Assembly: GCF_000214595.1 (NCBI RefSeq) | Contig: NZ_AFIG01000001.1 | Coordinates: forward strand, 434,001-498,000 | Origin: Methylophaga thalassica MP | GTDB lineage: Bacteria; Pseudomonadota; Gammaproteobacteria; Nitrosococcales; Methylophagaceae | Direction: 5' to 3' | Length of the DNA: 64,000 bases | Shown: positions 1 through 64,000 of the stretch, in pieces | Layout of the letters: each line of letters begins with the position of its first letter | How positions within the stretch are numbered: the stretch's first letter is position 1 | Notes under the pieces: generated by a model | Database searches by the model: none | What the model was told of the DNA's origin: nothing | The model's input: the letters and a program-made list of their open reading frames with translations, nothing else | Made by a program: the position numbers and the translations under genes

Positions 1-209
1 CAGACTTGAGTAGCCATTTTTTTTCTGGACTATCCACCATTCCAGATAAGGTCACTGTTTCGGTTGTTCTGACGCAGCCCGAGGGTGATAGGGACAATGA
101 GGAGGAATGGTTAGAATTGAGTGGCGTAAAACGATTCACACTGGGTTTTGTTACCGCTCTAACATCAGTGTCAGCATTCGCTTTTGATACAAACATTAGC
201 AGAGAGGCC

Positions 210-249
210 AAGAAAAAAGGCACTGTTAAAAACAGTGCCTTGTTGTTTA
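210..249 (-). terminator. Rho-independent terminator of the als-aldh operon
   Basis: A perfect stem GGCACTGTT / AACAGTGCC (219-239, loop AAA) is followed, reading the minus strand, by a run of six T and then CTT. It lies about 20 bases after the stop codon of the aldehyde dehydrogenase. The plus-strand side is also T-rich (TTGTTGTTT), so it may act in both directions. I see no gene in positions 1-209. Confidence 0.85.
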
Positions 250-261
250 AATTAATCATAT

Positions 262-1713
262 TCAGGCAGAAATACCTTTTGATGTCATCACAATCATCTT
301 TTCAACCTGCATATCTTCCATCGTGTAAGGAATACCACCTGTACCTAAACCGGAGTGTTTTAAACCGGCAAAAGGCATCCAGTCGACGCGGAATGCGGTG
401 TGTTCATTAATCATCACAGCCGACGCATCGAGCTTGTCAGCCACATACATCGCCGCATTTAACTCGCGACTGTATACCGAGGCCTGGAAGGCAAAGGGCA
501 GACTGTTAGCCGCCGCCAGAGCCTCATCAATATCATCAAATGGATACACATTGACGACAGGGCCAAACACTTCAGATGTGGTGACTTTGGCATTCGCTGG
601 TGGGTTGAATAACACCGTAGGTGCGTAACAGTTATCAGCTAATGCTTTACCACCACACAGACATTCAGCACCAGCGTTAATGGCTTCCTTCACCCAATCA
701 TCAATCCGAGTTAGCTCAGATTTTTTGATAATTGGGCCCACTTCCGTATCGGCTGATACCGGATCTCCCACTTTAAGCTGTTTGGCCGCTTCCGCTAATT
801 TTTCTGCCAATTGTCTGGCAATAGAGCGATGAGCATAGATCCGTTGTACAGAGACGCACACCTGGCCTGCATGATAAAAACTACCTTTGCTGAGACCGGG
901 AATAGCCGCTTCAATATCAGCATCTTTAGTCACAATAACCGGAGCCACACCCCCATGCTCAAGGGCGCATCGTGTGCCGGGGGCGAGTTTTGAGCGTAAA
1001 TACCAGCCCACTTTAGCGCTACCGATAAAGCTCAGAAAGGCCACACGATCATCGGTGACCAGAGATTCGGTATCTTCGTGACTTTCCGTCAGTAAAGCCT
1101 GACACCAGCCCTCTGGCAAACCGGCTTTATGGAATATTTCCACCAGGCGGAAACAGGATAAAGGTGTTTTTTCAGCAGGTTTTACAATGACCGGGCAACC
1201 TGTGGCAATCGCCGGACCGACCTGATGAGCGATAAGATTAAGTGGATGATTAAATGCGCTGATGGCAACCACTACACCAATTGGTTCTTTACGTATTGTG
1301 GTTAAACGGTGCTGCGAGGCTGGATTAATACCCATGGGAATCGTATGCGGTGCATCATTTCGCAAGCCATCAATACAGGCACGAATACTATCAATACAGC
1401 GATTCATTTCGACCTGAGAATCAATAAGGGGTTTACCACCTTCTTCAGCCGCACCGACAGCGAGACTTTCTGCCTCTGCTTTCATCATCTCAACGGCTTT
1501 TTCGAGAATGCCGATACGTTCAACAACGGAAAGCCACTGTGATCGGTCTTTAAATAGCGAATGTGCCGTGCTTAAGGCTTTATCAATATCCGCTTTATTT
1601 GCTTGATCGACAGTGCCGAGTAATTGTTCATTAAAGGGCGAGAAGACTTCCGCCCGGGAAGCATCCGTTTTTGATAAACAAGCGATCTTCAACGGAAAAT
1701 GGGGCGTGGTCAT
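262..1713 (-). CDS. NAD(P)-dependent aldehyde dehydrogenase
   Basis: A 483-residue protein of the aldehyde dehydrogenase superfamily, which oxidises an aldehyde to the acid in the cytoplasm with NAD(P)+. The catalytic Cys lies in GQVCVSV, the general-base Glu in ALEHGG, and the cofactor-binding stretch PVIVKPAEKTPLS is intact; the length is normal. The ATG at 1713 is preceded by AAGGAG at good distance. The gene starts only 12 bases after the acetolactate-synthase-like gene and is followed by a strong terminator, so the two form one operon. The pairing suggests that the aldehyde comes from, or feeds, the TPP enzyme, but the substrate cannot be read from the sequence. The family resembles lactaldehyde/succinate-semialdehyde-type enzymes; I give no gene symbol. 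Confidence 0.88.
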   Translation of the reverse strand: MTTPHFPLKIACLSKTDASRAEVFSPFNEQLLGTVDQANKADIDKALSTAHSLFKDRSQWLSVVERIGILEKAVEMMKAEAESLAVGAAEEGGKPLIDSQVEMNRCIDSIRACIDGLRNDAPHTIPMGINPASQHRLTTIRKEPIGVVVAISAFNHPLNLIAHQVGPAIATGCPVIVKPAEKTPLSCFRLVEIFHKAGLPEGWCQALLTESHEDTESLVTDDRVAFLSFIGSAKVGWYLRSKLAPGTRCALEHGGVAPVIVTKDADIEAAIPGLSKGSFYHAGQVCVSVQRIYAHRSIARQLAEKLAEAAKQLKVGDPVSADTEVGPIIKKSELTRIDDWVKEAINAGAECLCGGKALADNCYAPTVLFNPPANAKVTTSEVFGPVVNVYPFDDIDEALAAANSLPFAFQASVYSRELNAAMYVADKLDASAVMINEHTAFRVDWMPFAGLKHSGLGTGGIPYTMEDMQVEKMIVMTSKGISA

Positions 1714-1725
1714 TATATAAGCTCC

Positions 1726-3366
1726 TTATAAAATACAGATTTTTTGTTTCAGGCCTTCACTAAGGATGGAGTAATTCAGCGAGTAATCAACAGCCAGATC
1801 AATCAGGTGAACCCCTTTGGCATTGAGAGCGTAATCAAGGGTTTTGACGAACTCGGCATGACTGGTGGGTCTGTGACCAATCGCGCCATAGCTATCGGCA
1901 TATTTGACAAAATCGGGGTTATTAAAGTTAAGGCCATAATCTTCAAAGCCCATACCTTCTTGTTTCCACTTGATCATGCCATAGGCGTTGTCGTTGAATA
2001 TCAACACGACCAAATCAAGGCCTAGTCTGACAGCGGTTTCCATTTCTTGTGAATTCATCATAAAGCCGCCATCACCACAGACAGCCATGACTTTATGATC
2101 CGGATTCAGCATTTTCGCCATCATCGCGGTGGATAGTCCTGCTCCCATTGTGGCGAGGGCATTGTCCAGCAGCAGTGAGTTGTAGTAATAGCTAGGATAG
2201 TTTCGAGCAAACCAGATTTTGTATACCCCATTATCCAGAGCGAGGATATCTTCTTCACCCATGGCTTCACGAATAATGCGTACTGCACTCTGCGGCAGGA
2301 TAGGGAAGCGTTCATCATCGCTGTATTTGGACAGCCGTTCATTTACTTCTTGTTTTACTCTGTAGTAATACGAAAAGTCCCAATGTGGTTGAACTGTTAA
2401 ACCCGTACGCAGACGATTAATGGAGGTGGCGATATCACCGACTACATCGAGTTGGGGGAAGTAGACAGGATCAATTTCAGCGGCATGGAAATTAATATGA
2501 ATGACTTGAGCGCCGCCATCTTTCATGAAGAAAGGCGGTTTTTCTACTTCATCGTGACCCACATTAATAATCAGATCCGCTCGTTCAATAGCACAGTGTA
2601 AGAAGTCCGATTCTGACAACGCAGCGGTACCCAGATAGCTATCATGCCGCTCATCAATCACGCCTTTGCCCAGTTGCGTGTTGAAAAAGGGAATACCGGT
2701 ATGTTCGACAAATTTTGTTAAAGCAGCACTGGCTCGTTTACGGTTGGCTCCGGCACCGATTAGTAGTAGAGGCATTGACGCCTCTTCAATCATTTTCAAA
2801 GCATGTTGAATCGTGCGGTTATCGGCGTCCGGACGGCGGATAGTTTCAACCGTGTATATACGCTGATGAGCTTCTTCCGCAGCAATGTCCTCCGGAAGTT
2901 CAATATGAACTGCGCCGGGTCGTTCTTCGACGGCGATACGGAAAGCCTCACGAACAGTGGCGGCGATAGTGCTGCCATGCACGACTTGTTTGGTGAACTT
3001 AGTGATCGGGCGCAGCATATTGACTACATCCACAATCTGAAACAAGGCTTGTTTGCTTTCTTTGATGGGTTTTTGCCCGGTAATGATCAACATCGGCATA
3101 CCACCTAGTTGTGCATAAGCGGCAGGGGTGACCAGATTGGTTGCGCCAGGCCCAAGTGTCGATAAACATACACCAGGTTTACCCGTTAGCCGCCCGTAGT
3201 TGGCAGCCATGAATCCTGCGCCTTGTTCGTGGCGAGTAATAATCAGCCTGATAGAGGAATGCTTTAATGAATCAAGAAAATCCAGATTTTCTTCGCCGGG
3301 AATGCCGAAGATATATTCGACCCCTTCGTTTTCCAGTGCTTTGACGAGTAGGTCTGATGTTTTCAT
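1726..3366 (-). CDS. Acetolactate-synthase-like TPP-dependent enzyme
   Basis: A 546-residue thiamine-diphosphate enzyme with the three-part layout of the acetolactate synthase large subunit. The N-terminal pyrimidine-binding domain carries the catalytic Glu in TRHEQGAGFMA, a middle domain follows, and the C-terminal PP-binding domain has GDGGFMMNSQE and the NDNAYGM stretch. No small regulatory subunit (IlvH/IlvN type) lies beside it, which is more typical of a catabolic enzyme (AlsS-like) than of the biosynthetic holoenzyme. An AAGGAC ribosome site precedes the ATG at 3366. A possible -10 (TATAAT, minus strand, 3420-3425) lies upstream. It is cotranscribed with the aldehyde dehydrogenase. Other TPP decarboxylases of the same fold are possible, so the reaction is inferred. 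Confidence 0.82.
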   Translation of the reverse strand: MKTSDLLVKALENEGVEYIFGIPGEENLDFLDSLKHSSIRLIITRHEQGAGFMAANYGRLTGKPGVCLSTLGPGATNLVTPAAYAQLGGMPMLIITGQKPIKESKQALFQIVDVVNMLRPITKFTKQVVHGSTIAATVREAFRIAVEERPGAVHIELPEDIAAEEAHQRIYTVETIRRPDADNRTIQHALKMIEEASMPLLLIGAGANRKRASAALTKFVEHTGIPFFNTQLGKGVIDERHDSYLGTAALSESDFLHCAIERADLIINVGHDEVEKPPFFMKDGGAQVIHINFHAAEIDPVYFPQLDVVGDIATSINRLRTGLTVQPHWDFSYYYRVKQEVNERLSKYSDDERFPILPQSAVRIIREAMGEEDILALDNGVYKIWFARNYPSYYYNSLLLDNALATMGAGLSTAMMAKMLNPDHKVMAVCGDGGFMMNSQEMETAVRLGLDLVVLIFNDNAYGMIKWKQEGMGFEDYGLNFNNPDFVKYADSYGAIGHRPTSHAEFVKTLDYALNAKGVHLIDLAVDYSLNYSILSEGLKQKICIL

Positions 3367-3446
3367 GATGCGTCCTTATCCGTTGGTTTCAGGGGGCCGA
3401 TCTGTTTTCTGTTAACTTGATTATATAGTGATAATTCAGCTTACCG

Positions 3447-4217
3447 CTATGGGTTAATAATGCCAATTTCAACCCGACGGTTCATCGCACGCCCTTGTGA
3501 GGTCAGGTTTGACCGAATAGGTCTGGTATCGGCATACGCTTCAACTCTGAATTGTTCGGGTTGTAAGCCTTTATTACCCAATAATGCATGCACTACTGAT
3601 GTTGCCCTCGCTGCGGATAACTCCCAGTTCGACCGATAATTTAAATTGCTCAGTGGGACGTTATCTGTATGTCCTGCGACTACAAAAGTAGTATTGAGTT
3701 CCGTCAGTACATCAGAGATATGAGCAATAACCGGCAATATCCCGGATTTTAAAGTTGCTTGTCCTGAGGGAAAAGAAGCATTTTCATTAATGCGAATAAT
3801 GACCCGGTCATCAATAGTTTCCAGACTCAGCTGCCCTGCTGTAATCGCTTTGATGAATTTTTTCTGTAGCGTTGCCATTAGGCTATTCAATTTTGCTCTC
3901 TGATACAAATTGGCATCATGAATTTTGATGACACGTTCGTCGTTCAGGCTTTCTTGGAAGATCTTAGAGAGCGGTGATGGTGTATCTGTAGGAGATGGGG
4001 AGAAGGTCTGTTTAATGATGCTGGTGGCTTTGACGATCTCTTCGGGCGTATCTTTTTTTACGCCAAAAGCATTCTCCATCGAGCGAACCACGACTTTGTA
4101 TTTAAGTGCGTCAATTTCAGCCATACTGAGCAGCAATACAAAAAAGCAAAGTAACAAAGTCATAAGATCAGCGAAAGTGGCTAAATAGCGAGGGATTCCA
4201 CTGCTTTGTTTCTTCAT
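3447..4217 (-). CDS. PomB/MotB-like flagellar stator protein, no partner gene beside it
   Basis: An inner-membrane stator subunit: a single N-terminal helix with FADLMTLLLCFFVLLLS, whose Asp is the ion-binding residue of MotB/PomB, then a periplasmic linker and a C-terminal OmpA-type peptidoglycan-binding domain (VVAGHTDNVPLSN, NWELSAARA, GRAMNRRVEI). The segment after the helix (EIDALKYK, then AFGV) is closest to sodium-type PomB from memory of that family, which fits a marine bacterium. A PomA/MotA gene normally precedes it, but here the upstream neighbour is a divergent regulator gene. The start is uncertain. The ATG at 4217 gives 256 residues; an in-frame TTG at 4247, with a weak GAG upstream, would add ten. 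It ends about 80 bases before the acetolactate-synthase-like gene on the same strand. Confidence 0.85.
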   Translation of the reverse strand: MKKQSSGIPRYLATFADLMTLLLCFFVLLLSMAEIDALKYKVVVRSMENAFGVKKDTPEEIVKATSIIKQTFSPSPTDTPSPLSKIFQESLNDERVIKIHDANLYQRAKLNSLMATLQKKFIKAITAGQLSLETIDDRVIIRINENASFPSGQATLKSGILPVIAHISDVLTELNTTFVVAGHTDNVPLSNLNYRSNWELSAARATSVVHALLGNKGLQPEQFRVEAYADTRPIRSNLTSQGRAMNRRVEIGIINP

Positions 4218-4405
4218 ATTGGGTCGGTATTGGCTCTGGTTATTCAAATCTACTCGCTTTTGTCCGACCAGTTCGCATTATCTGATACCTTTATGCTCTT
4301 TTAGGGGTATAGATATTGCTATGCGAATCAATCGTATACACGTTAATATGTTGCATTAATACGTATGTTGCAAGTGTTGTTGAGAAGCTTGCCTGTGTAT
4401 AAAAG

Positions 4406-4435
4406 CGATAGTGGTATAAGTCACTATCGATTTTT
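4406..4435 (+). terminator. Terminator-like hairpin in the leader of the GGDEF/EAL gene
   Basis: Stem CGATAGTG (4406-4413) / CACTATCG (4422-4429) followed by five T. It faces the downstream GGDEF/EAL gene, 70 bases before its start, and no plus-strand gene precedes it. It could be an attenuator of that gene. A second hairpin, GCTCTT / AAGAGC, follows at about 4455-4472. The string AAAGCGATAG occurs both in the terminator stem and again just before the start codon. Confidence 0.5.
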
Positions 4436-4505
4436 CCCCAAGGATTGCGAGGACGCTCTTTGTGAAAAGAGCTTATATTTCATGTCGTTAAAGCGATAGC
4501 CAGTT

Positions 4506-7500
4506 ATGTACACCAACACTTATACAAGAATGGCATTCTATAGCATACTGGCTGTGCTAGCTGTGATCTTCATCTCAGTAGCGACATTTATTAGTGAACG
4601 TTTAGATGATAATTATCGCTCTGAGCAATACGCACAGACTCAAAACTTCTTGACGGAATATCAGAACCGCCTAAGCACCGAGCTACAAACTCATATTCAA
4701 CTTATTCGTGGTCTACCAAGCCTGTTTGCCGTCAATCAGCATTTAACGCAGAAACAATTTGCGGAGGCTGTCGGTTATTTGGTGAATAACGAGTCAGAAA
4801 TTCGCAACATTGCTGCGGCGCCGGACATGATCATTAAGTACATGTATCCGGTGGAAGGCAATGAGCTCGCCATCGGCCTGGATTATCGTAAAGAACCTGA
4901 GCAGTTTGAGGCTGCTGACAGGGCCAGACGCACGCGTGAGCTTGTGCTGGCAGGGCCGCTTGAATTAAAGCAGGGAGGAACAGGGTTGGTGACTCGTGTA
5001 CCTGTGTTCTTAAACGATGAAAATACAGGTGAAGAATATTTTTGGGGGCTCATTTCAGCAGTTATTGATGTCGATAAGTTTTTTAGTCACGTGGGTTTGA
5101 AGGATCCCATGCCGTTTAAACTGGCAATACGTGGTAAAGACAGCCTTGGTAGACAGGGTGCCGTGTTTTTTGGGGATCCGGCATTGTTTCAGCAACCGAC
5201 GCTGATACAGACCCTCAAATTGCCAGAGGGAGAGTGGATACTCGCTGCCGAACCTAAAGGTGGTTGGTCAGGATTACCCCAAAATTACTGGCAGCAGGTG
5301 GTAGCGATCTATGGCATTGCTAGCATTGTTTTTTTATTGTTGGCAGCCATTATTCGCTTTGTGTTGGTGGCATCTATTGCGAACTATAAATATCGCAATC
5401 TGATTCAATCATCACCAGTGCCTTATGTGTTAATGGACAAACAACAACGAGTGACGTTTATTAACCAGGCCTTTAAAGAAACCTTCGGTTATTCGCTGGA
5501 AGATATTGAGTCTCTACCAAATTGGCGCCAATTAATTGCTCAGGTGCAGCAGCAGCGAGAAAAACTGAAGCAGGATTTCGTAACTGAAGTGACTCATATC
5601 AGCAGCATGAGCAATGCCTTTGAGATAGAAATTCAGACTAAATCAGGTAAATCGCGTGTTGTGCTGGTTAGTTCTTCAGTCGTTGAAAATACCTTTGGTG
5701 ATGAAACGTTACTGGTGATATATGACATCACTGTACGTAAGGAAGCGGAAGAACAGTTACGGTTTTCATCACGCGTATTCAATCAAGCACACGAAGCCAT
5801 CATGATCACCGATACCAGAGGTGTGATTACCGATGTTAATCCGGCGTTTTGTAACATCACAGGTTACAGTCGTGAAGAGGCAATAGGTCATACACCTCAT
5901 TTATTGAGTTCCGGTAAACACCCTCCTGAGTTTTTTCAGAACATGTGGAAATCAATAACGGAGCATGGCTATTGGCAGGGTGAGGTCTGGAACTGTAGAA
6001 AAAATGGTGAACTATATGCTGAACTGTTAACCGTCTCTTCCTTAATGGATGATGACGGTACGACGCGACATTTTGTCGGGTTGTTTTCTGATATTACTCA
6101 GGCAAAAGAACAGCAGGATATTCTTGAGCTGATGGCGCATTACGATGTGCTGACAAAACTGCCTAACCGCGTCTTGTTCGCTGATCGTTTTTCACAAGCA
6201 GTGGCTCACTGCAAACGCTCTGGCAGCATGCTGGCCATCTGTTTTGTTGATCTGGATGACTTTAAACCCGTTAATGATACTTATGGTCATGATGTGGGTG
6301 ACCAACTACTGGTCGAGGTGGCTAACCGATTAAAAAGCAATGTGCGGGAAGAAGATACGATTTCACGATTTGGTGGGGATGAATTTGCCATTATTTTTCG
6401 TGATGTTGAGTCAGTCGAAGAGTGTGAAGAGATGCTGAAACGCATTCATCAGTCGATTGCTCAACCCTACCACGTGGATGATTTACGCCTGAACATCAGT
6501 GCATCAAGCGGGGTCAGTTTTTACACTCAGGAAAATGATGATCTTGATACTTTATTGCGTCATGCTGACCAAAGTATGTATCAGGCTAAATTATCTGGCC
6601 GTAATCATTATCAATTATTCAACCCGGCCGACAATCAGTTGAATATCGAAAAACAACAGCTACTACATGATATTCGCCAGGGCTTGCAAAGCAATGAATT
6701 CCGATTGTTTTACCAGCCTAAAGTCAATATGACGACTGGCGAGGTGTTTGGTATGGAAGCCTTGATCCGCTGGCAACATCCAACACGTGGTTTATTAACG
6801 CCGCTGAAGTTTTTACCACTGATTGCCGACAGTGAATTAGAAATTGAAATGGGGCAGTGGGTTTTGCAGCAAGCGCTTCAACAACTGCAGCTATTACATC
6901 ATGCTGGCTATCGCATCTCAATAAGTGTCAATATTGCTTCTTACCATTTGCAGTCGGCTTACTTTGTGGAAACTGTGGAAGCTATGCTGAATCAGTATCC
7001 GGATATCAGCACAGACTACCTACAGCTGGAAATTGTGGAAACATCCGCATTGGGTGATATCGGTGCTATCACCAAGATCATCAGAAAATGTAGAGACTCT
7101 CTTGGTGTTTCGGTCGCTTTAGATGATTTTGGCACGGGTTATTCCTCTCTGACCCATTTACGTCATTTGAATGCGGATACCATTAAGATTGATCAGAGTT
7201 TCATTCGTGACATGCTTGATGACCCCCAGGATTACACCATTGTGGATGGTGTGACCGGACTGGCGGAAGCCTTTAATCGACAGGTTATCGCGGAAGGGGT
7301 GGAAAGTGTTGAACATGGTTTGATGCTATTGCTCATCGGCTGTGAGAATGCACAAGGCTATGGCATTGCTAAGCCGATGCCGAGTGATGAAGTGCTTCCC
7401 TGGCTAGCACATTACCATGCTGATCCTCAGTGGCTGGCTGCGGTGGACTTGCTGCTCTCTCCCAGACAAAAAGCCTTGCGTTTTTTATCTCTGACACTGG

Positions 7501-7847
7501 AGCGGTGGCGAAAAGTATTTTTAAGTAATTTTGATCAAAATATTGATTCTGCCATATCAACACAATGGCCGATAATGGATATTCATTACTGTCACTGTGG
7601 TACATGGATTGAACGTGTTAAAAATCAGAATCTATTTGAAGAATCCTGGCTCGATGAACTTGCGAAAACACATCGGGAATGGCACACACTGGCTACTCAA
7701 ATGCGAGAGTATGCCTTAGCTGAAAAAATGTCTGATGCCATAGCTTGTGTTGAAGACTTTGAGAAGATCTATCAGCGATTATTGTTCATGATTAGCGGTA
7801 TCGAGAACGATATATTTTTCATTGCAAGAGAGCCTGGTCAGAACTAA
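4506..7847 (+). CDS. Membrane CHASE-PAS-PAS-GGDEF-EAL-CZB cyclic-di-GMP protein
   Basis: A 1113-residue sensor of cyclic-di-GMP metabolism. A membrane helix (about 9-29), a periplasmic CHASE-like region and a second helix (about 264-285) are followed by two PAS domains (from about 297 and 419). The GGDEF domain has an intact RFGGDEF (621-627), so cyclase activity is plausible. The EAL domain has EAL at 751-753 and DDFGTGYSSL, so phosphodiesterase activity is also plausible. The last 110 residues resemble the zinc-binding CZB domain: HCGTW (1030-1034) and HREWH (1056-1060) match its Cys and HxxxH ligands. The usual first His (HxxW) appears to be Leu in TLERW, so zinc binding may be altered. 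CZB at the C terminus of a dual GGDEF-EAL protein is uncommon in my experience. The divergent stator gene suggests a role in motility. Confidence 0.92.
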   Translation: MYTNTYTRMAFYSILAVLAVIFISVATFISERLDDNYRSEQYAQTQNFLTEYQNRLSTELQTHIQLIRGLPSLFAVNQHLTQKQFAEAVGYLVNNESEIRNIAAAPDMIIKYMYPVEGNELAIGLDYRKEPEQFEAADRARRTRELVLAGPLELKQGGTGLVTRVPVFLNDENTGEEYFWGLISAVIDVDKFFSHVGLKDPMPFKLAIRGKDSLGRQGAVFFGDPALFQQPTLIQTLKLPEGEWILAAEPKGGWSGLPQNYWQQVVAIYGIASIVFLLLAAIIRFVLVASIANYKYRNLIQSSPVPYVLMDKQQRVTFINQAFKETFGYSLEDIESLPNWRQLIAQVQQQREKLKQDFVTEVTHISSMSNAFEIEIQTKSGKSRVVLVSSSVVENTFGDETLLVIYDITVRKEAEEQLRFSSRVFNQAHEAIMITDTRGVITDVNPAFCNITGYSREEAIGHTPHLLSSGKHPPEFFQNMWKSITEHGYWQGEVWNCRKNGELYAELLTVSSLMDDDGTTRHFVGLFSDITQAKEQQDILELMAHYDVLTKLPNRVLFADRFSQAVAHCKRSGSMLAICFVDLDDFKPVNDTYGHDVGDQLLVEVANRLKSNVREEDTISRFGGDEFAIIFRDVESVEECEEMLKRIHQSIAQPYHVDDLRLNISASSGVSFYTQENDDLDTLLRHADQSMYQAKLSGRNHYQLFNPADNQLNIEKQQLLHDIRQGLQSNEFRLFYQPKVNMTTGEVFGMEALIRWQHPTRGLLTPLKFLPLIADSELEIEMGQWVLQQALQQLQLLHHAGYRISISVNIASYHLQSAYFVETVEAMLNQYPDISTDYLQLEIVETSALGDIGAITKIIRKCRDSLGVSVALDDFGTGYSSLTHLRHLNADTIKIDQSFIRDMLDDPQDYTIVDGVTGLAEAFNRQVIAEGVESVEHGLMLLLIGCENAQGYGIAKPMPSDEVLPWLAHYHADPQWLAAVDLLLSPRQKALRFLSLTLERWRKVFLSNFDQNIDSAISTQWPIMDIHYCHCGTWIERVKNQNLFEESWLDELAKTHREWHTLATQMREYALAEKMSDAIACVEDFEKIYQRLLFMISGIENDIFFIAREPGQN

Positions 7848-7898
7848 CTCATCACAATTTCAGTCTCAATAGAACTTGAATGAAAAGGGTGAAACAAA

Positions 7899-8447
7899 AT
7901 GCGGTTTTTGCTTCCAATAGTGATGTTGCTTCTCAGTGCGTGTAGTAATTTGCCTGTGGCAATAAAAGAAGCCCCTTCGCCTGATTGGCAATTGAGTCAG
8001 GTGGCTACGCAAGCAGAACAGCATAAGGGAGATAGCATTCGCTGGGGAGGACAAGTGGTGAAAGTGGAGAATGATGATAACGGTTCCACCATCCATGTCG
8101 TTCAGTTTCCACTCAACAGTTTTGGAAGACCCGATAGTGATGGTGTCAGTCAGGGCCGCTTTCTAATCCATTCAGATAGCTTTATCGACCCCTACATCTA
8201 TAAAGCCGGTACATTAATCACGGTAGCGGGGATTGTTAAAAACAAAGAGACAGTCACTATCGATAAAAAATCGATGAGCTTACCGGTAGTGACGGCTACT
8301 CAATTGTATCGCTGGAGTAAGAATGATTACTCACGTGATCCTTATTGGCGAGGTCATCCGTACTATTATGACCCCTTCGCCTATGGCCCGTATTACGGGC
8401 CAGACTTACGCCCTTCATGGCGTTATTATGATGGCTACTATTGGTAA
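7899..8447 (+). CDS. slp: Slp-family outer membrane lipoprotein
   Basis: A 182-residue lipoprotein with signal peptide and lipobox LLSAC (Cys at about 15). The core matches the Slp/YeaY family: a short beta-rich domain with WGGQVVKVEN, GRFLIHSD and GTLITVAGIV. The C-terminal 40 residues are extremely rich in Tyr, Pro and Trp, as is usual in this family. It probably sits at the outer membrane; Slp proteins are linked to starvation or envelope stress in enterobacteria, but the biochemical role is not known. AAAAGGG precedes the ATG. The gene ends 2 bases from the convergent pycB stop codon. Confidence 0.85.
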   Translation: MRFLLPIVMLLLSACSNLPVAIKEAPSPDWQLSQVATQAEQHKGDSIRWGGQVVKVENDDNGSTIHVVQFPLNSFGRPDSDGVSQGRFLIHSDSFIDPYIYKAGTLITVAGIVKNKETVTIDKKSMSLPVVTATQLYRWSKNDYSRDPYWRGHPYYYDPFAYGPYYGPDLRPSWRYYDGYYW

Positions 8448-8449
8448 CC

Positions 8450-10252
8450 TTATTCGACTATCTCAATTAAGGTTTCACCGGGTGTAACGCGGTCGGCTTT
8501 TTTCACATGCAGTGCTTTTACTGTGCCAGAGATATTAGCCAGCAACTCGGTTTCCATTTTCATGGCTTCCATGACTAACAAGGCTTGGCCCGCTTCCACT
8601 TTGTCACCTTCCTGCACCAGAACATCAACAACATTGCCTGGTAGTGGTGCCGTGACATGTCCAGGATCTGTCGCTTTCTTACGACCACCAGCATTACTGC
8701 TGCTATCGTTGACATACTCGTTTAAGGCCTCGAAAGTCACTTCTTCGGGCATGCCATCAATAGAAATGTAGAATTTGCGTTTACCGCCACCGACGTCACC
8801 CACACCTGTGATGGCGATATCGTAGCTTTCACCATGGACATCGACTTTAAATTCAGTGGCAATGCCTTCTTTATTATTGCTGGCTTCAGTCACCGGTAAT
8901 AATGGCTCTGGTTTCAAGGTACCTTCAGCACGTTGTTGCAGGAATTCACGGCCAAGATCAGGGAACATGGCAAAAGTCAGCACATCTTCTTCAGATTTCG
9001 CTAAGTCACCGATATCGGCTCTCAGCTTATTGAGCTCAGGTGATAGTGCATCAGCGGGACGAGACTCAATGACTTCTTCGTTACCAATCGCTTTTTTCTG
9101 CAATTGAGCATTAACAGGTGCGGGTGGCTGACCGTAACCTCCTTGTAAATAACGTTTCACTTCATTGGTGATCGTTTTATAACGCTCACCGGCTAACACG
9201 TTATATACCGCTTGAGTGCCCACAATTTGTGAGGTTGGGGTAACCAATGGTGGATAACCCAAATCTTCACGGACACGTGGAATCTCCGCAAATACATCAC
9301 GAATCCGGTCCAATGCGTTTTGTTCTTTTAATTGGTTGGCGAGATTTGACATCATGCCGCCAGGAACCTGATTGATCTGTACTGACACATCTTCGCCAGT
9401 GAATTCACTTTCAAACTGATGGTATTTTTTGCGAACTTCGCGGAAATAGTCAGCAATTTCGGATAACAGGTTAAGATCAAGCCCGGTATCCCAGTCTGTA
9501 TTACGTAGGGCTGCCACTTGCGACTCTGTGGCTGGATGACTGGTACCGCCTGCAAATGACGAAATGGCGGTATCGATACGATCCACACCTGCTTCAATTG
9601 CTTTCAGCTGACATTGTGCTGCCAGACCTGAAGTGGCGTGAGAGTGAATGACTAACGGTAGATCGACTTCCGATTTAATTGCTTTAACTAAGTCATAGGT
9701 CGGATAAGGGGCTAATAAACCGGCCATATCTTTGATGGCAATGGAGTCTGCGCCCATGTTTTGCAGATCTTTGGCCTGTTTTACGAACAATTCAGGCGTG
9801 TGAACCGGGCTGGTGGTGTAGCTGATGGTGCCTTGAGCATGTTTACCGGCTTTTTTCACCGCTTTCATCGCGGTTTCCAGATTGCGCAGGTCATTCAGCG
9901 CATCAAAAATACGAAATACATCAATACCGTTTTCAGCCGCACGTTCGACAAAAGCACTGACCACATCGTCAGCGTAGTGACGGTAACCCAGCAGGTTTTG
10001 GCCACGTAATAACATTTGTAACCGGGTTTTAGGTAAAGCCTGTTTTAACTGTCTGAGTCTTTCCCAAGGGTCTTCTTTTAAATAACGAACACAGGCATCG
10101 AACGTCGCGCCACCCCAGACTTCCAGTGACCAATAACCGACCTGATCGAGTTTGTCACAGATAGGCAGCATATCGTCAGTGCGCATACGCGTTGCAATAA
10201 GTGATTGGTGGGCATCACGCAGAATGACATCAGTAACTTCAATTTTTTTCAT
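8450..10252 (-). CDS. pycB: Pyruvate carboxylase subunit B (carboxyltransferase plus biotin domain)
   Basis: A 600-residue protein with an N-terminal carboxyltransferase barrel (RDAHQSLIATRMRT, metal-binding HSHATSG, IKDMAG) and a C-terminal biotinyl domain with the biotin Lys565 in EAMKMET. It transfers CO2 from carboxybiotin to pyruvate, giving oxaloacetate for anaplerosis. Sequence alone does not separate it from the alpha subunit of sodium-pumping oxaloacetate decarboxylase. Two facts favour pyruvate carboxylase: a biotin carboxylase gene lies 24 bases upstream, and no membrane beta or gamma subunit is present. The same pycA-pycB arrangement with a divergent LysR gene is known from Pseudomonas. 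GGAG precedes the ATG. Confidence 0.87.
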   Translation of the reverse strand: MKKIEVTDVILRDAHQSLIATRMRTDDMLPICDKLDQVGYWSLEVWGGATFDACVRYLKEDPWERLRQLKQALPKTRLQMLLRGQNLLGYRHYADDVVSAFVERAAENGIDVFRIFDALNDLRNLETAMKAVKKAGKHAQGTISYTTSPVHTPELFVKQAKDLQNMGADSIAIKDMAGLLAPYPTYDLVKAIKSEVDLPLVIHSHATSGLAAQCQLKAIEAGVDRIDTAISSFAGGTSHPATESQVAALRNTDWDTGLDLNLLSEIADYFREVRKKYHQFESEFTGEDVSVQINQVPGGMMSNLANQLKEQNALDRIRDVFAEIPRVREDLGYPPLVTPTSQIVGTQAVYNVLAGERYKTITNEVKRYLQGGYGQPPAPVNAQLQKKAIGNEEVIESRPADALSPELNKLRADIGDLAKSEEDVLTFAMFPDLGREFLQQRAEGTLKPEPLLPVTEASNNKEGIATEFKVDVHGESYDIAITGVGDVGGGKRKFYISIDGMPEEVTFEALNEYVNDSSSNAGGRKKATDPGHVTAPLPGNVVDVLVQEGDKVEAGQALLVMEAMKMETELLANISGTVKALHVKKADRVTPGETLIEIVE

Positions 10253-10276
10253 AAAATCTCCAGCAGTGTTTAAGGC

Positions 10277-11692
10277 TTACCAGCCTGCATGGGCTGCAAT
10301 TGCAGTGGCCAAAGCCAGCGCCACTGCGCTGGGACGTCGTTTATTCGAATAGTTGAGTAATTCCGGATGGTTAGGCACAAAACTTGTGTCGAAATGACCA
10401 GAGCGGAAATCGGGATGATTGAGAATCTGCTTGTAATAATTCTCTGTGGTTTTAATGCCGTGCAAACGCATATCATCCAAGGCGCGTTGACCACGACTAA
10501 TCGCATCTTCCCAATCCAGTGCCCAGACCACCAATTTCAGACACATGGAGTCGAAATAAGGTGGAATTTCATAACCGGTATATATTGCTGTATCAACACG
10601 TACACCCGGACCACCTGGTGCGTAGTAATGCGTAATACGTCCGAAACTGGGCAGGAAATCATTTTTTGGATCTTCGGCGTTAATCCGGAACTGTAAGGCA
10701 TAACCGCGATAGGCGATATCTTGCTGGCGGTAGCTTAATGGTAGGCCAGATGCGATGCGCAACTGTTCACGCACAATATCAATACCTGTAATTTGTTCGG
10801 TAATGGTATGTTCTACCTGAACGCGGGTATTCATTTCCATGAAATACACTTCATTACCGGTCAGTAAAAACTCGACCGTGCCGGCATTTTCATAATTCAC
10901 TGCTTGAGCGGCTTTGACAGCAAGACCGCCGACATAATCACGTTGTTCAGGAGTGAGCTGCGGACTGGGTGCAATTTCAATCAGTTTTTGATTACGGCGT
11001 TGAATGGAACAGTCACGCTCGTATAAATGCACCACATTGCCCTCGCTGTCAGCCAGGATTTGAACTTCAATATGGCGCGGATTCACGATACATTTTTCAA
11101 GGAAGACTTCAGCCGAACCAAAAGCTTTTGTTGCTTCAGAAATGACACGTGGATATTGTTGACGCAGCTCATTGGCACTGTCACAACGGCGAATACCACG
11201 ACCACCGCCGCCAGATGTGGCTTTGATCATTACCGGATAACCCACTTCTTCAGCGAGGGCTAACGCTTCGTCTAAATCGGCCAAGTTGCCGTCAGAGCCC
11301 GGTGTAATAGGGACGCCGGCATCACGCATGCTGTCACGGGCTGCAGTTTTGTCACCCATCTTTTCGATGACGCTGGATTTCGGCCCAACGAAAGTGATGT
11401 TATTTTTTTCACATAAACGAGCAAATTCGGCATTTTCAGATAAAAAACCATAGCCTGGATGGATAGCATCGCAGCCCGTTTCAACCGCTAAGTTCACAAT
11501 ACGCAATGGGTCAAGATAACCTGCCAGTGGATCATCGCCGAGTGAATAGGACTCGTCTGCACGTTTTACATGTAAGGCATAACGATCGGGTTCGGTATAA
11601 ATAGCAACTGAACGGATGCCCATCTCTGCACATGCGCGGACAATGCGCACGGCAATTTCACCACGATTGGCGATTAACACTTTTTTCAACAT
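10277..11692 (-). CDS. pycA: Pyruvate carboxylase subunit A (biotin carboxylase)
   Basis: A 471-residue ATP-grasp biotin carboxylase. The N terminus KVLIANRGEIAVRI, the glycine-rich loop SGGGGRGIRR (near residue 160) and the catalytic QVEHTITE (near 292) are all intact. It carboxylates the biotin of PycB using ATP and bicarbonate. It could also be called an acetyl-CoA carboxylase AccC, but the linked PycB gene and the divergent LysR gene point to pyruvate carboxylase. The C-terminal Ala-rich tail is typical of the PycA subgroup as I remember it. GGAG precedes the ATG at 11692. The divergent promoter region of 116 bases carries a perfect palindrome that could bind the regulator. Confidence 0.87.
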   Translation of the reverse strand: MLKKVLIANRGEIAVRIVRACAEMGIRSVAIYTEPDRYALHVKRADESYSLGDDPLAGYLDPLRIVNLAVETGCDAIHPGYGFLSENAEFARLCEKNNITFVGPKSSVIEKMGDKTAARDSMRDAGVPITPGSDGNLADLDEALALAEEVGYPVMIKATSGGGGRGIRRCDSANELRQQYPRVISEATKAFGSAEVFLEKCIVNPRHIEVQILADSEGNVVHLYERDCSIQRRNQKLIEIAPSPQLTPEQRDYVGGLAVKAAQAVNYENAGTVEFLLTGNEVYFMEMNTRVQVEHTITEQITGIDIVREQLRIASGLPLSYRQQDIAYRGYALQFRINAEDPKNDFLPSFGRITHYYAPGGPGVRVDTAIYTGYEIPPYFDSMCLKLVVWALDWEDAISRGQRALDDMRLHGIKTTENYYKQILNHPDFRSGHFDTSFVPNHPELLNYSNKRRPSAVALALATAIAAHAGW

Positions 11693-11771
11693 GAGCTACT
11701 CCAGATTGAATCTAGGAAATAGGCTAGAGTAATTCATACATAATGAAAAATTGATATAATTTTGATTAGTG

Positions 11772-11787
11772 ATAAGTAATTACTTAT
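11772..11787. promoter_or_regulatory. Candidate LysR binding palindrome between pycA and its regulator
   Basis: ATAAGTAATTACTTAT is a perfect 16-base palindrome 21 bases before the LysR start codon, in the divergent intergenic region. LysR regulators usually bind interrupted dyads here, both repressing themselves and controlling the divergent operon. The match is to the architecture only; no binding data can be read from the sequence. Confidence 0.5.
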
Positions 11788-11808
11788 ATATAAGGTTTCT
11801 TCATTTTT

Positions 11809-12759
11809 ATGTCATTGACTTTACAGCAATTAATCAGTCGACTGTCTTTCCGTCAAATGCAGGTATTCCTGGCGGTATACCAACAACAAGGTTATGGAAA
11901 GGGGGCAGAAAGTTTAGGCCTGACTCAGCCAGCCGTCAGTTCACAAATCAAAAAGCTCGAGTCGGCATTAGGCCAGCCGTTATTTGAATATGTCGGTCGT
12001 AAGCTCTACTGCACACGTGCGGGGGAGCGGGTTGCTGAACATATTGAAGCCATTTTTGAGCAAGTGGCGAGTCTGCAAAGTGATCTGCATAAGCTTGAGG
12101 GGAAATTGTCAGGTGAACTAAATCTGTGTGCGGTCAGTTCAGCTCAATACGCGGTGCCGCATTTATTACGCGGTTTTTTACAGTTGTATCCATCGGTAAA
12201 CGTCAATCTGAATATTGTTAACCGAACGCAGGCGATTGAAAGGCTTAATGACAATAAAGAAGATTTGGTGATTATGGGGCTGGTGCCTAATGATCGCTCA
12301 TTATCGTCTTTACCCTTTCTCGATAATGAATTAATACCCGTGGTCCCTGTTCATCATCCGCTGGCGACAAAAAAAAATATCCATCCCCAGCAGTTTCTTG
12401 ATGCGAAGTTACTGAGTCGTGAATCTGGGTCGGGCAATCGTCTGGCACTTGAGCAACACTGTCAGCAGCAGCGTTTATCACTCAATGTGACCATGCAGTT
12501 TGGCTCTAATGATGCATTGAAACATGCGGTTTTAGCGGGATTAGGTGTGTCAGTATTGCCGAGATTGAGTGTATTGTCAGAATTGCGTCTGGGCCAATTG
12601 GTAAGTCCGGTTATTAAAGGTTTTCCATTACGCCGCAGTTGGTGTCTGGTGTCACCGCAAGGCAAACATGCGACGCCTGTTACTCAGGCTTTTTTAGAAT
12701 ATATTCAGACTAACCTGAAAGAAATTCATCAATATTTTCAGTCACTTGATATTGTTTAG
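11809..12759 (+). CDS. LysR-family regulator of pyruvate carboxylase (PycR-like)
   Basis: A 316-residue LysR-type transcriptional regulator. The N-terminal winged helix-turn-helix (about 13-72) contains QMQVFLAVYQQQGYGKGAES and LTQPAVSSQIKKLE. The effector-binding domain follows (about 100-305), with the typical ESGSGNR stretch. Its position divergent from pycA-pycB is the same as that of PycR in Pseudomonas, so it probably controls those genes in response to a central metabolite; the effector is unknown. The DNA-binding domain resembles CbbR/CysB-like LysR proteins, so another target is possible. Its 3' end overlaps the convergent ribA by four bases. Confidence 0.85.
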   Translation: MSLTLQQLISRLSFRQMQVFLAVYQQQGYGKGAESLGLTQPAVSSQIKKLESALGQPLFEYVGRKLYCTRAGERVAEHIEAIFEQVASLQSDLHKLEGKLSGELNLCAVSSAQYAVPHLLRGFLQLYPSVNVNLNIVNRTQAIERLNDNKEDLVIMGLVPNDRSLSSLPFLDNELIPVVPVHHPLATKKNIHPQQFLDAKLLSRESGSGNRLALEQHCQQQRLSLNVTMQFGSNDALKHAVLAGLGVSVLPRLSVLSELRLGQLVSPVIKGFPLRRSWCLVSPQGKHATPVTQAFLEYIQTNLKEIHQYFQSLDIV

Positions 12760-13481
12760 GGTTTAGTTAATAACTCGTCAATATTGATCTGGTGATTGGC
12801 CCGTTGAATTTTAGATTGCAGATAAAGATGGTTATGACGATTAGCAAAGACACCGGTGGGCCGGGTTCCATGCACCTGAATACCGGCATTTTCCAGTTGC
12901 TGGCGTTTATCCGGATTATTGGTCATGAGCATAATCTGATTAAGACCTAAGGCATTGAGGATGTCGGCCGCCGCCTGATAATCGCGTTCATCGACGTTAT
13001 GGCCGAGTTTAAGATTGGCGGTAAAGGTGTCGTGCCCCTGTTCTTGTAAGCGATAGGCATCCAGCTTTTCATAGAGGCCAATGCCTCGGCCTTCCTGACG
13101 CAGATACAATAAATAACCACCTTCTTTATTAAACAAACTCAAGGCTTCCTGCAATTGCGGTCCACAATCGCAGCGTGCTGAACCCAATGCATCACCTGTG
13201 ACACATTCTGAGTGCAATCTCACTAATGGGTGCTGTGGATCCGGGCTGCCGAGTTTTAACGCAAAATGTTCTTTGTCATCTGCTAAACCTGAAAAACTAT
13301 ACATTTCTGCCATTGCTTCACTGCCATCAGCCAGAATGATCGGCAACTGAACAGTTGTCCGAATCGCCACGGGTGACGTGTCTCTGGAAGATTGAAAACA
13401 GTGTTTAATTCGTCTGAGCAACGCAGTGAATAGGTTAGGGCGGTTTGTGTTCACAATGTAAGGCAACGTTAAATAAAGCAA
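12756..13481 (-). CDS. ribA: GTP cyclohydrolase II
   Basis: Opens the imidazole ring of GTP in the first step of riboflavin synthesis. The zinc site is intact: Cys in RLHSECVTGDALGSARCDCG (three cysteines), then LRQEGRGIGL with the catalytic Arg, and the GTP-binding NNPDKR. This is a stand-alone GTP cyclohydrolase II, not fused to a RibB domain. The coding frame opens about 40 residues before the conserved domain, with TTG at 13481 and GTG at 13454 as the only plausible starts; neither has a clear ribosome site. The N-terminal extension is basic and not part of the usual domain. The real start could be the GTG. Confidence 0.9.
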   Translation of the reverse strand: MLYLTLPYIVNTNRPNLFTALLRRIKHCFQSSRDTSPVAIRTTVQLPIILADGSEAMAEMYSFSGLADDKEHFALKLGSPDPQHPLVRLHSECVTGDALGSARCDCGPQLQEALSLFNKEGGYLLYLRQEGRGIGLYEKLDAYRLQEQGHDTFTANLKLGHNVDERDYQAAADILNALGLNQIMLMTNNPDKRQQLENAGIQVHGTRPTGVFANRHNHLYLQSKIQRANHQINIDELLTKP

Positions 13482-13634
13482 TCGGCAATTTTACTGCATC
13501 TGACTCTTTTTAAGAATAATTTATTGAAATAACGGAAGGTTTTCCCGCTCTGCCATAGCCAGGACGATCATCAGATTGAAATATCTCTGACGCATACTAA
13601 GGGATCGGCAAATAAACATGATGAGGCGTGTTGC

Positions 13635-15065
13635 GTGCAACAAATCAAGCAAACAGAGCATATATTCCATTTAATTTATGACTTGCTGAATCGTCAGGAA
13701 CTAGTAGAAACACTGACAATGCGACAAGAAAATAAAGGTAAACAGGCTTTGGTCGAATTGCTCACCGTAAAACAATATCAAGGTGAAATTCAGCAATTGT
13801 TAAATCGCTTACATCCATACGATATTGCGAACTTGCTTGAGCAATTACCCCCTGTGCAACGTTCTTTTATATGGCAACTGCTTGATAGCGAGCATATGGG
13901 GGCCGTATTGCTCGAGTTATCCGACAGTTTACGGCAAACATTATTAGCAGAACTAAACCCGACGGATTTGATTCGGGCAGCATCGCATCTTGATACCGAT
14001 GAAATCGCCGATTTAATGCAAGAATTACCCGATGAAGTCGGTCATAGTGTTTTATCTTCATTACCAGAACAGCAGCGTGAAAATGTCCAGTCCACCTTAC
14101 TTTTTCCTGAAGAAAGTGTCGGTGCATGGATGGAATATGACTTTACCGTGGTATTTGATCATCAAACCTTAGATCAAGTGTTACGTGAATTACGGCAGAA
14201 AGGGAAGTTGCCAGATGAGTCGGGTTTTATTCTGGTGATTAACTCGGCAGGTTTATTTCAGGGATTGTTGCTTGTCTCGGATTTATTAATCAAATCTGGT
14301 GAGTTGCGGGTGGCAGACAGTATGTTGAAACAAGTCCATATTTTTCATACTACCGACTCTGCTGATGAAGCAGCACGTGATTTTGAGCGTTATGAACTAT
14401 TGGTTGCTCCGGTCATTAATGCGCATCAGAAACTGGTTGGCGTATTGCGTGTCAGCTCCTTGATGGATTTACTGGAAGAACAGTCCCAGCGTCAGTTTCT
14501 GGCTCAGGCTGGTTTATCGAAAGAAGAAAACCTGTTTGACCCGATGATGAAGTCAGCAAAAAACCGTTGGCCCTGGATTGCGCTTAATCTGGTGATTGTA
14601 TTGATTGCTTCCCGGGTCATAGATCAGTTCCAGACCACCATCAGCAGTATGGTGGCGCTAGCTGCATTATTGCCGATCACCGCGAATATTGGCGGAAATA
14701 CGGGCAATCAGGTGGTGGCGTTAGTGATTCGTGGTCTGGCATTAAAACAGCTTGATGCTAATAATCTGCGGCGTCTCTATATAAAAGAGTTTTCCGTGGC
14801 TGCTGTTAACGGTTTGATATGGGGAAGTCTGACCGGATTGTTAACCTTAATTTTGTATCATAACCTGGGTTTAGCTTTTGTGATGATGCTAGCGATGTCA
14901 TGCACGATGGTGTTAGCGGCATTAATTGGGGTCAGTATTCCATTGATTTTAAAAAAGCTGAAACAGGATCCGGTGCTGGGCAGCAGCATTATTACCACCG
15001 GAATGACGGATACTCTGGGGTTTCTGATATTTCTAAGCCTGGCTTCTTTGCTTTTACCGACGTGA
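13635..15065 (+). CDS. mgtE: Magnesium transporter MgtE
   Basis: A 476-residue magnesium channel: a cytoplasmic MgtE N domain (about 50-150, helical repeats such as LLEQLPPVQRS and LMQELPDEVG), two CBS domains that sense magnesium (about 155-285), and a C-terminal membrane part of five helices with the signature NIGGNTGNQ (near 351) that lines the pore. It starts with GTG at 13635, with GAGG just upstream; the nearby ATGs are out of frame. I saw no magnesium riboswitch in the 153-base leader. A stem-loop follows the stop codon. Confidence 0.92.
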   Translation: MQQIKQTEHIFHLIYDLLNRQELVETLTMRQENKGKQALVELLTVKQYQGEIQQLLNRLHPYDIANLLEQLPPVQRSFIWQLLDSEHMGAVLLELSDSLRQTLLAELNPTDLIRAASHLDTDEIADLMQELPDEVGHSVLSSLPEQQRENVQSTLLFPEESVGAWMEYDFTVVFDHQTLDQVLRELRQKGKLPDESGFILVINSAGLFQGLLLVSDLLIKSGELRVADSMLKQVHIFHTTDSADEAARDFERYELLVAPVINAHQKLVGVLRVSSLMDLLEEQSQRQFLAQAGLSKEENLFDPMMKSAKNRWPWIALNLVIVLIASRVIDQFQTTISSMVALAALLPITANIGGNTGNQVVALVIRGLALKQLDANNLRRLYIKEFSVAAVNGLIWGSLTGLLTLILYHNLGLAFVMMLAMSCTMVLAALIGVSIPLILKKLKQDPVLGSSIITTGMTDTLGFLIFLSLASLLLPT

Positions 15066-15088
15066 ATGAAAGGTGGATATTTTATCTG

Positions 15089-15109
15089 CACTCAGGAAAA
15101 TCCTGAGTG
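15089..15109 (+). terminator. Stem-loop after mgtE
   Basis: A perfect stem CACTCAGGA / TCCTGAGTG with loop AAA begins 24 bases after the mgtE stop codon. No T run follows, so it may stabilise the mRNA 3' end rather than terminate alone. Confidence 0.35.
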
Positions 15110-15194
15110 ATCAAAAGAAAAATACGCTATTGCGATTTGTTACAGGCTCGTAATATGGGAACCGTACTAACAAACACAAAGCGAGGTGATTATC

Positions 15195-15266
15195 ATGTGG
15201 ACTAAACCAGAATATTCAGACATGCGTTTCGGTTTCGAAGTAACTATGTACATCTGCAACAGATAA
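15195..15266 (+). CDS. pqqA: PqqA, precursor peptide of pyrroloquinoline quinone
   Basis: A 23-residue peptide starting [17 protein letters not shown]. Glu15 and Tyr19 (in EVTMY) are the two residues that PqqE cross-links and that become PQQ. The start MWTKP, the spacing and the total length fit the PqqA family very closely. GAGGTGA stands 8 bases before the ATG, and a strong terminator follows directly, so the gene is transcribed as a single unit. The modifying genes pqqB-E are not in this window, so this is an orphan copy; some methylotrophs carry several pqqA copies. A weak promoter-like pair (TTGCGA at 15130, TAATAT at 15151, spacing 15) lies upstream. Confidence 0.93.
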
Positions 15267-15285
15267 TAGTTTCTCAAATCGAGAG

Positions 15286-15317
15286 CAAAAAAGCCCCACT
15301 AGTTGGGGCTTTTTTTA
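15286..15317 (+). terminator. Rho-independent terminator of pqqA
   Basis: Stem AGCCCCA (15292-15298) / TGGGGCT (15304-15310) followed by a run of T, and preceded by a run of A. It starts 20 bases after the pqqA stop codon and could work in both directions. Confidence 0.9.
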
Positions 15318-15419
15318 TGCCTGCAGAAAAATTATCTACGTAAATTTCCTGATATACATGAATTCAGATAGACCCTAAGCTGAGCATCAGTTTCTGCATA
15401 ATGAAGATAGGGTGGCTTT

Positions 15420-16283
15420 ATGTTCAAGGTTGGCACAGTCAAACAAATCTGGCGGTATCCGGTCAAAGGGATGGCGGGAGAACAGCTTGAACAAGGTTAT
15501 TTAGGCGAAAATGGTTTAACCGGTGATCGTATCTGGGCATTGCAGGATACACAGCGGCAGGAAATTCAAAGCTGTAAGTTTCGGCCTCAATTATTGCGTT
15601 GCAGTGCGAAGTGTCGGCGTGGTGATGCGAGCGGACCCGACGATCAGGTCGATATTACTTTTCCTGACGGCGCAGTGATTGGCAGTGATGAGCCGCAGGT
15701 GAATCAGTTGCTGACCCTGTTGACGGGCTTCGATTCCACCTTGCAGCCGCTCAAACCCATTGAAGAACAAGATTTCTACAAACGTTATAAACAAGACGAT
15801 CACACCTGGCTGGAAGAATTAAAAGCCACGTTTGATCGGGAGCCGGGAGAAGCTTTACCAGATTTGGATAACTTGCCCGAACAAGCCCAGGAATATGTGT
15901 CCTTGCCCGGCACATTTTTCTTAGTCACGCCTTTTCATCTGCTCACTACGGCCACTCTTGATTATATGAAACAGCTTAAACCCGAGTCTGATTGGGCTGT
16001 GGAACGCTTTCGTCCCAATATTGTTATTGAAACCTTACCGGGGATGGAAGGCTTGGTTGAACAGGCCTGGTTAGATAAAACGATTCAGATTGGTCAGACT
16101 TATGTGCAATGTTGTGGCACAACACCACGTTGTGGAGCGATCACCCGACAACAGCGCCATATTCCCACAGATACAGGCATGCTTCGAACCATTGTGAAGC
16201 AGGCTGATCAGAATCTGGGCGTTTATGGTGTGATTGCTGAAGCCGGTATAATCCAGATTGGTGATGAGGTTTTCCTTAAATGA
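15420..16283 (+). CDS. MOSC domain protein
   Basis: A 287-residue protein with an N-terminal beta-barrel (VKQIWRYPVKGM, GENGLTGDRIWAL) and a C-terminal MOSC domain (about 150-285; ERFRPNIVIET, then a CGTTPRCGAITR stretch). MOSC proteins handle sulfur in connection with the molybdenum cofactor, as in the Moco sulfurase C terminus and in YiiM/YcbX-type proteins that detoxify N-hydroxylated bases. The Cys in PRCGAIT corresponds to the conserved MOSC cysteine. No molybdoenzyme gene is nearby, so its partner is unknown. It converges with fpr at 17 bases distance. Confidence 0.85.
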   Translation: MFKVGTVKQIWRYPVKGMAGEQLEQGYLGENGLTGDRIWALQDTQRQEIQSCKFRPQLLRCSAKCRRGDASGPDDQVDITFPDGAVIGSDEPQVNQLLTLLTGFDSTLQPLKPIEEQDFYKRYKQDDHTWLEELKATFDREPGEALPDLDNLPEQAQEYVSLPGTFFLVTPFHLLTTATLDYMKQLKPESDWAVERFRPNIVIETLPGMEGLVEQAWLDKTIQIGQTYVQCCGTTPRCGAITRQQRHIPTDTGMLRTIVKQADQNLGVYGVIAEAGIIQIGDEVFLK

Positions 16284-16299
16284 TGCGCTTCACAGCCCA

Positions 16300-17076
16300 T
16301 TATTTTTCAACAAAAGCACGCTCGATTACATAGTCGCCAGGCACACCGATACGAGGGGAAACCACAAATCCTCTTTCATCTAGTAATGCCGCTGTGTCAT
16401 TTAACATTTGTGGGCTACCGCAGATCATCGCTCTGTCGTGGGCAGGATCAAGCGGCGGTAAGCCAATATCTTCAAACAGTTTGCCACTAGTAATCAGATC
16501 CGTCAGTCGCCCCTCATTTCGGAAGGGTTCACGTGTCACGGTGGGATAATAGATCAACTTCTCTCTGACCAGCTCACCAAAGAATTCATTCTCAGGTAAT
16601 TCTTTTTCAATAAAGTCGGCATAGGCCAGCTCACTAAGATAACGCACCCCATGTACCAGAATAATTTTTTCAAAGCGGTCATAGGCTTCAATATCCTGAA
16701 TTACGCTGAGAAAAGGTGCGAGTCCGGTGCCGGTTGAAAACAAATACAGGTTTTTACCCGGTTTGAGATCATGAACCACCAGGGTGCCTGTCGGTTTTTT
16801 ACTGACTAGAACTTCATCACCTACCTTTAAATGTTGCAGGCGTGAGGTGAGTGGCCCGTTGGGGACTTTGATGCTGAAAAATTCCAGATTTTCATCATAA
16901 TTCGGGCTGGCAATACTGTAAGCACGGACTAATGGCTTATTGTCGACCTCAAGGCCAATCATCACAAATTGACCATTTTCAAAACGCAGACCCGGATCAC
17001 GAGTCGTTTTGAAGCTAAACAGATTGTCATCCCAGTGATGTACGCTTAATACGCGTTCGCTTGCAAATGTACTCAT
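16300..17076 (-). CDS. fpr: Ferredoxin/flavodoxin-NADP reductase
   Basis: A 258-residue FAD enzyme of the bacterial Fpr class that passes electrons between NADPH and ferredoxin or flavodoxin. RAYSIASPNY binds FAD, the STGTGLAPFLSV stretch and GSPQML bind NADP, and the C terminus IERAFVEK with the short aromatic-poor tail is typical of subclass I bacterial reductases. It lies 12 bases after etfA, so it is probably cotranscribed with etfBA, which puts it in an electron-transfer operon. AGAG precedes the ATG. Confidence 0.9.
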   Translation of the reverse strand: MSTFASERVLSVHHWDDNLFSFKTTRDPGLRFENGQFVMIGLEVDNKPLVRAYSIASPNYDENLEFFSIKVPNGPLTSRLQHLKVGDEVLVSKKPTGTLVVHDLKPGKNLYLFSTGTGLAPFLSVIQDIEAYDRFEKIILVHGVRYLSELAYADFIEKELPENEFFGELVREKLIYYPTVTREPFRNEGRLTDLITSGKLFEDIGLPPLDPAHDRAMICGSPQMLNDTAALLDERGFVVSPRIGVPGDYVIERAFVEK

Positions 17077-17088
17077 CGTTATCTCTTT

Positions 17089-18021
17089 TTATGAAAGGGC
17101 ATTGGTTAAAGTTGGCACGGCATCAAACAAATCAGCGACCAAACCGTAGTCAGCCACTTGGAAAATCGGTGCGTCAGGATCCTGGTTGATGGCAACCACA
17201 ATCCGGCTGTCTTTCATACCGGCCGTGTGTTGCACCGCACCAGATACGCCGACAGCAAAATACAGTTCAGGTGCTACTGTCACACCTGTTTGACCGACCT
17301 GAATTTCATTCGGTGCATAACCTGCATCCACCGCTGCTCTGGTCGCGCCCAGTGCCGCACCGAGTTTTTCAGCCAATGGATTAAGTAAGGCATCAAATTT
17401 TTCTGCACTGCCTAATGAGCGTCCGCCTGATACCACCACTTTGGCCGAGTTCAGAGCAGGTCTGTCTGACTCAATACGTGACTCGCTGATCCAGCGTGTT
17501 TTAGTGAAAGGCGCTACTGCTGTAATAGTCGTTATTTCAGCCTGACCATTTAATTCAGCCGCGGCAAACTTGCTGCCACGCACTGTCAGAATTTGGCGTG
17601 TATCACGACTTTGTATAGTGGTGTGTACATTACCGGCGTAGATAGCACGCAGGTAACGATTGTCAGATTGAATGTCCAACACATCGGATATCATCGCTAC
17701 ATCATTGAGTGCCGCTACTCGAGGTAAAACATTGCGACTAAATGAAGAATGGGCAGCAATCAAGACCTGATAATCAGTGATTATCGAGTTAATTTGATTG
17801 CTGACATCTTCTGCGATCGGATGGGCAAACTGCTGCGCATCGACATGTAATACTCGACTGACGCCATGAATCGTGGCGGCCTGTTCAGCAATCTTTTCAG
17901 ATTGGTGGCCTAAAACTAACAGGTGAACCGGCTGTCCCCAAGATTGAGCAGCAGTCACAGCATGACGAACGTCGTTATGTAGTTGCTGACCATTATGTTC
18001 TGCTAAGACTAATGTGCTCAT
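17089..18021 (-). CDS. etfA: Electron transfer flavoprotein alpha subunit
   Basis: A 310-residue ETF alpha chain. The C-terminal FAD domain has SGGRSLGSAEKFD, GATRAAVDAGY, the VGQTGVTVAPELYF stretch and AVGVSGAVQHTAG, followed by DPDAPIFQVADYG. With EtfB it accepts electrons from flavin dehydrogenases (acyl-CoA, dimethylglycine or methylated-amine dehydrogenases) and passes them to ETF-quinone oxidoreductase. Its start overlaps the etfB stop codon by four bases, which indicates translational coupling. No dehydrogenase donor is encoded in this window. Confidence 0.93.
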   Translation of the reverse strand: MSTLVLAEHNGQQLHNDVRHAVTAAQSWGQPVHLLVLGHQSEKIAEQAATIHGVSRVLHVDAQQFAHPIAEDVSNQINSIITDYQVLIAAHSSFSRNVLPRVAALNDVAMISDVLDIQSDNRYLRAIYAGNVHTTIQSRDTRQILTVRGSKFAAAELNGQAEITTITAVAPFTKTRWISESRIESDRPALNSAKVVVSGGRSLGSAEKFDALLNPLAEKLGAALGATRAAVDAGYAPNEIQVGQTGVTVAPELYFAVGVSGAVQHTAGMKDSRIVVAINQDPDAPIFQVADYGLVADLFDAVPTLTNALS

Positions 18022-18773
18022 AGTTCAATTCCCTCTTTTGCGCGTAGTTGCTGCAATAAAGCATCAACACTATCGACTTTGATGCCAGGCTTACGTGCAG
18101 GTGGTTCTGCCACCTGTAATAAAGACAGTCTGGCGCTAAGATCTGATACCAGATCTGCAGCCACGAGTGTTTCAATGGGTTTTTTCCTCGCCTGCATCAG
18201 ATTCGGTAATTTGACGAAACGGGGATCATTCAAGCGTAAGTCCGCCGTGACCACCGCCGGCAACTGCAAGGCCAATGTTTCCGTACCGCCATCTACTTCA
18301 CGGGTGACAATGGCTTCATTAGCTTCAATGTCTAAAGCCGAGGCGAACGTGCCCTGAGGGTAATTCAATAATGCGGCAAGCATTTGCCCTGCCTGCCCGG
18401 CATCATCGTCAACGGCTTGTTTGCCCAGAATAATCAGGTCTGGCTGTTCCTGTTCTACAACGCCTTTTAATAGTTTGGCGACTTCCAGCGATTGCACTTC
18501 AGCCTCATGTTCGACTAAGACGGCACGATCTACTCCCATCGCCAGTGCATGGCGAAGCACATCCTGATTAGCGGCTGATCCTATCGATACAGCAACAATC
18601 TCAGTGGCTTTTCCCTGCTCTTTCAGGCGAATAGCTTGTTCAATCGCATTTTCATCAAAGGGATTGGCACTCATTTTGACGCCGTCGATATCCACATTGG
18701 AACCATCGGCTTTGATGCCGACCTTGATGTTGTAATCCACTACACGTTTTATCGCGACTAAAATTTTCATCAC
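18018..18773 (-). CDS. etfB: Electron transfer flavoprotein beta subunit
   Basis: A 251-residue ETF beta chain with the start MKILVAIKRVVDYNIKV, the AMP-binding region (GKQAVDDDAGQAGQMLA) and the family signature ADLRLNDPRFVKLPNLMQA. Length and motifs fit group I ETFs, which work with ETF-ubiquinone oxidoreductase; that enzyme is encoded 1 kb away on the other strand. AGGAAATG precedes the ATG. The divergent 100-base region contains a dyad that a LysR protein could bind. Confidence 0.94.
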   Translation of the reverse strand: MMKILVAIKRVVDYNIKVGIKADGSNVDIDGVKMSANPFDENAIEQAIRLKEQGKATEIVAVSIGSAANQDVLRHALAMGVDRAVLVEHEAEVQSLEVAKLLKGVVEQEQPDLIILGKQAVDDDAGQAGQMLAALLNYPQGTFASALDIEANEAIVTREVDGGTETLALQLPAVVTADLRLNDPRFVKLPNLMQARKKPIETLVAADLVSDLSARLSLLQVAEPPARKPGIKVDSVDALLQQLRAKEGIEL

Positions 18774-18835
18774 ATTTCCTCTTAAGGTTTGCTGAGCATT
18801 TTATAGTGGCGTACAATATTTGTTAAATTGATTAT

Positions 18836-18854
18836 TTAGATATTATCTATCTAA
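18836..18854. promoter_or_regulatory. Candidate LysR binding dyad between etfB and the LysR gene
   Basis: TTAGATA and TATCTAA form a perfect inverted repeat of 7 bases with 5 between, 20 bases before the LysR start codon. The layout of a divergent LysR gene and target operon makes it a plausible operator for both directions. Confidence 0.5.
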
Positions 18855-18873
18855 TAAATAGATATGTAAAAAC

Positions 18874-19806
18874 ATGAAATTCAGTCTAAGACAACTCGAA
18901 ATTTTTGTTGCTGTCAGTCGAACAGGCAGTGTGTCCAAAGCGGCTCAGGCCGTGTTTCTTTCACAATCTGCAGCGAGTACGGCGCTGGCGGAATTTGAGA
19001 AACAATATAATGTGCAACTGTTTGACCGGGTCGGTAAGTCCTTACGAATTAACCAGGCGGGTCAGCAATTGTTACCGCATGCCGTGGAGTTATTAGACCG
19101 CGCCCAGGAGATTCATAACCTGATGGAAGGTCATGCTGGTTACGGTCTGATGAAAATCGGCGCGACACTGACCATTGGCAATTATTTGGCGACGTTGTTG
19201 GTCGCTGAGTTTTTACATGAGCATGACGATAGCCGTATTGAGCTGCAGGTTCACAACACCAAAACTATTATTGAACAGATTGCTAATCATGAACTTGATC
19301 TTGGTCTGATCGAAGGCGGCTGTCATCATCCGGATATTGAGGTGGAAACCTGGATTGCTGATGAATTAGTGGTGTTTTGTGCTCCGCAGCATCCGCTGGC
19401 AACGAAGAAAAAAGTAACTATGCAGCAGTTACTGGCCGAGCCATGGATTTTACGGGAGAAAGGGTCGGGCACCCGGGAGACCTTTGATCGTGCTTTTCAT
19501 AATTACCATTCTCAGCTCAATATTCGTCTGGAGTTGGAGCATACCGAAGCGGTGAAACGTACGGTTGAATCGGGGTTAGGCATCGGCTGTATTTCTCGTT
19601 TGGCATTAAAAGATGCTTTCCGCCGTGGCAGTTTAGTGCCGGTGAATACACCCGCCTTAGATTTGGGGCGCTACTTTTATTTTCTCTGGCATAAGCAGAA
19701 ATATCAGACCACTGGCATGCGTGAGTTTTTGGCTTTGTGTAAATCGATTACCGCCGATGTCTCTCGTAGTGACGAGGTTAATTTAACGCGAATAATTAAG
19801 GAATAA
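18874..19806 (+). CDS. LysR-family regulator beside the ETF genes
   Basis: A 310-residue LysR regulator: helix-turn-helix at about 1-60 (LRQLEIFVAVSRTGSVSKAAQ, LSQSAASTALAEFE) and a substrate-binding domain at about 90-295 with the GSGTRETFD stretch. It is divergent from etfBA-fpr and only 3 bases upstream of ETF-QO, so it is probably cotranscribed with ETF-QO and controls the whole electron-transfer cluster. The ligand cannot be deduced. The effector domain resembles the CysB/YeiE/CbbR group in general layout. Confidence 0.87.
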   Translation: MKFSLRQLEIFVAVSRTGSVSKAAQAVFLSQSAASTALAEFEKQYNVQLFDRVGKSLRINQAGQQLLPHAVELLDRAQEIHNLMEGHAGYGLMKIGATLTIGNYLATLLVAEFLHEHDDSRIELQVHNTKTIIEQIANHELDLGLIEGGCHHPDIEVETWIADELVVFCAPQHPLATKKKVTMQQLLAEPWILREKGSGTRETFDRAFHNYHSQLNIRLELEHTEAVKRTVESGLGIGCISRLALKDAFRRGSLVPVNTPALDLGRYFYFLWHKQKYQTTGMREFLALCKSITADVSRSDEVNLTRIIKE

Positions 19807-19809
19807 ATC

Positions 19810-21465
19810 ATGCAACGCGATGTAATGAATTATGACTTATTGATTGTCGGGGCTGGGCCAGCAGGGCTGGCTGCGGCTATCCGGTTTAAACAATTAGCCA
19901 ATGATGCAGGAAAAGAGCTCAGCGTCTGTGTGTTGGAAAAAGCGGCAGAAGTCGGTGCACAAATTGTGTCTGGCGCGGTGATTGATCCCATCGCTTTAAA
20001 TGAGCTGATACCGGATTGGAAAGAAAAGGGCGCACCATTAAAAACACCCGTAAGCGATGATAAGTTTCAGTTTATGACGGGCAATAAAGCCTGGACGATT
20101 CCCCACTGGCTGATGCCGCCCTTGATGAAAAATAATGGTAACTATATCGGTAGTCTGGGTGAACTATGCAGTTGGTTAGCCGAGCAGGCTGAACAGCTCG
20201 GTGTGGAAATATATGCCGGATTTTCTGCACAAGAAGCCTTATATGATGAGGAAGGTAATCTGATTGGCGTCATTACCGGAGACATGGGTAGAGATGCCCA
20301 GGGTCAAGAAACAGCACAGTTTGTTGACGGCATTGAAATTCAGACGCCTTTTACTTTTATTGCAGAGGGAGCCAGAGGGTCGCTGGCCCGTCAGTTAGAG
20401 TCACATTTCAAGTTGCGAGATGAAAACCGACCAGCCAAGTTCGGCTTAGGCATAAAAGAAATCTGGCGTATTCCAGAACAGCAACATCAGCCAGGTTATG
20501 TGAGTCATAGTTTTGGTTGGCCATTATCTGACGATACCGGCGGTGGGGCATTTGTGTATCACTACGGTGAGCAATTAGTGTCTATTGGGATGGTGGTGCA
20601 TTTAGATTACAGCAATCCTTACCTGTCTCCTTTTGAAGAATTTCAACGGTTTAAAACTCATCCGGAGATACGGTCGATGTTAACGGGTGGTAAGCGTCTT
20701 AGTTATGGCGCCAGAGCGATTAGTGAAGGTGGTTTGCAATCTCTGCCCGATCTGATTTTTCCGGGCGGTGCATTTATTGGTTGCAGTGCAGGTATGGTGA
20801 ATGTAGCTAAGATTAAAGGCAGCCATAATGCGATGAAATCTGGCATGTTAGCAGCAGAAGCCGCTTTTGATTATTTTGCTGCCGAGAGTGAGGGTGGTAA
20901 GCGTTTACTTATGGAATATCCCATTAAGTTAAATGACTCATGGGTTTGGAAAGAGCTGGAAAAGGTACGCAACTTTAAACCATTATTGTCACGGTTTGGT
21001 AATTTGGTAGGCGGCGCACTGGCTGGCGTTGAGCTGTGGTTAAGCGCTTTACATATTAAGTTTCCATGGACCTTAAACCATCAGCAAGCCGACCACGACA
21101 GTCTTAAGCCAAAAAGCCAGGCGGAAAAAATTGACTACCCGAAACCGGATGGTGAACTGACCTTTGATCGGCTGTCGTCAATCGACTTAAGCAATATTGT
21201 TCATGATGATAATCAACCTTGCCACCTGCAGTTAAAAGACAAAACGGTACCGATCAGGATTAACCTCACTAACTATGATGCACCAGAGCAACGTTATTGC
21301 CCGGCCGGGGTGTATGAAATTATCGAGCAGGCAGGTGAACCCTCATTACAGATTAATGCTCAGAACTGCATACACTGCAAAACCTGTGATATCAAAGATC
21401 CAACCCAGAATATTGTCTGGGTGCCACCAGAAGGTGGTAGTGGGCCGGTATATAAAGGCATGTAA
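19810..21465 (+). CDS. Electron transfer flavoprotein-ubiquinone oxidoreductase
   Basis: A 551-residue monotopic membrane flavoprotein that takes electrons from reduced ETF and reduces ubiquinone. The N-terminal FAD-binding fold has LIVGAGPAGLAAA; the C-terminal ferredoxin domain holds the 4Fe-4S ligands Cys497 (YCPAGVYE), Cys520, Cys523 and Cys526 (NCIHCKTCDIKDP). The terminal VPPEGGSGPVYKGM is typical of the family. AAGGA stands 7 bases before the ATG. Together with etfBA it completes a route from flavin dehydrogenases to the respiratory chain. A second in-frame ATG lies at 19825. Confidence 0.94.
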   Translation: MQRDVMNYDLLIVGAGPAGLAAAIRFKQLANDAGKELSVCVLEKAAEVGAQIVSGAVIDPIALNELIPDWKEKGAPLKTPVSDDKFQFMTGNKAWTIPHWLMPPLMKNNGNYIGSLGELCSWLAEQAEQLGVEIYAGFSAQEALYDEEGNLIGVITGDMGRDAQGQETAQFVDGIEIQTPFTFIAEGARGSLARQLESHFKLRDENRPAKFGLGIKEIWRIPEQQHQPGYVSHSFGWPLSDDTGGGAFVYHYGEQLVSIGMVVHLDYSNPYLSPFEEFQRFKTHPEIRSMLTGGKRLSYGARAISEGGLQSLPDLIFPGGAFIGCSAGMVNVAKIKGSHNAMKSGMLAAEAAFDYFAAESEGGKRLLMEYPIKLNDSWVWKELEKVRNFKPLLSRFGNLVGGALAGVELWLSALHIKFPWTLNHQQADHDSLKPKSQAEKIDYPKPDGELTFDRLSSIDLSNIVHDDNQPCHLQLKDKTVPIRINLTNYDAPEQRYCPAGVYEIIEQAGEPSLQINAQNCIHCKTCDIKDPTQNIVWVPPEGGSGPVYKGM

Positions 21466-21507
21466 GGGTGATACTGACTGACACCAACAGAATAAGAGGA
21501 TGATGTG

Positions 21508-22023
21508 ATGGCAGAAAATGATGCAAATCCAGAAATGGATGAAAAAACCTATGAGTTAGCTCAGCTGGTGTTTCAGTTAGTGCGCGATGGCAAAGCGGAC
21601 GAGTTAAAGAAATCACTGGAAATGGGCTTGCCGGTGAATATCCGAACTGGCAACGGCGATAGTTTGTTGATGTTAGCCAGTTACAACGGTCACTACGACA
21701 TGACAAAACTATTATTGGCGCATGGTGCCGACCCAGAACTTGCCAATGATCGTCAGCAAACACCGTTAGCTGGCGTGGCCTTTAAAGGCTACAAAGACAT
21801 TGCTGAGTTATTGATTGAGCATGGGGCTAATGTCAATGCGACCACACCGGATGGCAAAACCGCACTGATGTTTGCTGCGATGTTTAACCAACTCGAAGTG
21901 GTGGAGTGTCTTCTGACGCATGGGGCTGATGCCAGTATGATGACGGATGAGGGCAAAACAGCCTTAATGTTGGCTGATGCCATGGGGGCTGCTGACACCC
22001 GGGAACGGCTCAGAAATGCCTGA
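21508..22023 (+). CDS. Ankyrin repeat protein
   Basis: A 171-residue soluble protein made of about four ankyrin repeats (for example NGDSLLMLASYNGHYDMTKL, then DKTALMFAA-type repeats with LLxHGAD). It has no signal peptide or catalytic domain, so it is probably a small cytoplasmic binding protein. AGAGGA lies 7 bases before the ATG at 21508, which I prefer to the GTG at 21505. It begins 42 bases after ETF-QO and may belong to the same transcript. Stand-alone ankyrin proteins in proteobacteria have varied partners (catalase export, redox enzymes); none can be named here. Confidence 0.82.
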   Translation: MAENDANPEMDEKTYELAQLVFQLVRDGKADELKKSLEMGLPVNIRTGNGDSLLMLASYNGHYDMTKLLLAHGADPELANDRQQTPLAGVAFKGYKDIAELLIEHGANVNATTPDGKTALMFAAMFNQLEVVECLLTHGADASMMTDEGKTALMLADAMGAADTRERLRNA

Positions 22024-22103
22024 TACGCTTTGCCTGGCAAGTAGAGATAAATTGGTGCAGCGAACTGAATTGTGTACTATTAATTTATCCCATCAAGTAA
22101 AGA

Positions 22104-25061
22104 ATGATTCCGATGTCATCAGTTAAGACGTTTCTGTTTCGTCACCGCCGCCTGATTATTAGCCTGCTGAGTTTGAGCGTGATTTACACGCTAGCCGGTT
22201 TTTATCTGCTGCCCTGGCTGGCTGAAAAGCAGTTGAAAAATACATTAGCTCAACGCTTACACCTGCAGGCTCAAGTGCAGGAGATACGTTTTAATCCCTA
22301 TACTTTCGAATTAAGTGTGACGGGATTGGATATTAAAACCAAAGAAAATGAGCCGCTTGCAGCATGGGAGTCGGTTTATATCAATGTTGATCCGAGCCAG
22401 TTAGTTAAACGCAATATTCTTATTCGTAACATTGATATTGATGGTGTTAACCTCTATTTCGAGCGTGATTCAGATACAGAAAATACGCTGACAAAGTTAG
22501 CCACTACATGGCAGGAAACCGCTCCAGAGCCGGATGCTGAACCCACTTCCACTGAGCAAGCGGTTTCAGAAGAAGGTGAGCCGCTATTTAATGTCGTTTT
22601 AGATACGCTGAGTTTTGAAGAGGGTCAGCTGCATTATGTCGATAATGTGCCAGCCGAAACGTTTAAAACGGAACTGTCACCCATTAATTTCCAATTAAAG
22701 AATTTTTCTACCAAAGCAGGTGAGACAGCAAACACCCGCTTAGCTATTGCGCTTGAAGATAAAGCCAACTTAACCATAGCAGGTGATTTTTCCTTATCGC
22801 CACTGAGCCTATCGGGTCAGCTCACCTTAAGTCAGTTTAACCTGCAGACACCGTATCGTTATTTTAAAGCGCAGTTACCTGTTGAGTTAAAGCAGGGGGT
22901 GGTGGATATTAAACTTGACTACGATTTGAACCTGGCTGGAGAACAGCCCAACGTCGATATTAACAACACCACTATTCAGCTTTCTAAGCTGGATGTATAT
23001 CAGCCGGGCATCACAAAAGCGTTAATCACTGATGGTCAGTTAAACGTTGAGAACGGGCATTATCAATATCCGGAAAATCAATTAACGATGGATAATGTCG
23101 TGGTGAGCAATGCCAAACTGGCTGCATTGCATAACAAACAGGGCGAGATTAACTGGTTGCAACTCATCGAAGCCTTGCCCAAATCTGACACCGAAGAGAC
23201 AGCGTCGTCAGAAGAGACACCCGCATTTAAATTAGCTATTGCTGAAGTCGAACTGAAAGATGTTGCTCTGTCTATTGAAGACCAGCAGCCGGAATTAGCC
23301 TCAAATATGACATTAAATGTGGCGGCGAGCCTGAAGAATCTGAGTTTGGCAGATAATCAGAAAATGCCCTTTACCAGCCGTATTAAAGTCGGTTCTGGTG
23401 GTGAGCTATCTGCTGATGGTGAATTGCAGCTATTCCCTGTGCTGATGGTGACCGCAGACACGAAAGTCGACCAGCTATCATTGAAACCGCTGCAGCCTTA
23501 TATCCATGAATATGCCTATGTCAGCCTGCAGGATGGGCAGATATCCGCCAATGCTTCACTCAAAAGTAATACAGATGATGCTTTATTGGTCAAAGGCGAC
23601 TTAGCCTTATCCTCACTGCAGATAGATAATCAAAACCTGAAAGAGAAACTGTTCAGTCTGGAGAAATTATCCGTTAACACCATCGATTTTTCGCTGAAAA
23701 ATAAAGACTTGGCAATTTCAGATATTGAAGTCAATAAGTTGTATAGCCGTATCTTTATTAATCAAGAAGGCGTGACTAATTTACGTATGTTGTTAAAAGA
23801 GCAGCCGACTAAAACAACAGCGACCACCGCTGAAACTAAAGCTAAGGATGACCCTTATAAAGTGTCGATTGGACAGGTGAGCATTAAAGACGCCAGTTCA
23901 CGCTTTACCGATGAAAGTCTACCGATTGTATTTGATACCCAAATGCGTTCGCTGGATGGTGAAATCAGTGGTTTTTCTACCCAATCCGACCAAGCCGTCG
24001 AGTTGAACCTGGAAGGTCAGGTACAAGAGTTTGGCATGGTCGAAATCAAAGGCAGTCTGGCACCGTTTAATATTACGGAGAAAAGTAATGTGGTGCTGTC
24101 ATTCAGCAATCTTGATTTGCCAGCGATGAGTCCCTACACCATCAAATTTGCGGGTAGAAAAATTGCTGATGGCCGTGCGGATGTGAAACTCAATTATGCC
24201 ATCCAGGATGGATCGTTAAATGCCAATAACAGTCTGGTGATTCGCGATATTCGTTTAGGTGAACGGGTGGAATCGCCGAATGCAGTAGATTTGCCGCTGG
24301 ATCTGGCGGTGGCCTTATTAAAAAACAGTGACGGGGTGATTGACTTAAGTATTCCGGTGACCGGGGATGTGAACAATCCTCAGTTTGAGATGGGGCCGGC
24401 CATACGTAAAGCCATTTTTAATGCGATCCGTAATATTGTGACCTCGCCTTTCCGTTTCTTGGCTAACCTGATCGGAGGCGATGATCAGCCAGTGAGTGAT
24501 ATTCGTTTTGCTGCCGGACGAGCTGAGCTGACACCACCACAAAAAGAAGCCTTATTAAAACTCACAGAAGCCCTGGCACAACGCCCACAATTAACACTGG
24601 AAATTCCTGCACCTTATGCAGAAAGTATTGATCGTCAGCAACTTCAGCTAAAAGCGGTGGAAGAGGACATCGAAACAGGCTTAAAACAAACGGATGCTGA
24701 ACAGCAATTATTAGAACGTCGGAAAACCGTATTAGAGCGTTTGTATACGGAACAAGCTATAAGCCCTGACTTATCTGTGCTGAAACTGGAGGTGATGGCT
24801 AAAAATACGGCGGCTGATGACCAAGACCCGTCTATCGATTTACTCGCCTATAACAGCAAACTCAAAATCGCTTTAGTCGCTAAAAAAACGGTTTCTGAAG
24901 CCGATCTGAAGCAGCTCGCACAAGCCAGACAAGATGCTGTGATGGCTTATATAAAACAGCAGGCAAAACTCAGTGATGCGCAACTCTATGCTGATGCTAT
25001 CAGCGCGGTTGATGCCAAAGACGAGGAAGTCGTGATGCGCTTTGATTTGCGCTCGCAATAA
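22104..25061 (+). CDS. DUF748 (AsmA-like) envelope protein
   Basis: A 985-residue protein with one N-terminal membrane helix (about 16-36) and a long beta-rich periplasmic part. The start of the mature region (LVKRNILIRNIDIDGVNL) and repeated beta motifs fit DUF748, a family related to AsmA/TamB-like proteins that are thought to bridge the periplasm or affect outer-membrane lipids. Near residue 797 there is a degenerate OmpA-like segment (DIRFAAGRAELTPPQKEALL), also typical of the family. The role in lipid or outer-membrane homeostasis is inference from the superfamily. Starts at 22104 and 22113 are both possible. Confidence 0.8.
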   Translation: MIPMSSVKTFLFRHRRLIISLLSLSVIYTLAGFYLLPWLAEKQLKNTLAQRLHLQAQVQEIRFNPYTFELSVTGLDIKTKENEPLAAWESVYINVDPSQLVKRNILIRNIDIDGVNLYFERDSDTENTLTKLATTWQETAPEPDAEPTSTEQAVSEEGEPLFNVVLDTLSFEEGQLHYVDNVPAETFKTELSPINFQLKNFSTKAGETANTRLAIALEDKANLTIAGDFSLSPLSLSGQLTLSQFNLQTPYRYFKAQLPVELKQGVVDIKLDYDLNLAGEQPNVDINNTTIQLSKLDVYQPGITKALITDGQLNVENGHYQYPENQLTMDNVVVSNAKLAALHNKQGEINWLQLIEALPKSDTEETASSEETPAFKLAIAEVELKDVALSIEDQQPELASNMTLNVAASLKNLSLADNQKMPFTSRIKVGSGGELSADGELQLFPVLMVTADTKVDQLSLKPLQPYIHEYAYVSLQDGQISANASLKSNTDDALLVKGDLALSSLQIDNQNLKEKLFSLEKLSVNTIDFSLKNKDLAISDIEVNKLYSRIFINQEGVTNLRMLLKEQPTKTTATTAETKAKDDPYKVSIGQVSIKDASSRFTDESLPIVFDTQMRSLDGEISGFSTQSDQAVELNLEGQVQEFGMVEIKGSLAPFNITEKSNVVLSFSNLDLPAMSPYTIKFAGRKIADGRADVKLNYAIQDGSLNANNSLVIRDIRLGERVESPNAVDLPLDLAVALLKNSDGVIDLSIPVTGDVNNPQFEMGPAIRKAIFNAIRNIVTSPFRFLANLIGGDDQPVSDIRFAAGRAELTPPQKEALLKLTEALAQRPQLTLEIPAPYAESIDRQQLQLKAVEEDIETGLKQTDAEQQLLERRKTVLERLYTEQAISPDLSVLKLEVMAKNTAADDQDPSIDLLAYNSKLKIALVAKKTVSEADLKQLAQARQDAVMAYIKQQAKLSDAQLYADAISAVDAKDEEVVMRFDLRSQ

Positions 25062-25213
25062 ATCAAACACGACAGAGACGAGAATAGTAGAGCGATTTAC
25101 AGGCTTAAAAGCTGACTTAGAAGATGTCTATGCCACGTTCCATACGGCATCCTGTTAAAGTATGCACTGATATTAATAGCCTGTTAGTTGGCTCCCGCCT
25201 TTAGGAAAAATGT

Positions 25214-25726
25214 GTGACGAATAATGACGTTTTAAGACGAATCCGTTATATCCTCGACGTCAATGACGCGACGATGATTTCGATTTTTGAACAAGCCGAT
25301 ATGACGGTGAGCCGCGACGATGTGCGCCAGTGGTTGAAGAAAGACGATGATCCTGAATACCAATCACTGAATGACAAACAGATGGCGACCTTCCTGAACG
25401 GATTGATTAACCATTTGCGTGGTAAAAAAGAAGGCGAGCAACCGAAGCCGGAAAAGTCGCTCAACAACAATATTATCCTCAGAAAGCTCAAGATAGCCTT
25501 TAACTTACAAAGTGACGAAATATTAGATGTATTGCAGCTGGAAGGTTTCAGCCTGAGCAAGCATGAGTTAAGTGCGTTTTTCAGAAAGCCGGATCATAAA
25601 CATTTCCGTGCCTGTAAAGACCAGGTGTTACGTAACTTTCTACAAGGCCTGCAACTGAAATTTCACCCAAAGAAAAATGATCTTGAGGGCTTTAGCTGGC
25701 CGTCACTGGATGATAAAGAGAAGTAA
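25214..25726 (+). CDS. DUF1456 (YehS-like) protein
   Basis: A 170-residue cytoplasmic protein with two copies of the DUF1456 unit: NDVLRRIRYILDVND with a following RQWLKK segment, and NNIILRKLKIAFNLQ with a following AFFRKPDH segment. The function of the family (YehS in E. coli) is unknown. It starts with GTG at 25214, with AGGA 7 bases before it. Its stop codon lies 3 bases before the TTG start of the next flavoprotein, so the two are probably one transcript. Confidence 0.87.
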   Translation: MTNNDVLRRIRYILDVNDATMISIFEQADMTVSRDDVRQWLKKDDDPEYQSLNDKQMATFLNGLINHLRGKKEGEQPKPEKSLNNNIILRKLKIAFNLQSDEILDVLQLEGFSLSKHELSAFFRKPDHKHFRACKDQVLRNFLQGLQLKFHPKKNDLEGFSWPSLDDKEK

Positions 25727-25729
25727 GTT

Positions 25730-26929
25730 TTGACGAGTCCTCAATTCTTCGACTGCATTGTGATTGGTGCCGGTGCAGCAGGTCTGATGTGTGCGGCTAC
25801 CGCCGGTCAACGTGGACGCCGGGTATTAGTGTTAGATCATGCGAATAAGGTGGGTAAGAAAATCTTAATGTCAGGCGGTGGTCGTTGTAATTTCACCAAC
25901 CTGTATATGGAGCCGGATAATTATCTGTCGGCAAACCCCCATTTTTGTAAGTCGGCATTAAGCCGTTACACCCAGTATGATTTTCTGGAGCTAGTCTCGC
26001 GCTACCAGCTGGCCTACCACGATAAAGGCGCGGGCGAATTATTCTGTGATGATAAAGCCAGAGATATCCTGAATATTTTATTAGCAGAATGTGAAACGGG
26101 CGGTGTCACCATTCAAACTGATACCGCCATTACAGCCATCAGCAAACAAGACAATGAACAGTTTGTCATCGATACGCCGCGAGGTGAGTACCAGTGTCAT
26201 TCACTGGTGATTGCAACGGGTGGCTTGTCTATTCCTAAAATGGGGGCCACTGGCTTTGGTTATAAAATTGCCAGACAATTTGGCCTGAAAGTGAAAGAGA
26301 CCGAACCGGCGTTAGTGCCATTTACGCTGAGTGATGCCTGGTTAACCGTGGCGCAGGAGTTAGCCGGGGTATCCATAGATATCAGTGTAACTTGTCGTCA
26401 GCAAACCTTTAATGAAGCCTTGTTATTTACGCATCGAGGCTTAAGTGGGCCAGCCATTTTGCAGATCTCAAACTACTGGTACAGTTCGGATGAGATCACG
26501 ATAGATTTCTTACCAACGCAATCAGTGGCAGAGTTAATTGAACAATGGAAAACGGCTGGAGAAAAAGCCACGCTGAAAACACTGCTGGGGCATTATTTAC
26601 CGAAACGATTTGTGTTGACATGGTTAGGACTGATTGCTGCAGATTTAGGCGATAAATTGGTCAAGCAGTTATCAAATCAGGAAATAGAGAAGCTGTCACA
26701 GTTTTTCCACCACTGGACAATCAAGCCTTCCGGAACAGAAGGTTATCGCACAGCGGAAGTCACCCGCGGTGGTGTTGATACGGACGGCATTTCGTCAAAG
26801 ACCTTTGAAGCCAAGACCACAGAAAACTTATATTTTATAGGTGAAGTGCTGGATGTGACTGGCTGGTTGGGCGGATTTAATTTCCAATGGGCATGGTCAA
26901 GTGGTTGGTGTGCAGGGCAATATGTGTAA
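25730..26929 (+). CDS. HI0933/YhiN-family flavoprotein
   Basis: A 399-residue FAD/NAD(P)-binding protein of the HI0933-like (BaiN/RdsA) family. The N-terminal dinucleotide fold reads CIVIGAGAAGLMCA, followed by GGGRCNFTN, and near the C terminus VTRGGVDTDGIS and GEVLDVTGWLGGFNFQWAW, all hallmarks of the family. It probably reduces an unknown substrate in the cytoplasm. The start is TTG at 25730; no ATG lies near the N terminus. It follows the DUF1456 gene by 3 bases and is followed after 44 bases by pqiA. Confidence 0.9.
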   Translation: MTSPQFFDCIVIGAGAAGLMCAATAGQRGRRVLVLDHANKVGKKILMSGGGRCNFTNLYMEPDNYLSANPHFCKSALSRYTQYDFLELVSRYQLAYHDKGAGELFCDDKARDILNILLAECETGGVTIQTDTAITAISKQDNEQFVIDTPRGEYQCHSLVIATGGLSIPKMGATGFGYKIARQFGLKVKETEPALVPFTLSDAWLTVAQELAGVSIDISVTCRQQTFNEALLFTHRGLSGPAILQISNYWYSSDEITIDFLPTQSVAELIEQWKTAGEKATLKTLLGHYLPKRFVLTWLGLIAADLGDKLVKQLSNQEIEKLSQFFHHWTIKPSGTEGYRTAEVTRGGVDTDGISSKTFEAKTTENLYFIGEVLDVTGWLGGFNFQWAWSSGWCAGQYV

Positions 26930-26973
26930 GCAGGATCGATTAACGCAGCAAATAGACGCGATGTTATTACGCC

Positions 26974-28284
26974 ATGAAACAAGCGGTATCTCTACAGAAG
27001 CTTGATAAGAACATTAACGGACAACGTCGGTTACGGGCGTGTCACGAATGTGATTGGGTGTCTGCTTTACCACGACTTCATGCCGGAGAAGTCGCACAGT
27101 GTCCACGTTGCCAACATATTCTGGTAAGACGCCATTACCGTCCGGCCCAACGCAGTCTGGCTTTAGCCATCAGTGCTGTCATCGCATTATTGATCGCGGT
27201 GAGCTTTCCCTTTGTCAGTTTTTCGATAAAAGGCATTGGCCACAGTATCGAAATCGAACAAACCGCTTCGATGTTATTGAGTTTTGAGCAGCCTATTGTT
27301 GCCATTGTGGTGGCACTGACTATTATCATTCTTCCTGCGCTGTATTTGTTTTCAGTGATCTGGTTACAACTGGTCTTGCTGTTTTCAGAACCAAAAATAA
27401 AACACCGGCAAATTGCGCGCACCTTAAAACATCTGGATAGCTGGATGATGGCTGATGTGTTTATTATCGGTGCATTGGTGAGCTTGTTCAAAATTGCTGG
27501 CATGGCCGATATTCAGCTGGGTATCGCCTTTTGGGCCTACGCCGTTTTTGCGTTTTTATTATTGATGACAACACGTTCTATCGATGCCGACTGGATGTGG
27601 TTTGCGATTGCTGGCGAACCGCGTGCGCCGGCGCAGACCAGAACCGGGCAAGGAGCCTCTGAACAAGGGCTGACGGGCTGTCCGACCTGTGGTTTGATTC
27701 ATACGCTTAATGAAAATGGCGATAATCATTGCATCCGTTGTGGCGAGCCTCTTCATGCACGTGCACCTAAAAGTCTGCAACGAACTATGTCATTACTCAT
27801 CACCGCAACTATTCTGTATATTCCAGCCAATGTCTATCCCATTATGACTACCACCACCTTCGGTCAGGAAAAAAACAGTACCATCATGGGGGGAGTGATT
27901 GATCTGATTCAACATGGATCCTGGCCGATTGCACTAGTGATTTTTATTGCCAGTATTTTGGTGCCGATAGGCAAATTACTCGTCTTGTCGTGGTTATGCC
28001 TGACCGTCAATAATGCTCATCAGCTAAGCCAAATGACGCGTTTGAAATTGTATCGGATTACCGAATTTATCGGTCGATGGTCTATGGTAGACGTGTTTGT
28101 GGTGTCGATTCTGGTGGCCTTGATTCATGCTGGTGACTTAATTTCTGTCACCCCCGGATCAGCCGCTCTGGCCTTCGCTAGTGTGGTTGTACTAACCATG
28201 TTGGCAGCGATCACCTTTGATTCACGATTAATTTGGGATAACCCTCAATCTGAGTTACGATCTATGCGGGGCAAGAAAGTATGA
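26974..28284 (+). CDS. pqiA: Intermembrane transport protein PqiA
   Basis: A 436-residue inner-membrane protein of the PqiA family. It is built as a tandem of two units, each with a zinc ribbon (CHECDW with CPRCQH; CPTCGL with CIRCGE) and four predicted membrane helices. In E. coli PqiA is the membrane partner of PqiB, a periplasm-spanning MCE tunnel for lipid transport, and the operon is induced by paraquat. Its stop overlaps the start of pqiB by 4 bases. ATG at 26974. Confidence 0.92.
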   Translation: MKQAVSLQKLDKNINGQRRLRACHECDWVSALPRLHAGEVAQCPRCQHILVRRHYRPAQRSLALAISAVIALLIAVSFPFVSFSIKGIGHSIEIEQTASMLLSFEQPIVAIVVALTIIILPALYLFSVIWLQLVLLFSEPKIKHRQIARTLKHLDSWMMADVFIIGALVSLFKIAGMADIQLGIAFWAYAVFAFLLLMTTRSIDADWMWFAIAGEPRAPAQTRTGQGASEQGLTGCPTCGLIHTLNENGDNHCIRCGEPLHARAPKSLQRTMSLLITATILYIPANVYPIMTTTTFGQEKNSTIMGGVIDLIQHGSWPIALVIFIASILVPIGKLLVLSWLCLTVNNAHQLSQMTRLKLYRITEFIGRWSMVDVFVVSILVALIHAGDLISVTPGSAALAFASVVVLTMLAAITFDSRLIWDNPQSELRSMRGKKV

Positions 28285-29951
28285 CGGAAGATATCTCTAG
28301 TACTGACACAACAGACGAATTAGATACTGCGCGTGCCAGCAAAGCATCAAGCTGGTCACCGATTTGGATTCTTCCTATTGTCGCGGTATTAATCGGTGCC
28401 TGGTTGGTTGTGGATGATTATCTCAGCACCGGGCCACTGATTAATCTGACGATGAGTGATGCTGAGGGCATTGCTGCTGGCAAAACGCTGATTAAAACAC
28501 GTAATGTGGAAATTGGGCATGTTGAATCAGTGAAGCTTTCGGATGATTTGCAATACGCTGTGGTCAAAGCCCGGATTGACCCCGATGCAGCATCAACCCT
28601 GGTTGAGGACACACGTTTCTGGGTTGTAAAACCGCGTATTGGACGTGAAGGCATCAGTGGTTTAAATACCGTGCTGTCCGGCGCGTATATTCAACTTGAA
28701 CCTGGTAAGTCAAAGCAGGAAAAGCGTGACTTTGAGGTATTGGATCAACCACCGGTGTCACTGAGCGGCGATGGAATTCGTATCAGTCTCGACAGCCCTC
28801 TGGGAATTTCGTTGAATCCCGGTGACCCGGTCAGTTATCAGGGCCAGATTGTTGGTCGGGTGGAGAAAGCTGAGTTCTCGGCCAGTGATCAACATATGCA
28901 CCATGAGTTATTTATCGAAGCACCCTATGATGTGTTGGTCACCAAAAGCACCCGCTTCTGGTCTTCTTCTGGTGTCAATATCAGCCTTGATTCGAAAGGC
29001 TTTAATATCAACCTGGCCTCACTTGAAACCTTATTAAGCAGTGGTGTCAGCTTTGGTGTTTTACAGGAAATGGAAAATGACAAAGCGGCGGAGTCAGGTG
29101 ATGAGTTCACTCTATACCCGAATCAGACCGCAGCCCAACAAGCGAGCTATGATCACTACATCGAATATGTGTTGATGGTGAAGGATACTGTGCGTGGTTT
29201 GGCAGAAGGTGCGCCTGTAGAGTTCAGGGGGCTGCGCATTGGTACAGTACAAAGTGTGCCCTGGGAATATAACTCCAGAATGCGAAATGGTAAGGATGGT
29301 TTTGCTATTCCGGTGCTTATCAGACTCGAGCCTCAGCGGCTGGGTGATTTCCATGATGGTCTGCTTGAAGAGTGGAAAGAGCGTATTGATCGACTGATTA
29401 AACGTGGTCTGGTCGCTACTTTAAAACCGGGTAATTTACTTACCGGTTCGATGTTTGTGGATATCAATATCGACAAAACACCCGGCATGCCTGAGATTAA
29501 AACCGCCATGTTCAGAGAGCGACAGGTGATTCCGACCAAGTCATCACAGCTCGCGCAGATGGAAATGAAAGTCTCTAATTTACTCGATAAGTTAAATGGT
29601 ATCGATGTACAGCCTGTTTTAGATGGAGTAAATGCTAACTTGAAAACTTCTCAGGCGTTGCTGCAAGAAGTGCAAAAACTGGCAGTCAGTATCGATAACT
29701 TTGTGAATAATCCTCAGACACAAACCATACCGGATAATGTCAATCAGACGCTGACCGAATTAAGAGAAACGCTGAAAGGATTGTCACCCGATGCACCGGC
29801 ATATCAGAACTTATCGCAAAGTATTAAGAGTCTGGAAGGTTTGATTAATGACATACAGCCCTTGGTGCGGACGTTGAATGAACAACCCAACGCACTTATT
29901 TTTAATCGCACCGAGCAGACGGACCCACAACCCCCTGCTGCTCAGCCATAA
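28281..29951 (+). CDS. pqiB: MCE-domain intermembrane transport protein PqiB
   Basis: A 556-residue protein with a short cytoplasmic N terminus, one membrane helix (about 29-49) and three MCE/MlaD domains (about 55-145, 170-250 and 290-400), then a long coiled-coil C terminus (from about 420). In E. coli PqiB hexamers stack their MCE rings and form a needle that reaches the outer membrane. Here the MCE count of three and the needle-forming coiled coil are visible. It lies between pqiA (4-base overlap) and pqiC (15 bases). Confidence 0.92.
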   Translation: MTEDISSTDTTDELDTARASKASSWSPIWILPIVAVLIGAWLVVDDYLSTGPLINLTMSDAEGIAAGKTLIKTRNVEIGHVESVKLSDDLQYAVVKARIDPDAASTLVEDTRFWVVKPRIGREGISGLNTVLSGAYIQLEPGKSKQEKRDFEVLDQPPVSLSGDGIRISLDSPLGISLNPGDPVSYQGQIVGRVEKAEFSASDQHMHHELFIEAPYDVLVTKSTRFWSSSGVNISLDSKGFNINLASLETLLSSGVSFGVLQEMENDKAAESGDEFTLYPNQTAAQQASYDHYIEYVLMVKDTVRGLAEGAPVEFRGLRIGTVQSVPWEYNSRMRNGKDGFAIPVLIRLEPQRLGDFHDGLLEEWKERIDRLIKRGLVATLKPGNLLTGSMFVDINIDKTPGMPEIKTAMFRERQVIPTKSSQLAQMEMKVSNLLDKLNGIDVQPVLDGVNANLKTSQALLQEVQKLAVSIDNFVNNPQTQTIPDNVNQTLTELRETLKGLSPDAPAYQNLSQSIKSLEGLINDIQPLVRTLNEQPNALIFNRTEQTDPQPPAAQP

Positions 29952-29966
29952 ATTCAGGAGTCTGTT

Positions 29967-30527
29967 GTGAAACGATTTTTTATTGGGATGTTATTCATAT
30001 TGCTGACCGCCTGTGCCAGCCAGCCTGTGACGCAGACAAATTTCTATACTCTGCCTGTGACTCAGGCGTCAGAGCCGGTAGTGTCTGATAAAACGGTTTT
30101 TATTAAACCGATTATTCTGGCTGACTTTCTCAGCAACAATGGGGTCGTTTTACAACTGGATGACATCACCATTCATTCTGCTCAATACCATCAATGGGCT
30201 GAGCCGTTAACAGATCAATTGAGCCGCGCTTTACGGGACCGACTACAGGCGGCACAGTCAACTTATCGGATTGTGAACCTGCCGTCATTTGCCAAGCAAA
30301 GCACCTATCAGTTGCAGCTGGAATTTGACCAATTTCAGGGACGCTTCGATGGCAAAGCGGTGACCAGTGGTCATTGGCAATTGATGAATACCGCTGGAGA
30401 AACACTCAAAACACAGCGATTCAGCCTGACTCAAGACCTGCCAGCAGAAGGTTATCCGGTGCTGATCCGAGCCTTAGCCACAAATCTGGATAATTTAGCG
30501 GCTGAGATAGCGAAACAATTACCTTAA
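29967..30527 (+). CDS. pqiC: PqiC outer membrane lipoprotein
   Basis: A 186-residue lipoprotein with lipobox LLTAC (Cys at about 16) and the DUF330/PqiC fold (NFYTLPV near the start, QYHQWAEPL, LQLEFDQFQGRF). In E. coli PqiC anchors the PqiB needle at the outer membrane. AGGAG is found upstream of the start (start codon ATG-like GTG region, 29967). It closes the pqiABC operon; a short minus-strand gene follows tail to tail at 5 bases. Confidence 0.9.
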   Translation: MKRFFIGMLFILLTACASQPVTQTNFYTLPVTQASEPVVSDKTVFIKPIILADFLSNNGVVLQLDDITIHSAQYHQWAEPLTDQLSRALRDRLQAAQSTYRIVNLPSFAKQSTYQLQLEFDQFQGRFDGKAVTSGHWQLMNTAGETLKTQRFSLTQDLPAEGYPVLIRALATNLDNLAAEIAKQLP

Positions 30528-30532
30528 ATCAG

Positions 30533-30883
30533 TTAGTCCTTATTCACTTCGCGTTTATCAATAAACATCAAAATGATTTGCCGATCGGTATAGATATCGT
30601 TTGAACTATGCTGACGAATACCGTCGTAAAAGGCTTTGAACTTTGGATCACGTTGTTTAAACCCTTCGATATCCTGGTTTAACACTTGTGCCTGAAAAGC
30701 CGTTGGTGCCGTATCAAAATGGCGTGATGCACAAAATACTGCTGTGGATTGTCCCGCCTTCTCAGCCGCTGTTTCATTAGCAGGGTTGAACAGGCACTGC
30801 TGATAATTCTGCTCTTCAGCATTTACAAGTGAAGTAAAGAAAAGGCTAACAACAGCAAGAAAAAGAGCGTGGACTTTCATCAT
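30533..30883 (-). CDS. Small secreted protein of unknown function
   Basis: A 116-residue protein with a clear signal peptide (cleavage likely after LVNA, residue 22). The mature part is polar, with two cysteines about 20 residues apart (QCLF, VFCASRH) that could form a disulfide, and it ends in a charged stretch. I do not recognise the family. Two adjacent ATGs (30883 and 30880) are possible. The gene converges with pqiC. Periplasmic location is inferred from the signal peptide only. Confidence 0.7.
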   Translation of the reverse strand: MMKVHALFLAVVSLFFTSLVNAEEQNYQQCLFNPANETAAEKAGQSTAVFCASRHFDTAPTAFQAQVLNQDIEGFKQRDPKFKAFYDGIRQHSSNDIYTDRQIILMFIDKREVNKD

Positions 30884-30949
30884 GACCTCATCGAGTTAGA
30901 TTGATTATAGATAATGACTTGTGCGCAATCTAAATTGTTCCAGTCTGAT

Positions 30950-30974
30950 GTTGGGTTTTATGCTTCAACCCAAC
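30950..30974. repeat. Palindromic intergenic repeat, copy 1
   Basis: GTTGGGTT and AACCCAAC face each other with 9 bases between, followed by GATG. The same unit occurs at 32437, 32968 and 33688. This kind of GTTGGG/CCCAAC repeat is widely scattered between genes in many proteobacteria. The whole 313-base space 30884-31196 otherwise shows no gene. Confidence 0.75.
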
Positions 30975-31196
30975 GATGTTTTGTATTTTAGAGGGAGTCA
31001 TTTTATCAAGGCCCTATACTGCAAGCTCACCTACGAACTGTTTCTGAAGAATGAGATGAATAGTCACTATAGAAATGTATAGATTGGTACTATCAGAGAC
31101 GATTCCATTAGCTGTGTTTGGTGCGACTTAAAGTTTTATATTTTCAAATGAGTCTGTACAGTACAAATTAGTAGCATTTATTTTTGGGGTTACCTT

Positions 31197-32417
31197 ATGA
31201 AGGTTCTGGATTATTACGATAAATTCGAGTGTATTGGTTCTGATTGCGAGGATACCTGTTGTAGCGGCTGGCAAGTCAGTATCGATAAAAAAACATATCG
31301 AAAATATAAAAATATTTCAGATCAAAAATTCCGGAAAGAAGTGCTTAATAATATCGGCCCAGACAGACAAAAGGTCACCGGCGCAGAGTATAAGATCAAG
31401 CTACATGATGATGGTTCTTGTCCTTTTCTGAATGAAGACAAGTTATGTAATATTTATAAAAAATGTGGTGAAACATACTTGTCCGATACCTGCACAGTCT
31501 TTCCCCGCAGACCAACGAAAGTTTTTAATCAGTCACACTCAGCTCTAAGCTTAGCTTGCCCTGAAGTCACACGCCTGGCTATTTTACCTGAAGCCCCTGT
31601 ACAACTAATTGATATTGATATGGCTAGTGTTCACGGCCAAAGACTACAATCAATTGAATTAAAAATAGGCGCACATCTACCAGCTAATGCCCAGGAAACC
31701 TATGAAGCGATAAGGACCGTCTCATTCCACATCATACAAATGCGGCAAATCACCCTGGATGAACGTTTATTTCTCTTAGGTTTCTTCATAGATAAACTTG
31801 ATGCGGGTTCAAAAACAAACAGCTATATTTTGATGAATCAGACCATCGTTGAGTTCATTGAGGCGCTTGACTACCCAGACGAACTATTAAAACCATATCG
31901 ACAATTCGACTCAAATCCACGCCTGAAGCTCGAATATTCTCTTACGATGTTGCTTACAGATTATCCAAGAGCGGCTAATCCTCGTTTGGCAGAATGCCTG
32001 GACTGGTTAAATGAGGGCTTGGATATTAACTACAATGAGTTTGATGTAGATAAGATACTCGAGAAGTATCAAATTGCGGACGAAAAATATTATCAGCAGT
32101 TTTTACATGAACGCGGCTATTTTCTGGAAAATTACTTAATCTCTCACTTGTTCCATTCTGATTTCCCTGTATCAAGCCAACATGGTTTATTTGATAGTTA
32201 CCTTAGATTGATTACCTGCTTTACCAATATTCAAACGACTTTGATAGGAATAGCCAGTTATCATCAGAATATTGATACAGCCCATGTTCTGCAATTAATA
32301 CAAAGCTATGAGCGGTTTATCTCGCACAACACTAAATACCTACCCTCGTTGTTAGAAAAATTAAAAGATTTGAAGTTTAATTCTTTGGGCGCAATGATGC
32401 TTTTGCTTAAGCCATGA
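31197..32417 (+). CDS. FliB-like cysteine-cluster protein (flagellin lysine N-methylase family)
   Basis: A 406-residue cytoplasmic protein with the N-terminal cysteine cluster typical of FliB: FECIGSDCEDTCCSGW, then CPFL with CNIY, KKCGETYLSDTCTVFPR. FliB in Salmonella methylates lysines of flagellin; the clustered cysteines probably hold a metal or Fe-S centre. The gene is isolated, with no flagellar gene beside it, and is more AT-rich than its neighbours by eye, with repeats on both sides, which suggests separate acquisition. The substrate here is not known. ATG at 31197 has only a weak ribosome site. Confidence 0.82.
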   Translation: MKVLDYYDKFECIGSDCEDTCCSGWQVSIDKKTYRKYKNISDQKFRKEVLNNIGPDRQKVTGAEYKIKLHDDGSCPFLNEDKLCNIYKKCGETYLSDTCTVFPRRPTKVFNQSHSALSLACPEVTRLAILPEAPVQLIDIDMASVHGQRLQSIELKIGAHLPANAQETYEAIRTVSFHIIQMRQITLDERLFLLGFFIDKLDAGSKTNSYILMNQTIVEFIEALDYPDELLKPYRQFDSNPRLKLEYSLTMLLTDYPRAANPRLAECLDWLNEGLDINYNEFDVDKILEKYQIADEKYYQQFLHERGYFLENYLISHLFHSDFPVSSQHGLFDSYLRLITCFTNIQTTLIGIASYHQNIDTAHVLQLIQSYERFISHNTKYLPSLLEKLKDLKFNSLGAMMLLLKP

Positions 32418-32436
32418 TCTAATTGTTGGTCTGTTT

Positions 32437-32461
32437 GTTGGGTTTCATGTTTCAACTCAAC
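32437..32461. repeat. Palindromic intergenic repeat, copy 2
   Basis: GTTGGGTT and AACTCAAC (one change in the right arm), 9 bases between, just after the FliB-like gene. Same family as copies at 30950, 32968 and 33688. Confidence 0.65.
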
Positions 32462-32470
32462 CTAGGGATG

Positions 32471-32875
32471 TTATCTTGGGCCCTGCTCAAATTGAGGTAA
32501 TTGATCTACTGTGTTGTCCCATTCAGCTTTGCTGTTCATAAAAATATGAGCGTCAGGTTGAATAGTTATGCTGCTGTCTAAACAACCGGCAGGTACGACT
32601 AATAAACTGTCGTTCATTTGTGTCTGCGGTAAGGCTGAACCACAGTTTTTGCAAAAGCTTTTTGTATGGCGGGTGCCTGGTAAGGTGTATGTACGGATGT
32701 TTTCTTCCCCCGACAGCCAGATCAGTTTGGCGGATTGAGAGAACAGATTGGAAGCATGTGCTGAGCCCGTATCTTTTCGACAGTGGCTGCAATGGCAGAG
32801 ATAAAAATGTTCAAAGTCGCCTTTGATTTCAAAGGTCACTTTGCCACATAAACATGCGCCTTGATGTTCCGTCAT
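32471..32875 (-). CDS. GFA (glutathione-dependent formaldehyde-activating) family protein
   Basis: A 134-residue zinc protein of the GFA/CENP-V fold: GACLCGKVTFEIKG, CHCSHCRKDTG and CKNCGSALPQ provide the zinc-binding cysteines. The family was named after a formaldehyde-glutathione adduct enzyme in Paracoccus, but most members have no proven activity; in a methylotroph a link to formaldehyde is tempting yet unproven. The open frame extends upstream, but the ATG at 32875 has AAGGA 7 bases before it and gives the usual start MTEHQGACLC, so I chose it. The gene is flanked by palindromic repeats. Confidence 0.87.
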   Translation of the reverse strand: MTEHQGACLCGKVTFEIKGDFEHFYLCHCSHCRKDTGSAHASNLFSQSAKLIWLSGEENIRTYTLPGTRHTKSFCKNCGSALPQTQMNDSLLVVPAGCLDSSITIQPDAHIFMNSKAEWDNTVDQLPQFEQGPR

Positions 32876-32967
32876 AGCTTTTCCTTCGTTTTTTCTGACA
32901 CGTTTTGTTTCAACCACATGCTGATATTTCTCACTCTACCATTAGGGAGAGTGAAGTAGTGAAGTAG

Positions 32968-32995
32968 GTTGGGTAGAGCCCTAGCGAAACCCAAC
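32968..32995. repeat. Palindromic intergenic repeat, copy 3
   Basis: GTTGGGT and AACCCAAC with a longer loop (AGAGCCCTAGCGA). The flanks GTAG and GATGGG match those seen in typical members of this repeat type. Same family as copies at 30950, 32437 and 33688. Confidence 0.75.
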
Positions 32996-33080
32996 GATGG
33001 GATAGACATTATCGGATAAGCTTGTTTGAGCTATGCTTGTCTGGGGTCGTGCTTAAATTCAATCTAATGGATAATTATCT

Positions 33081-33634
33081 ACTTCACACGCTGCCGCTTG
33101 GGCGTTCATTTAATCGAATCACGTTCTTCAACTTAAGCTCTAGCTTTTTTGAAAATCTAGTTTCGCCTTAATGGCGAGTCAGGGAAATGTTTGCCCATTT
33201 CCCTAACAACCCTAGGGCACCCCGCAGTGCTGGCCTGCGGCTTCACTCGTCATAACATTGATTCAGGCGGTCGGCTAAAACTCGCTACGCTCACAAATTT
33301 GTCTGGAACAAATTTGGACGCCGATGGCGCCCAAAGGGTGAGTGGCATGGATGCCACGAATCAAACACTAGCCTCCCTCAGACCTGAATAAATGTCATTC
33401 CTCATCAGCACAAACGGGGGATTAGAAAAAGCCCCATTTTCCCGTCTATTGCCGCTAAAAATTGGCTTCATTTTATGGGTTAAGTGGGCACGTGTTTGAG
33501 CGTAGCGAGTTGGTGTCCACGCCATAAAATGAAGTTAATTTTTAGATGTAAGGCAATATCGGGTGCCCTTTTGTTTGGTTCGTTTATTTTGGGCAAACAA
33601 AATAAATGAACGCCCCAGCGGCAGCGTGTGAAGT
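33081..33634. mobile_element. 554-bp gene-free element with 32-bp terminal inverted repeats
   Basis: The ends 33081-33112 and 33603-33634 are inverted copies of each other over 32 bases with one mismatch (outer end ACTTCACACGCTGCCGCT). Inside there is no credible gene, but several further hairpins: AGGGAAATG/CATTTCCCT (33180-33208), AAATTTGT/ACAAATTT, TGGCAT/ATGCCA, CTTCATTTTATGG/CCATAAAATGAAG (about 33468-33535) and CGTTTATTTTG/CAAAATAAATG (about 33580-33609). This looks like a non-autonomous mobile or structured repeat. No transposase is present and no flanking target duplication is obvious to me. The remaining space up to 33798 holds a palindromic repeat and nothing else. Confidence 0.7.
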
Positions 33635-33687
33635 GAAAAATAGAATAGTGTTTGAGGCAATGCTCTAACTTAAGCTAGAAAACATTT

Positions 33688-33713
33688 GTTGGGTTTCACA
33701 GGTTCAACCCAAC
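33688..33713. repeat. Palindromic intergenic repeat, copy 4
   Basis: GTTGGGTT and AACCCAAC, 10 bases between, followed by CTAC. Same family as copies at 30950, 32437 and 32968, directly downstream of the 554-bp element and of the envelope operon that ends at 33799. Confidence 0.75.
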
Positions 33714-33798
33714 CTACATTTAAAATGAGCAAGCATATCCTAAGGCGAAACTGGCACTCTGCCCAAGCTACAAAGCGTTGATTGCTTTGATTCAATCA

Positions 33799-34752
33799 TC
33801 AACGAGGCAGGGCGATAAACGTGCCATCATTTTGTTTGGTCATTTCACGCATGAGCACGCTGAAACGGTCGGTTGTACCGGGTGAGATAAAACCAATGGC
33901 ATGAATTTTTGCCAGCCTTCTGCCGGAGGGCAGCTTTTTGTTTTGCTGAGTAATGGCATCAATGACTGGGTCGTAACTGGAGCCGGTGTAATCATCACCA
34001 AACACATAAATGGATGTGGTGATATTGGCCTTGGCATATTTTCTTAAAGCGGCGGTTAAGCCTTCTACCGGACTTGAGTTAGAGACCGCATTCCACTTTT
34101 TAAACAATTCGATCACGCTTTTTCGTCTGGCTGGCGTGTCCGGCATCCATTGACCATCGTAGCCGGAAATCAGCGACTGCCCCATATCATTAAGGATTTG
34201 AAAACCTTTCACTTGTGGGTGAATATTCAGCACATTGACGATTTCCTGAGACACTTTGCCCCAGATGTTTTTCATACTGCCTGAGGTATCAACGATAAAC
34301 ACCACATAGTCACTATCAACAGGAATCCCGCCGACATCTTCATCGCGGGTTTTATTGGGCTTTTGCGGTGTTTTTAATGAGGCTTGTTTTAAACGCTCTT
34401 CCACTAAACCCAGCCCAGCAATGCTTTCTGCCGTGGCGGCTTGTTTTTGATTTAATGCTTTTAATTGCTGCTGCAGTGCTTTTGAGGCAGCAGCGGCTGA
34501 TTGTTTTTGTTCAGAAATTGACGACAGAACCTCAAGTTTTTGATTCATTTCCTGTTGAATCTGACTGACCGAATTTTGCAGTGTGACTAACTGCGAGAGC
34601 ATCGCACTGACATCTTCTGTGCCAGCAGTGGGTGCCGCGTCGACATCGGTTTTGGAGATCAGAATCAGCATCACCACCGCACCAAAGCCGCAGGAAATAA
34701 TATCCAGAAACGACAGGCTGAAAATGTCGATGCCTTTATCGCGATGCTTCAT
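33799..34752 (-). CDS. Membrane-anchored von Willebrand A protein, second of a pair
   Basis: A 317-residue protein. Residues 11-33 form one membrane helix with the motif FLDIISCGFGAV (15-26); Asp17 occupies the place of the ion-binding Asp of ExbD, TolR and MotB. A coiled coil follows (about 45-125, many Gln and Ala), then a vWA domain (about 145-317) with the MIDAS start DTSGS at 155-159. The domain should lie in the periplasm. It overlaps its upstream neighbour, a similar protein with the identical N-terminal motif position, by four bases. That neighbour follows a TolQ/MotA-type channel gene. I infer that the two vWA proteins replace ExbD/TolR/MotB in an ion-driven complex. The function is unknown; no described system with this exact set comes to mind. 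Confidence 0.82.
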   Translation of the reverse strand: MKHRDKGIDIFSLSFLDIISCGFGAVVMLILISKTDVDAAPTAGTEDVSAMLSQLVTLQNSVSQIQQEMNQKLEVLSSISEQKQSAAAASKALQQQLKALNQKQAATAESIAGLGLVEERLKQASLKTPQKPNKTRDEDVGGIPVDSDYVVFIVDTSGSMKNIWGKVSQEIVNVLNIHPQVKGFQILNDMGQSLISGYDGQWMPDTPARRKSVIELFKKWNAVSNSSPVEGLTAALRKYAKANITTSIYVFGDDYTGSSYDPVIDAITQQNKKLPSGRRLAKIHAIGFISPGTTDRFSVLMREMTKQNDGTFIALPR

Positions 34753-35810
34753 GGCCAGTTACTCGCCGGGCTGATTAATAAACCATCCGAGCTGGATGCC
34801 CAGGCCCAATACTCATAAGCTGCTTCCGGATCACCTTCCAATGGCAGCAGGATCACATTCTTTTTCGCCTGGGTCAGACCACTTTCGTTAATACTCTGGC
34901 GGAACAGCCGTTTTCGACACTCACCGGAAATGGTTTTGGCATTACTGGTCAGGGAGCTACAGCCAGAAAACGGATTCAGACTCTTATAGTTGGATTCGCC
35001 TTTGGTGGGCAAACCATCGGTGATGACATAGATATCGCTGGGTGACAGTTTGTTAACGGTGTTTAACCCTTTCTGCAGATTCGTCGCGCCGGTAGGAATA
35101 ACTTGATTCAAACTGCTCATAATGCCGGACACGCTGGCACTGCTGGCGGACATCCAGCCGGTGCCGCCTAGCTGCTTAGTGTCTTCACTAAAGGCGATAA
35201 CGGCAATCTGACTGTTTTTCGGCGCACGTGCTAATAGCCAGGCGACCACGCGCTTGGTGCGTTGCCATTTAGCGGCTGAGACTTTTGCCTGATCAGAGCT
35301 ACTTTTGGTTTTGATGATGTCGAGCAGTTTTTCATTGGTCATCGAGGCACTGACATCGACTAAGATCGCAATCTTACTGCCTTCCATTTTCAGACCGAGC
35401 AGATAGTTTTCTTCGTTGACCTGCTGTGTTTCTAGCAGATCTTCTTTTTTCGGCACTTTGATCTCGGTAATACTTTTCTTGAGTTGGTCGAGATTGGACT
35501 GTGCTGTTTGAATTTCACTGCTTTTATCGTTGAGATCGGCTCGCTGTTGTTGCAGGCTCTGGCTTAAAGCGGACAGGTCGATATTCTCTTTTTTCAGTTG
35601 CGAGGTGAGTTCATCCAAGCCTTTCTGGGCGTCATCACGCGCTTGTTCCAGACTGCTGATATCTTTTTTCAGGTTCTCCGTTTCTGAGGGCGATGACTCA
35701 ATATTCTGTTTAACCAGCATAAAAACCAGAATCACCGCGCCCAAACCGCAGGACATAATATCCAGAAAGGCGAGGTTTAATCCTTCAGCTTGTCGGTTTT
35801 TACGGGCCAA
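34749..35810 (-). CDS. Membrane-anchored von Willebrand A protein, first of a pair
   Basis: A 353-residue protein with the same layout as its neighbour: membrane helix (about 12-33) with FLDIMSCGLGAV at 15-26 and Asp17, a coiled coil (about 40-115), then a periplasmic vWA domain (about 145-350) with MIDAS residues DVSAS (Asp152), a Thr in GATNL and an Asp in ITDGLP. A complete MIDAS suggests metal-dependent binding of a partner. Cysteines in the last third (SGCSSL, GECRKR) could pair in the periplasm. It begins 6 bases after the channel gene and overlaps the second vWA gene by four bases, so the three are made together. Comparable with ExbB-ExbD or MotA-MotB pairs, but with two non-identical vWA partners. 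Confidence 0.83.
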   Translation of the reverse strand: MARKNRQAEGLNLAFLDIMSCGLGAVILVFMLVKQNIESSPSETENLKKDISSLEQARDDAQKGLDELTSQLKKENIDLSALSQSLQQQRADLNDKSSEIQTAQSNLDQLKKSITEIKVPKKEDLLETQQVNEENYLLGLKMEGSKIAILVDVSASMTNEKLLDIIKTKSSSDQAKVSAAKWQRTKRVVAWLLARAPKNSQIAVIAFSEDTKQLGGTGWMSASSASVSGIMSSLNQVIPTGATNLQKGLNTVNKLSPSDIYVITDGLPTKGESNYKSLNPFSGCSSLTSNAKTISGECRKRLFRQSINESGLTQAKKNVILLPLEGDPEAAYEYWAWASSSDGLLISPASNWP

Positions 35811-35816
35811 CGAAAA

Positions 35817-36596
35817 TCACCGAATGCGACGAAGCAAAAACTTATCACAATAATCCTGCGTATCGACGATTTGGCTGTCTTGCAGGCGTTGTAACTGATG
35901 GAATAAAAACATTAAAAAGATACTGATCAGCAAGGCGACTAAGGTGGAGTTAAAAGCAATACCGAGACTGTCCGTCATCCCCGAGATGTCACCTGCGAGT
36001 GCTTTATCCGCCTGAGATAAAGCCTGACCGATACCGCGAACGGTACCGATAAAACCAATCGAAGGAATCGCCCAGATCAAATAACGAATCATGGTATTTT
36101 CAGAATCTTGTTTGACGGCTAACGCTTCCAGGTTGCTTTCGATCGCATCCGACAGGTTTTGCACATTATTGGTTGAGCTGTAGCGCCAAAGAGAAGAGCG
36201 TAAAGTCCGCACCAGCGGTGATTGCATACAGTCCGCTGGGATTTCAGTATCCAGCCGATGAATAATCGCATTCACATCCAGAGTATGTTTTGCATCAGTA
36301 TCCTCAGCTTGTGAATGGGCATCTTTAATCAGATCCACGCTGAACAAATACTTGGTTTTGAGAATATTTCGGTAGGCACTGAGGATCAGATAACAGCCCC
36401 ACAGCATCAGAATAAAACAGATTTCCTGCTCGTAATCTTTGATAATCACGGCAATATCGCGCGGTGCAGTTTGTCCCTGACTGACGGCAAACTCAATCAG
36501 TTGTGCTGCTTCTGGGCGAACATAACCAATGTAAAACAAATGCACGACAACGATAGAAATCAGTAATGCCGCAAAACTTTTCAGCATATCTTTCAT
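35817..36596 (-). CDS. MotA/TolQ/ExbB-type proton channel protein
   Basis: A 259-residue inner-membrane protein with four predicted helices: about 7-26, 59-79, 168-190 and 213-236, with a cytoplasmic segment between the second and third. The third helix carries IPSIGFIGTVRGIGQAL (Pro178) and the fourth SLGIAFNSTLVALLISI, the two signatures of the ExbB/TolQ/MotA family that line the ion channel. Such proteins form pentamers around a dimer of single-helix partners, using ion flow to move the periplasmic partner. Here the partners are most likely the two vWA proteins encoded directly downstream. The gene starts 3 bases after a 46-residue peptide gene. Confidence 0.87.
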   Translation of the reverse strand: MKDMLKSFAALLISIVVVHLFYIGYVRPEAAQLIEFAVSQGQTAPRDIAVIIKDYEQEICFILMLWGCYLILSAYRNILKTKYLFSVDLIKDAHSQAEDTDAKHTLDVNAIIHRLDTEIPADCMQSPLVRTLRSSLWRYSSTNNVQNLSDAIESNLEALAVKQDSENTMIRYLIWAIPSIGFIGTVRGIGQALSQADKALAGDISGMTDSLGIAFNSTLVALLISIFLMFLFHQLQRLQDSQIVDTQDYCDKFLLRRIR

Positions 36597-36599
36597 GGT

Positions 36600-36740
36600 T
36601 TAGATATCCACGGGAAAGGAAACAGGAGAGTTCAAACTAATAATAGGTTTGCCGGCATAAACGTTTTTCACCATCATCAACGCCAGCAGAAACAGGGCAA
36701 TGGATAATACAATCACCAACGATTTTTTAAGTGTTGCCAT
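36600..36740 (-). CDS. 46-residue membrane or secreted peptide in the envelope operon
   Basis: A short gene between the FGE-fold gene and the channel gene. It begins 1 base after the FGE-fold gene's stop codon, and its own stop lies 3 bases before the channel gene. GGAGG stands 8 bases before the ATG at 36740, stronger than for most genes in the operon. The peptide starts MATLKKSLVIVLSIALFLLA, one hydrophobic helix of about 18 residues, then VKNVYAGK and a 20-residue polar tail rich in Ser and Pro. It could be a single-helix membrane peptide with a periplasmic tail, or a signal peptide cut after VYA. Its position suggests that it assembles with the channel. Confidence 0.8.
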   Translation of the reverse strand: MATLKKSLVIVLSIALFLLALMMVKNVYAGKPIISLNSPVSFPVDI

Positions 36741-36741
36741 A

Positions 36742-38748
36742 TTAATGACCTCCGTAAACATAACGTCCGAGCCGGAAACCTAAGTCATCGCGGCCCTGAC
36801 TGGCGCCATCCCGATACGACGCCCTTAATTTTGAGAGTGTGCCTGAACGCCAGTTAGCGCCTTTCACAACATGCTCATCACCGGCTGATTTATCCAGCGT
36901 CTGAGTATAAACAAGCCCCGGTTTAGGTACAGTAAGTGAGTAATTATCATGTGTCCATTCACTGACATTGCCGCCCAAATCAAATAAACCTGATAACTCT
37001 CTGTTCATCGACATCACCGGTGCCATGCCAGCATAACCGTCGTTATAACGTGGCACATAATGTGTCACCGAGCCTTTAGCTGATTCATCCGCTATATTCA
37101 CTGCTTTAGGGGGAATGGTTTTGTCATTACCCCAGACAAACAGTGTTTGAACCGGGCGGCCGGCTTTTCTGGCTAACCATTCCCACTCGGCCTCGGTCAG
37201 TAATCGATAACCATCAGCTTGATCATTGATTTGCGTGACCTGATTACCATTGATCTTATACACCACTGTTAGGCCTTCAAGCTGACTCAACCAGTTGGCG
37301 TAACGTACAGCATCTAACCAGGTCACGGATGTGACCGGCAAGTTCGGATTACCTTTGTGGCTTTTATCAAATTGGGCATAGGCAGCATTCGTCACTTCAT
37401 GCACCCCAGCATAAAATGGGCGGTTAATGGTGACTTTGCGGATAAACTCATTGGCCCGTTGTCCCGGCTCACTGCGTTCAGCGCCCATAATGATGGTGTC
37501 GTTTGGTGTGAATAACATCATCTCGCCGCCGGCACGGGTTTTATAGCTTCTGGGGGCTTCTTGCAGCCGGGCTTGTTTTTCAGTCAGTAAATTCACTGAG
37601 ACGCTGCTGGTCGATTTTGCTGTCGGTGTTATCGTGCGAATTTCAGCTCGGTAGCCGTCCAGACTAAAGCCGATAGTCTGTGGCAGTGCATCCAGCGTTA
37701 AGCTTAATGGCGTTTGTCCAACAGGCTTATTATTAATGGTGATATTCGCTTGGGGCGTGGACTCTATCACCACCTTGCCCATTTCTTTTTCTAAGTTGAA
37801 CTGCAGTTCGCTAGTTTCGCCCTGCTTAAGATTAACCCGCTTGGACTGGGAGAAATAGCCTGGTTTTTTGTAAGTCAGTACGTTGTTTTGATTGGCGTCC
37901 ACTTTGATGACATTTTGTAATGGCGTATCAATACCATTGACGGTCAGTGTGCCGCCCTCAGGTAACGCGGTGAGATTGACCTTTGCACGCTCTGCCTGCA
38001 GTCGATATTGCCTGTTTATCTGTGTGCTTGTCTGATTGATCTCGACAGAATCAGTGACGGTCTCAAACCCCGATTTAGTGATGTCGAGCTGATGTGGGCC
38101 GCCGGGCAGGGATAAGGTTAAAGGCGTATGCCCCTGTGCTTTTCCATCGATAGAAACATCTGCCTGAGCGGGTGTGCTGCTCAGTGATAACTCACCCATG
38201 ATGGGGGTTAAGTTAAGTGTTTCTTCAATCTTCTGCGCGGGCGCTAAGCTATATTGCCGGGTAACAGGCTCATAAAAAGGGTGACTGGCCTTGATGGTGT
38301 AGTCACCATTCTCAAATGATTGTTCAAACGTATTGGCCACGGTCGTGAGTTTGTCATTGATATACCAGCGGGTTTTATTGTCTTCCAACCCGGTTTTCAA
38401 TATGACTTCAGCAGGTAAGGGCTGCAAGGTGATTTGTGTTACTTTGCCAAAGCCGGATTGAGAAATCAGCTGTGTTGCTGTTTGGTAGCCAGGCGCAGAG
38501 GCTTCTACCTCAGCGGTGTCAGACAAACTATATAAATGATGATCCAGTATCAGAGCGATGCCACTGTTGGTGCTCAGCTTCGCTTCAGTGCTGATGGCTT
38601 CAGGCAAGACTTGAATGGGTGTCGCTCGCGAAGCAATGAGTGTCGCAAAAACAATGCAGGCAACAACGATAAAACCGAGGCTGAGCCATAACAGCATACG
38701 CCGCTGTCGACGTTTAGCAGCCTCAATGGCCTGATTAAATTCGCTCAT
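36742..38748 (-). CDS. PEGA-domain protein with inactive FGE-sulfatase fold
   Basis: A 668-residue protein: N-terminal cytoplasmic stretch, membrane helix (about 18-39), then a periplasmic part with about four PEGA-type beta repeats (for example STPAQADVSIDGKAQGHTPL, STPQANITINNKPVGQTPL) and a C-terminal formylglycine-generating-enzyme (SUMF1) fold from about 400. Typical FGE marks are present: EVTNAAYAQF, RLLTEAEWEWLARKAG, FDLGGNVSEW, GFRLGR. The catalytic cysteines are missing: the segment VVKGANWRSGT, where active FGEs have Cys, has none. The fold is therefore probably a binding module. Start at ATG 38748; a TTG at 38754 is also in frame. It overlaps the preceding gene by 14 bases. Confidence 0.82.
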   Translation of the reverse strand: MSEFNQAIEAAKRRQRRMLLWLSLGFIVVACIVFATLIASRATPIQVLPEAISTEAKLSTNSGIALILDHHLYSLSDTAEVEASAPGYQTATQLISQSGFGKVTQITLQPLPAEVILKTGLEDNKTRWYINDKLTTVANTFEQSFENGDYTIKASHPFYEPVTRQYSLAPAQKIEETLNLTPIMGELSLSSTPAQADVSIDGKAQGHTPLTLSLPGGPHQLDITKSGFETVTDSVEINQTSTQINRQYRLQAERAKVNLTALPEGGTLTVNGIDTPLQNVIKVDANQNNVLTYKKPGYFSQSKRVNLKQGETSELQFNLEKEMGKVVIESTPQANITINNKPVGQTPLSLTLDALPQTIGFSLDGYRAEIRTITPTAKSTSSVSVNLLTEKQARLQEAPRSYKTRAGGEMMLFTPNDTIIMGAERSEPGQRANEFIRKVTINRPFYAGVHEVTNAAYAQFDKSHKGNPNLPVTSVTWLDAVRYANWLSQLEGLTVVYKINGNQVTQINDQADGYRLLTEAEWEWLARKAGRPVQTLFVWGNDKTIPPKAVNIADESAKGSVTHYVPRYNDGYAGMAPVMSMNRELSGLFDLGGNVSEWTHDNYSLTVPKPGLVYTQTLDKSAGDEHVVKGANWRSGTLSKLRASYRDGASQGRDDLGFRLGRYVYGGH

Positions 38749-40180
38749 CGGCAATCACGGTGACTTGATAATCGCTACGGTTCAAAGGGATCTGCACCTC
38801 AATCAGCTTGGAGCGATAACCCTCGCGTTTGCCTTCAAAAGAGTAGGTGCCAGGTTTGAGCTGAATCGTTTTACCTGTCGTTTCGCCCACTTTCCCCACC
38901 CCGCGAACGGAGACGAAGGTTTTACCATCGGAAATCACATTCACGTTCACCGGGGTATTCACGGCATTGATGGTGGACTTCAAGTGTTGAGCCGATTTCG
39001 CCAGAGATGGACTCTGAGCACCAAAAGACTCGGCCTGAATCACATTGATATCAGCCGTAGCTTTTACCGCTGGATTACTTAGACGATAAGGGTTTTGCAA
39101 TAAGCCCTGAATATTTTGGTCGATCTCCACAATCCGTTTGGCCTGATTTAAGCGGTCGATAAGGTCTTTATTGGCTGGCCGTTCTTTTAGGGCAGCGCTT
39201 AATTCCTGTTTGGCAGTTTCCCAGTTATCGGCTTGTTGTGCCTTCTCAGCCGCGACAATATGCTGGTTGAAACGCAATTGTGACTCCAGTTGAGCTAATG
39301 CCGATTTCACTTCTTTATTTTCAGGTCGGGAAGGGTAAATTTTTTCTGCCTGACTCAGTGCCTGTCTGGCTTTTTCAACCAGCTGCTGTTCAATCGCTTG
39401 ATACGCTTGAGATATGGCCTGGTTAAAACGTGACTCGGCCAGCTGTGTGCGCAGCACCTGGGCGCGCTGTTTCATCTCTTCTCGATCGGGTTCGATTTTC
39501 AGTAATTCTTCAATCAGAGACAGCTCTTTATTCGGATTGTTTTCATTTTTAGCGACACGAATCGCTTCATTCAGCTCAACTATTTGCGGGATGTTTTCTA
39601 TTTTTTTGGCCAAGGCCTGAGCATCTGCTGAATCTGCCTTTTGAATCAGCGCGTTATCTATCGCCAGACGGGCGGTTTGATAATCATAATTGTCATATGC
39701 CTTTTGCGCCTCCTGCATGGCTTTTTCAAAAGCCGCTTCGCTGTCAGCCAGGGTTTTCTCAGCGGTTTGCGTCAGCGTATCAATGGCTTGTTTCGCTTTG
39801 GCATATTGCCCGGTGCCAAAGGTATCAACGGCGGTTTTTTCCTGGTTTTTTATGGTCTCGGCGAGGGTTTTATCCCAGCTATCAATATCGATTTTTTCCA
39901 GCTGCGGTTTCAGTGTATTTTCATAAAAAGAAAACGCATCCAGATAGGCTTGGCGTAATGCAGCAATATCTTCTTCGTTTTTCGGTTCTTCGACTTTTTG
40001 TGGTACGGGTTGTGTGTCTGACAGTGTTTCTTCAGTTGATGGTGTACTGTTAAATCGAACATTATTAAGGCTGAACAACACTAGCCCTGTTACCAGAATA
40101 AGTGAGAGCACGATAATCACGCCAATGAGCAGGCGCTGTTGTTTCGCCTGCTTGGCTCTGCGTATTTCTTCGTTGATCAT
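38735..40180 (-). CDS. Membrane-anchored helical-repeat protein with C-terminal PEGA-like domain
   Basis: A 481-residue protein with a short basic N terminus, a membrane helix (about 17-38), and a long periplasmic region of helical repeats (about 65-365; TPR-like pairs such as YDNYDYQTARLAID and the AEKAQQADNWETAKQELSAA unit). The last 80 residues (VNVNVISDGKTFVSVRG, then LKPGTYSFEGKREGYRSK) look like a PEGA-type beta domain. The N-terminal layout resembles that of the next gene's product (charged start, one helix), so the two may sit side by side. It ends inside the start of the FGE-fold gene. A scaffold role in the periplasm is inference. Confidence 0.75.
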   Translation of the reverse strand: MINEEIRRAKQAKQQRLLIGVIIVLSLILVTGLVLFSLNNVRFNSTPSTEETLSDTQPVPQKVEEPKNEEDIAALRQAYLDAFSFYENTLKPQLEKIDIDSWDKTLAETIKNQEKTAVDTFGTGQYAKAKQAIDTLTQTAEKTLADSEAAFEKAMQEAQKAYDNYDYQTARLAIDNALIQKADSADAQALAKKIENIPQIVELNEAIRVAKNENNPNKELSLIEELLKIEPDREEMKQRAQVLRTQLAESRFNQAISQAYQAIEQQLVEKARQALSQAEKIYPSRPENKEVKSALAQLESQLRFNQHIVAAEKAQQADNWETAKQELSAALKERPANKDLIDRLNQAKRIVEIDQNIQGLLQNPYRLSNPAVKATADINVIQAESFGAQSPSLAKSAQHLKSTINAVNTPVNVNVISDGKTFVSVRGVGKVGETTGKTIQLKPGTYSFEGKREGYRSKLIEVQIPLNRSDYQVTVIADERI

Positions 40181-40188
40181 GGCGGCGT

Positions 40189-41424
40189 TTAAAGCGCTTT
40201 ATCAGGTGTCGATTCAAGCTCATACATACGTGCCATGAAGGCACGCCATTGCTGAAACTGCTGTTCCATATTACCGGTCAACTTGGTGCTTTGATTTTCA
40301 AACTCAATCACTTGAGGTGACATTTCCAAATCCAGTGACTGGCCCAGCTCATTGATCGCATCCTGATGGAATTTGGCTTCTTCACGCGAAGTAATACCAC
40401 TGGTAATTAACACCGCACCGCCAATCCCTCCGGCGATAGTGACCATATCCCTGCCCAAGTTATTGTCATAACGGCTGCCATTTGAACCTACCGCCACCGC
40501 CGCAGCAATTAATAAGGCGCCACCCACAATTTTCATCAGACTTTTATTCTGTGCTTCTTGTTGAAGTTTCAGTTCTGTCGCACTGGCTTTTTGCCAGGTC
40601 AGATAACTGTCATCCATTTTCTGTGAAAAAGCGGCGTAGTTAGGTTGCAGGTTATCAACAAATAATTGTTCTTTAACGCGAATCGCTTTCACTCGTTCAT
40701 AAAGCGGATCCGCTTCACTCGGCATGCCTTTAAGTTTAATTGGCGTGGAGCTGGTATCCATATATTCATCAAAGGCTTTGTCGTTAAAGCTGGCACCGAA
40801 GCGTAAATCAGCAATGTGTTTTACCGTGCTTAAGTCCGATGGTTTTTGTTTCAGTAAGGCTTTGACGATATCAGCCGCTGCTTTATCAAATGCCGGATCA
40901 TAAGGATCCTTATCGGTATTTCTGGGATTTTTGTAAAAGCCATCTCCCACCTCGTAGTCGATATTGTCATCCAGCCACTGTTTGCCACTGGCATCGACCA
41001 CTTGCATATCAAATTCCACTTCCAGGCCATTTGATTCAACAATATTGCCTAAAACATATAGATCACCTGAAGCGGTTTTATCAGGTGTGACTCGAACCGC
41101 ACCAAACTTGCCAGTATCATCGAGCGCTTTTTTAAGTTTATAGGCGAAACGATTTGCTTCAGCCCGACGCAGTTCCGGCCATACACCTTCTTTTTCATAA
41201 TTGGCCGCTTTGTCAGAAAGACCGGGTGAGAACACTGGAATAACCACGTCCATTTTTGGGCCGCTGTAAGCCGTTTTCGACATATCTTCACTAAAGCTTG
41301 AAGACGATCGCGGTCCGACATTCACACCTGATCCGGATGTAGTAGCACAGCCCGTCAGCACATGCAGCATGACCAGCAGGTAGACCAGAAACTTGGATGG
41401 TTTTCTAAAACGATCAATGTTCAA
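40189..41424 (-). CDS. Envelope lipoprotein of unknown function
   Basis: A 411-residue lipoprotein: signal peptide with lipobox VLTGC (Cys at about 26), then a polar domain. It contains FSPGLSDKAANYEKEGVWPEL, a segment GDLYVLGNIVESNGLEVEFDMQV, and a hydrophobic stretch with many Gly near residue 300 (KIVGGALLIAAAVAV and GGIGGAVLITSG) that could enter a membrane. The start is TTG at 41424, supported by AAGGG upstream; it overlaps the previous gene by 11 bases. No family recognised beyond a faint likeness to curli-type CsgG lipoproteins in the GDLYVLGNI region, which I would not rely on. It likely sits at the outer membrane and is part of the eight-gene operon. Confidence 0.72.
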   Translation of the reverse strand: MNIDRFRKPSKFLVYLLVMLHVLTGCATTSGSGVNVGPRSSSSFSEDMSKTAYSGPKMDVVIPVFSPGLSDKAANYEKEGVWPELRRAEANRFAYKLKKALDDTGKFGAVRVTPDKTASGDLYVLGNIVESNGLEVEFDMQVVDASGKQWLDDNIDYEVGDGFYKNPRNTDKDPYDPAFDKAAADIVKALLKQKPSDLSTVKHIADLRFGASFNDKAFDEYMDTSSTPIKLKGMPSEADPLYERVKAIRVKEQLFVDNLQPNYAAFSQKMDDSYLTWQKASATELKLQQEAQNKSLMKIVGGALLIAAAVAVGSNGSRYDNNLGRDMVTIAGGIGGAVLITSGITSREEAKFHQDAINELGQSLDLEMSPQVIEFENQSTKLTGNMEQQFQQWRAFMARMYELESTPDKAL

Positions 41425-42055
41425 CGTTCATACCCTTATATTTTCTGTATTCATCCCAGAGCTTTTTGCGTATCTCTGGGTCGGTTTCTGCCTCGGCGGC
41501 GACACGGATCTGAGCAGCAATGGCATCATCATTATCCGCTGGTGGAATATCTTCCGGAATCTTACCATTCTCAGCGACACTGCCTGAGGCAGATATCTTA
41601 CCTGAACCCGATTCAGTTGATTCTTGTGTATCTGATGCCGCTGCCATAGCTTCGTTAGAAGGCGCTTGTTCTGTGCCTTGCATCATGTCACTGGCTACTG
41701 ATTCGGTACCACTGGCACCACCTGCTAAACTTCCATTGCCGGTGTCACCACCGCCGCCACCTGAACCGGAGCCAGCGCCAGCACCTGAGCCATTACCACT
41801 ATTAGCTGAGGATGAATTGGATGAGATGGAGATATTACATAACTCAAAGCGATTGAGAGAATCACTCAGCGCCTGTTCCATACGGGCCAGTTTTTCTGCT
41901 CGGGTCAACGCGGGATTATCCAGATAATCCACACTCACATTTTTACAATCCGTTGTATTGCTTGCGGATTCATCCGCCTGACTCAGCCCGGAATAGAGCA
42001 TAGAACCCGACGCAATGGTGAGTAATAAAAAGACAGAGATAGGCTTTTTTCTCAT
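41414..42055 (-). CDS. Secreted Gly/Ser-rich protein, first gene of the envelope operon
   Basis: A 213-residue protein with a signal peptide (cleavage after SQA, residue 27). The mature part has two cysteines (TDCKNV, ELCNIS) and a short helical region (DNPALTRAEKLARMEQALSD), then a low-complexity stretch of Gly, Ser and Ala (about 80-120) and an acidic Ser-rich part, ending in a charged helix (DPEIRKKLWDEYRKYKG). It looks like a flexible periplasmic or surface linker protein. I do not recognise the family. It is the first gene of the operon; the space to the next upstream gene holds a terminator, so a promoter should lie between 42056 and 42118. Confidence 0.72.
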   Translation of the reverse strand: MRKKPISVFLLLTIASGSMLYSGLSQADESASNTTDCKNVSVDYLDNPALTRAEKLARMEQALSDSLNRFELCNISISSNSSSANSGNGSGAGAGSGSGGGGGDTGNGSLAGGASGTESVASDMMQGTEQAPSNEAMAAASDTQESTESGSGKISASGSVAENGKIPEDIPPADNDDAIAAQIRVAAEAETDPEIRKKLWDEYRKYKGMNVEH

Positions 42056-42118
42056 CGTTGAAAAACGCTCCCGAGATATTCATTGATTAATGATAGCTAT
42101 CTTAAAACGATAAGACAG

Positions 42119-42150
42119 CAAAAAGCACAGATCTTTCCTGACCTGTGCTT
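42119..42150 (-). terminator. Terminator of the PQQ sugar dehydrogenase gene
   Basis: Reading the minus strand, stem AGCACAG (42144-42150) / CTGTGCT (42125-42131) is followed by five T. It separates the dehydrogenase gene from the envelope operon, so that operon has its own promoter. Confidence 0.75.
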
Positions 42151-42192
42151 CAGCTGATAATAAAATGCTACAAGCAGTGAGTGACTTAAGTG

Positions 42193-43509
42193 TTATTCGG
42201 GGCTAACACGCCATATCGTGTTGCCGACATCATCAGCCACCAATAAGCCACCCATTTTATCGACCACAACACCGACCGGACGTCCTCTTGCATCACCATC
42301 CTCATTGACAAATCCGGTTAAGACTTCCTGAGGAAGGCCATCAGGCTTACCATTCTTAAACGGTACAAAAATCACTTTATAACCGCTTAATGGTTTTCTG
42401 TTCCACGAACCGTGCTGACCAATAAACGCGCCATGATGATATTTCTCTGCCAGCAAATCTGCTTCATAAAACGTCAGGCCCAATGATGCAGTATGAGCGC
42501 CCAATGCATAATCGGGTTTGATAGCTTTTTTCACTAACTCAGGTCGTTGCGGTTGCACTCGGGTATCTACGTGTTGTCCGTAGTAACTATAAGGCCAGCC
42601 ATAGAATGCACCGTCTTTCACTGAGGTCATATAATCCGGCACCAGATCACTACCGATTTCGTCACGTTCATTGACCGTGGTCCAAAGCTCGCCGGTCTGT
42701 GGCTGCCAAGCCAGTCCATTAGGGTTGCGTAAACCTGAGGCAAATATACGTTTTTCACCGGTTTGCAGGTTCACTTCCAGAATGGCTGCACGATTTTCTT
42801 CTGCTTCTATGCCGTTTTCACCGACATTACTGTTTGAACCCACAGTGGCATAAAGCTTTGTGCCATCTTTATTTGCAATAATATTCTTGGTCCAATGGTG
42901 GTTAATCGGTCCTCCCGGTAAATCTGTCACATGCTCTGGCTTAGCGGTGATTTGAGTCTGTCCTTCTTTATAAGGGAATCGCACAATCTCATCAGCATTG
43001 GCGACATAAAAGTCATTGCCAATCAGTTCCATACCAAAGGGAGAATGTAGATTATCTAAAAACACATGCCGTGTTTCAGCGACACCATCATTATCGTTGT
43101 CACGAAGTAAGGTAATTCTATCGGCACTGGGTACTGCCGCACCGGCATCTTCTAATACCATACCTGTAATCCAGGACCTAATACTCCAATCTGTACTTTC
43201 ACTCTTTGGTGCATTTGATTCAGCTACTAATACATCGCCGTTGGGCAAGACATACAACCACCGAGGATGATCTAAATCCACAGCAAACCGATTGACCATA
43301 AGTCCTTCAGCAGCAGTGGGTTTGGCATCAATCGGCCAGCCCTCAGCGGGAGCAATATTTAGGGTGGGGATAAGCGATGTTTCGGGTGCCACTAAAACAG
43401 GATCAGGTCCAAAATCCGCTTGTGATGCAATTTTAGATGTATCGCCACAGCCACTCAGGCTAAGGGCGATAATACTGATCGCGGCGCTGTTTTTATAAAG
43501 GTGCTGCAT
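42193..43509 (-). CDS. PQQ-dependent sugar (sorbosone-type) dehydrogenase lipoprotein
   Basis: A 438-residue lipoprotein with lipobox LSGC (Cys at about 21). The beta-propeller domain has the marks of the sorbosone/soluble glucose dehydrogenase group: [57 protein letters not shown] and [11 protein letters not shown] near the end. Members use pyrroloquinoline quinone and calcium to oxidise sugars or related alcohols in the periplasm; the real substrate here is unknown. The ATG at 43509 has AGGAG upstream and begins the signal peptide, so I chose it over the earlier in-frame codon at 43560. It gives the orphan pqqA gene at 15195 a possible user in the same region. Confidence 0.87.
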
Positions 43510-43691
43510 AGTGTGCTCCTTTGAATGAATATTTGAGTCTAACAATATTGACCTTACCAATGACTTGCTTTGGGTTAAAGGATGATTACTTGAAATGGAT
43601 CAACGTGATCGTCAATAAAAAATGACCTTGGAATTCTTTAATAATTCACATTGTCATAAAAAGCGGTTTATTCACCTTTCAAGGAGATAAC

Positions 43692-44009
43692 ATGCAAATT
43701 CAGGTAAATACCGATCGTCATATTCCAGGTGACGATACGCTCACTGATTCGATTCGTGAGGAATTACAACACGCTCTTAAACGCTTCGATGAACACGTCA
43801 CCCGCATCGAAGTCCACCTAAGCGATCAAAACAGTGAAAACCGTGGCGGAGCCGATGATATTCGCTGCCTGATTGAAGCTCGGATAGAAGGTCATCAACC
43901 CAATGTGGTCACCCATGATGCCGCCTCTGTCAAACAAGCATTTACCGGAGCCACCGATAAAATCAAACGTGTACTCACCACCACGATTGAACGCATGAAA
44001 TCACACTAA
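43692..44009 (+). CDS. HPF/RaiA-family ribosome-associated protein
   Basis: A 105-residue protein of the ribosome hibernation factor fold (sigma-54 modulation/S30EA): DEHVTRIEVHLSDQNS, a following CLIEARIEGH beta strand and AFTGATDKIKRVL helix. It lacks the C-terminal extension of long HPF, so it is of the short type. Such proteins bind the small ribosomal subunit in stationary phase. It is not next to rpoN, where the hpf of gammaproteobacteria usually lies, so it is probably a paralogue. AAGGAGATAAC precedes the ATG and a strong terminator follows. Confidence 0.85.
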   Translation: MQIQVNTDRHIPGDDTLTDSIREELQHALKRFDEHVTRIEVHLSDQNSENRGGADDIRCLIEARIEGHQPNVVTHDAASVKQAFTGATDKIKRVLTTTIERMKSH

Positions 44010-44031
44010 GAACGTATTTTCTATCCATCAT

Positions 44032-44068
44032 AAAAGGCCAAACAATTTGATTTGTTTGGCCTTTTTTA
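44032..44068 (+). terminator. Terminator of the HPF-like gene
   Basis: Stem AAAGGCCAAACA / TGTTTGGCCTTT with a loop of about 6 bases followed by six T, 25 bases after the stop codon. Also T-rich on the other side (AAAA before the stem). Confidence 0.9.
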
Positions 44069-44111
44069 TTCTGATTCCCATGGATCTCTTGTGAGCGAGT
44101 ATTTATTTATC

Positions 44112-44212
44112 TGCGGTGAATAACGTGATTAATCACCGCATAAAATGCGGTAAATAATTTGTTTTTGCGGTGAATAAAGATTATTATCACTGCATAATTT
44201 GCGGTGATTAAT
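44112..44212. promoter_or_regulatory. Palindromic repeats TGCGGTGA ahead of the Fic gene
   Basis: Within 100 bases the word TGCGGTGA(A/T)TAA and its variants occur at 44112 and 44166 as single copies, and as inverted pairs CACCGCA-TAAAA-TGCGGT (44134-44151) and CACTGCA-TAATT-TGCGGTG (44188-44206). The second pair reaches the start codon at 44213. Such an array fits autoregulation by a DNA-binding protein, most likely the Fic protein itself, which has a C-terminal winged helix. Confidence 0.6.
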
Positions 44213-45322
44213 ATGTGGATATACCAACACAAGAACTGGCCTGACTTTTCGTGGAATGTAAACATCCTGGCCGCTAAGCTAGCTGATATTCGTCATCAGC
44301 AGGGCCGCTTACTTGGCAGAATGGAAGCGATCGGCTTTGACTTGAGAAGAGAAGCCAGCCTCAGAACATTAACTAATGATGTGGTGAAATCCTCAGCCAT
44401 TGAGGGTCATACTCTAAATCCTGATGAAGTACGTTCCTCCATTGCTCGTCGCTTGGGTATGGATATTGGCGGTTTGATTCCAGCTAGTCGTGATGTCGAG
44501 GGCATCGTCGAAATGATGCTGGATGCGACACAACGCTTCTCCAAACCTTTAACAACAGTACGTTTGTTTGATTGGCACGCCGCACTTTTCCCGACTGGGC
44601 GAAGCGGTATGCACCACATCACAGTGGGCGACTGGCGCTTAGTTGAGAATGATCCTATGCAAGTCGTCTCAGGTCCAATCGGAAAAGAAAAAATTCATTT
44701 TGAAGCGCCAGCCGCTGAAAAAGTGAATGCAGAAATGGGTACGTTTATAAAGTGGTTTGAGAGTAAAGCTGATATCGACCCCGTTATAAAAGCTGGCATT
44801 GCTCATCTCTGGTTTGTGACTATTCACCCTTTTGAAGATGGCAATGGCCGAATTGCTCGAGCGATTGCCGATATGGCATTAGCGAGAGCAGATAAGATGC
44901 CCGAGCGGTTTTATAGTCTGTCTAATCAAATTGAGAGTGAACGAAAACAGTACTACGCACATCTTGAAAAACAGCAACGAGCAACACCTGATATCACAGA
45001 ATGGCTAAGCTGGTTTTTAGATTGTTTGGGCCGAGCTATTACCAATGCAGATGAAACGCTAAGTAATGTGTTATTCAAAGCCAGATTATGGGATAGAGTT
45101 AACCAAAACCCGGTTAATGAACGACAGCGCCGTATTATCAATCGTATGCTTGAAGATGATTTTGAGGGACACATGAATACCTCTAAATATGCCAAGTTAG
45201 CTAAGTGCTCAAACGACACGGCATTACGCGATATTCAAGATTTAGTTACGCGACAACTCTTTATACAAAACCCAGGCGGTGGACGGAGTACGAGTTATAG
45301 GCTAACAGCTGAGATAGATTAG
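44213..45322 (+). CDS. Fic-domain protein with DUF4172 N terminus and C-terminal winged helix
   Basis: A 369-residue Fic protein. The catalytic HPFEDGNGR (205-213) is complete, so AMP transfer from ATP to a target hydroxyl is likely. An N-terminal inhibitory motif SSAIEG (60-65) is present, so activity is probably self-inhibited in cis. The last 75 residues (NERQRRIINRML, KYAKLAKCSNDTALRDIQDLV) look like a winged helix that could bind DNA. The frame opens at GTG 44204, but MWIYQHKNWPDF is the standard DUF4172 start, so I begin at 44213. Target unknown. Upstream palindromes fit autoregulation; the following genes suggest a defence or stress block. Confidence 0.9.
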   Translation: MWIYQHKNWPDFSWNVNILAAKLADIRHQQGRLLGRMEAIGFDLRREASLRTLTNDVVKSSAIEGHTLNPDEVRSSIARRLGMDIGGLIPASRDVEGIVEMMLDATQRFSKPLTTVRLFDWHAALFPTGRSGMHHITVGDWRLVENDPMQVVSGPIGKEKIHFEAPAAEKVNAEMGTFIKWFESKADIDPVIKAGIAHLWFVTIHPFEDGNGRIARAIADMALARADKMPERFYSLSNQIESERKQYYAHLEKQQRATPDITEWLSWFLDCLGRAITNADETLSNVLFKARLWDRVNQNPVNERQRRIINRMLEDDFEGHMNTSKYAKLAKCSNDTALRDIQDLVTRQLFIQNPGGGRSTSYRLTAEID

Positions 45323-45418
45323 TGGGGTGTGCTATTAAAGAAATTACGATCCCTTGATTCTTGGCTTTGTTGTAGTATTCAAAAATCGCGACATGATTAA
45401 CTAAAAGGAATTAGATAA

Positions 45419-47278
45419 ATGGGACGTCTTAGTGAAGAGCAGTTTATTGAGTTGGTACAAAAAGCTGAGCGAGATTCATTCAAGAGCCCGGGTAAGTACA
45501 AGCTTCAATTAGCATTATTTGCATTGCTTGGTTATGTCGTTATTTTTTCAGTGCTGTTTGTGTTGATTATTTTGGTGGGCGGCACGGTTGGCATCGCGCT
45601 GTTGAGTAGTAGTATTTTCTTACTATTACTTAAGAAGAAACTCATCTTTATGATTCTCGCGGCAATCTGGGTTTTTCTTAAAGCGTTGTGGGTGAAGTTT
45701 GAACCGCCTACGGGTTATCGCTTAGAAAAGAATTCGTATCCAGCGCTTTTTAGCGAGATAGATCAGTTAACTCGATCGTTGAAGTCATTAAAAATTCATC
45801 AAGTATTAGTCACGGATGAGTTAAATGCGGCTGTAGTACAAAGCCCTAAATACGGCATTTTTGGTGGTCAGCAGAATACCTTGATTTTAGGCCTTCCCCT
45901 GTTACTGGCTTTATCCCCCACAGAGATGCGTGCAGTGCTTGCTCATGAGTTTGGCCATTTATCAGGTAATCATAGTCGTTTTTCAGGCTGGATTTATCGG
46001 GTTCGTATTACCTGGAGCCGCATCATGAATTCGTATGAAAATACGGATTCATTTGGTGCCTCAATGATGCGATCGTTTTTTGATTGGTATGCACCAAAGT
46101 TTTCCGCCTATTCATTTGCACTTGCTCGTAATAATGAATACGAGGCAGATGACATTTCAGCTGAGCTGACATCACCAGAAACGGCTGCAAAAGCCTTAGT
46201 TAATGTTTATGTTTCCGCGCCTTATATTGAGCAGGATTACTGGAGTAAATTGATCAAAAGCGCTGATGATAGCGCTAGCCCACCGAAGACTCCATTTAAA
46301 GATTTGGCTAATTTTTTAAAACATAGCCCAATTGCACGAGATGAATTTGTAAAGCGTATTGAAAAAGAATTAGAGGTTAAAACGCATTATTCAGACACCC
46401 ATCCAAGCCTGAATGACCGTGTGAGATCCTTGACCAGTGAATTTGTTATACCCGAGCCAGTTAAACGTAATGCCGCTGAAGTTTGGTTGGGCGATCGTTA
46501 TCAAGCGGTGTTAACTCACTTCGATAAAAAGTGGTATGAGGATAATCGTCAGGGTTGGAAAAATCGCTATGACTATGTACAAAATGCCAGAGCATCAATT
46601 GTCGATTTCAAATCAAAACAGCCTGATGAGTTAACCGATGATGAGTTATGGGAATACGCCAGCTACACGAACGAGTTTGAAGATGCTGAAGCGGCCTATT
46701 CTCTGTTTAGCCTTTATCAAAAAAGACATCCTGACAGTATTGGTGCCGCTTATTATGTTGGTAAATACTTGCTCAATAACAATCGTCCAGAGGGTCTTTC
46801 ACAATTAAGAGTGGCCTTTAGAAGTCCAAACTTATTAACGGAAGTGGCTAATTTAGGTTACAACTTTCTCATAGAACTCGGCGAGCAGGACAAAGCTGAA
46901 AAGTGGTGGCAAGACGCAGCCGATGCATATAAATTTCATCAAGAAGTGTATGAAGAGCGAGAAAATATCTCCATCGATGATCACTTTAAGTGGCCAGAAA
47001 TTGGCGATGAAACACTTGCTAATCTGAAGAAGCGATTAAAGTCTCAGAAAAATGTTGGTTCAGTCTGGTTAGCCGAAAAAGTCTTAAAGCTGGATACGAC
47101 TGTACCGGTTTATATTATTGCCTTTTCACCAAAGGGCATCTTTACTCGTACAGATAACGCAGCACAGAAATTAGCAAACGCTTTAAATTTGGATTTCCCC
47201 ATTTTTGTTGTGTGCCTCAAAGGTGATTCGAAAGAATTTGGCAAGAAGATTAAGGCGATTGGAAAGCGGATACTTTAA
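45419..47278 (+). CDS. M48-family membrane metalloprotease with long C-terminal region
   Basis: A 619-residue protein with hydrophobic segments at about 30-55, 57-80 and 80-95, then a zinc protease domain with HEFGH (176-180) and the third ligand Glu in EYEAD (near 240). Family M48 (HtpX/Ste24-like) cleaves membrane or misfolded proteins. A region from about 400 to 530 with helical pairs (YTNEFEDAEAAYSLFSLYQK) resembles TPR repeats, and the end is unrecognised. The active site probably faces the cytoplasm as in HtpX. It lies between a Fic gene and a nuclease-NTPase gene, so it may act in the same response. Confidence 0.82.
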   Translation: MGRLSEEQFIELVQKAERDSFKSPGKYKLQLALFALLGYVVIFSVLFVLIILVGGTVGIALLSSSIFLLLLKKKLIFMILAAIWVFLKALWVKFEPPTGYRLEKNSYPALFSEIDQLTRSLKSLKIHQVLVTDELNAAVVQSPKYGIFGGQQNTLILGLPLLLALSPTEMRAVLAHEFGHLSGNHSRFSGWIYRVRITWSRIMNSYENTDSFGASMMRSFFDWYAPKFSAYSFALARNNEYEADDISAELTSPETAAKALVNVYVSAPYIEQDYWSKLIKSADDSASPPKTPFKDLANFLKHSPIARDEFVKRIEKELEVKTHYSDTHPSLNDRVRSLTSEFVIPEPVKRNAAEVWLGDRYQAVLTHFDKKWYEDNRQGWKNRYDYVQNARASIVDFKSKQPDELTDDELWEYASYTNEFEDAEAAYSLFSLYQKRHPDSIGAAYYVGKYLLNNNRPEGLSQLRVAFRSPNLLTEVANLGYNFLIELGEQDKAEKWWQDAADAYKFHQEVYEERENISIDDHFKWPEIGDETLANLKKRLKSQKNVGSVWLAEKVLKLDTTVPVYIIAFSPKGIFTRTDNAAQKLANALNLDFPIFVVCLKGDSKEFGKKIKAIGKRIL

Positions 47279-47471
47279 AAGAGGAGTCAAGGGGACATCA
47301 GTTTTATTCTGGTTTAATTATCAAGTTGGCTGACCCCTTGATTCGTGTTTCAGTAAGAACAAGATCTATTTTTCTGGTTGAGAGTCCCAACAGTGAAAAA
47401 ATTAGGCTATTTTTTACTCTGATCCTAGATACTCCTTAACGACCATGCACACATAGGAATGAATCTGCAGG

Positions 47472-50400
47472 ATGGACAATTTAATTCAAATTACTGGCGA
47501 TGACATTGCATCACTTAACGATGCTGATTTAAGAAACTTAATCGGTTTACTCTGTGAAGCGGAATATAGCTTAGCAGGCTTATCCACTTCAGGAATCACA
47601 TATGGTGGGCATCAAGATGCAAGTGATGGCGGGCTTGATGTTGTGATTGAAAGTGATGTTGCTCCACAAAACAGCTATATCTCCTGTCCATCTGTTGGCA
47701 TTCAGGTTAAAAAGCCGAAAATGCCCAGAGCTGCAATTCTAAAAGAAATGAAGCCTAATGGAAGATTGAGAGATGTTATTAAGTCTCTTATCACAAAAGA
47801 AGGGGCATATTTAATTATCAGCTCAGGAGATTCCACAACAGATTCCACATTGCAAAGCCGTAAAGCAGCCATGCTAGAAGCATTAAAAGGGGAAGCTGAT
47901 AAAGATAAGTTATTCATTGATTTCTATGATAGAAGCCGAGTCGCTAGCTGGGTGAGAAATCATCCAGCACTGATTTTGTGGGTACGAAACAAAATTGGAA
48001 AACCATTTTCGGGCTGGCAACCATATGGTAATTGGGCGAACTCACCCAATGGTGTTGAAGATGAATACCTATTTGATGACAATTTACGGCTTCATGATGG
48101 CACATCATCCAAAAGCGATAACTCATCCGTCATAGAGGGGCTTAACCATCTTCGAGAAAAGCTCTCTCATCCACATTCATCCGTAAGGTTAACAGGTCTG
48201 TCTGGGGTAGGAAAAACAAGACTGGCTCAGGCGCTGTTTGATGAAAGGATCGGTACTCATGCACTTAATCAGGCAAATGTGCTCTATACAGACATTTCAG
48301 ATTCACCAACCCCTGAACCTATCCAATTTACCGAACAACTTATCGCTAGAGGTGATAATGCCACCCTGATTGTAGACAATTGCTCAAAAGAGCTGCATGA
48401 CAAGCTTACGCTAATCTGTAAGCGCCCTGAAAGCAAGCTCAGTCTCATGACTGTGGAATATGATGTAAGAGAACACCTCCCGGAAGAAACATATGTTTTT
48501 AGGCTTGAACCATCAAGTGATGAACTCATATCAAATCTGATAGAACAACGCTATCCTCACATAGGACAAGTCAATGCGAGAAGCATTGCAAATTTTTCTG
48601 GAGGGAATGCCCGTATAGCGATTGCTATAGCGAATACAGTTGGAAAAAGTGAAAACATATCAGAATTAAAGCAAGAAGCTTTGTTTGAACGACTTTTTCA
48701 TCAACGAAACCATCCAAATGAGGAATTAATGACATCTGCGTATGCACTATCTCTAGTGTATTCATTTGATGGTGAAGATATTGACCCAAATAAGTCAGAA
48801 CTATCTATTTTAGGTTCATTCTTCAATAAAACAGCCAACGAATTATATAGAGCCGTTACTATTTTAAAAGAACGCGACCTAGTTCAATCTCGCAGCAAGT
48901 GGCGAGCGGTGTTACCTCATGCGATTGCCAATAGGTTAGCTATAAAAGCAATATCTCAAATTCCTAAAAGCCCGCTCACCAATAAATTTTTAACTTGCGG
49001 TTCAGAAAGATTGCTCAAATCCTTTAGTCGCCGCCTGGGTTATCTACATGACTGTGAAACAGCCAAAAACATTGTAGATGAATGGCTAGAACCTGAAGGC
49101 TGGATAGGAAAACATGTAACCAACCTAAATCCACTAGGTCTTGAGATACTCAAAAATATTGCTCCCGTATCACCCCAAAAAACACTAGCACTTTTTGAGC
49201 ATGCTGCTCATAGCGATAACGGCTATAAATTCACAAGTCGAGAGCATAAACACAGTAGAGATTTTACAAAATTAATTCGTTTAATTGCTTATGACCGCAT
49301 GCTTTTTCAACGTTGCTCAGAACTACTCTGCAAATATGCAATCACTGAAAAACCAGGTGAAAATAATAATTCGATTAGAGACTTATTTAAATCACTATTT
49401 TACATTTATCTGTCTGGAACACATGCAATAGCAGAAGAGCGGAGTAACATAATTCGAAGCCTCTTAGTATCAAGTAATGAAAATGAACAAACCCTAGGGG
49501 TTGAGTTGTTAAGTGCTGCCCTAGAGTCTGGGCACTTTAGTTCGCACTACGAATTCAGTTTCGGTGCTCATTCAAGAGATTTTGGTTATCAGCCAAAAAC
49601 AAATAAAGACGTATTTCTCTGGTTTGAACACTATATAAATTTATGCATAGAGTTTTCTGAACCTGGCATGGCTATATCTACAGAGGTCCGAAAATGCTTA
49701 GCATCCCAATTAAGATCTCTGTGGATTAACGCTGGTGTGAACACTCTCTTAATAGAAGCAGCTAAAAAAATTAACGCATCCGCTCCATGGCCCCAAGGCT
49801 GGTCAGCCAGTCAATCAATCCGCCGCTTTGATCTAAAGGGGTTTGATGAAGAAAAAACATCCCAATTTATAGAATTCGAGAATGCCTTAAGGCCTAAAAC
49901 ACTTATAGAGCATGCACGGATTTTTCTTTATCCTCGACGCGGTAACTATGTTGATTTTTTTGACTTTGATACGAATGAAGATGCTTCTCTTGATGAAGTG
50001 AAATCATATGATGCAAGCACTAAACGTGTCAGTAAGTTTATAGAAAATATAGGCAATCAGATCGGTTATGATGAAACCGTATTCACAGAGTTATTACCTG
50101 AACTATTATGTTCGAATTTAAATACTGTTGGTTTTTTAGCTGAAGGGCTGGCACAAAGTACCAATTCCCCAGATAAAGTTTGGCAAAAACTATACAAGAG
50201 TTATATAGAGTTACCTAAAGATAAGCGGCATATCAGCTTCTTAATTGGTTTTTTAGGTGGATATAGACTCTCTTCACCTACATTTTTTGACGAAGCTTTA
50301 GATCAAATGGTTAGTGATGAAGAGTTAGGAGAATGGTTTCCTACGTTCCAAATTGCTTTCCCTCTAGATGAAAAAGGACTTACTCGACTTTACCTAGCTT

Positions 50401-51305
50401 TAGATGTAAACAAAGCGGATATTTTTCAATACAAACAGCTTGCTTGGGGGGGAGCACATGAGAACATTAATGATGCAAATTTATTAGACTTACTCGAAAA
50501 AGTTAACTCCAAAGAAAATGGAAATATTGTCTGCCTTGAAATACTCCATATGAGGATTTTCAGCAATAAAGAAGAAAAAAGAGAGCATCCCAAGGCATTA
50601 TTATCTTTTGCTCGTAAAGTTTTATCGCAATATTCTTTTGTTAAAAATACTCATGATCATATAGGTGATTACAGATTATCCGAAGTCGCAAAGGCATGTC
50701 TAAACGACGAACCAGATAATTACATCATTGCCATCTTCGATAATATTGTTAATGCATTTAAAGACTATTGGCGAAACTCATATGAGTTTGAAAAGTTTTT
50801 TAGTGTATTAGCTAAGCTGCAACCTGAATTGTTCTTGAATAAATTCATGAATGAGGATGGTATCGTCACATCTTATACACTCACAAGTGCCAGACGACAA
50901 AGTCCTCTGGCATTTTTAGATGATTCAGTCATTACTGAATGGCTAAAAGGTGATCTAGAAAACCGTTGGCCTGCTCTAACTCAATCGGCTCCACTATCTA
51001 AGACAAAAGAAAATTCCGAAAAACATGAATGGCGACCTTTTGTCCTCTGGATAATTGAAAACATAAATGAATATGACAAATTATTTGAGGATATGTGGCT
51101 TTCATTATGGCCGACATCATGGAGTGGTTCTAGAGCAGACATAGTTGCAAAAAGAGCTTACTTATTTGATGACCTTTTTAACCACTCAAATAGTGAAGTA
51201 GCTAATTTTGCAAAAAAATATGCTCTTCAAATACAAAAAGAAATTGCTAAAGAAAGAGAGCGTGAGGCAAGAGACAATAAACGTGAACATGAAACTTTCG
51301 AGTAA
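47472..51305 (+). CDS. PD-(D/E)XK-like nuclease fused to STAND-type NTPase (candidate defence protein)
   Basis: A 1277-residue protein. The N terminus (about 1-170) looks like an Mrr-type restriction nuclease: DGGLDVV with Asp56 and the QVK motif at 78-80. Next comes an NTPase domain with Walker A GLSGVGKT (242-249, Lys248), Walker B-like TLIVDNC (Asp302) and a helical region with GGNARIAIAIAN, as in STAND ATPases. The remaining 850 residues are helical, without recognised repeats, and would be the sensor. This order (nuclease effector, STAND NTPase, large C-terminal sensor) is that of the Avs anti-phage proteins, but I cannot assign it to one of the known classes. The gene is more AT-rich by eye than its neighbours. 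No ribosome site is obvious before the ATG. Confidence 0.75.
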   Translation: MDNLIQITGDDIASLNDADLRNLIGLLCEAEYSLAGLSTSGITYGGHQDASDGGLDVVIESDVAPQNSYISCPSVGIQVKKPKMPRAAILKEMKPNGRLRDVIKSLITKEGAYLIISSGDSTTDSTLQSRKAAMLEALKGEADKDKLFIDFYDRSRVASWVRNHPALILWVRNKIGKPFSGWQPYGNWANSPNGVEDEYLFDDNLRLHDGTSSKSDNSSVIEGLNHLREKLSHPHSSVRLTGLSGVGKTRLAQALFDERIGTHALNQANVLYTDISDSPTPEPIQFTEQLIARGDNATLIVDNCSKELHDKLTLICKRPESKLSLMTVEYDVREHLPEETYVFRLEPSSDELISNLIEQRYPHIGQVNARSIANFSGGNARIAIAIANTVGKSENISELKQEALFERLFHQRNHPNEELMTSAYALSLVYSFDGEDIDPNKSELSILGSFFNKTANELYRAVTILKERDLVQSRSKWRAVLPHAIANRLAIKAISQIPKSPLTNKFLTCGSERLLKSFSRRLGYLHDCETAKNIVDEWLEPEGWIGKHVTNLNPLGLEILKNIAPVSPQKTLALFEHAAHSDNGYKFTSREHKHSRDFTKLIRLIAYDRMLFQRCSELLCKYAITEKPGENNNSIRDLFKSLFYIYLSGTHAIAEERSNIIRSLLVSSNENEQTLGVELLSAALESGHFSSHYEFSFGAHSRDFGYQPKTNKDVFLWFEHYINLCIEFSEPGMAISTEVRKCLASQLRSLWINAGVNTLLIEAAKKINASAPWPQGWSASQSIRRFDLKGFDEEKTSQFIEFENALRPKTLIEHARIFLYPRRGNYVDFFDFDTNEDASLDEVKSYDASTKRVSKFIENIGNQIGYDETVFTELLPELLCSNLNTVGFLAEGLAQSTNSPDKVWQKLYKSYIELPKDKRHISFLIGFLGGYRLSSPTFFDEALDQMVSDEELGEWFPTFQIAFPLDEKGLTRLYLALDVNKADIFQYKQLAWGGAHENINDANLLDLLEKVNSKENGNIVCLEILHMRIFSNKEEKREHPKALLSFARKVLSQYSFVKNTHDHIGDYRLSEVAKACLNDEPDNYIIAIFDNIVNAFKDYWRNSYEFEKFFSVLAKLQPELFLNKFMNEDGIVTSYTLTSARRQSPLAFLDDSVITEWLKGDLENRWPALTQSAPLSKTKENSEKHEWRPFVLWIIENINEYDKLFEDMWLSLWPTSWSGSRADIVAKRAYLFDDLFNHSNSEVANFAKKYALQIQKEIAKEREREARDNKREHETFE

Positions 51306-51394
51306 GGAAATATCAAGCCGCACATCAGTCTGATGTTATTGAGCAACCCCGATCCCAATTTAAAATCACACACTGTGCCCCTATTGACTCCAGA

Positions 51395-53137
51395 TCATGA
51401 CGAACAACTATAATGTGACACTCCCCCGATATCACTCAGCTCTGCTGGCATAAGCCGATAGTATTTTTCCTCGATGTCTTTTGATTGTTCGGCGTAGGGT
51501 TGTGTCATCACTTCCTGGAGCTCACGAAGAAGTGTGTATTCACCTTCGGCTGCTTGTTTATAAGCAGCAACGAGCTGCCACTCTCGCAAAATATATTTCG
51601 GATTGACCTGTTTCATTTGACTGGAAATCGCTTCACGGGAACGGGTAGAGTTTGCATCGTTATTGTCACTGATGCCTACCAGCGTTTGCCATTTATCAAG
51701 CCATGCTGACCAATGTTGCTCAATATCCTGAATGTTTGGAGATGTTGAGTTAATGCCATTCTCAGAAGAACTCAATTCACCATAAAAGCTTTTTTTCAGT
51801 GGCTCGATTTTGTCTGGCAACGCTGATAGCTCTCGAAAGAAAATGGTGTAATCAACGGGTGTCAGCGTCATGAGACTGATGAGCTCGCTGAATAATGCCT
51901 CGTTATAATCCTCAAGCCCGAGTTTAGCTGCCCACATCTTTTCTAATTGTGTCTGGATGACGTTAGCAAAACCTTGTTGAACGTCTTCAAGCTCTGATAG
52001 GTAATGTTGATCGCCCTTAAGCAGAGGCTGTAATGCTTTACAAAACATAGCGAAGTTACGCGCTGCCGCAGCGGGTTGGTTAAAGAATGAGAAATGACGT
52101 CCACCGCCGATCCATGGCTGGTATAGAGGATCAAACGCTTCACAGAAGCCAAAAGGACCATAGTCCAGCGTAAAACCGCCGACCGCGCAGTTGTCACTGT
52201 TGAAATTGCCTTGGCAATAACCGACACGTATCCAGTTAGCAATAAGCGAGGTGAGGCGTTCACGAAACGCCTTGGCAAGTGAAATGACATTGGTTTCGAT
52301 ATTCAGGTTGTTATCGATAACGTCAGCATATTCTCGATCGATTACGTGCAAGACGATCTTTTCAAGCTCATCCATGGCATTTTCATGTGCATGATTCACA
52401 ACGCGACGAGCAAATAGCTCAAGTTGACCCACTCGAATAAAGGAGGTGGCGACTCGTGTTGAGATGGCAACGGATTCATTGATAACAATATCCGGTTCAG
52501 CTGCTGTTGAACCCTCCGAATACCAGGGCCGTCTGACCCGTTCGGTTGTCGAGGCATACAAACTTAATGAACGTGATGTGGGCACACCGAGTGCGTGCAT
52601 ATGCTCTTGAGCAAGAAACTCTCTAATGCTAGAACGTAAAACAGCCCGACCATCTGCACCCCGGCAGTAGGGTGTTCGACCACCACCTTTTAATTGCATT
52701 TCCCAGCGTTGGCCTTTGATAACCGCTTCTAGTACGGAAATTGCCCGACCATCACCGTAGCCGTTACCGGTTTGGAATGGACACTGTTGAGTGTATTCCG
52801 TACCGTAAATAGATAAGGCGTAACCCGTCGCCCAACCGACTTTACGGATAGGCTCTGGAACATAAGTGAGATCGCCGGAAAACAGTCGAATGAAGTCTTC
52901 CGAGGTCGCCAGGCTGTCTGCGAAACCCAGTTCATCGAAAAAGGTTTTACTGTGCGTCACATAAACGGGGTTTTCGATGGGCGTAGGTTTTACCGGAACA
53001 TAATGCCCCGAGAAAACTTGTCTTGGATAATGATCATCGCCATTTACCGTCGCGTCAGGATCACAATTGAGTGAGTCCATGAGCGAATAGCTCGTGAGTG
53101 TTGCAAGGTCGTCGAGTGTCGAGACTTCTGAAGTCAT
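51395..53137 (-). CDS. selO: Protein adenylyltransferase SelO (YdiU/UPF0061)
   Basis: A 580-residue pseudokinase-fold protein that transfers AMP to Ser, Thr or Tyr of target proteins. Family marks: [45 protein letters not shown], the NFNSDNC motif and [14 protein letters not shown]. The C terminus ends with SCSS, holding the conserved redox cysteine close to the end. The frame starts 14 codons earlier at a GTG (53179); neither start has a ribosome site, and I prefer the ATG at 53137. It faces the nuclease-STAND gene tail to tail and is unrelated in fold to the Fic AMP-transferase 7 kb away. Confidence 0.9.
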
Positions 53138-53290
53138 AATTCGGGGGCTTATCAATAGTGTCAGAGTGTTTGATGTCACCAGTATGACTGGCTTAATCAG
53201 GTGAAGTTCTACGTTAACATTTAACTGAATTTACTCAAAACCCAATAAGCAGGACGAGTCAGGAAGAAATGGAAGCAATCGGGAAATTAA

Positions 53291-53318
53291 GGGTCAGCCA
53301 ACTGGATTAGGCTGACCC
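53291..53318 (-). terminator. Hairpin between the SH3-domain gene and selO
   Basis: Stem GGGTCAGCC / GGCTGACCC, 10-base loop, in the space between the stop codon of the SH3 gene (53382) and selO. No proper T run on either side (TTAATTT on the minus strand). Termination of the SH3 gene is plausible but not certain. Confidence 0.45.
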
Positions 53319-53381
53319 ATATTTATAGTAAAAAATATCGATAAAGCAATTACGCAGTATGAGGTGAAAGAGCAATTACTC

Positions 53382-53783
53382 TTACTGTTTCGCTGTTAGT
53401 GCTTGTTGGACCCAGCCTTCAGCACCGTCATCTGTGGTGACAAAATAAAAGCCGTTTGCTTGTTCACCCATAAATACCAGACTGCTGGTTTTATCAACGA
53501 GCGAGACGGTCTCTGATGATTTGCTTGGATCTTTATAGACTTTTAGTTTGTTGATTTTAGCAACCAATACATCACCTGCTTCAAGAGCGCCGCTAGTATC
53601 TTCTGACTCATTATTACCAAACCCCATCGTTTTGCCGAGAGAACTGACTTCTTTTGAACTGCTGCTGACATCAGAAACTGCATTTTTCAGATCACGAATA
53701 CCATCCATGAAGTCTGCATGTACGACGGGGGTAATGGCAGTCAAACTCATTGTAATTGCTAGAAGAAGGGCCTGTTTGAACAT
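53382..53783 (-). CDS. Secreted SH3-like domain protein
   Basis: A 133-residue protein with signal peptide (cleavage after VHA, residue 23), a Ser-rich linker, and a bacterial SH3 domain at about 70-130 (KINKLKVYKDPS, FYFVTTDDGAEGWVQQ). Bacterial SH3 domains bind peptidoglycan or other envelope ligands. A sequence resembling a Fur box (GAGAATGATTATTTTT at about 53801-53816, minus-strand upstream) lies before the gene. Next upstream on the same strand is a membrane protein gene, 109 bases away. Confidence 0.75.
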   Translation of the reverse strand: MFKQALLLAITMSLTAITPVVHADFMDGIRDLKNAVSDVSSSSKEVSSLGKTMGFGNNESEDTSGALEAGDVLVAKINKLKVYKDPSKSSETVSLVDKTSSLVFMGEQANGFYFVTTDDGAEGWVQQALTAKQ

Positions 53784-53892
53784 GGTTATATATCCTTATT
53801 GAGAATGATTATTTTTGTATTTTTCGGATAATAACTAATTTTGTAAAAAATCTCTTACATTTCTTAACAGTCCGGTTTGCAAGCCAATCACA

Positions 53893-55308
53893 TTAACCAA
53901 ATTTATTAAAAATCCAATAAGCGGGACGAATTAGCAAAAAATGAATAACTCTGTAAGTCCAGGTTATCAATATATAGAGCGGACTTATAAAGCCGAGTAA
54001 TGGCAGATAAAAAATAACAAAACTCAGCCGGTGCAGCAGATAACGGAGAGTGAATGGAAACCAGTGACGGTAATGGACTCTGAGTGGTGAGGCCCAGAGT
54101 TTGAGGTATAAGAACCAGGATGTTTTGTAGGCGACCAGGCCAATCACTAATGAAGCGATTAATGAAAGATGAACCCATGACGCGATAGCTGGGTGGATGC
54201 GATCATCCAGTTCTTTCGCTCGAGCCTCATTGGGCTGAAATAGCATGACGGATTTTGTTAAAACATGCAGTGGCATTAAGGCGAGATCGATGCTGCTGCT
54301 TTGCGTTTGGATGGCTTTAGTAGGCGCGCTGTGGTCAAAATGCAGGGCGGTACGTAATTTCCCTGATGAATCAATTTCTACCGGCACAGGTGATGAGGAG
54401 TTTTTGGGGGCGAAGGCATTATAAAAATCACCAGCGGTATATGAAGTTAAACTACCGGTATCTTTTCGTTTTTGCCAGTCTTTAGCCAATTGATCTAAGG
54501 TCTTTTTGGGGTTGTCTGAGCCTAGAATGATCAGACTGATATCTCTATCAGCAGCGACTTTTTCCAAATCCATTACAGCGATCTTTTCTTTACCTTGAAT
54601 GATAAAGCCATTCTCTACCTTGGCTGAAATAACAAAGCTTTGCTGCCGCATTGTTTTGAGTGCATTTAGTAACTGGTTTGTGCCGACTTTATCCACGGGT
54701 ATTTTTGAGCCGTAGCTTTGTTTGGGCAGTGTCAGATCAGGACTATCGGTTAATTGAATCAAGCGCATATTCGCCGAGGTAACCGGCCGCTGTAACTGCC
54801 ACAGTGCCGTTTTTAATGAAGACATATCGCTAATGTTGACGCTGATATGGTTATCAATCAGTTTGGTCGTTGTCGGGCTGGTGCTTAAGGAATAGGTTTT
54901 GCCATGTCGTGATTTGAGTTTGATGGCAACGTCTGCGGGCAGTTTATTAAAGGCATCCAGAGAGTAGGGGAGATTGCTTTCAGAAAGTAATAAGGTGGCT
55001 TGTTTGTTTGCATCCACCGCATTTTCAGTGAATTGATGCACAGGCACGCTTTTGCCATCGGGTGTTCTTGCCATCCACTGGTTTTGGCTGTGGTTGAAGC
55101 TAATTTCAGCGACACTGCCTTCTGGGTAATGAGCTAATTCATCAGCAAACCGGAAAGATGAGGCGTGATGTGTGTCCGGCGCATCCACTTTTTTGCCTAA
55201 TTTTGCCAAACCAGAGATCAAACCTGCTTCGGCCTGAGGAACTGTCAAAATGAATAGGGCGGCCAGGGCTAGGAAAAGCCAGCTTATTTTAGTGGGTGAA
55301 GCGGTCAT
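53893..55308 (-). CDS. Envelope protein with periplasmic domain and C-terminal membrane helices
   Basis: A 471-residue protein: signal peptide (about 1-28, cleavage after AEA), a polar region of about 340 residues, and about three hydrophobic segments near the C terminus (from about 385). I find no known family. The polar part contains two similar stretches that could be structurally repeated (KTALWQLQRPVTS and LNALKTMRQQSFVIS), but this is weak. The layout suggests a periplasmic domain anchored by C-terminal helices in the inner membrane. Together with the SH3 protein gene downstream it could be a two-gene unit; the function is unknown. Confidence 0.68.
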   Translation of the reverse strand: MTASPTKISWLFLALAALFILTVPQAEAGLISGLAKLGKKVDAPDTHHASSFRFADELAHYPEGSVAEISFNHSQNQWMARTPDGKSVPVHQFTENAVDANKQATLLLSESNLPYSLDAFNKLPADVAIKLKSRHGKTYSLSTSPTTTKLIDNHISVNISDMSSLKTALWQLQRPVTSANMRLIQLTDSPDLTLPKQSYGSKIPVDKVGTNQLLNALKTMRQQSFVISAKVENGFIIQGKEKIAVMDLEKVAADRDISLIILGSDNPKKTLDQLAKDWQKRKDTGSLTSYTAGDFYNAFAPKNSSSPVPVEIDSSGKLRTALHFDHSAPTKAIQTQSSSIDLALMPLHVLTKSVMLFQPNEARAKELDDRIHPAIASWVHLSLIASLVIGLVAYKTSWFLYLKLWASPLRVHYRHWFPFTLRYLLHRLSFVIFYLPLLGFISPLYILITWTYRVIHFLLIRPAYWIFNKFG

Positions 55309-55564
55309 TCAGACGTCGTTCTCTTATGGTCCATCACATCGGAAAAAATGGTACAGCAAATTTGAGCTTAAAGGCATAAATCAGCGTGTTTACTGGAAGC
55401 AGTTAACAAATTTATTAATCTGTTTTAACGATTAAATTAACAGGAAATAATCGTTGTATTAAATTATTGCTTCTAAATTAAACTGTGGCTGAATTTCAGG
55501 GGCATGGCAAATGTGTGAGTCAGCGTCGGCCCTTCGCTCATATTGCCTATATAAGGGAATTGCC

Positions 55565-57196
55565 ATGTTTAAGAAACTTTCTATACCTAAGGCTCTGCAG
55601 TTAGCATTCGGCGCATCAATAGCGATTATCATTGCAGTGGGCATTTATCCACTATTCGCTATTCATGATCTGCAAAATAAATTTGTCTCTGTGGTGGATC
55701 GAAATGTCAGCTTATTAACCACGATTTCTGATTTACGTTATTACACCGTTACTTATCGTCGCTTTGCTTTAGATTATGGGTTGACCAATGATGCAGACGA
55801 GCACCAGAAGATATTGGTGACGATTGATTACAACAATCAGAAGATGTCTGAAGCCATGAAGCACATGCTTTCCTTAGCCGATACGCCTGTCATTCGCCAG
55901 AATATAGAAAGTTTTCAGCAGCAAATAGCTGACTATGTTGCCATGCAGAACAAGTATATCGAGCTTATTGATCAAGGCCGAATTGATGAAGCAAGACAAG
56001 AAATGCTGGGTCCGATGCTGGCGCCTTTTAATGCGATTGTTAAGTTATTAAGCGATTTACAACATGACTTGCAGGCTGAAGCGATTGAGATCAAACAAAA
56101 TGAGGCGGCACACATTCAGACATTGGTCATACAGAGTGCTGTGACAGGCATTATTTCTGTGGCCTTTGTGTTGCTGATGATCTTCTTCATCACCCGTAAA
56201 GTGACCGTGCCTCTCGATAAATTGATCCAACAAATGCAGGCGGTAGAGCAGGGAGACTTGAGCAAAAACTTAGTGCTCTCAGAGTTTGCTGAGGATGAGT
56301 TGGGATCGGCAGCTTATTATTTTGATCAAATGCAGCGTGGTCTGGCGCAGTTAGCCCAGGAAATCAACGACAGTGTGCAATCATTGGAAGTGACCAGTGA
56401 ACAGTTAAATAATAGAGTGCAGGAAACGACGCTAAATCTGGCGACACAGCGTAACGAAATTTCTCAAATCGCCACAGCGACTGAGCAAATGCAGGTGGGA
56501 TTTGAAGAGGTAGCGATACGTACCGTGGATGCTTCTCAGCAAAGCGAAAAAGCCAGCCACGAAGCGCAGGAAAGTGGCGAGATGATTCAGCAGTCGATAC
56601 AGCAGACGGAAGATATGGCGACGGCGTTAAGTAATACCTCTGAAGTGGTGACTAAATTACAACATGACAGTCACAATATCAGTGTTATTTCAGAAGTGAT
56701 TAGCGGTATTACAGAGCAGACAAACTTACTTGCCTTAAATGCAGCTATTGAAGCTGCCAGAGCCGGTGAAGCGGGTAGAGGTTTTGCGGTGGTGGCTGAT
56801 GAAGTGCGTAAATTGGCGACGAAAACCAAGTCATCTTTGGGGGAAATTGCCGATGTGATTGCCTCAATTCAGCGTAATGCGGCTCAAGCGGCGGATATGA
56901 TGCAAAGCAGTCAGGAACAGATGCGTTCAGGCCTCAGCCAGATTCGTAATATGGGCAATTCTTTCGACAATATATTGCAGGTCTCCGACAGAATTGCCGG
57001 TATGAGTAGTCAGATTGCCACTGCCACGGAACAGCAAACTTCCGTTGTTAAAAATTTAAGTGAGAGTGTTTCGACTATATACCAAGCTTCTGATCGTATT
57101 GCTGACAGTGCGAAATCAACCGAACAAGCTTGTTTAGCTTTGGGTAATGAAAGTCAGCACTTAAGTCAGTTAGCCAGTCGCTTTAAACTAGCTTAG
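55565..57196 (+). CDS. Methyl-accepting chemotaxis protein
   Basis: A 543-residue chemoreceptor: membrane helix (about 12-33), a four-helix-bundle periplasmic domain (about 34-185), second helix (about 187-209), HAMP (about 210-265) and a cytoplasmic signalling domain. The hairpin tip reads [20 protein letters not shown] followed by [15 protein letters not shown] (near 383-417), the best-known mark of the family. No CheR-tethering pentapeptide is at the C terminus. The start at ATG 55565 has AAGGGA 8 bases before it; an upstream in-frame codon at 55511 gives no good membrane topology. It is the last host gene before the tRNA fragment. Ligand unknown. Confidence 0.93.
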
Positions 57197-57241
57197 ATTT
57201 ATCGTGCCGGGAAACAGTGAAAGAAAATAATATGTTGTAGA

Positions 57242-57280
57242 AATAAAAAAGCCTCGAGACTTTGCAGTATCGAGGCTTTC
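57242..57280 (-). terminator. Terminator between the chemoreceptor and the tRNA-Leu remnant
   Basis: Stem AAGCCTCGA / TCGAGGCTT with a run of T on the minus-strand side (six T), just beyond the CCA end of the tRNA fragment. It would end the tRNA transcript before integration and may also stop the chemoreceptor transcript. Confidence 0.75.
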
Positions 57281-57289
57281 GTATTCTTA

Positions 57290-57345
57290 TGGTACCCAGG
57301 GCCGGAATCGAACCGGCACGCCGGATTAGGGCGAGGGATTTTAAG
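57290..57345 (-). other. 3' fragment of tRNA-Leu(TAA): attachment site of an integrative element
   Basis: On the minus strand the sequence runs from the anticodon loop (CTTAAAA, anticodon TAA) through the 3' anticodon arm (TCCCT), a long variable arm, an intact T arm (GCCGG-TTCGATT-CCGGC) and the acceptor strand to CCA. The 5' half of the tRNA (acceptor, D arm) is missing: the sequence at higher coordinates does not fold as a tRNA. This is the half of a tRNA gene left at one att site by an integrase that uses tRNA genes. The intact tRNA-Leu(TAA) should lie beyond 64000 on the minus strand. Confidence 0.85.
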
Positions 57346-57554
57346 CACAACCTAGTACTTTAGTATTGTACATTAAGCTAAAGAAGTTAAAGTGTTTATT
57401 TTGATGTCTTTTTATGAATAGCTTGCAATCGAGACTATGTAGATATTTTTTGCGTAGTTTGCTTGCCTGATTTTGGTAAGTTGAAGAAAATTAAAGGATA
57501 TTGGCGCGGGAGAAGCGAAGAAAAGTTGAGCTCATCAATGATTTGCTACGACTT

Positions 57555-57863
57555 TTAGGTGATTCTCTGAGTGATAAATTCAAGCATCTCACTAATGAAC
57601 TCTCCATCATCATTTTCATACCAGATGATTTCACTATCTTCAGTTTCGCCATATTCTTTGAATCTAAAGTACCCGTGTAAATTTTTTGTAGGTGGCGAAT
57701 GATAGATGCTGGTTATGGATGAGAAGGGTATTGTTTCAATAGCCCATGGGAAAAACCAGAACTTACGGTGAATCGTTAGGTGTTTCTCGTATACGTTGAT
57801 GATTCTGGGTAAGCCAAGCCATGGGGTTTTTGTAGTAAATTCATATTCATGTTTTTGACTCAT
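57555..57863 (-). CDS. Small protein of unknown function inside the integrative element
   Basis: A 102-residue soluble protein without signal peptide. It contains YEKHLTIHRKFWFFPWAIE, TIPFSSITSIYHS and a C-terminal helix, which could be a PH-like domain of the bPH type, but the likeness is weak. It starts at ATG 57863; the stretch downstream toward the tRNA fragment (57346-57554) contains no other gene. It faces the element's left end and is transcribed away from the primase gene. Confidence 0.55.
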   Translation of the reverse strand: MSQKHEYEFTTKTPWLGLPRIINVYEKHLTIHRKFWFFPWAIETIPFSSITSIYHSPPTKNLHGYFRFKEYGETEDSEIIWYENDDGEFISEMLEFITQRIT

Positions 57864-58156
57864 AACGTCCTGTCCTCAGCATAGATTTATAGAATAGTAC
57901 AGCTTTCCGCATTCTTGCGAGTTGCAAAAAAGTCCCCTGTGTCCAGTCTAAATCCCTAATTGCCCCGGATGCCCACTAGCCAACGATTAGCAAATTTATC
58001 TAGGATTTTGGCTTGCAATCTTAAGAAGTGAATCCTAGGATTAAAAAGCAATTTTTTGAGCTCACCTCAATGGTGTGCATATGGAAGATGTATCGATAAT
58101 GGCATCTCTCATTAAATGCATTCTTGTCAGTTAAAACTGACCTTTGAAATAATTTA

Positions 58157-60685
58157 ATGAGTACAGAAATGACTAAAACAATAAAAAAAATAAATCCAGT
58201 CAATCTCACCGCTCCACACAGCAGCAAGCTACCCCCGACTTCGACTCGTACCCAACCTAATGAGGGTGCTGCACAAAGACTCATGAATGCCTGCTGGCAA
58301 TCAAAAGATCTTGTTCATCAGATGGCTGTATCTGATCGTCATGCAAGAGATTTCAGGCATGAAGTTGTAACCAACATTGCTAAAGATATTCATCCGGCTG
58401 AAAAATACCTGCGTCAGGGCAAAGACATCTATTTTGCCCCAGCCGAGTTTAAAGCTGGTGAAAATCGCAAAGCGGATAATGTTGTCGGTGCCTGCTGCTT
58501 CTGGCTGGATATTGATTGTGGTTTCGAGAAAGAAAAATCTGGTAAAGGCTATACATGCGTCGATTCTGCATTAAAAGCACTAGAAGATTTCTGTAAACAG
58601 GCAGAGTTGCAGAATCCAAGCTACATAATCAATAGTGGTAACGGTCTACATGTTTATTGGCTAATGGATGAACAGATTAAGCGTGAAAAATGGCAAGAAG
58701 CAGCGAAGAAGCTCAAAGCGCTAACTGAACATCTCAGTCTCAAAGCTGATGATAGTCGTACTGCTGATATTGCGAGCCTTTTGCGAATTCCAGCCACGCT
58801 AAATTACAAATATAACCCAGCTAAACCAGTTGAAGTGTTAACTGAGACTGGAAAGAAGATTGATGTCGACAGGATGATGGTTTCGATAGAGTCGGCTTAC
58901 CAACGATTGTGCTCTTCTCAAGTTGTTCAGTTACCTATAACTAGAGCTGAAACGGTATCAAAAAGTGAGCTGGAAAGAATTAAGTCAGCATTGTCTGTGC
59001 TAAATCCAGATTGTAGTGAAGTAGAGTGGAAATTGAAACGTCTAGCACCACTGGCTATGCTAGCCAGGGAGCATCCAGCACAAGCAGATAAGATAAAACT
59101 GACAGCTATGGCATGGAGTCGAGGTGACTTTCAGGATAAACCATCCAGAAAATGGGAAACTAAAGGCATAAATGGTCAGTCGGGAGAGGAGTTATTTGAG
59201 GTGTTATGGCAACGATTTCTCTCTCCAAGCTATTCTGGCGAGCCCGTTACTGTTGCCACAATAATTCATGATGCAAAGTCAAAAGGTTGGTTGGATAGTA
59301 ATCTGGCGAAGTTGCCACAGCTTGCTGTCATACAGGAATATTTTGCCTTAATGAAAATGGCGGGAAAGGTGTGGGTAGTTGATAGAGAAGCTTTAAAGCA
59401 GAAAGGTAAGCATCTGGATATGTTTAATCGAGTAGATGGTGGGTTACTGATTACTCGTAAAGCATATGAATTATTTGGTGAACAGGCTGAAACAAAGAAA
59501 TTAGTCAGTACATTTTATACAAGCCCAAATACAACGTGCTTTGATGGTATTGAATTCAACCCTGTCGGTACGACAGAAAACTGTTTAAATTTATGGGCTG
59601 GACCAACCATTGCTGCTGAAAAAGGAAGTTGGTCACGTATTAAGACTTTTTTATATGACATCGTTTGCAACAAAAATGATGAGTACTATCAATATTTAAT
59701 TAATTACTTCGCTCATATGGTTCAGCGGCCAGAAGAAAAGCCCGGTGTCATGATAATTCTGTTAGGAGGTCAAGGAATTGGCAAAGGCACCTTGGGACGT
59801 ATTCTGCAAAAGATATGGAATGCTAGCTATCTTCAAGTTCACAATGTGGACAGTATTACAGGAAGCTTCAATGCCGCTCTCGAGCAGTCATTTGTGGTTT
59901 TCATGGATGAAGCGTTATTTTCTGGAGATAGACGAGCCGCTGATGCACTTAAATCACTAGTGACTGAGCCCACTGTCTACATCAACGAGAAGCATCAGCC
60001 AGCAAGGCAGATGAAAAGTTTTCATCGCTTCTTTGCTGCCACTAACGCAGATCATTTCAAAAACACGGAAAGGGACGACCGGCGAGATTTTGTGCTTCGT
60101 GTATCAGATGAACGTAAAAATGATGCTGAATATTGGACAGCGCTGAATGAACAAATGACTAATGGTGGTGTGGAGGCGCTGCTGTATGAGCTAGAAAATA
60201 TTGACCTTACAAACTTCAATGTCAGAGCTAAACCATCAACATATGCGCTGGTTGAGCAGAAAATACTGAGCCTAGACCATGTCGCTAGATGGTGGCACGA
60301 CAGTTTGGAGCAAGGTTATATCGAGGTTGGCCAAAGCCTTTCGGTCACGCAATCTGAGAATAGTAATCAGTGGCCAGAATTTATCAGCACAGCGGATGTG
60401 ATTGAGGAAATTGAAAATACATCGGGTAGGAGAGTGTATAAAAAGCCGATTGCTCGAGAGGTGATACAGGCATTCGGCAAGTTCTGCCCAAGCGCACAAC
60501 AGCAGCAAAAGCGCATCGATAGAACTAAAAAGCGTGGATTGGCAGTACCACCTTTAGAGCAAGCACGAAAGGAGTTTGAACAATTTATCGGTGGCAGTAT
60601 TGAGTGGCCTGATGTTGTAAATGATGCAGGTGCTGATGAGGATAAGCTTAAAGCAAACAGGCTGGCTGTACTCGAAGAGTTTTGA
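58157..60685 (+). CDS. Primase-helicase fusion of a mobile element
   Basis: An 842-residue replication protein. The N-terminal half is a PrimPol-type primase with the motifs WLDID (Asp118 and Asp120) and SGNGLHVYW (His165). The C-terminal half is a superfamily 3-like helicase/ATPase (DUF5906) with Walker A GGQGIGKGT (Lys543), FMDEALF and FFAATNAD. Such fusions replicate small integrative elements and phage satellites and are not part of the host machinery. Start at ATG 58157. A second ATG lies 4 codons downstream. It is the main replication gene of this element; a poly-G tract follows the stop codon by about 40 bases. Confidence 0.87.
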   Translation: MSTEMTKTIKKINPVNLTAPHSSKLPPTSTRTQPNEGAAQRLMNACWQSKDLVHQMAVSDRHARDFRHEVVTNIAKDIHPAEKYLRQGKDIYFAPAEFKAGENRKADNVVGACCFWLDIDCGFEKEKSGKGYTCVDSALKALEDFCKQAELQNPSYIINSGNGLHVYWLMDEQIKREKWQEAAKKLKALTEHLSLKADDSRTADIASLLRIPATLNYKYNPAKPVEVLTETGKKIDVDRMMVSIESAYQRLCSSQVVQLPITRAETVSKSELERIKSALSVLNPDCSEVEWKLKRLAPLAMLAREHPAQADKIKLTAMAWSRGDFQDKPSRKWETKGINGQSGEELFEVLWQRFLSPSYSGEPVTVATIIHDAKSKGWLDSNLAKLPQLAVIQEYFALMKMAGKVWVVDREALKQKGKHLDMFNRVDGGLLITRKAYELFGEQAETKKLVSTFYTSPNTTCFDGIEFNPVGTTENCLNLWAGPTIAAEKGSWSRIKTFLYDIVCNKNDEYYQYLINYFAHMVQRPEEKPGVMIILLGGQGIGKGTLGRILQKIWNASYLQVHNVDSITGSFNAALEQSFVVFMDEALFSGDRRAADALKSLVTEPTVYINEKHQPARQMKSFHRFFAATNADHFKNTERDDRRDFVLRVSDERKNDAEYWTALNEQMTNGGVEALLYELENIDLTNFNVRAKPSTYALVEQKILSLDHVARWWHDSLEQGYIEVGQSLSVTQSENSNQWPEFISTADVIEEIENTSGRRVYKKPIAREVIQAFGKFCPSAQQQQKRIDRTKKRGLAVPPLEQARKEFEQFIGGSIEWPDVVNDAGADEDKLKANRLAVLEEF

Positions 60686-60727
60686 AGCATCAAGGCCTAA
60701 GCGTGTCTTTTCAAACTGTTAATTTGA

Positions 60728-60737
60728 GGGGGGGGGG
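60728..60737 (+). repeat. Ten-base G run
   Basis: A homopolymer of ten G lies just after the primase gene and before the Shine-Dalgarno of a 25-codon frame. Such runs are prone to slippage. It is intergenic, so it would affect expression rather than reading frame. Confidence 0.7.
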
Positions 60738-60753
60738 AACAGGAGGAACGCTA

Positions 60754-60831
60754 ATGGCACAGCTATACGTACCGGCAGAATCTGTTGGTAGCGTTGGGTT
60801 GGGGGGGATGTTGGTACGGATGAACGGGTGA
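60754..60831 (+). CDS. Possible 25-residue peptide gene
   Basis: ATG at 60754 has AGGAGG 7 bases upstream, one of the best ribosome sites in the element, and encodes MAQLYVPAESVG followed by a glycine-rich stretch, ending TGA at 60831. It is short and low in complexity, so it could be chance. No family recognised. Confidence 0.3.
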   Translation: MAQLYVPAESVGSVGLGGMLVRMNG

Positions 60832-60861
60832 TTTTAAAATTTATTTCTCCCTCTGGTGCTC

Positions 60862-61113
60862 ATGAAAAAGCTCTCAGTAAACACGCCGCATAAGCCAAAT
60901 TTAAAAAAGTTGTGCCCAGATTGCCGTGCCATCCGTGCCGCTGACATGAATGTTAGGACTAACAAGAAAAGAAGGGTGAACGGGTCGCTGAGTAGCAGGA
61001 CACTGCAGTCTCGTGTCAGTGATGCTTCTGGGGGTGTATACGACGGTATCACTGGGATGAATAAGTCAGGGATAAGGCCAGAGGTGAGACAAAACGTCTC
61101 ACCGTTGGTCTGA
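60862..61113 (+). CDS. Possible basic 83-residue protein
   Basis: Starts at ATG 60862. The product is basic and contains CPDCRAIR, a possible single metal-binding knuckle, with the rest Ser- and Arg-rich. It runs up to the hairpin next to the integrase gene. An overlapping frame on the other strand is no more convincing. No family recognised, and a chance frame is possible. Confidence 0.3.
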   Translation: MKKLSVNTPHKPNLKKLCPDCRAIRAADMNVRTNKKRRVNGSLSSRTLQSRVSDASGGVYDGITGMNKSGIRPEVRQNVSPLV

Positions 61114-61117
61114 TTTT
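61083..61117 (+). terminator. Hairpin between the primase region and the integrase
   Basis: Stem GGTGAGAC (61083-61090) / GTCTCACC (61096-61103), loop AAAAC, with five T about 10 bases later. It lies between convergent genes and could end the plus-strand transcript. Confidence 0.4.
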
Positions 61118-62284
61118 TTATCTTGCTCTGGCAATCGCCTCTGCTGCTGCATCCGATGCTGATAGCAACGTTTTTGAACTCAAGTGACTGTAGCGTTGTG
61201 TGACTATAGGTACACTGTGACCAAGGATTTGCTGAACCTCATACAGCGTCCTGCCATTATTAACGAGCATACTGGCAAAGGTATGCCGTAAATCGTGAAT
61301 CCGAAGATGAGGTAACCCCGCTTTCTTTCGTAATGTCTGCCAGCCTGTGTGAATACTCACCAAACGTTTACCTGTCTTGGGATTAACAAACAGGTACGCA
61401 TTGTCTTGAGTATCTAAGCTTGCAATCACATCAAGCGCTGCCTGATTGAGTGGTACAGACCGCACTTTCTTCGACTTACTATTGGTGGCCGGTATTTTCC
61501 AAACACGATTAGTTACATCGATATTGGCCCATGTTGCCTTCAGAGCTTCATTCAAGCGCGCACCTGTTGATAACAAAAACAGCATCACGTTACAGGTCAT
61601 TTTGTTCTTGTCAGTATGAAGCACATCAAGCAAACGTCTCAGTTCATCCTCAGAGAGATAGTTTTCAACCTGATTATCGGCTTTGAACAGCGGGATGCGA
61701 GACAAAGGGTTTCTATCCATGATTTCCCATTGCACCGCGAGACTGCATAGCCTTTGCAGAAGTTTGACATGATGATCGCATGTCGCAGGAGATAGGCCAT
61801 CGACCTCTAATAGTCTTGTATGAAAACGCTGCACCTCACGTCGACTAATATCTGATAATGGCACGTCACCAAATTCATTACTCAGCCTCAAACGAAACAT
61901 CGATTCGTCTTTTTTCCATGAGCGCTTACGGGGCTTGGCATAGGGGGCATAATGTTGAGTGAAGAACTCGCCAAGGGTTGGCACGGTTTTCTGCTTTGCT
62001 TGTTCCTGTAAGTCAACACCTGAGGCGATTTCTGATTTGAGTTGCATTGCACGATGGCGAGCCTCAGCAAGTGTAATTTCAGTGGTTCGAGCAATTTTCT
62101 GATGTGCCGTTTTGCCGCTGTTGTTTTTGTATCTGAGATAGTATGTTCCAATGCCGGGACTGGCAGGTGTGACTTTGACGTATAAACCATTGCGGAGCTG
62201 TGCATCGGTGAATTCCGTCGGTTTGTTATTGATGCATTTTAGGTGTTTGTCGATAAATGCCTGCGTTAATTTTACTGAAGCCAT
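61118..62284 (-). CDS. int: Tyrosine integrase
   Basis: A 388-residue site-specific recombinase of the P4-type integrase family. N-terminal DUF4102-like arm-binding domain (LRNGLYVKVTPASPGIGTYY), core-binding domain (about 100-180) and a catalytic domain with Arg243 (TGARLNEAL), His330 and Arg333 (HDLRHTFAS), His in LGHSVP and the nucleophile Tyr365 (QRYSHL). All active-site residues are present, so it should still integrate and excise. The ATG at 62284 has GGGAGG upstream; the in-frame GTG at 62296 is less likely. The tRNA-Leu(TAA) fragment at 57290 is its probable target. It lies 4 kb inside the left end rather than at the end. Confidence 0.94.
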   Translation of the reverse strand: MASVKLTQAFIDKHLKCINNKPTEFTDAQLRNGLYVKVTPASPGIGTYYLRYKNNSGKTAHQKIARTTEITLAEARHRAMQLKSEIASGVDLQEQAKQKTVPTLGEFFTQHYAPYAKPRKRSWKKDESMFRLRLSNEFGDVPLSDISRREVQRFHTRLLEVDGLSPATCDHHVKLLQRLCSLAVQWEIMDRNPLSRIPLFKADNQVENYLSEDELRRLLDVLHTDKNKMTCNVMLFLLSTGARLNEALKATWANIDVTNRVWKIPATNSKSKKVRSVPLNQAALDVIASLDTQDNAYLFVNPKTGKRLVSIHTGWQTLRKKAGLPHLRIHDLRHTFASMLVNNGRTLYEVQQILGHSVPIVTQRYSHLSSKTLLSASDAAAEAIARAR

Positions 62285-62376
62285 AAAGCCTCCCACAAAA
62301 GTGAAAAAAAAAGAGAGAAAAAAGACGAAGCACGCCAGTGCCTCGTCTCGGGTTGAAGTAGATTTTTGATTGCTGT

Positions 62377-62613
62377 TCAGGTGAGTTCAGAAGCTTGAAT
62401 ACCCAGTTGATACTGTTTGGCTGCAAGATAGCCAAGCAGGAAAGCAGATAGTTCCCCCTCGTTATAAAGGTGAGCCTCTGAGTCCAATATCGAGATGGCT
62501 GTCATTTCGTAACACTGGTACAACAGCAAAGGCGAATAACTGTCATCAGCGATGTGAGCCACAGCTTTTTCCAGACGAGCAGAAGCCTCCGTAATATCAC
62601 GACTTTTTTTCAT
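62377..62613 (-). CDS. Small accessory protein of the integrative element
   Basis: A 78-residue soluble protein with a long helix-rich N-terminal part (KKSRDITEASARLEKAVAHI) and no recognised domain. GAGG stands upstream of the ATG at 62613. It lies 92 bases upstream of the integrase on the same strand, a place where excisionase or regulator genes are common, but no helix-turn-helix is visible, so I give no function. Confidence 0.6.
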   Translation of the reverse strand: MKKSRDITEASARLEKAVAHIADDSYSPLLLYQCYEMTAISILDSEAHLYNEGELSAFLLGYLAAKQYQLGIQASELT

Positions 62614-62812
62614 TGTGTTGTTCCTCTAATTAATGGGAAATGGATGAGAAAATTGCCAGACTTTTTTAAGCTTGAAGACTATTAGTCACGGCTTTAATGT
62701 AACGGGATAACTTAATTTTGGATAAAACCAAGATGAATCAGTTGGTTAGGGTGGATACTTAATAAAGAGATGATGTGATGAGAAAATCGCTTCTAATAAT
62801 GCTTAAATTGCG

Positions 62813-62941
62813 TTAATCAACTAGAGAAATACCCGCCAGAAAATGTGCTGTTTGAGATAGGGCATCAGATAACATTTCATCAGATACTTCTTGTTCAATA
62901 ATGAGCTCAAGTGCTTCAAGGATAGTGTTTTGATATTGCAT
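62813..62941 (-). CDS. 42-residue peptide gene
   Basis: A short frame with AAAGGA upstream of ATG 62941, encoding an acidic, helical peptide starting MQYQNTILEALELIIEQEV. It follows the next small gene's stop codon by 11 bases, so the two are probably one transcript. No family recognised. Confidence 0.55.
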   Translation of the reverse strand: MQYQNTILEALELIIEQEVSDEMLSDALSQTAHFLAGISLVD

Positions 62942-62952
62942 AAATAGTTCCT

Positions 62953-63117
62953 TTAAGATTTATGAAAGTAATAGATAAAAGCAATCACAATCAGTGTGAT
63001 AACGGTGGGGATGGGATATATGTAAAGAAATAACGCTACAAACGTGATGAGGGAGAGTTCAGGGGAACGAAAGAAAAAGCCAATAAATAGAGAAAAAATG
63101 ATGATGGATAAAACCAA
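62953..63117 (-). CDS. 54-residue membrane peptide gene
   Basis: It starts at TTG 63117 with AAGGAGG five bases upstream, a very strong ribosome site that decides the start. The product is almost wholly hydrophobic, with two predicted membrane helices separated by a short polar stretch (RSPEL), and ends FHKS. It is transcribed before the 42-residue gene. On the opposite strand a longer frame (63044-63259) is present but looks like chance. Function unknown; small two-helix proteins of mobile elements can be toxins, holins or regulators. Confidence 0.5.
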   Translation of the reverse strand: MVLSIIIFSLFIGFFFRSPELSLITFVALFLYIYPIPTVITLIVIAFIYYFHKS

Positions 63118-63361
63118 TAAATCCTCCTTGAATAATCAGAGTTGCAGGTATAACAAAGTAATGTGCAGAGAAAAGTTCACAAAAGGGCGATATAAGGTCG
63201 CTATTGAAAAAACAGAAAATTGGCTAGAGAAAAATAGCGTTAGAAATCAAAGGATATAAGAGGTTAAAGACGTGTGACGTAAGGGACTAGAGATCCCTGC
63301 CAACAAAACTTGGGACGGTTTCAGAAGTAGTTGGCTGTGGTTTATTTGATTTAATGTGATG

Positions 63362-63859
63362 TCATGACTTGGGTTGTCGAGTTGATTTTGAAGAATTTTT
63401 GGATGACTTCTTAACCGCATCAATATTCACATCAGCATCTACCAAAGCAAAGATACGTTCCTGAAAGTCTTTACTTGGTAGACGGTCATGTGCTCTCTGT
63501 CTAAGCGGTTGCGGTTTAATCAAGCCTTCAGCCTTTAACACAGCAAGAAGAAAAGCCGGTGTATTGACTGACTTACCGATAAACAAACTATCCAGATGAA
63601 AGGAAGTAATCCCTTCACCTTTTTTCATTGAATCAAATACGGCCTCAATGTCTGAGAGTTTGACCCACTCACAACTAAAAAAGCCGTTGCCAGAGTTATC
63701 AGCTATACGAAAGTAAATCTCGTTATCGCTATCGCATGCTATGTGATAAGTGAGGTCGGACTTGCCTGAGAGGCTTTTGCAGGTAGATGATTTAACGGTG
63801 ATAGGTTCTGATGAGTTAGGTGATGTAATCGAATGTGATGTGGATGGTGAATTTGCCAT
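63362..63859 (-). CDS. Hypothetical protein of the integrative element
   Basis: A 165-residue soluble protein: a Ser/Thr-rich N terminus (about 1-30), a globular middle part (LTYHIACDSDNEIYFRIADN, GFFSCEWVKLSDIEAVF) and a basic Lys/Ser-rich tail that could bind nucleic acid. AAGGAGG stands just before the ATG at 63859. I have no firm family assignment, although proteins with a similar middle part occur in genomic islands as I recall. The space 63118-63361 holds no other convincing gene. Confidence 0.6.
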   Translation of the reverse strand: MANSPSTSHSITSPNSSEPITVKSSTCKSLSGKSDLTYHIACDSDNEIYFRIADNSGNGFFSCEWVKLSDIEAVFDSMKKGEGITSFHLDSLFIGKSVNTPAFLLAVLKAEGLIKPQPLRQRAHDRLPSKDFQERIFALVDADVNIDAVKKSSKNSSKSTRQPKS

Positions 63860-63903
63860 GGTGCCTCCTTAGTATGGTTGGGTATTCATATAAGGTGGGT
63901 GTT

Positions 63904-63932
63904 TTGGCGCTGACGAACCTTGCTATTATAGA
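63904..63932 (+). promoter_or_regulatory. Candidate sigma-70 promoter
   Basis: TTGGCG (63904) and TATAGA (63927) with 17 bases between, ahead of the gene starting at 63971, in the divergent space with the gene ending at 63362. Alternative -10 sequences overlap, so confidence is limited. Confidence 0.35.
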
Positions 63933-63970
63933 TTCTATTTTGAATAAGAATCACGACAGGGAAGTACAAG

Positions 63971-64000
63971 ATGGCTCTGAAAAAAGATAAAAATATCGTC
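63971..64000 (+). CDS. Start of a further gene, cut by the window edge
   Basis: The first ten codons MALKKDKNIV are visible, with AGGGAAG upstream and a promoter-like sequence before that. The reading frame stays open to the end of the window. Product unknown. Confidence 0.5.
   Translation, partial: MALKKDKNIV

Follow-up and report, generated by a model that had tools for sequence, protein, structure and literature searches.

What kind of element stands at 33081-33634 of the window (the whole stretch of 64,000 nucleotides from Methylophaga thalassica MP that was analysed), where a 554-bp sequence with 32-bp inverted ends and internal hairpins encodes no protein? The first-pass annotation had offered two alternatives, a MITE moved by a transposase encoded elsewhere or a structured non-coding repeat. 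Its observation is sound and the limits that it gave to the element are wrong; the two alternatives merge, as both apply in combination, except that the 32-bp arms do not serve as the mobile ends. We regard the locus as probably a copy of a mobile repeat that is MITE-like and non-autonomous, with ends that act as a folded single strand.

Extent and internal parts of the repeat

The structural features that raised the question are real. The two arms are complementary at 31 of 32 positions with one difference, and a rough count puts the expected chance pairs of this kind at about 1e-11 per 1.1 kb. Nine inverted-repeat pairs lie within or near the element, and the sole open reading frame of at least 60 amino acids inside it, a 66-aa frame at 33191-33391, leaves nothing gene-like. 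For the translated repeat frames (five and four), neither Pfam above its cut-off nor NCBIfam gave a match, apart from one Pfam match at E 0.15 that was judged to be chance, and a protein-coding reading of the repeat was dropped. The repeat may account for recurrent small "hypothetical proteins" that are read through such repeats. In Rfam, the window had no match at the gathering threshold and 13 further loci had only sub-threshold matches to eukaryotic miRNAs. Both strands of 33161-33627 fold far better than their dinucleotide shuffles, with z-scores of -6.9 and -7.2 as RNA and of -6.2 and -5.5 as DNA.

The arms had also been taken as the limits of the repeating unit, and this does not hold. 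Of 46 distinct left ends in the loci searched, just two carry the left arm, that of the window copy and that of its orthologue L058 (L062 is identical to L058 at the left end). This arm is a locus-specific, truncated inverted copy of the right end, placed 48 bp beyond the unit, which begins with TTTCGCC at 33161 and finishes with GCGGCAGCG at 33626 (Table 1). All 21 distinct copies from the fetched loci start with TTTCG and end with CGGCAG[CT]. The reading as a classical MITE with the 32-bp arms as its ends, moved by a DDE transposase encoded elsewhere, was rejected as quite unlikely: the arms exist and a half-element does occur within a TIR/TSD unit in Methylobacter (see below), but against this stand the two carriers in 46 left ends, flanks of the arms in which no duplication is evident, and the Methylobacter search for an autonomous parent.

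Table 1. Parts of the repeat and its surroundings, in positions of the window
Feature	Position	Strand	Basis
Extra left arm, truncated inverted copy of the right end, this locus only	33081-33112	-	left-end comparison
Repeat unit, two inverted half-elements head to head	33161-33626	.	boundaries from 21 distinct extracted copies
Left-half outer tail TTTCGCCTTAATGGCGA, small hairpin	33161-33177	-	stem covariation between copies
Left P7-like hairpin GGGAAATG/CATTTCCC, GCCC in loop	33178-33207	-	
Left stem A strand GGGCACC, complements loop of left hairpin	33215-33221	-	
Left closing helix, 33220-33233 / 33406-33419	33220-33419	-	
Variable arm B, inside left closing helix	33251-33277 / 33369-33397	-	
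Nested module of about 70-72 bp in arm B tip	33294-33363	+	absent from orthologues L058/L062
Right closing helix, 33441-33453 / 33552-33563	33441-33563	+	
Arm C, tip 33497-33511, inside right closing helix	33455-33478 / 33522-33545	+	
5' strand of stem A (TGCC), partner of GGCA at 33592-33595 in the P7 loop	33564-33567	+	covariation
L1, putative third strand TTTTGTTTGG, last G common to P7	33569-33578	+	parallel triplex code
P7 hairpin GTTCGTTTATTTTG / CAAAATAAATGAAC	33578-33611	+	
Right arm of the first-pass annotation: P7 3' strand, tail and 8 nt	33603-33634	+	
Right outer tail GCCCCAGCGGCAGCG	33612-33626	+	

The unit is a pair of half-elements, inverted and with their ends outward, and in the window the left and right halves have diverged from each other. 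A long-range pairing of GGGCACCC with GGGTGCCC was rejected as a closing helix, since this complementarity arises because the two halves are inverted copies. In the left half, the letters of the outer-tail stem covary between copies (CGCC/GGCG, CGAC/GTCG and CGTC/GACG), and in the variant L029 left stem A and the hairpin loop are changed on both sides. The orthologous locus L058 has the same flanks, and its outer parts and hairpin tips are near-identical to those of the window; the stems of both long arms differ in sequence with their pairing preserved. The nested module of arm B is missing from this copy and from L062, and L077 has a related module in its P7 loop.

Several side observations concern the arms and the surroundings. 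The three-hairpin module of 70-72 bp also recurs by itself throughout the family. It sits in the tips of arms and, in one case, in a P7 loop, as would a repeat with hairpin tips for its targets, and a 2-3-bp duplication possibly accompanies it. The arm tips 33279-33293 and 33497-33511 are mutually complementary (CTCGCTACGCTCA / TGAGCGTAGCGAG), and an alternative tip, CTCCCTTCGGTCA / TGACCGAAAGGAG, is also found; the tip motif GCGNAGC resembles a DNA mini-hairpin of very high stability. Palindromic repeats of the GTAG type (GTAGGTTGGGT..) flank the unit at 32964-32996 and 33687-33717, and likewise at L022 and L027. The former of these two loci, in the same genome, also holds a tandem array of copies (2634-3950) with mixed subtypes and partial units.

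The proposed fold of the outward ends

Read on its outward strand, each half would form a closing helix that bears a long variable arm, and directly after it an H-type pseudoknot. The latter would comprise the 4-bp stem A, the U-rich L1 as a Hoogsteen third strand on the purine strand of P7, and P7 itself. In 19 sequences of the family, every cell of the P7 stem is paired, and the four nucleotides upstream of P7 covary with its loop. Taken together, P7 stem and pseudoknot include six pairs with double changes, and 99.1% of the cells are paired, versus 42-54% when slid. For stem A and the P7 loop, 18 of 35 distinct combinations pair at 4/4 positions and represent many different helices (permuted mean 3.5, maximum 10, in 5000 permutations); the other 17 stay below 4/4. 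These covariation counts, like those that follow, include related copies and are hence non-independent.

The stretch between stem A and P7 runs parallel to the P7 purine strand and follows a code, with U placed at A, C at G and G at U. This third-strand code is perfect in 48 of 54 distinct combinations of L1 and purine strand, counting only rows that were not picked by a pattern (permuted mean 24, maximum 32, in 5000 permutations); the six that miss it do so in some cases through the chosen register. An unbiased pattern, in which C could occupy either place, both within the third strand and within each strand of the stem, was run over 369 genomes and gave 34 matches in 18 of them. The parallel code is obeyed in 33 (11 with TTTTCTTT and AAAAGAAA, 22 with TTTCTTTT and AAAGAAAA) and swapped in none, the one deviating match having a third strand of T throughout; a reversed control pattern had no match in the same 369 genomes. 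A wider scan of contigs points the same way: among the 81 matches listed, from 80 loci, third-strand G goes with stem A-T in seven and C with C-G in 74, with no mixed combination. The left-hand hairpin of Methylophaga follows the code inconsistently, as judged by eye. Each outward end covaries in the manner of an H-type pseudoknot that includes a pyrimidine triple helix, and the third-strand code suggests that a physical triple helix forms at P7.

A low-complexity or chance hairpin without any family has a practically negligible probability; T- and A-rich hairpins are easily found, but the family copies, the class-wide matches described below and the covariation of third strand and pseudoknot refute it.

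As to the strand that folds, the outward strand of the P7 stem holds 102 G.U versus 9 A.C cells in 139 distinct rows, a count that includes pattern-found rows and related copies. This excess favours a folded single strand. In 236-nt stretches the outward strand is the more stable one in 105 of 122 cases; after dinucleotide shuffling its advantage is borderline (71 of 122, p=0.051), so that the lean towards RNA is only slight, and RNA is slightly favoured over ssDNA as the folded form.

Copies, architecture and presence or absence between species

The absence of other copies in any genome had been named as the outcome that would speak against a repeat; the search instead returned many, in the own genome and in related ones. 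The own genome holds 21 aligned pieces, and DNA-level matches occur in 34 of 58 relatives (own included), all within one family, with none in 23 genomes outside it. The hairpin with GTTTATTTTG had been likened to repeats of other gammaproteobacteria, and both a covariance model and an exact pattern find it widespread in that class: the model, built on the right-end P7 hairpin, has matches in 87 of 369 gammaproteobacterial genomes and in 70 of 271 genera. Among the matches listed for the exact pattern are also Bacteroidota, Spirochaetes and other proteobacteria, with Flavobacteriia and Pseudodesulfovibrio as named isolates and Spirochaetes and Bacteroidales as MAGs.

Between species, the site can be occupied or empty. 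In the convergent polA-xerD gap (genes named by eye), the unit has one orientation in G000 and G022, a different subtype stands in the opposite orientation in G008 and G013, and in G010 the gap is about 72 bp long and the unit is absent. In Methylophaga the repeat is probably mobile. No target duplication is evident in the Methylophaga flanks of the extracted copies, and loci of the window type are often common to several species; therefore many copies are old and vertically inherited.

Neighbouring P7 sites less than 3 kb apart face outward in 24 of 27 pairs, these being loci with at least two matches, exclusive of stem-only matches (model 17-50) and of L145 and L167. At these two Bacteroidota loci, motif matches on opposite strands abut or overlap and are possibly collapsed double units. 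Outward inverted pairs lie about 0.4-0.7 kb apart if empty and 0.9-2.1 kb apart around small genes. Motif copies number from 2 to 51 per genome, the maximum being reached in Chitiniphilus shinanonensis, where many form outward pairs about 0.5 kb across. A comparison of empty sites between two Chitiniphilus species was uninformative because contigs break at the repeats. At the Chitiniphilus locus L233, units stand between genes of a type VI secretion-like cluster (by eye), and tandem repeats of GTTGCA lie at the outer ends of several units; C. eburneus has a separate dispersed repeat of about 120 bp.

G124 and G376 each have just two sites in the whole genome, and these form one outward pair around an ORF, which in G376 encodes a HEPN_AbiU2 protein (E 9e-30), and another outward pair encloses an Ion_trans_2 protein. 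The 2.1-kb pair of L231 holds two small ORFs that look HigB/HigA-like by eye, the pair of about 0.9 kb at L232 holds a 91-aa ORF, and Pfam gave no match for three further cargo proteins. Terminal inverted repeats of 155-344 bp bound seven cargo pairs. Cargo-bearing outward pairs were also noted as such at L112, L094 and L231 (HEPN_AbiU2, ion channel and, by eye, HigB/HigA-like).

A different arrangement is seen in Methylobacter marinus, where a single half-element lies between 13-bp TIRs, CTGATGTTACGCA (L126, L153, L162, L170), with apparent TSDs of 7-8 bp, judged by eye, in three of four copies with both ends located. Further TIR pairs in this species are about 193 and 253 bp apart. The architecture is lineage-dependent, a single half in Methylobacter and double elsewhere, and the "one element" may thus be several that share a module.

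Single copies follow a sense-oriented gene in 39 of 58 cases, and one of the few copies in Flavobacteriia lies in sense within a paa-like operon (genes named by eye). Such positions, together with the strand-specific P7 pairing seen in G.U versus A.C and with covariation across phyla, would suit a host-useful structured RNA, either a 3'-UTR element or an sRNA, for which transposition is incidental; the Coxiella QMITE1, a MITE, is described as transcribed into sRNAs in the available part of its report (PMC5896051). We nevertheless find this reading rather doubtful, as the wide range of copy numbers, the inverted double architecture and the want of a fixed neighbour gene speak against it, and the sense bias equally fits mere promoter avoidance.

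A putative mobilising enzyme and comparison with known systems

For a MITE-like mobile repeat, which is the reading we prefer, the folded single strand would be a signal for propagation or maintenance of the element, and an enzyme would act in trans on the folded ends. Like a MITE, the repeat has no transposase, multiple dispersed copies and a size of 0.1-0.6 kb. The unit behaves as a MITE does, and no transposase could be assigned: none was found among the cargo ORFs examined between outward ends, and in Methylobacter the 40 exact TIR sites include no forward/reverse pair 0.5-3 kb apart and therefore no autonomous parent.

HUH enzymes recognise ssDNA hairpins, which lends some appeal to a large element of the REPIN/TIRtron type mobilised by a HUH (Y1) transposase. 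Y1_Tnp is commoner in genomes with the motif (64 of 87 versus 161 of 282 without; one-sided Fisher p=0.0038), and the own genome has one such gene (C1:524237-524575). However, Y1_Tnp is missing from 23 of the 87, among them three Methylophagaceae, and of 20 Y1 loci from motif-bearing genomes only one has the motif nearby, on one side. With this weak co-occurrence and no linkage (19 of 20 loci without the motif nearby), RAYT/Y1 was rejected as the mover, and an element of this type is improbable.

The window unit had no matches in the plasmid or phage collections searched, nor the Methylobacter unit in the plasmids searched; L112 matched one record through a 42-nt fragment, and four patterns run against a viral collection hit one contig, for one pattern. 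We tentatively put forward, as possible though not probable, a new class of mobile gene cassettes that spans several phyla, hardly occurs in the viral and plasmid collections searched and has inverted outward pseudoknot ends, each secured by a telomerase-like triple helix. Small units would be empty and larger ones would carry accessory genes (AbiU2-type HEPN, ion channel), and an undiscovered recombination system would read the triple-helix RNA or ssDNA as its recognition code. A triplex pseudoknot kept by covariation across phyla would supply many natural variants of the fold, would render its role in transposition recognition, RNA stability or both directly testable, and would point to a mobilising enzyme.

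Full-text literature searches outside subscription papers found no description of such a repeat in the text accessible to them, and the available portions of PMC3733652, PMC5896051, PMC10969869 and PMC4853749 (the last of which treats MITEs) describe no bacterial repeat that has a pseudoknot or a triple helix. Triple-helix ends would be unusual in a bacterial repeat.

Bacterial MITEs such as QMITE1, which according to the part available is 300-400 bp long, has about 50 copies and lacks reported BLASTn orthologues (PMC5896051), resemble the repeat in being (nearly) non-coding, hundreds of bp long, highly structured and dispersed. Unlike QMITE1, compared here by its description, the repeat spans phyla and has pseudoknot-like ends. 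GTAG REPs and REPINs likewise form hairpins in inverted pairs mainly on the 3' sides of genes, and some RAYT-like genes are flanked by long TIRs as TIRtrons, as far as the accessible text goes (PMC3733652); in contrast to REPs of 20-40 nt, the half-elements measure about 150-250 nt and have no RAYT linkage, and the P7 sequence is not a GTAG-tagged palindrome of 20-40 nt.

The cargo units share with integron gene cassettes single accessory genes and structured, recombination-like ends. They differ in having inverted like ends on both sides, and the attC core GTTRRRY/RYYYAAC was not recognised by eye in P7. Few RNAs are known to form triple-helix pseudoknots; telomerase RNA and the SAM-II riboswitch are H-type pseudoknots with a major-groove triple helix. 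The repeat has in common with them the order of stem, loop 1 and stem 2 and a loop 1 that is rich in U and runs parallel to the A-rich strand of stem 2. In contrast to both, its putative fold has no known function and sits in dispersed repeats, and its third strand also reads G-C (by C) and U-A (by G).

Follow-up and report, generated by a model that had tools for sequence, protein, structure and literature searches.

An eight-gene operon of Methylophaga thalassica combining a TolQ-like channel, a vWA pair, and envelope partners: a candidate ion-driven motor

Described ion-driven motors and the operon of M. thalassica

The ion-driven envelope motors that are understood are few, and comprise the flagellar stators, the Ton and Tol systems, the gliding/T9SS motor, and Zorya. 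A motor core of a further kind was predicted in June 2025 (Mol Biol Evol 2025 msaf138, Fig. 4c-d; PMC12204202); TolQ-like genes are described there as tightly linked to heterologous vWA pairs, with an Asp-bearing pore helix. The published TolQ-vWA clusters are without tolR or exbD, occur mainly in Proteobacteria and Verrucomicrobia, and have a seed from Idiomarina, and AF3 models put the Asp of the vWA helix inside the Thr ring of the TolQ-like pentamer (PMC12204202).

The window analyzed here is a stretch of 64,000 nt from Methylophaga thalassica MP (GCF_000214595.1, NZ_AFIG01000001.1, positions 434,001 to 498,000 of the forward strand), and all positions below, apart from those given with a locus number, refer to it. 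The ORF listing of the window contains eight ORFs at 33799-42055 on the minus strand, with neighbours overlapping or at most 8 bases apart (Table 1). A preliminary description of this DNA had claimed eight tightly packed minus-strand genes, bounded upstream by a terminator and downstream by a repeat, and each of these statements agrees with what was found. In the leader, a hairpin at about 42120-42151 (minus strand) followed by TTTTT was read directly; it would terminate the upstream minus-strand gene at 42193-43560, and is absent from the terminator scan list because its loop of about 12 exceeds the limit of the scan. Downstream, at 33000-33750, lie long inverted repeats, including a pair with 39-nt arms (33074-33641, 90% complementary, 490 nt apart) and a 24-nt pair at 33455/33522. 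Scanning the window for Rfam families and tRNAs gave no match.

Table 1. Features of the operon in the window, with the genes listed in order of transcription
Feature	Length (aa)	Position	Strand	Basis
Secreted Gly/Ser-rich protein	213	41414..42055	-	ORF, homologues, conservation
Outer-membrane-type lipoprotein	411	40189..41424	-	lipobox Cys26, structure model
Helical (TPR-like) solenoid + PEGA/transthyretin-like sandwich, inner-membrane-anchored, periplasmic	481	38735..40180	-	structure model
PEGA x3 + FGE/SUMF1-fold protein, inner-membrane-anchored	670	36742..38754	-	Pfam, NCBIfam
Single-helix peptide, periplasmic tail	46	36600..36740	-	conserved C-terminus
MotA/TolQ/ExbB-type channel subunit	259	35817..36596	-	PF01618
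vWA partner A (vwaA)		34749..35810	-	VWA_2, conserved Asp17 + MIDAS
vWA partner B (vwaB)		33799..34752	-	paralogue of partner A by profile
Intergenic leader of operon with hairpin		42056..42192	-	direct reading of sequence

The operon has the architecture of the msaf138 clusters, with a heterologous vWA pair beside a tolQ-like gene and no tolR, exbD, or motB, a likeness judged by architecture. It shares with the TolQ plus TPH-vWA pair a TolQ-like channel, two different Asp-helix vWA proteins, the lack of tolR/exbD, and occurrence in Proteobacteria. However, the text of the paper contains neither the word PEGA nor the word FGE, and no lipoprotein or peptide partner is named in its accessible part (PMC12204202). 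The preliminary description had not recognized the system, a statement that needs correcting because the core of TolQ and a vWA pair was published as a prediction in 2025. The full composition of eight genes, as well as the FPxDI tail of the small peptide, appears to be undescribed; no description of the full eight-part set was found in the literature searched, which covered few subscription papers or preprints. With the ExbBD, TolQR, MotAB, and GldLM 5:2 motors the operon has in common a PF01618 channel with two pore Thr residues and an Asp on a single-helix partner, whereas its partner is a putative vWA heterodimer and its channel falls into a clade of its own.

We consider it probable, at roughly 0.68, that the operon builds a 5:2-type ion-driven motor, in which the channel surrounds a vWA heterodimer, coupled to an outer-membrane-proximal assembly. 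With the stoichiometry of the family, five channel subunits would enclose one helix each of vwaA and vwaB, and ion flow through the pore, with proton or sodium use as elsewhere in the family, would move the helix pair. The pair would bear a periplasmic coiled-coil stalk with both vWA domains, which may grip a ligand via the MIDAS metal and engage periplasmic scaffold parts. Force would then pass to the scaffold of PEGA and solenoid proteins and to the outer-membrane lipoprotein. The putative end task would be to move or assemble something at the outer membrane or the cell surface, and the operon would amount to the complete trans-envelope machine of the preliminary description. A conserved eight-part unit with a vWA pair would add a motor whose parts list is now in hand, which makes its function testable by deletion in cultured strains (e.g., Methylophaga). 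More tentative, and on balance doubtful, is the proposal of a self-contained trans-envelope class, in which a vWA-heterodimer rotary motor has its own scaffold and lipoprotein ring, an FPxDI docking ligand, and a task of no known motor.

The putative motor core and its envelope partners

The channel matches PF01618 (MotA/TolQ/ExbB) at E=1.8e-13, with 50.8 bits against a Pfam cut-off of 22.9. Its residues T185 and T218 are invariant throughout the family alignment and align with the pore Thr residues of the genome's own TolQ/ExbB, and the motif KDYEQEIC is conserved ahead of TM2. In NCBIfam the channel passes no TolQ/ExbB/MotA equivalog model, the only match being exbB2 (20.7 bits against 135), and the nearest solved structures score poorly by sequence (MotA E=0.18, TolQ E=0.71). 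The genome encodes, at other places, PomA, a further flagellar motor protein, and proteins above the TolQ equivalog cut-off. A tree of the channel core region, for which the references were drawn from one genome only, puts the operon channels into a single clade (UFBoot 97), separate from TolQ, ExbB, and PomA of the M. thalassica genome.

Pfam finds no ExbD/TolR/MotB-type gene among the eight genes. Partner A matches VWA_2 at 1.4e-10; partner B is weak in Pfam (0.035), yet the A and B profiles cross-match at about 1e-41, and B is therefore a clear paralogue of A. A PDB sequence search with the vwaB profile returned only chance or coiled-coil matches. Both proteins begin with a basic stretch followed by the helix FLDI-SCG-GAV, in which Asp17 is invariant in both families, and this transmembrane helix leads through a coiled coil to a vWA domain in A and a vWA-like domain in B. 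Because each has an ExbD-like N-terminal helix with an invariant Asp and the operon has no ExbD-type gene, the vWA pair probably stands in for the ExbD/TolR/MotB periplasmic partners, as had been proposed at the outset. The MIDAS of partner A is complete, with D152, S154, S156, T243, and D265 all invariant; partner B keeps invariant D155xS157xS159 and D253, while the MIDAS Thr site is replaced. A conserved Cys pair in the C-terminal part of the vWA domain of partner A (C284/C298) suggests a periplasmic disulfide. Two apparent anomalies of partner A were rejected: the lack of the Asp in 11 relatives is a start-site artefact, and a "fused" vwaA of 1766 residues in locus L071 reflects a stretch of N in the assembled sequence.

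The larger scaffold protein contains three PEGA domains (2.6e-33) and an FGE-fold domain (7e-33) in Pfam. No conserved Cys is present in the active-site stretch across the family, so that the FGE catalytic Cys pair is missing and the fold is probably inactive, as first described; the protein has a single conserved Cys column, 486, where the window has Ala. The helical protein, previously described as ending in a PEGA-like domain, is confidently modelled (mean pLDDT 91.5) as a long solenoid with a C-terminal transthyretin/PEGA-like sandwich. Its structural matches to TPR proteins have moderate Z and are to be read cautiously, as is advisable for helical repeats.

The 46-residue membrane peptide noted in the preliminary description is present, counted from the ATG at 36740, and is the best-marked small part of the operon by its near-universal FPxDI C-terminus (SFPVDI-COOH in the window). 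A strict FP(V/I)DI-stop occurs exactly once per locus in 84 of 104 loci; of 11 further peptide junctions inspected, 10 end in the variants FPADI, FPTDI, FPSDI, or MPSDI, the remaining one (L129) having no FPxDI-type end; in the other loci without FP(V/I)DI the junction is missing or the cluster is of another type. The peptide is in every case encoded between the FGE gene and the channel gene, and its linker is about a dozen residues long in some relatives and up to about 100 in others. A short linear motif for docking is the most likely role of the tail, which would be a ligand of the pseudo-FGE cleft or, via its Asp or C-terminal carboxylate, of the vWA MIDAS; it offers a concrete and cheap handle on the docking of parts. 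Because many members have an AXA-like site after the helix, it is possible that the peptide is cleaved and free in the periplasm.

Neither the lipoprotein nor the secreted protein belongs to a Pfam family. The lipobox Cys of the lipoprotein (C26) is 96% conserved and the residue at +2 is Ala, which is of the outer-membrane type and consistent with the earlier proposal of a unit spanning from the inner membrane to an outer-membrane lipoprotein. Its structure model (mean pLDDT 74.5) has a well-modelled core and a helical C-terminal part. Residues 48-198 adopt a fold matched by FlgT (Z 11.4), PelC (11.0), CsgG (9.8-10.2), and TolB (9.7), as well as PqiC, with Z of 9-11.4 across 102-135 residues, rmsd of 2.2-3.8, and sequence identity of only 8-17%. 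Foldseek by itself reached at best E=4.7e-3, and a PDB sequence search with the lipoprotein profile gave only chance or coiled-coil matches. Unlike the FlgT/PelC/CsgG/TolB N-terminal-type proteins, the operon lipoprotein has an extra C-terminal helical region. Several proteins of the FlgT/PelC/CsgG/TolB-N/PqiC type form rings, and by analogy the lipoprotein may form one, although a ring is one option only because the fold is widespread. The secreted protein has a signal peptide, an N-terminal part with C37 and C73 (Cys columns conserved at 86-88%), a Gly/Ser-rich linker, and a conserved C-terminal motif with D169, P171, Q182, A186, A187, E190, L199, W200, Y203, and Y206. The motif Q...AA..E........LW..Y..Y corresponds to no known family.

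These envelope partners recall the PorKLMN (GldKLMN) system of T9SS and gliding, in which an ion-driven motor, an FGE-fold protein, and a lipoprotein likewise occur in one gene set and the 5:2 motor is coupled to a GldK/GldN ring (PMC8986121). A GldKLMN-like role in secretion or surface assembly would have the motor turn the FGE protein and a lipoprotein ring, with the secreted protein as part or substrate; it is one possible output of the preferred 5:2 motor and not a different motor. The FGE-fold domain is indeed closest to GldK/PorK in NCBIfam (3.5e-21), and the lipoprotein fold resembles those of the export lipoproteins PelC and CsgG. However, the GldK score of 76 bits is far below the equivalog cut-off of 350, the operon FGE protein is inner-membrane-anchored with PEGA domains and is not a lipoprotein, the lipoprotein has another fold, and the operon contains neither a GldM/GldN/SprA-type match or other T9SS translocon part nor a gene for an outer-membrane channel. 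We regard such a role as unlikely.

Conservation, related clusters, and other readings

Scanning species-representative genomes with the channel yielded 72 loci, to which profiles of the eight proteins were applied. The preliminary description had let its proposal stand or fall with conservation of the genes together in other genomes, and they are conserved together: all eight occur in 44 loci, colinear on one strand in 43. Such recurrence argues that the arrangement is not due to chance. The sole non-colinear full locus, L062, consists of two facing blocks (7726-17986), and also has a second channel-like gene (17039-17986). The 72 loci belong to Methylophaga, other Gamma-, Beta- (Nitrosomonadaceae), Alpha- (Rhodospirillales, Magnetovibrio), and Zetaproteobacteria (Mariprofundus), Desulfobacterota, and Binatota. 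The 44 loci with the full set span Methylophaga and all the other classes and phyla named, and include an Alteromonadaceae locus (L070). The distance matrices of seven operon genes correlate at 0.89-0.97, values that partly reflect common descent of one operon.

The distribution is patchy. Partner B matches at E<=0.001 in 41 of 369 sampled gammaproteobacterial genomes (about 28 strong by manual count), and nearly all of these stretches with enough sequence show the same gene set, which distant relatives keep. The operon is found in 13 of 78 Zetaproteobacteria genomes and in 14 of 24 Methylophaga genomes. Of the latter, 14 have both the lipoprotein and vwaB, 8 have neither, and 2 are mismatched, and both mismatches sit on contigs cut off beside the gene. 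Because the lipoprotein tracks partner B in this way, the operon is an accessory one that is gained or lost whole, and the patchy presence means that many species can do without the machine. The channels of Methylophaga are about 65% identical to those of Desulfobacterota but only approximately 40% identical to those of some Gammaproteobacteria, which suggests spread by horizontal transfer. A flagellar link was rejected, as flagellin occurs in operon-less Methylophaga and is absent from one operon-bearing genome (94% completeness), and a flagellar role is unlikely from this distribution.

Variant clusters were also observed. In several distant members (L126:8577-9968, L114:4151-5485, L133:1336-2700, L073:10659-12041, and others) an extra gene lies between the channel gene and vwaA; its product is Hsp70/actin-like and, in several of them, bears an FHA domain at the C-terminus (PDB profile: HSP70 E=0.0013, FHA about 1e-4). 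Other clusters combine a TolQ-type channel with an Asp-bearing-helix protein (FSMSALDLFASAMGAFI or similar; L136:1716-5016, L140:4048-10443), and in L137:5560-10171 a protein with such a helix has no evident vWA domain. The L136, L140, and L137 clusters hold PP2C phosphatases, trypsin-like (S1) proteases, and, depending on the cluster, FHA proteins or a protein kinase, of which PP2C and FHA were assigned by Pfam and the protease and kinase by eye. In the channel tree, the sequences from L136 and L140 cluster with those of the operon (UFBoot 97).

Such neighbours would suit an ion channel that is gated or acts as a sensor, in place of a motor, with the vWA domains detecting envelope stress or a ligand and the channel relaying the signal: the Hsp70-like/FHA protein of distant members and the phosphatases, FHA proteins, proteases, and kinase adjoining the related clusters all hint at this. 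However, the operon in the window is without a cytoplasmic signalling partner, a search of the genome for an Hsp70/FHA gene (a single weak test) gave no match, and force transfer is the better match to the conserved motor residues and the series of envelope parts. We hold a sensor or gated channel to be improbable.

A second Tol-Pal-like system, tethering or remodelling the outer membrane, would account for the TolQ-like channel and the TolB-N-like fold of the lipoprotein, but the genome has its TolQ equivalogs elsewhere, the operon channel falls short of every TolQ/ExbB/MotA model, and a patchy, dispensable system is not what such a role would lead one to expect; this makes it still less probable. 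An anti-phage system like Zorya is very improbable: ZorAB too pairs a MotA-like channel with an Asp-helix (MotB-like) partner and weak ZorA/ZorB matches occur in the operon, but these are marginal (1e-4 to 4e-3), the channel is without the long cytoplasmic tail, no nuclease, helicase, or other Zorya gene is present in the operon, plasmid and phage collections searched with vwaB gave no match, and, besides the motor, five of the eight genes encode envelope components, namely membrane-anchored periplasmic, secreted, or outer-membrane-type proteins.

No chromosomal neighbour is widely common to the loci, the commonest flank cluster occurring in 17 loci at scattered positions. In the window, the flanking gene at 44204-45322 encodes a Fic-family protein, and that at 31197-32417 encodes a CxxCxxCC-domain protein, which resembles the FliB flagellin lysine methylase by eye and lies just under the Pfam cut-off.
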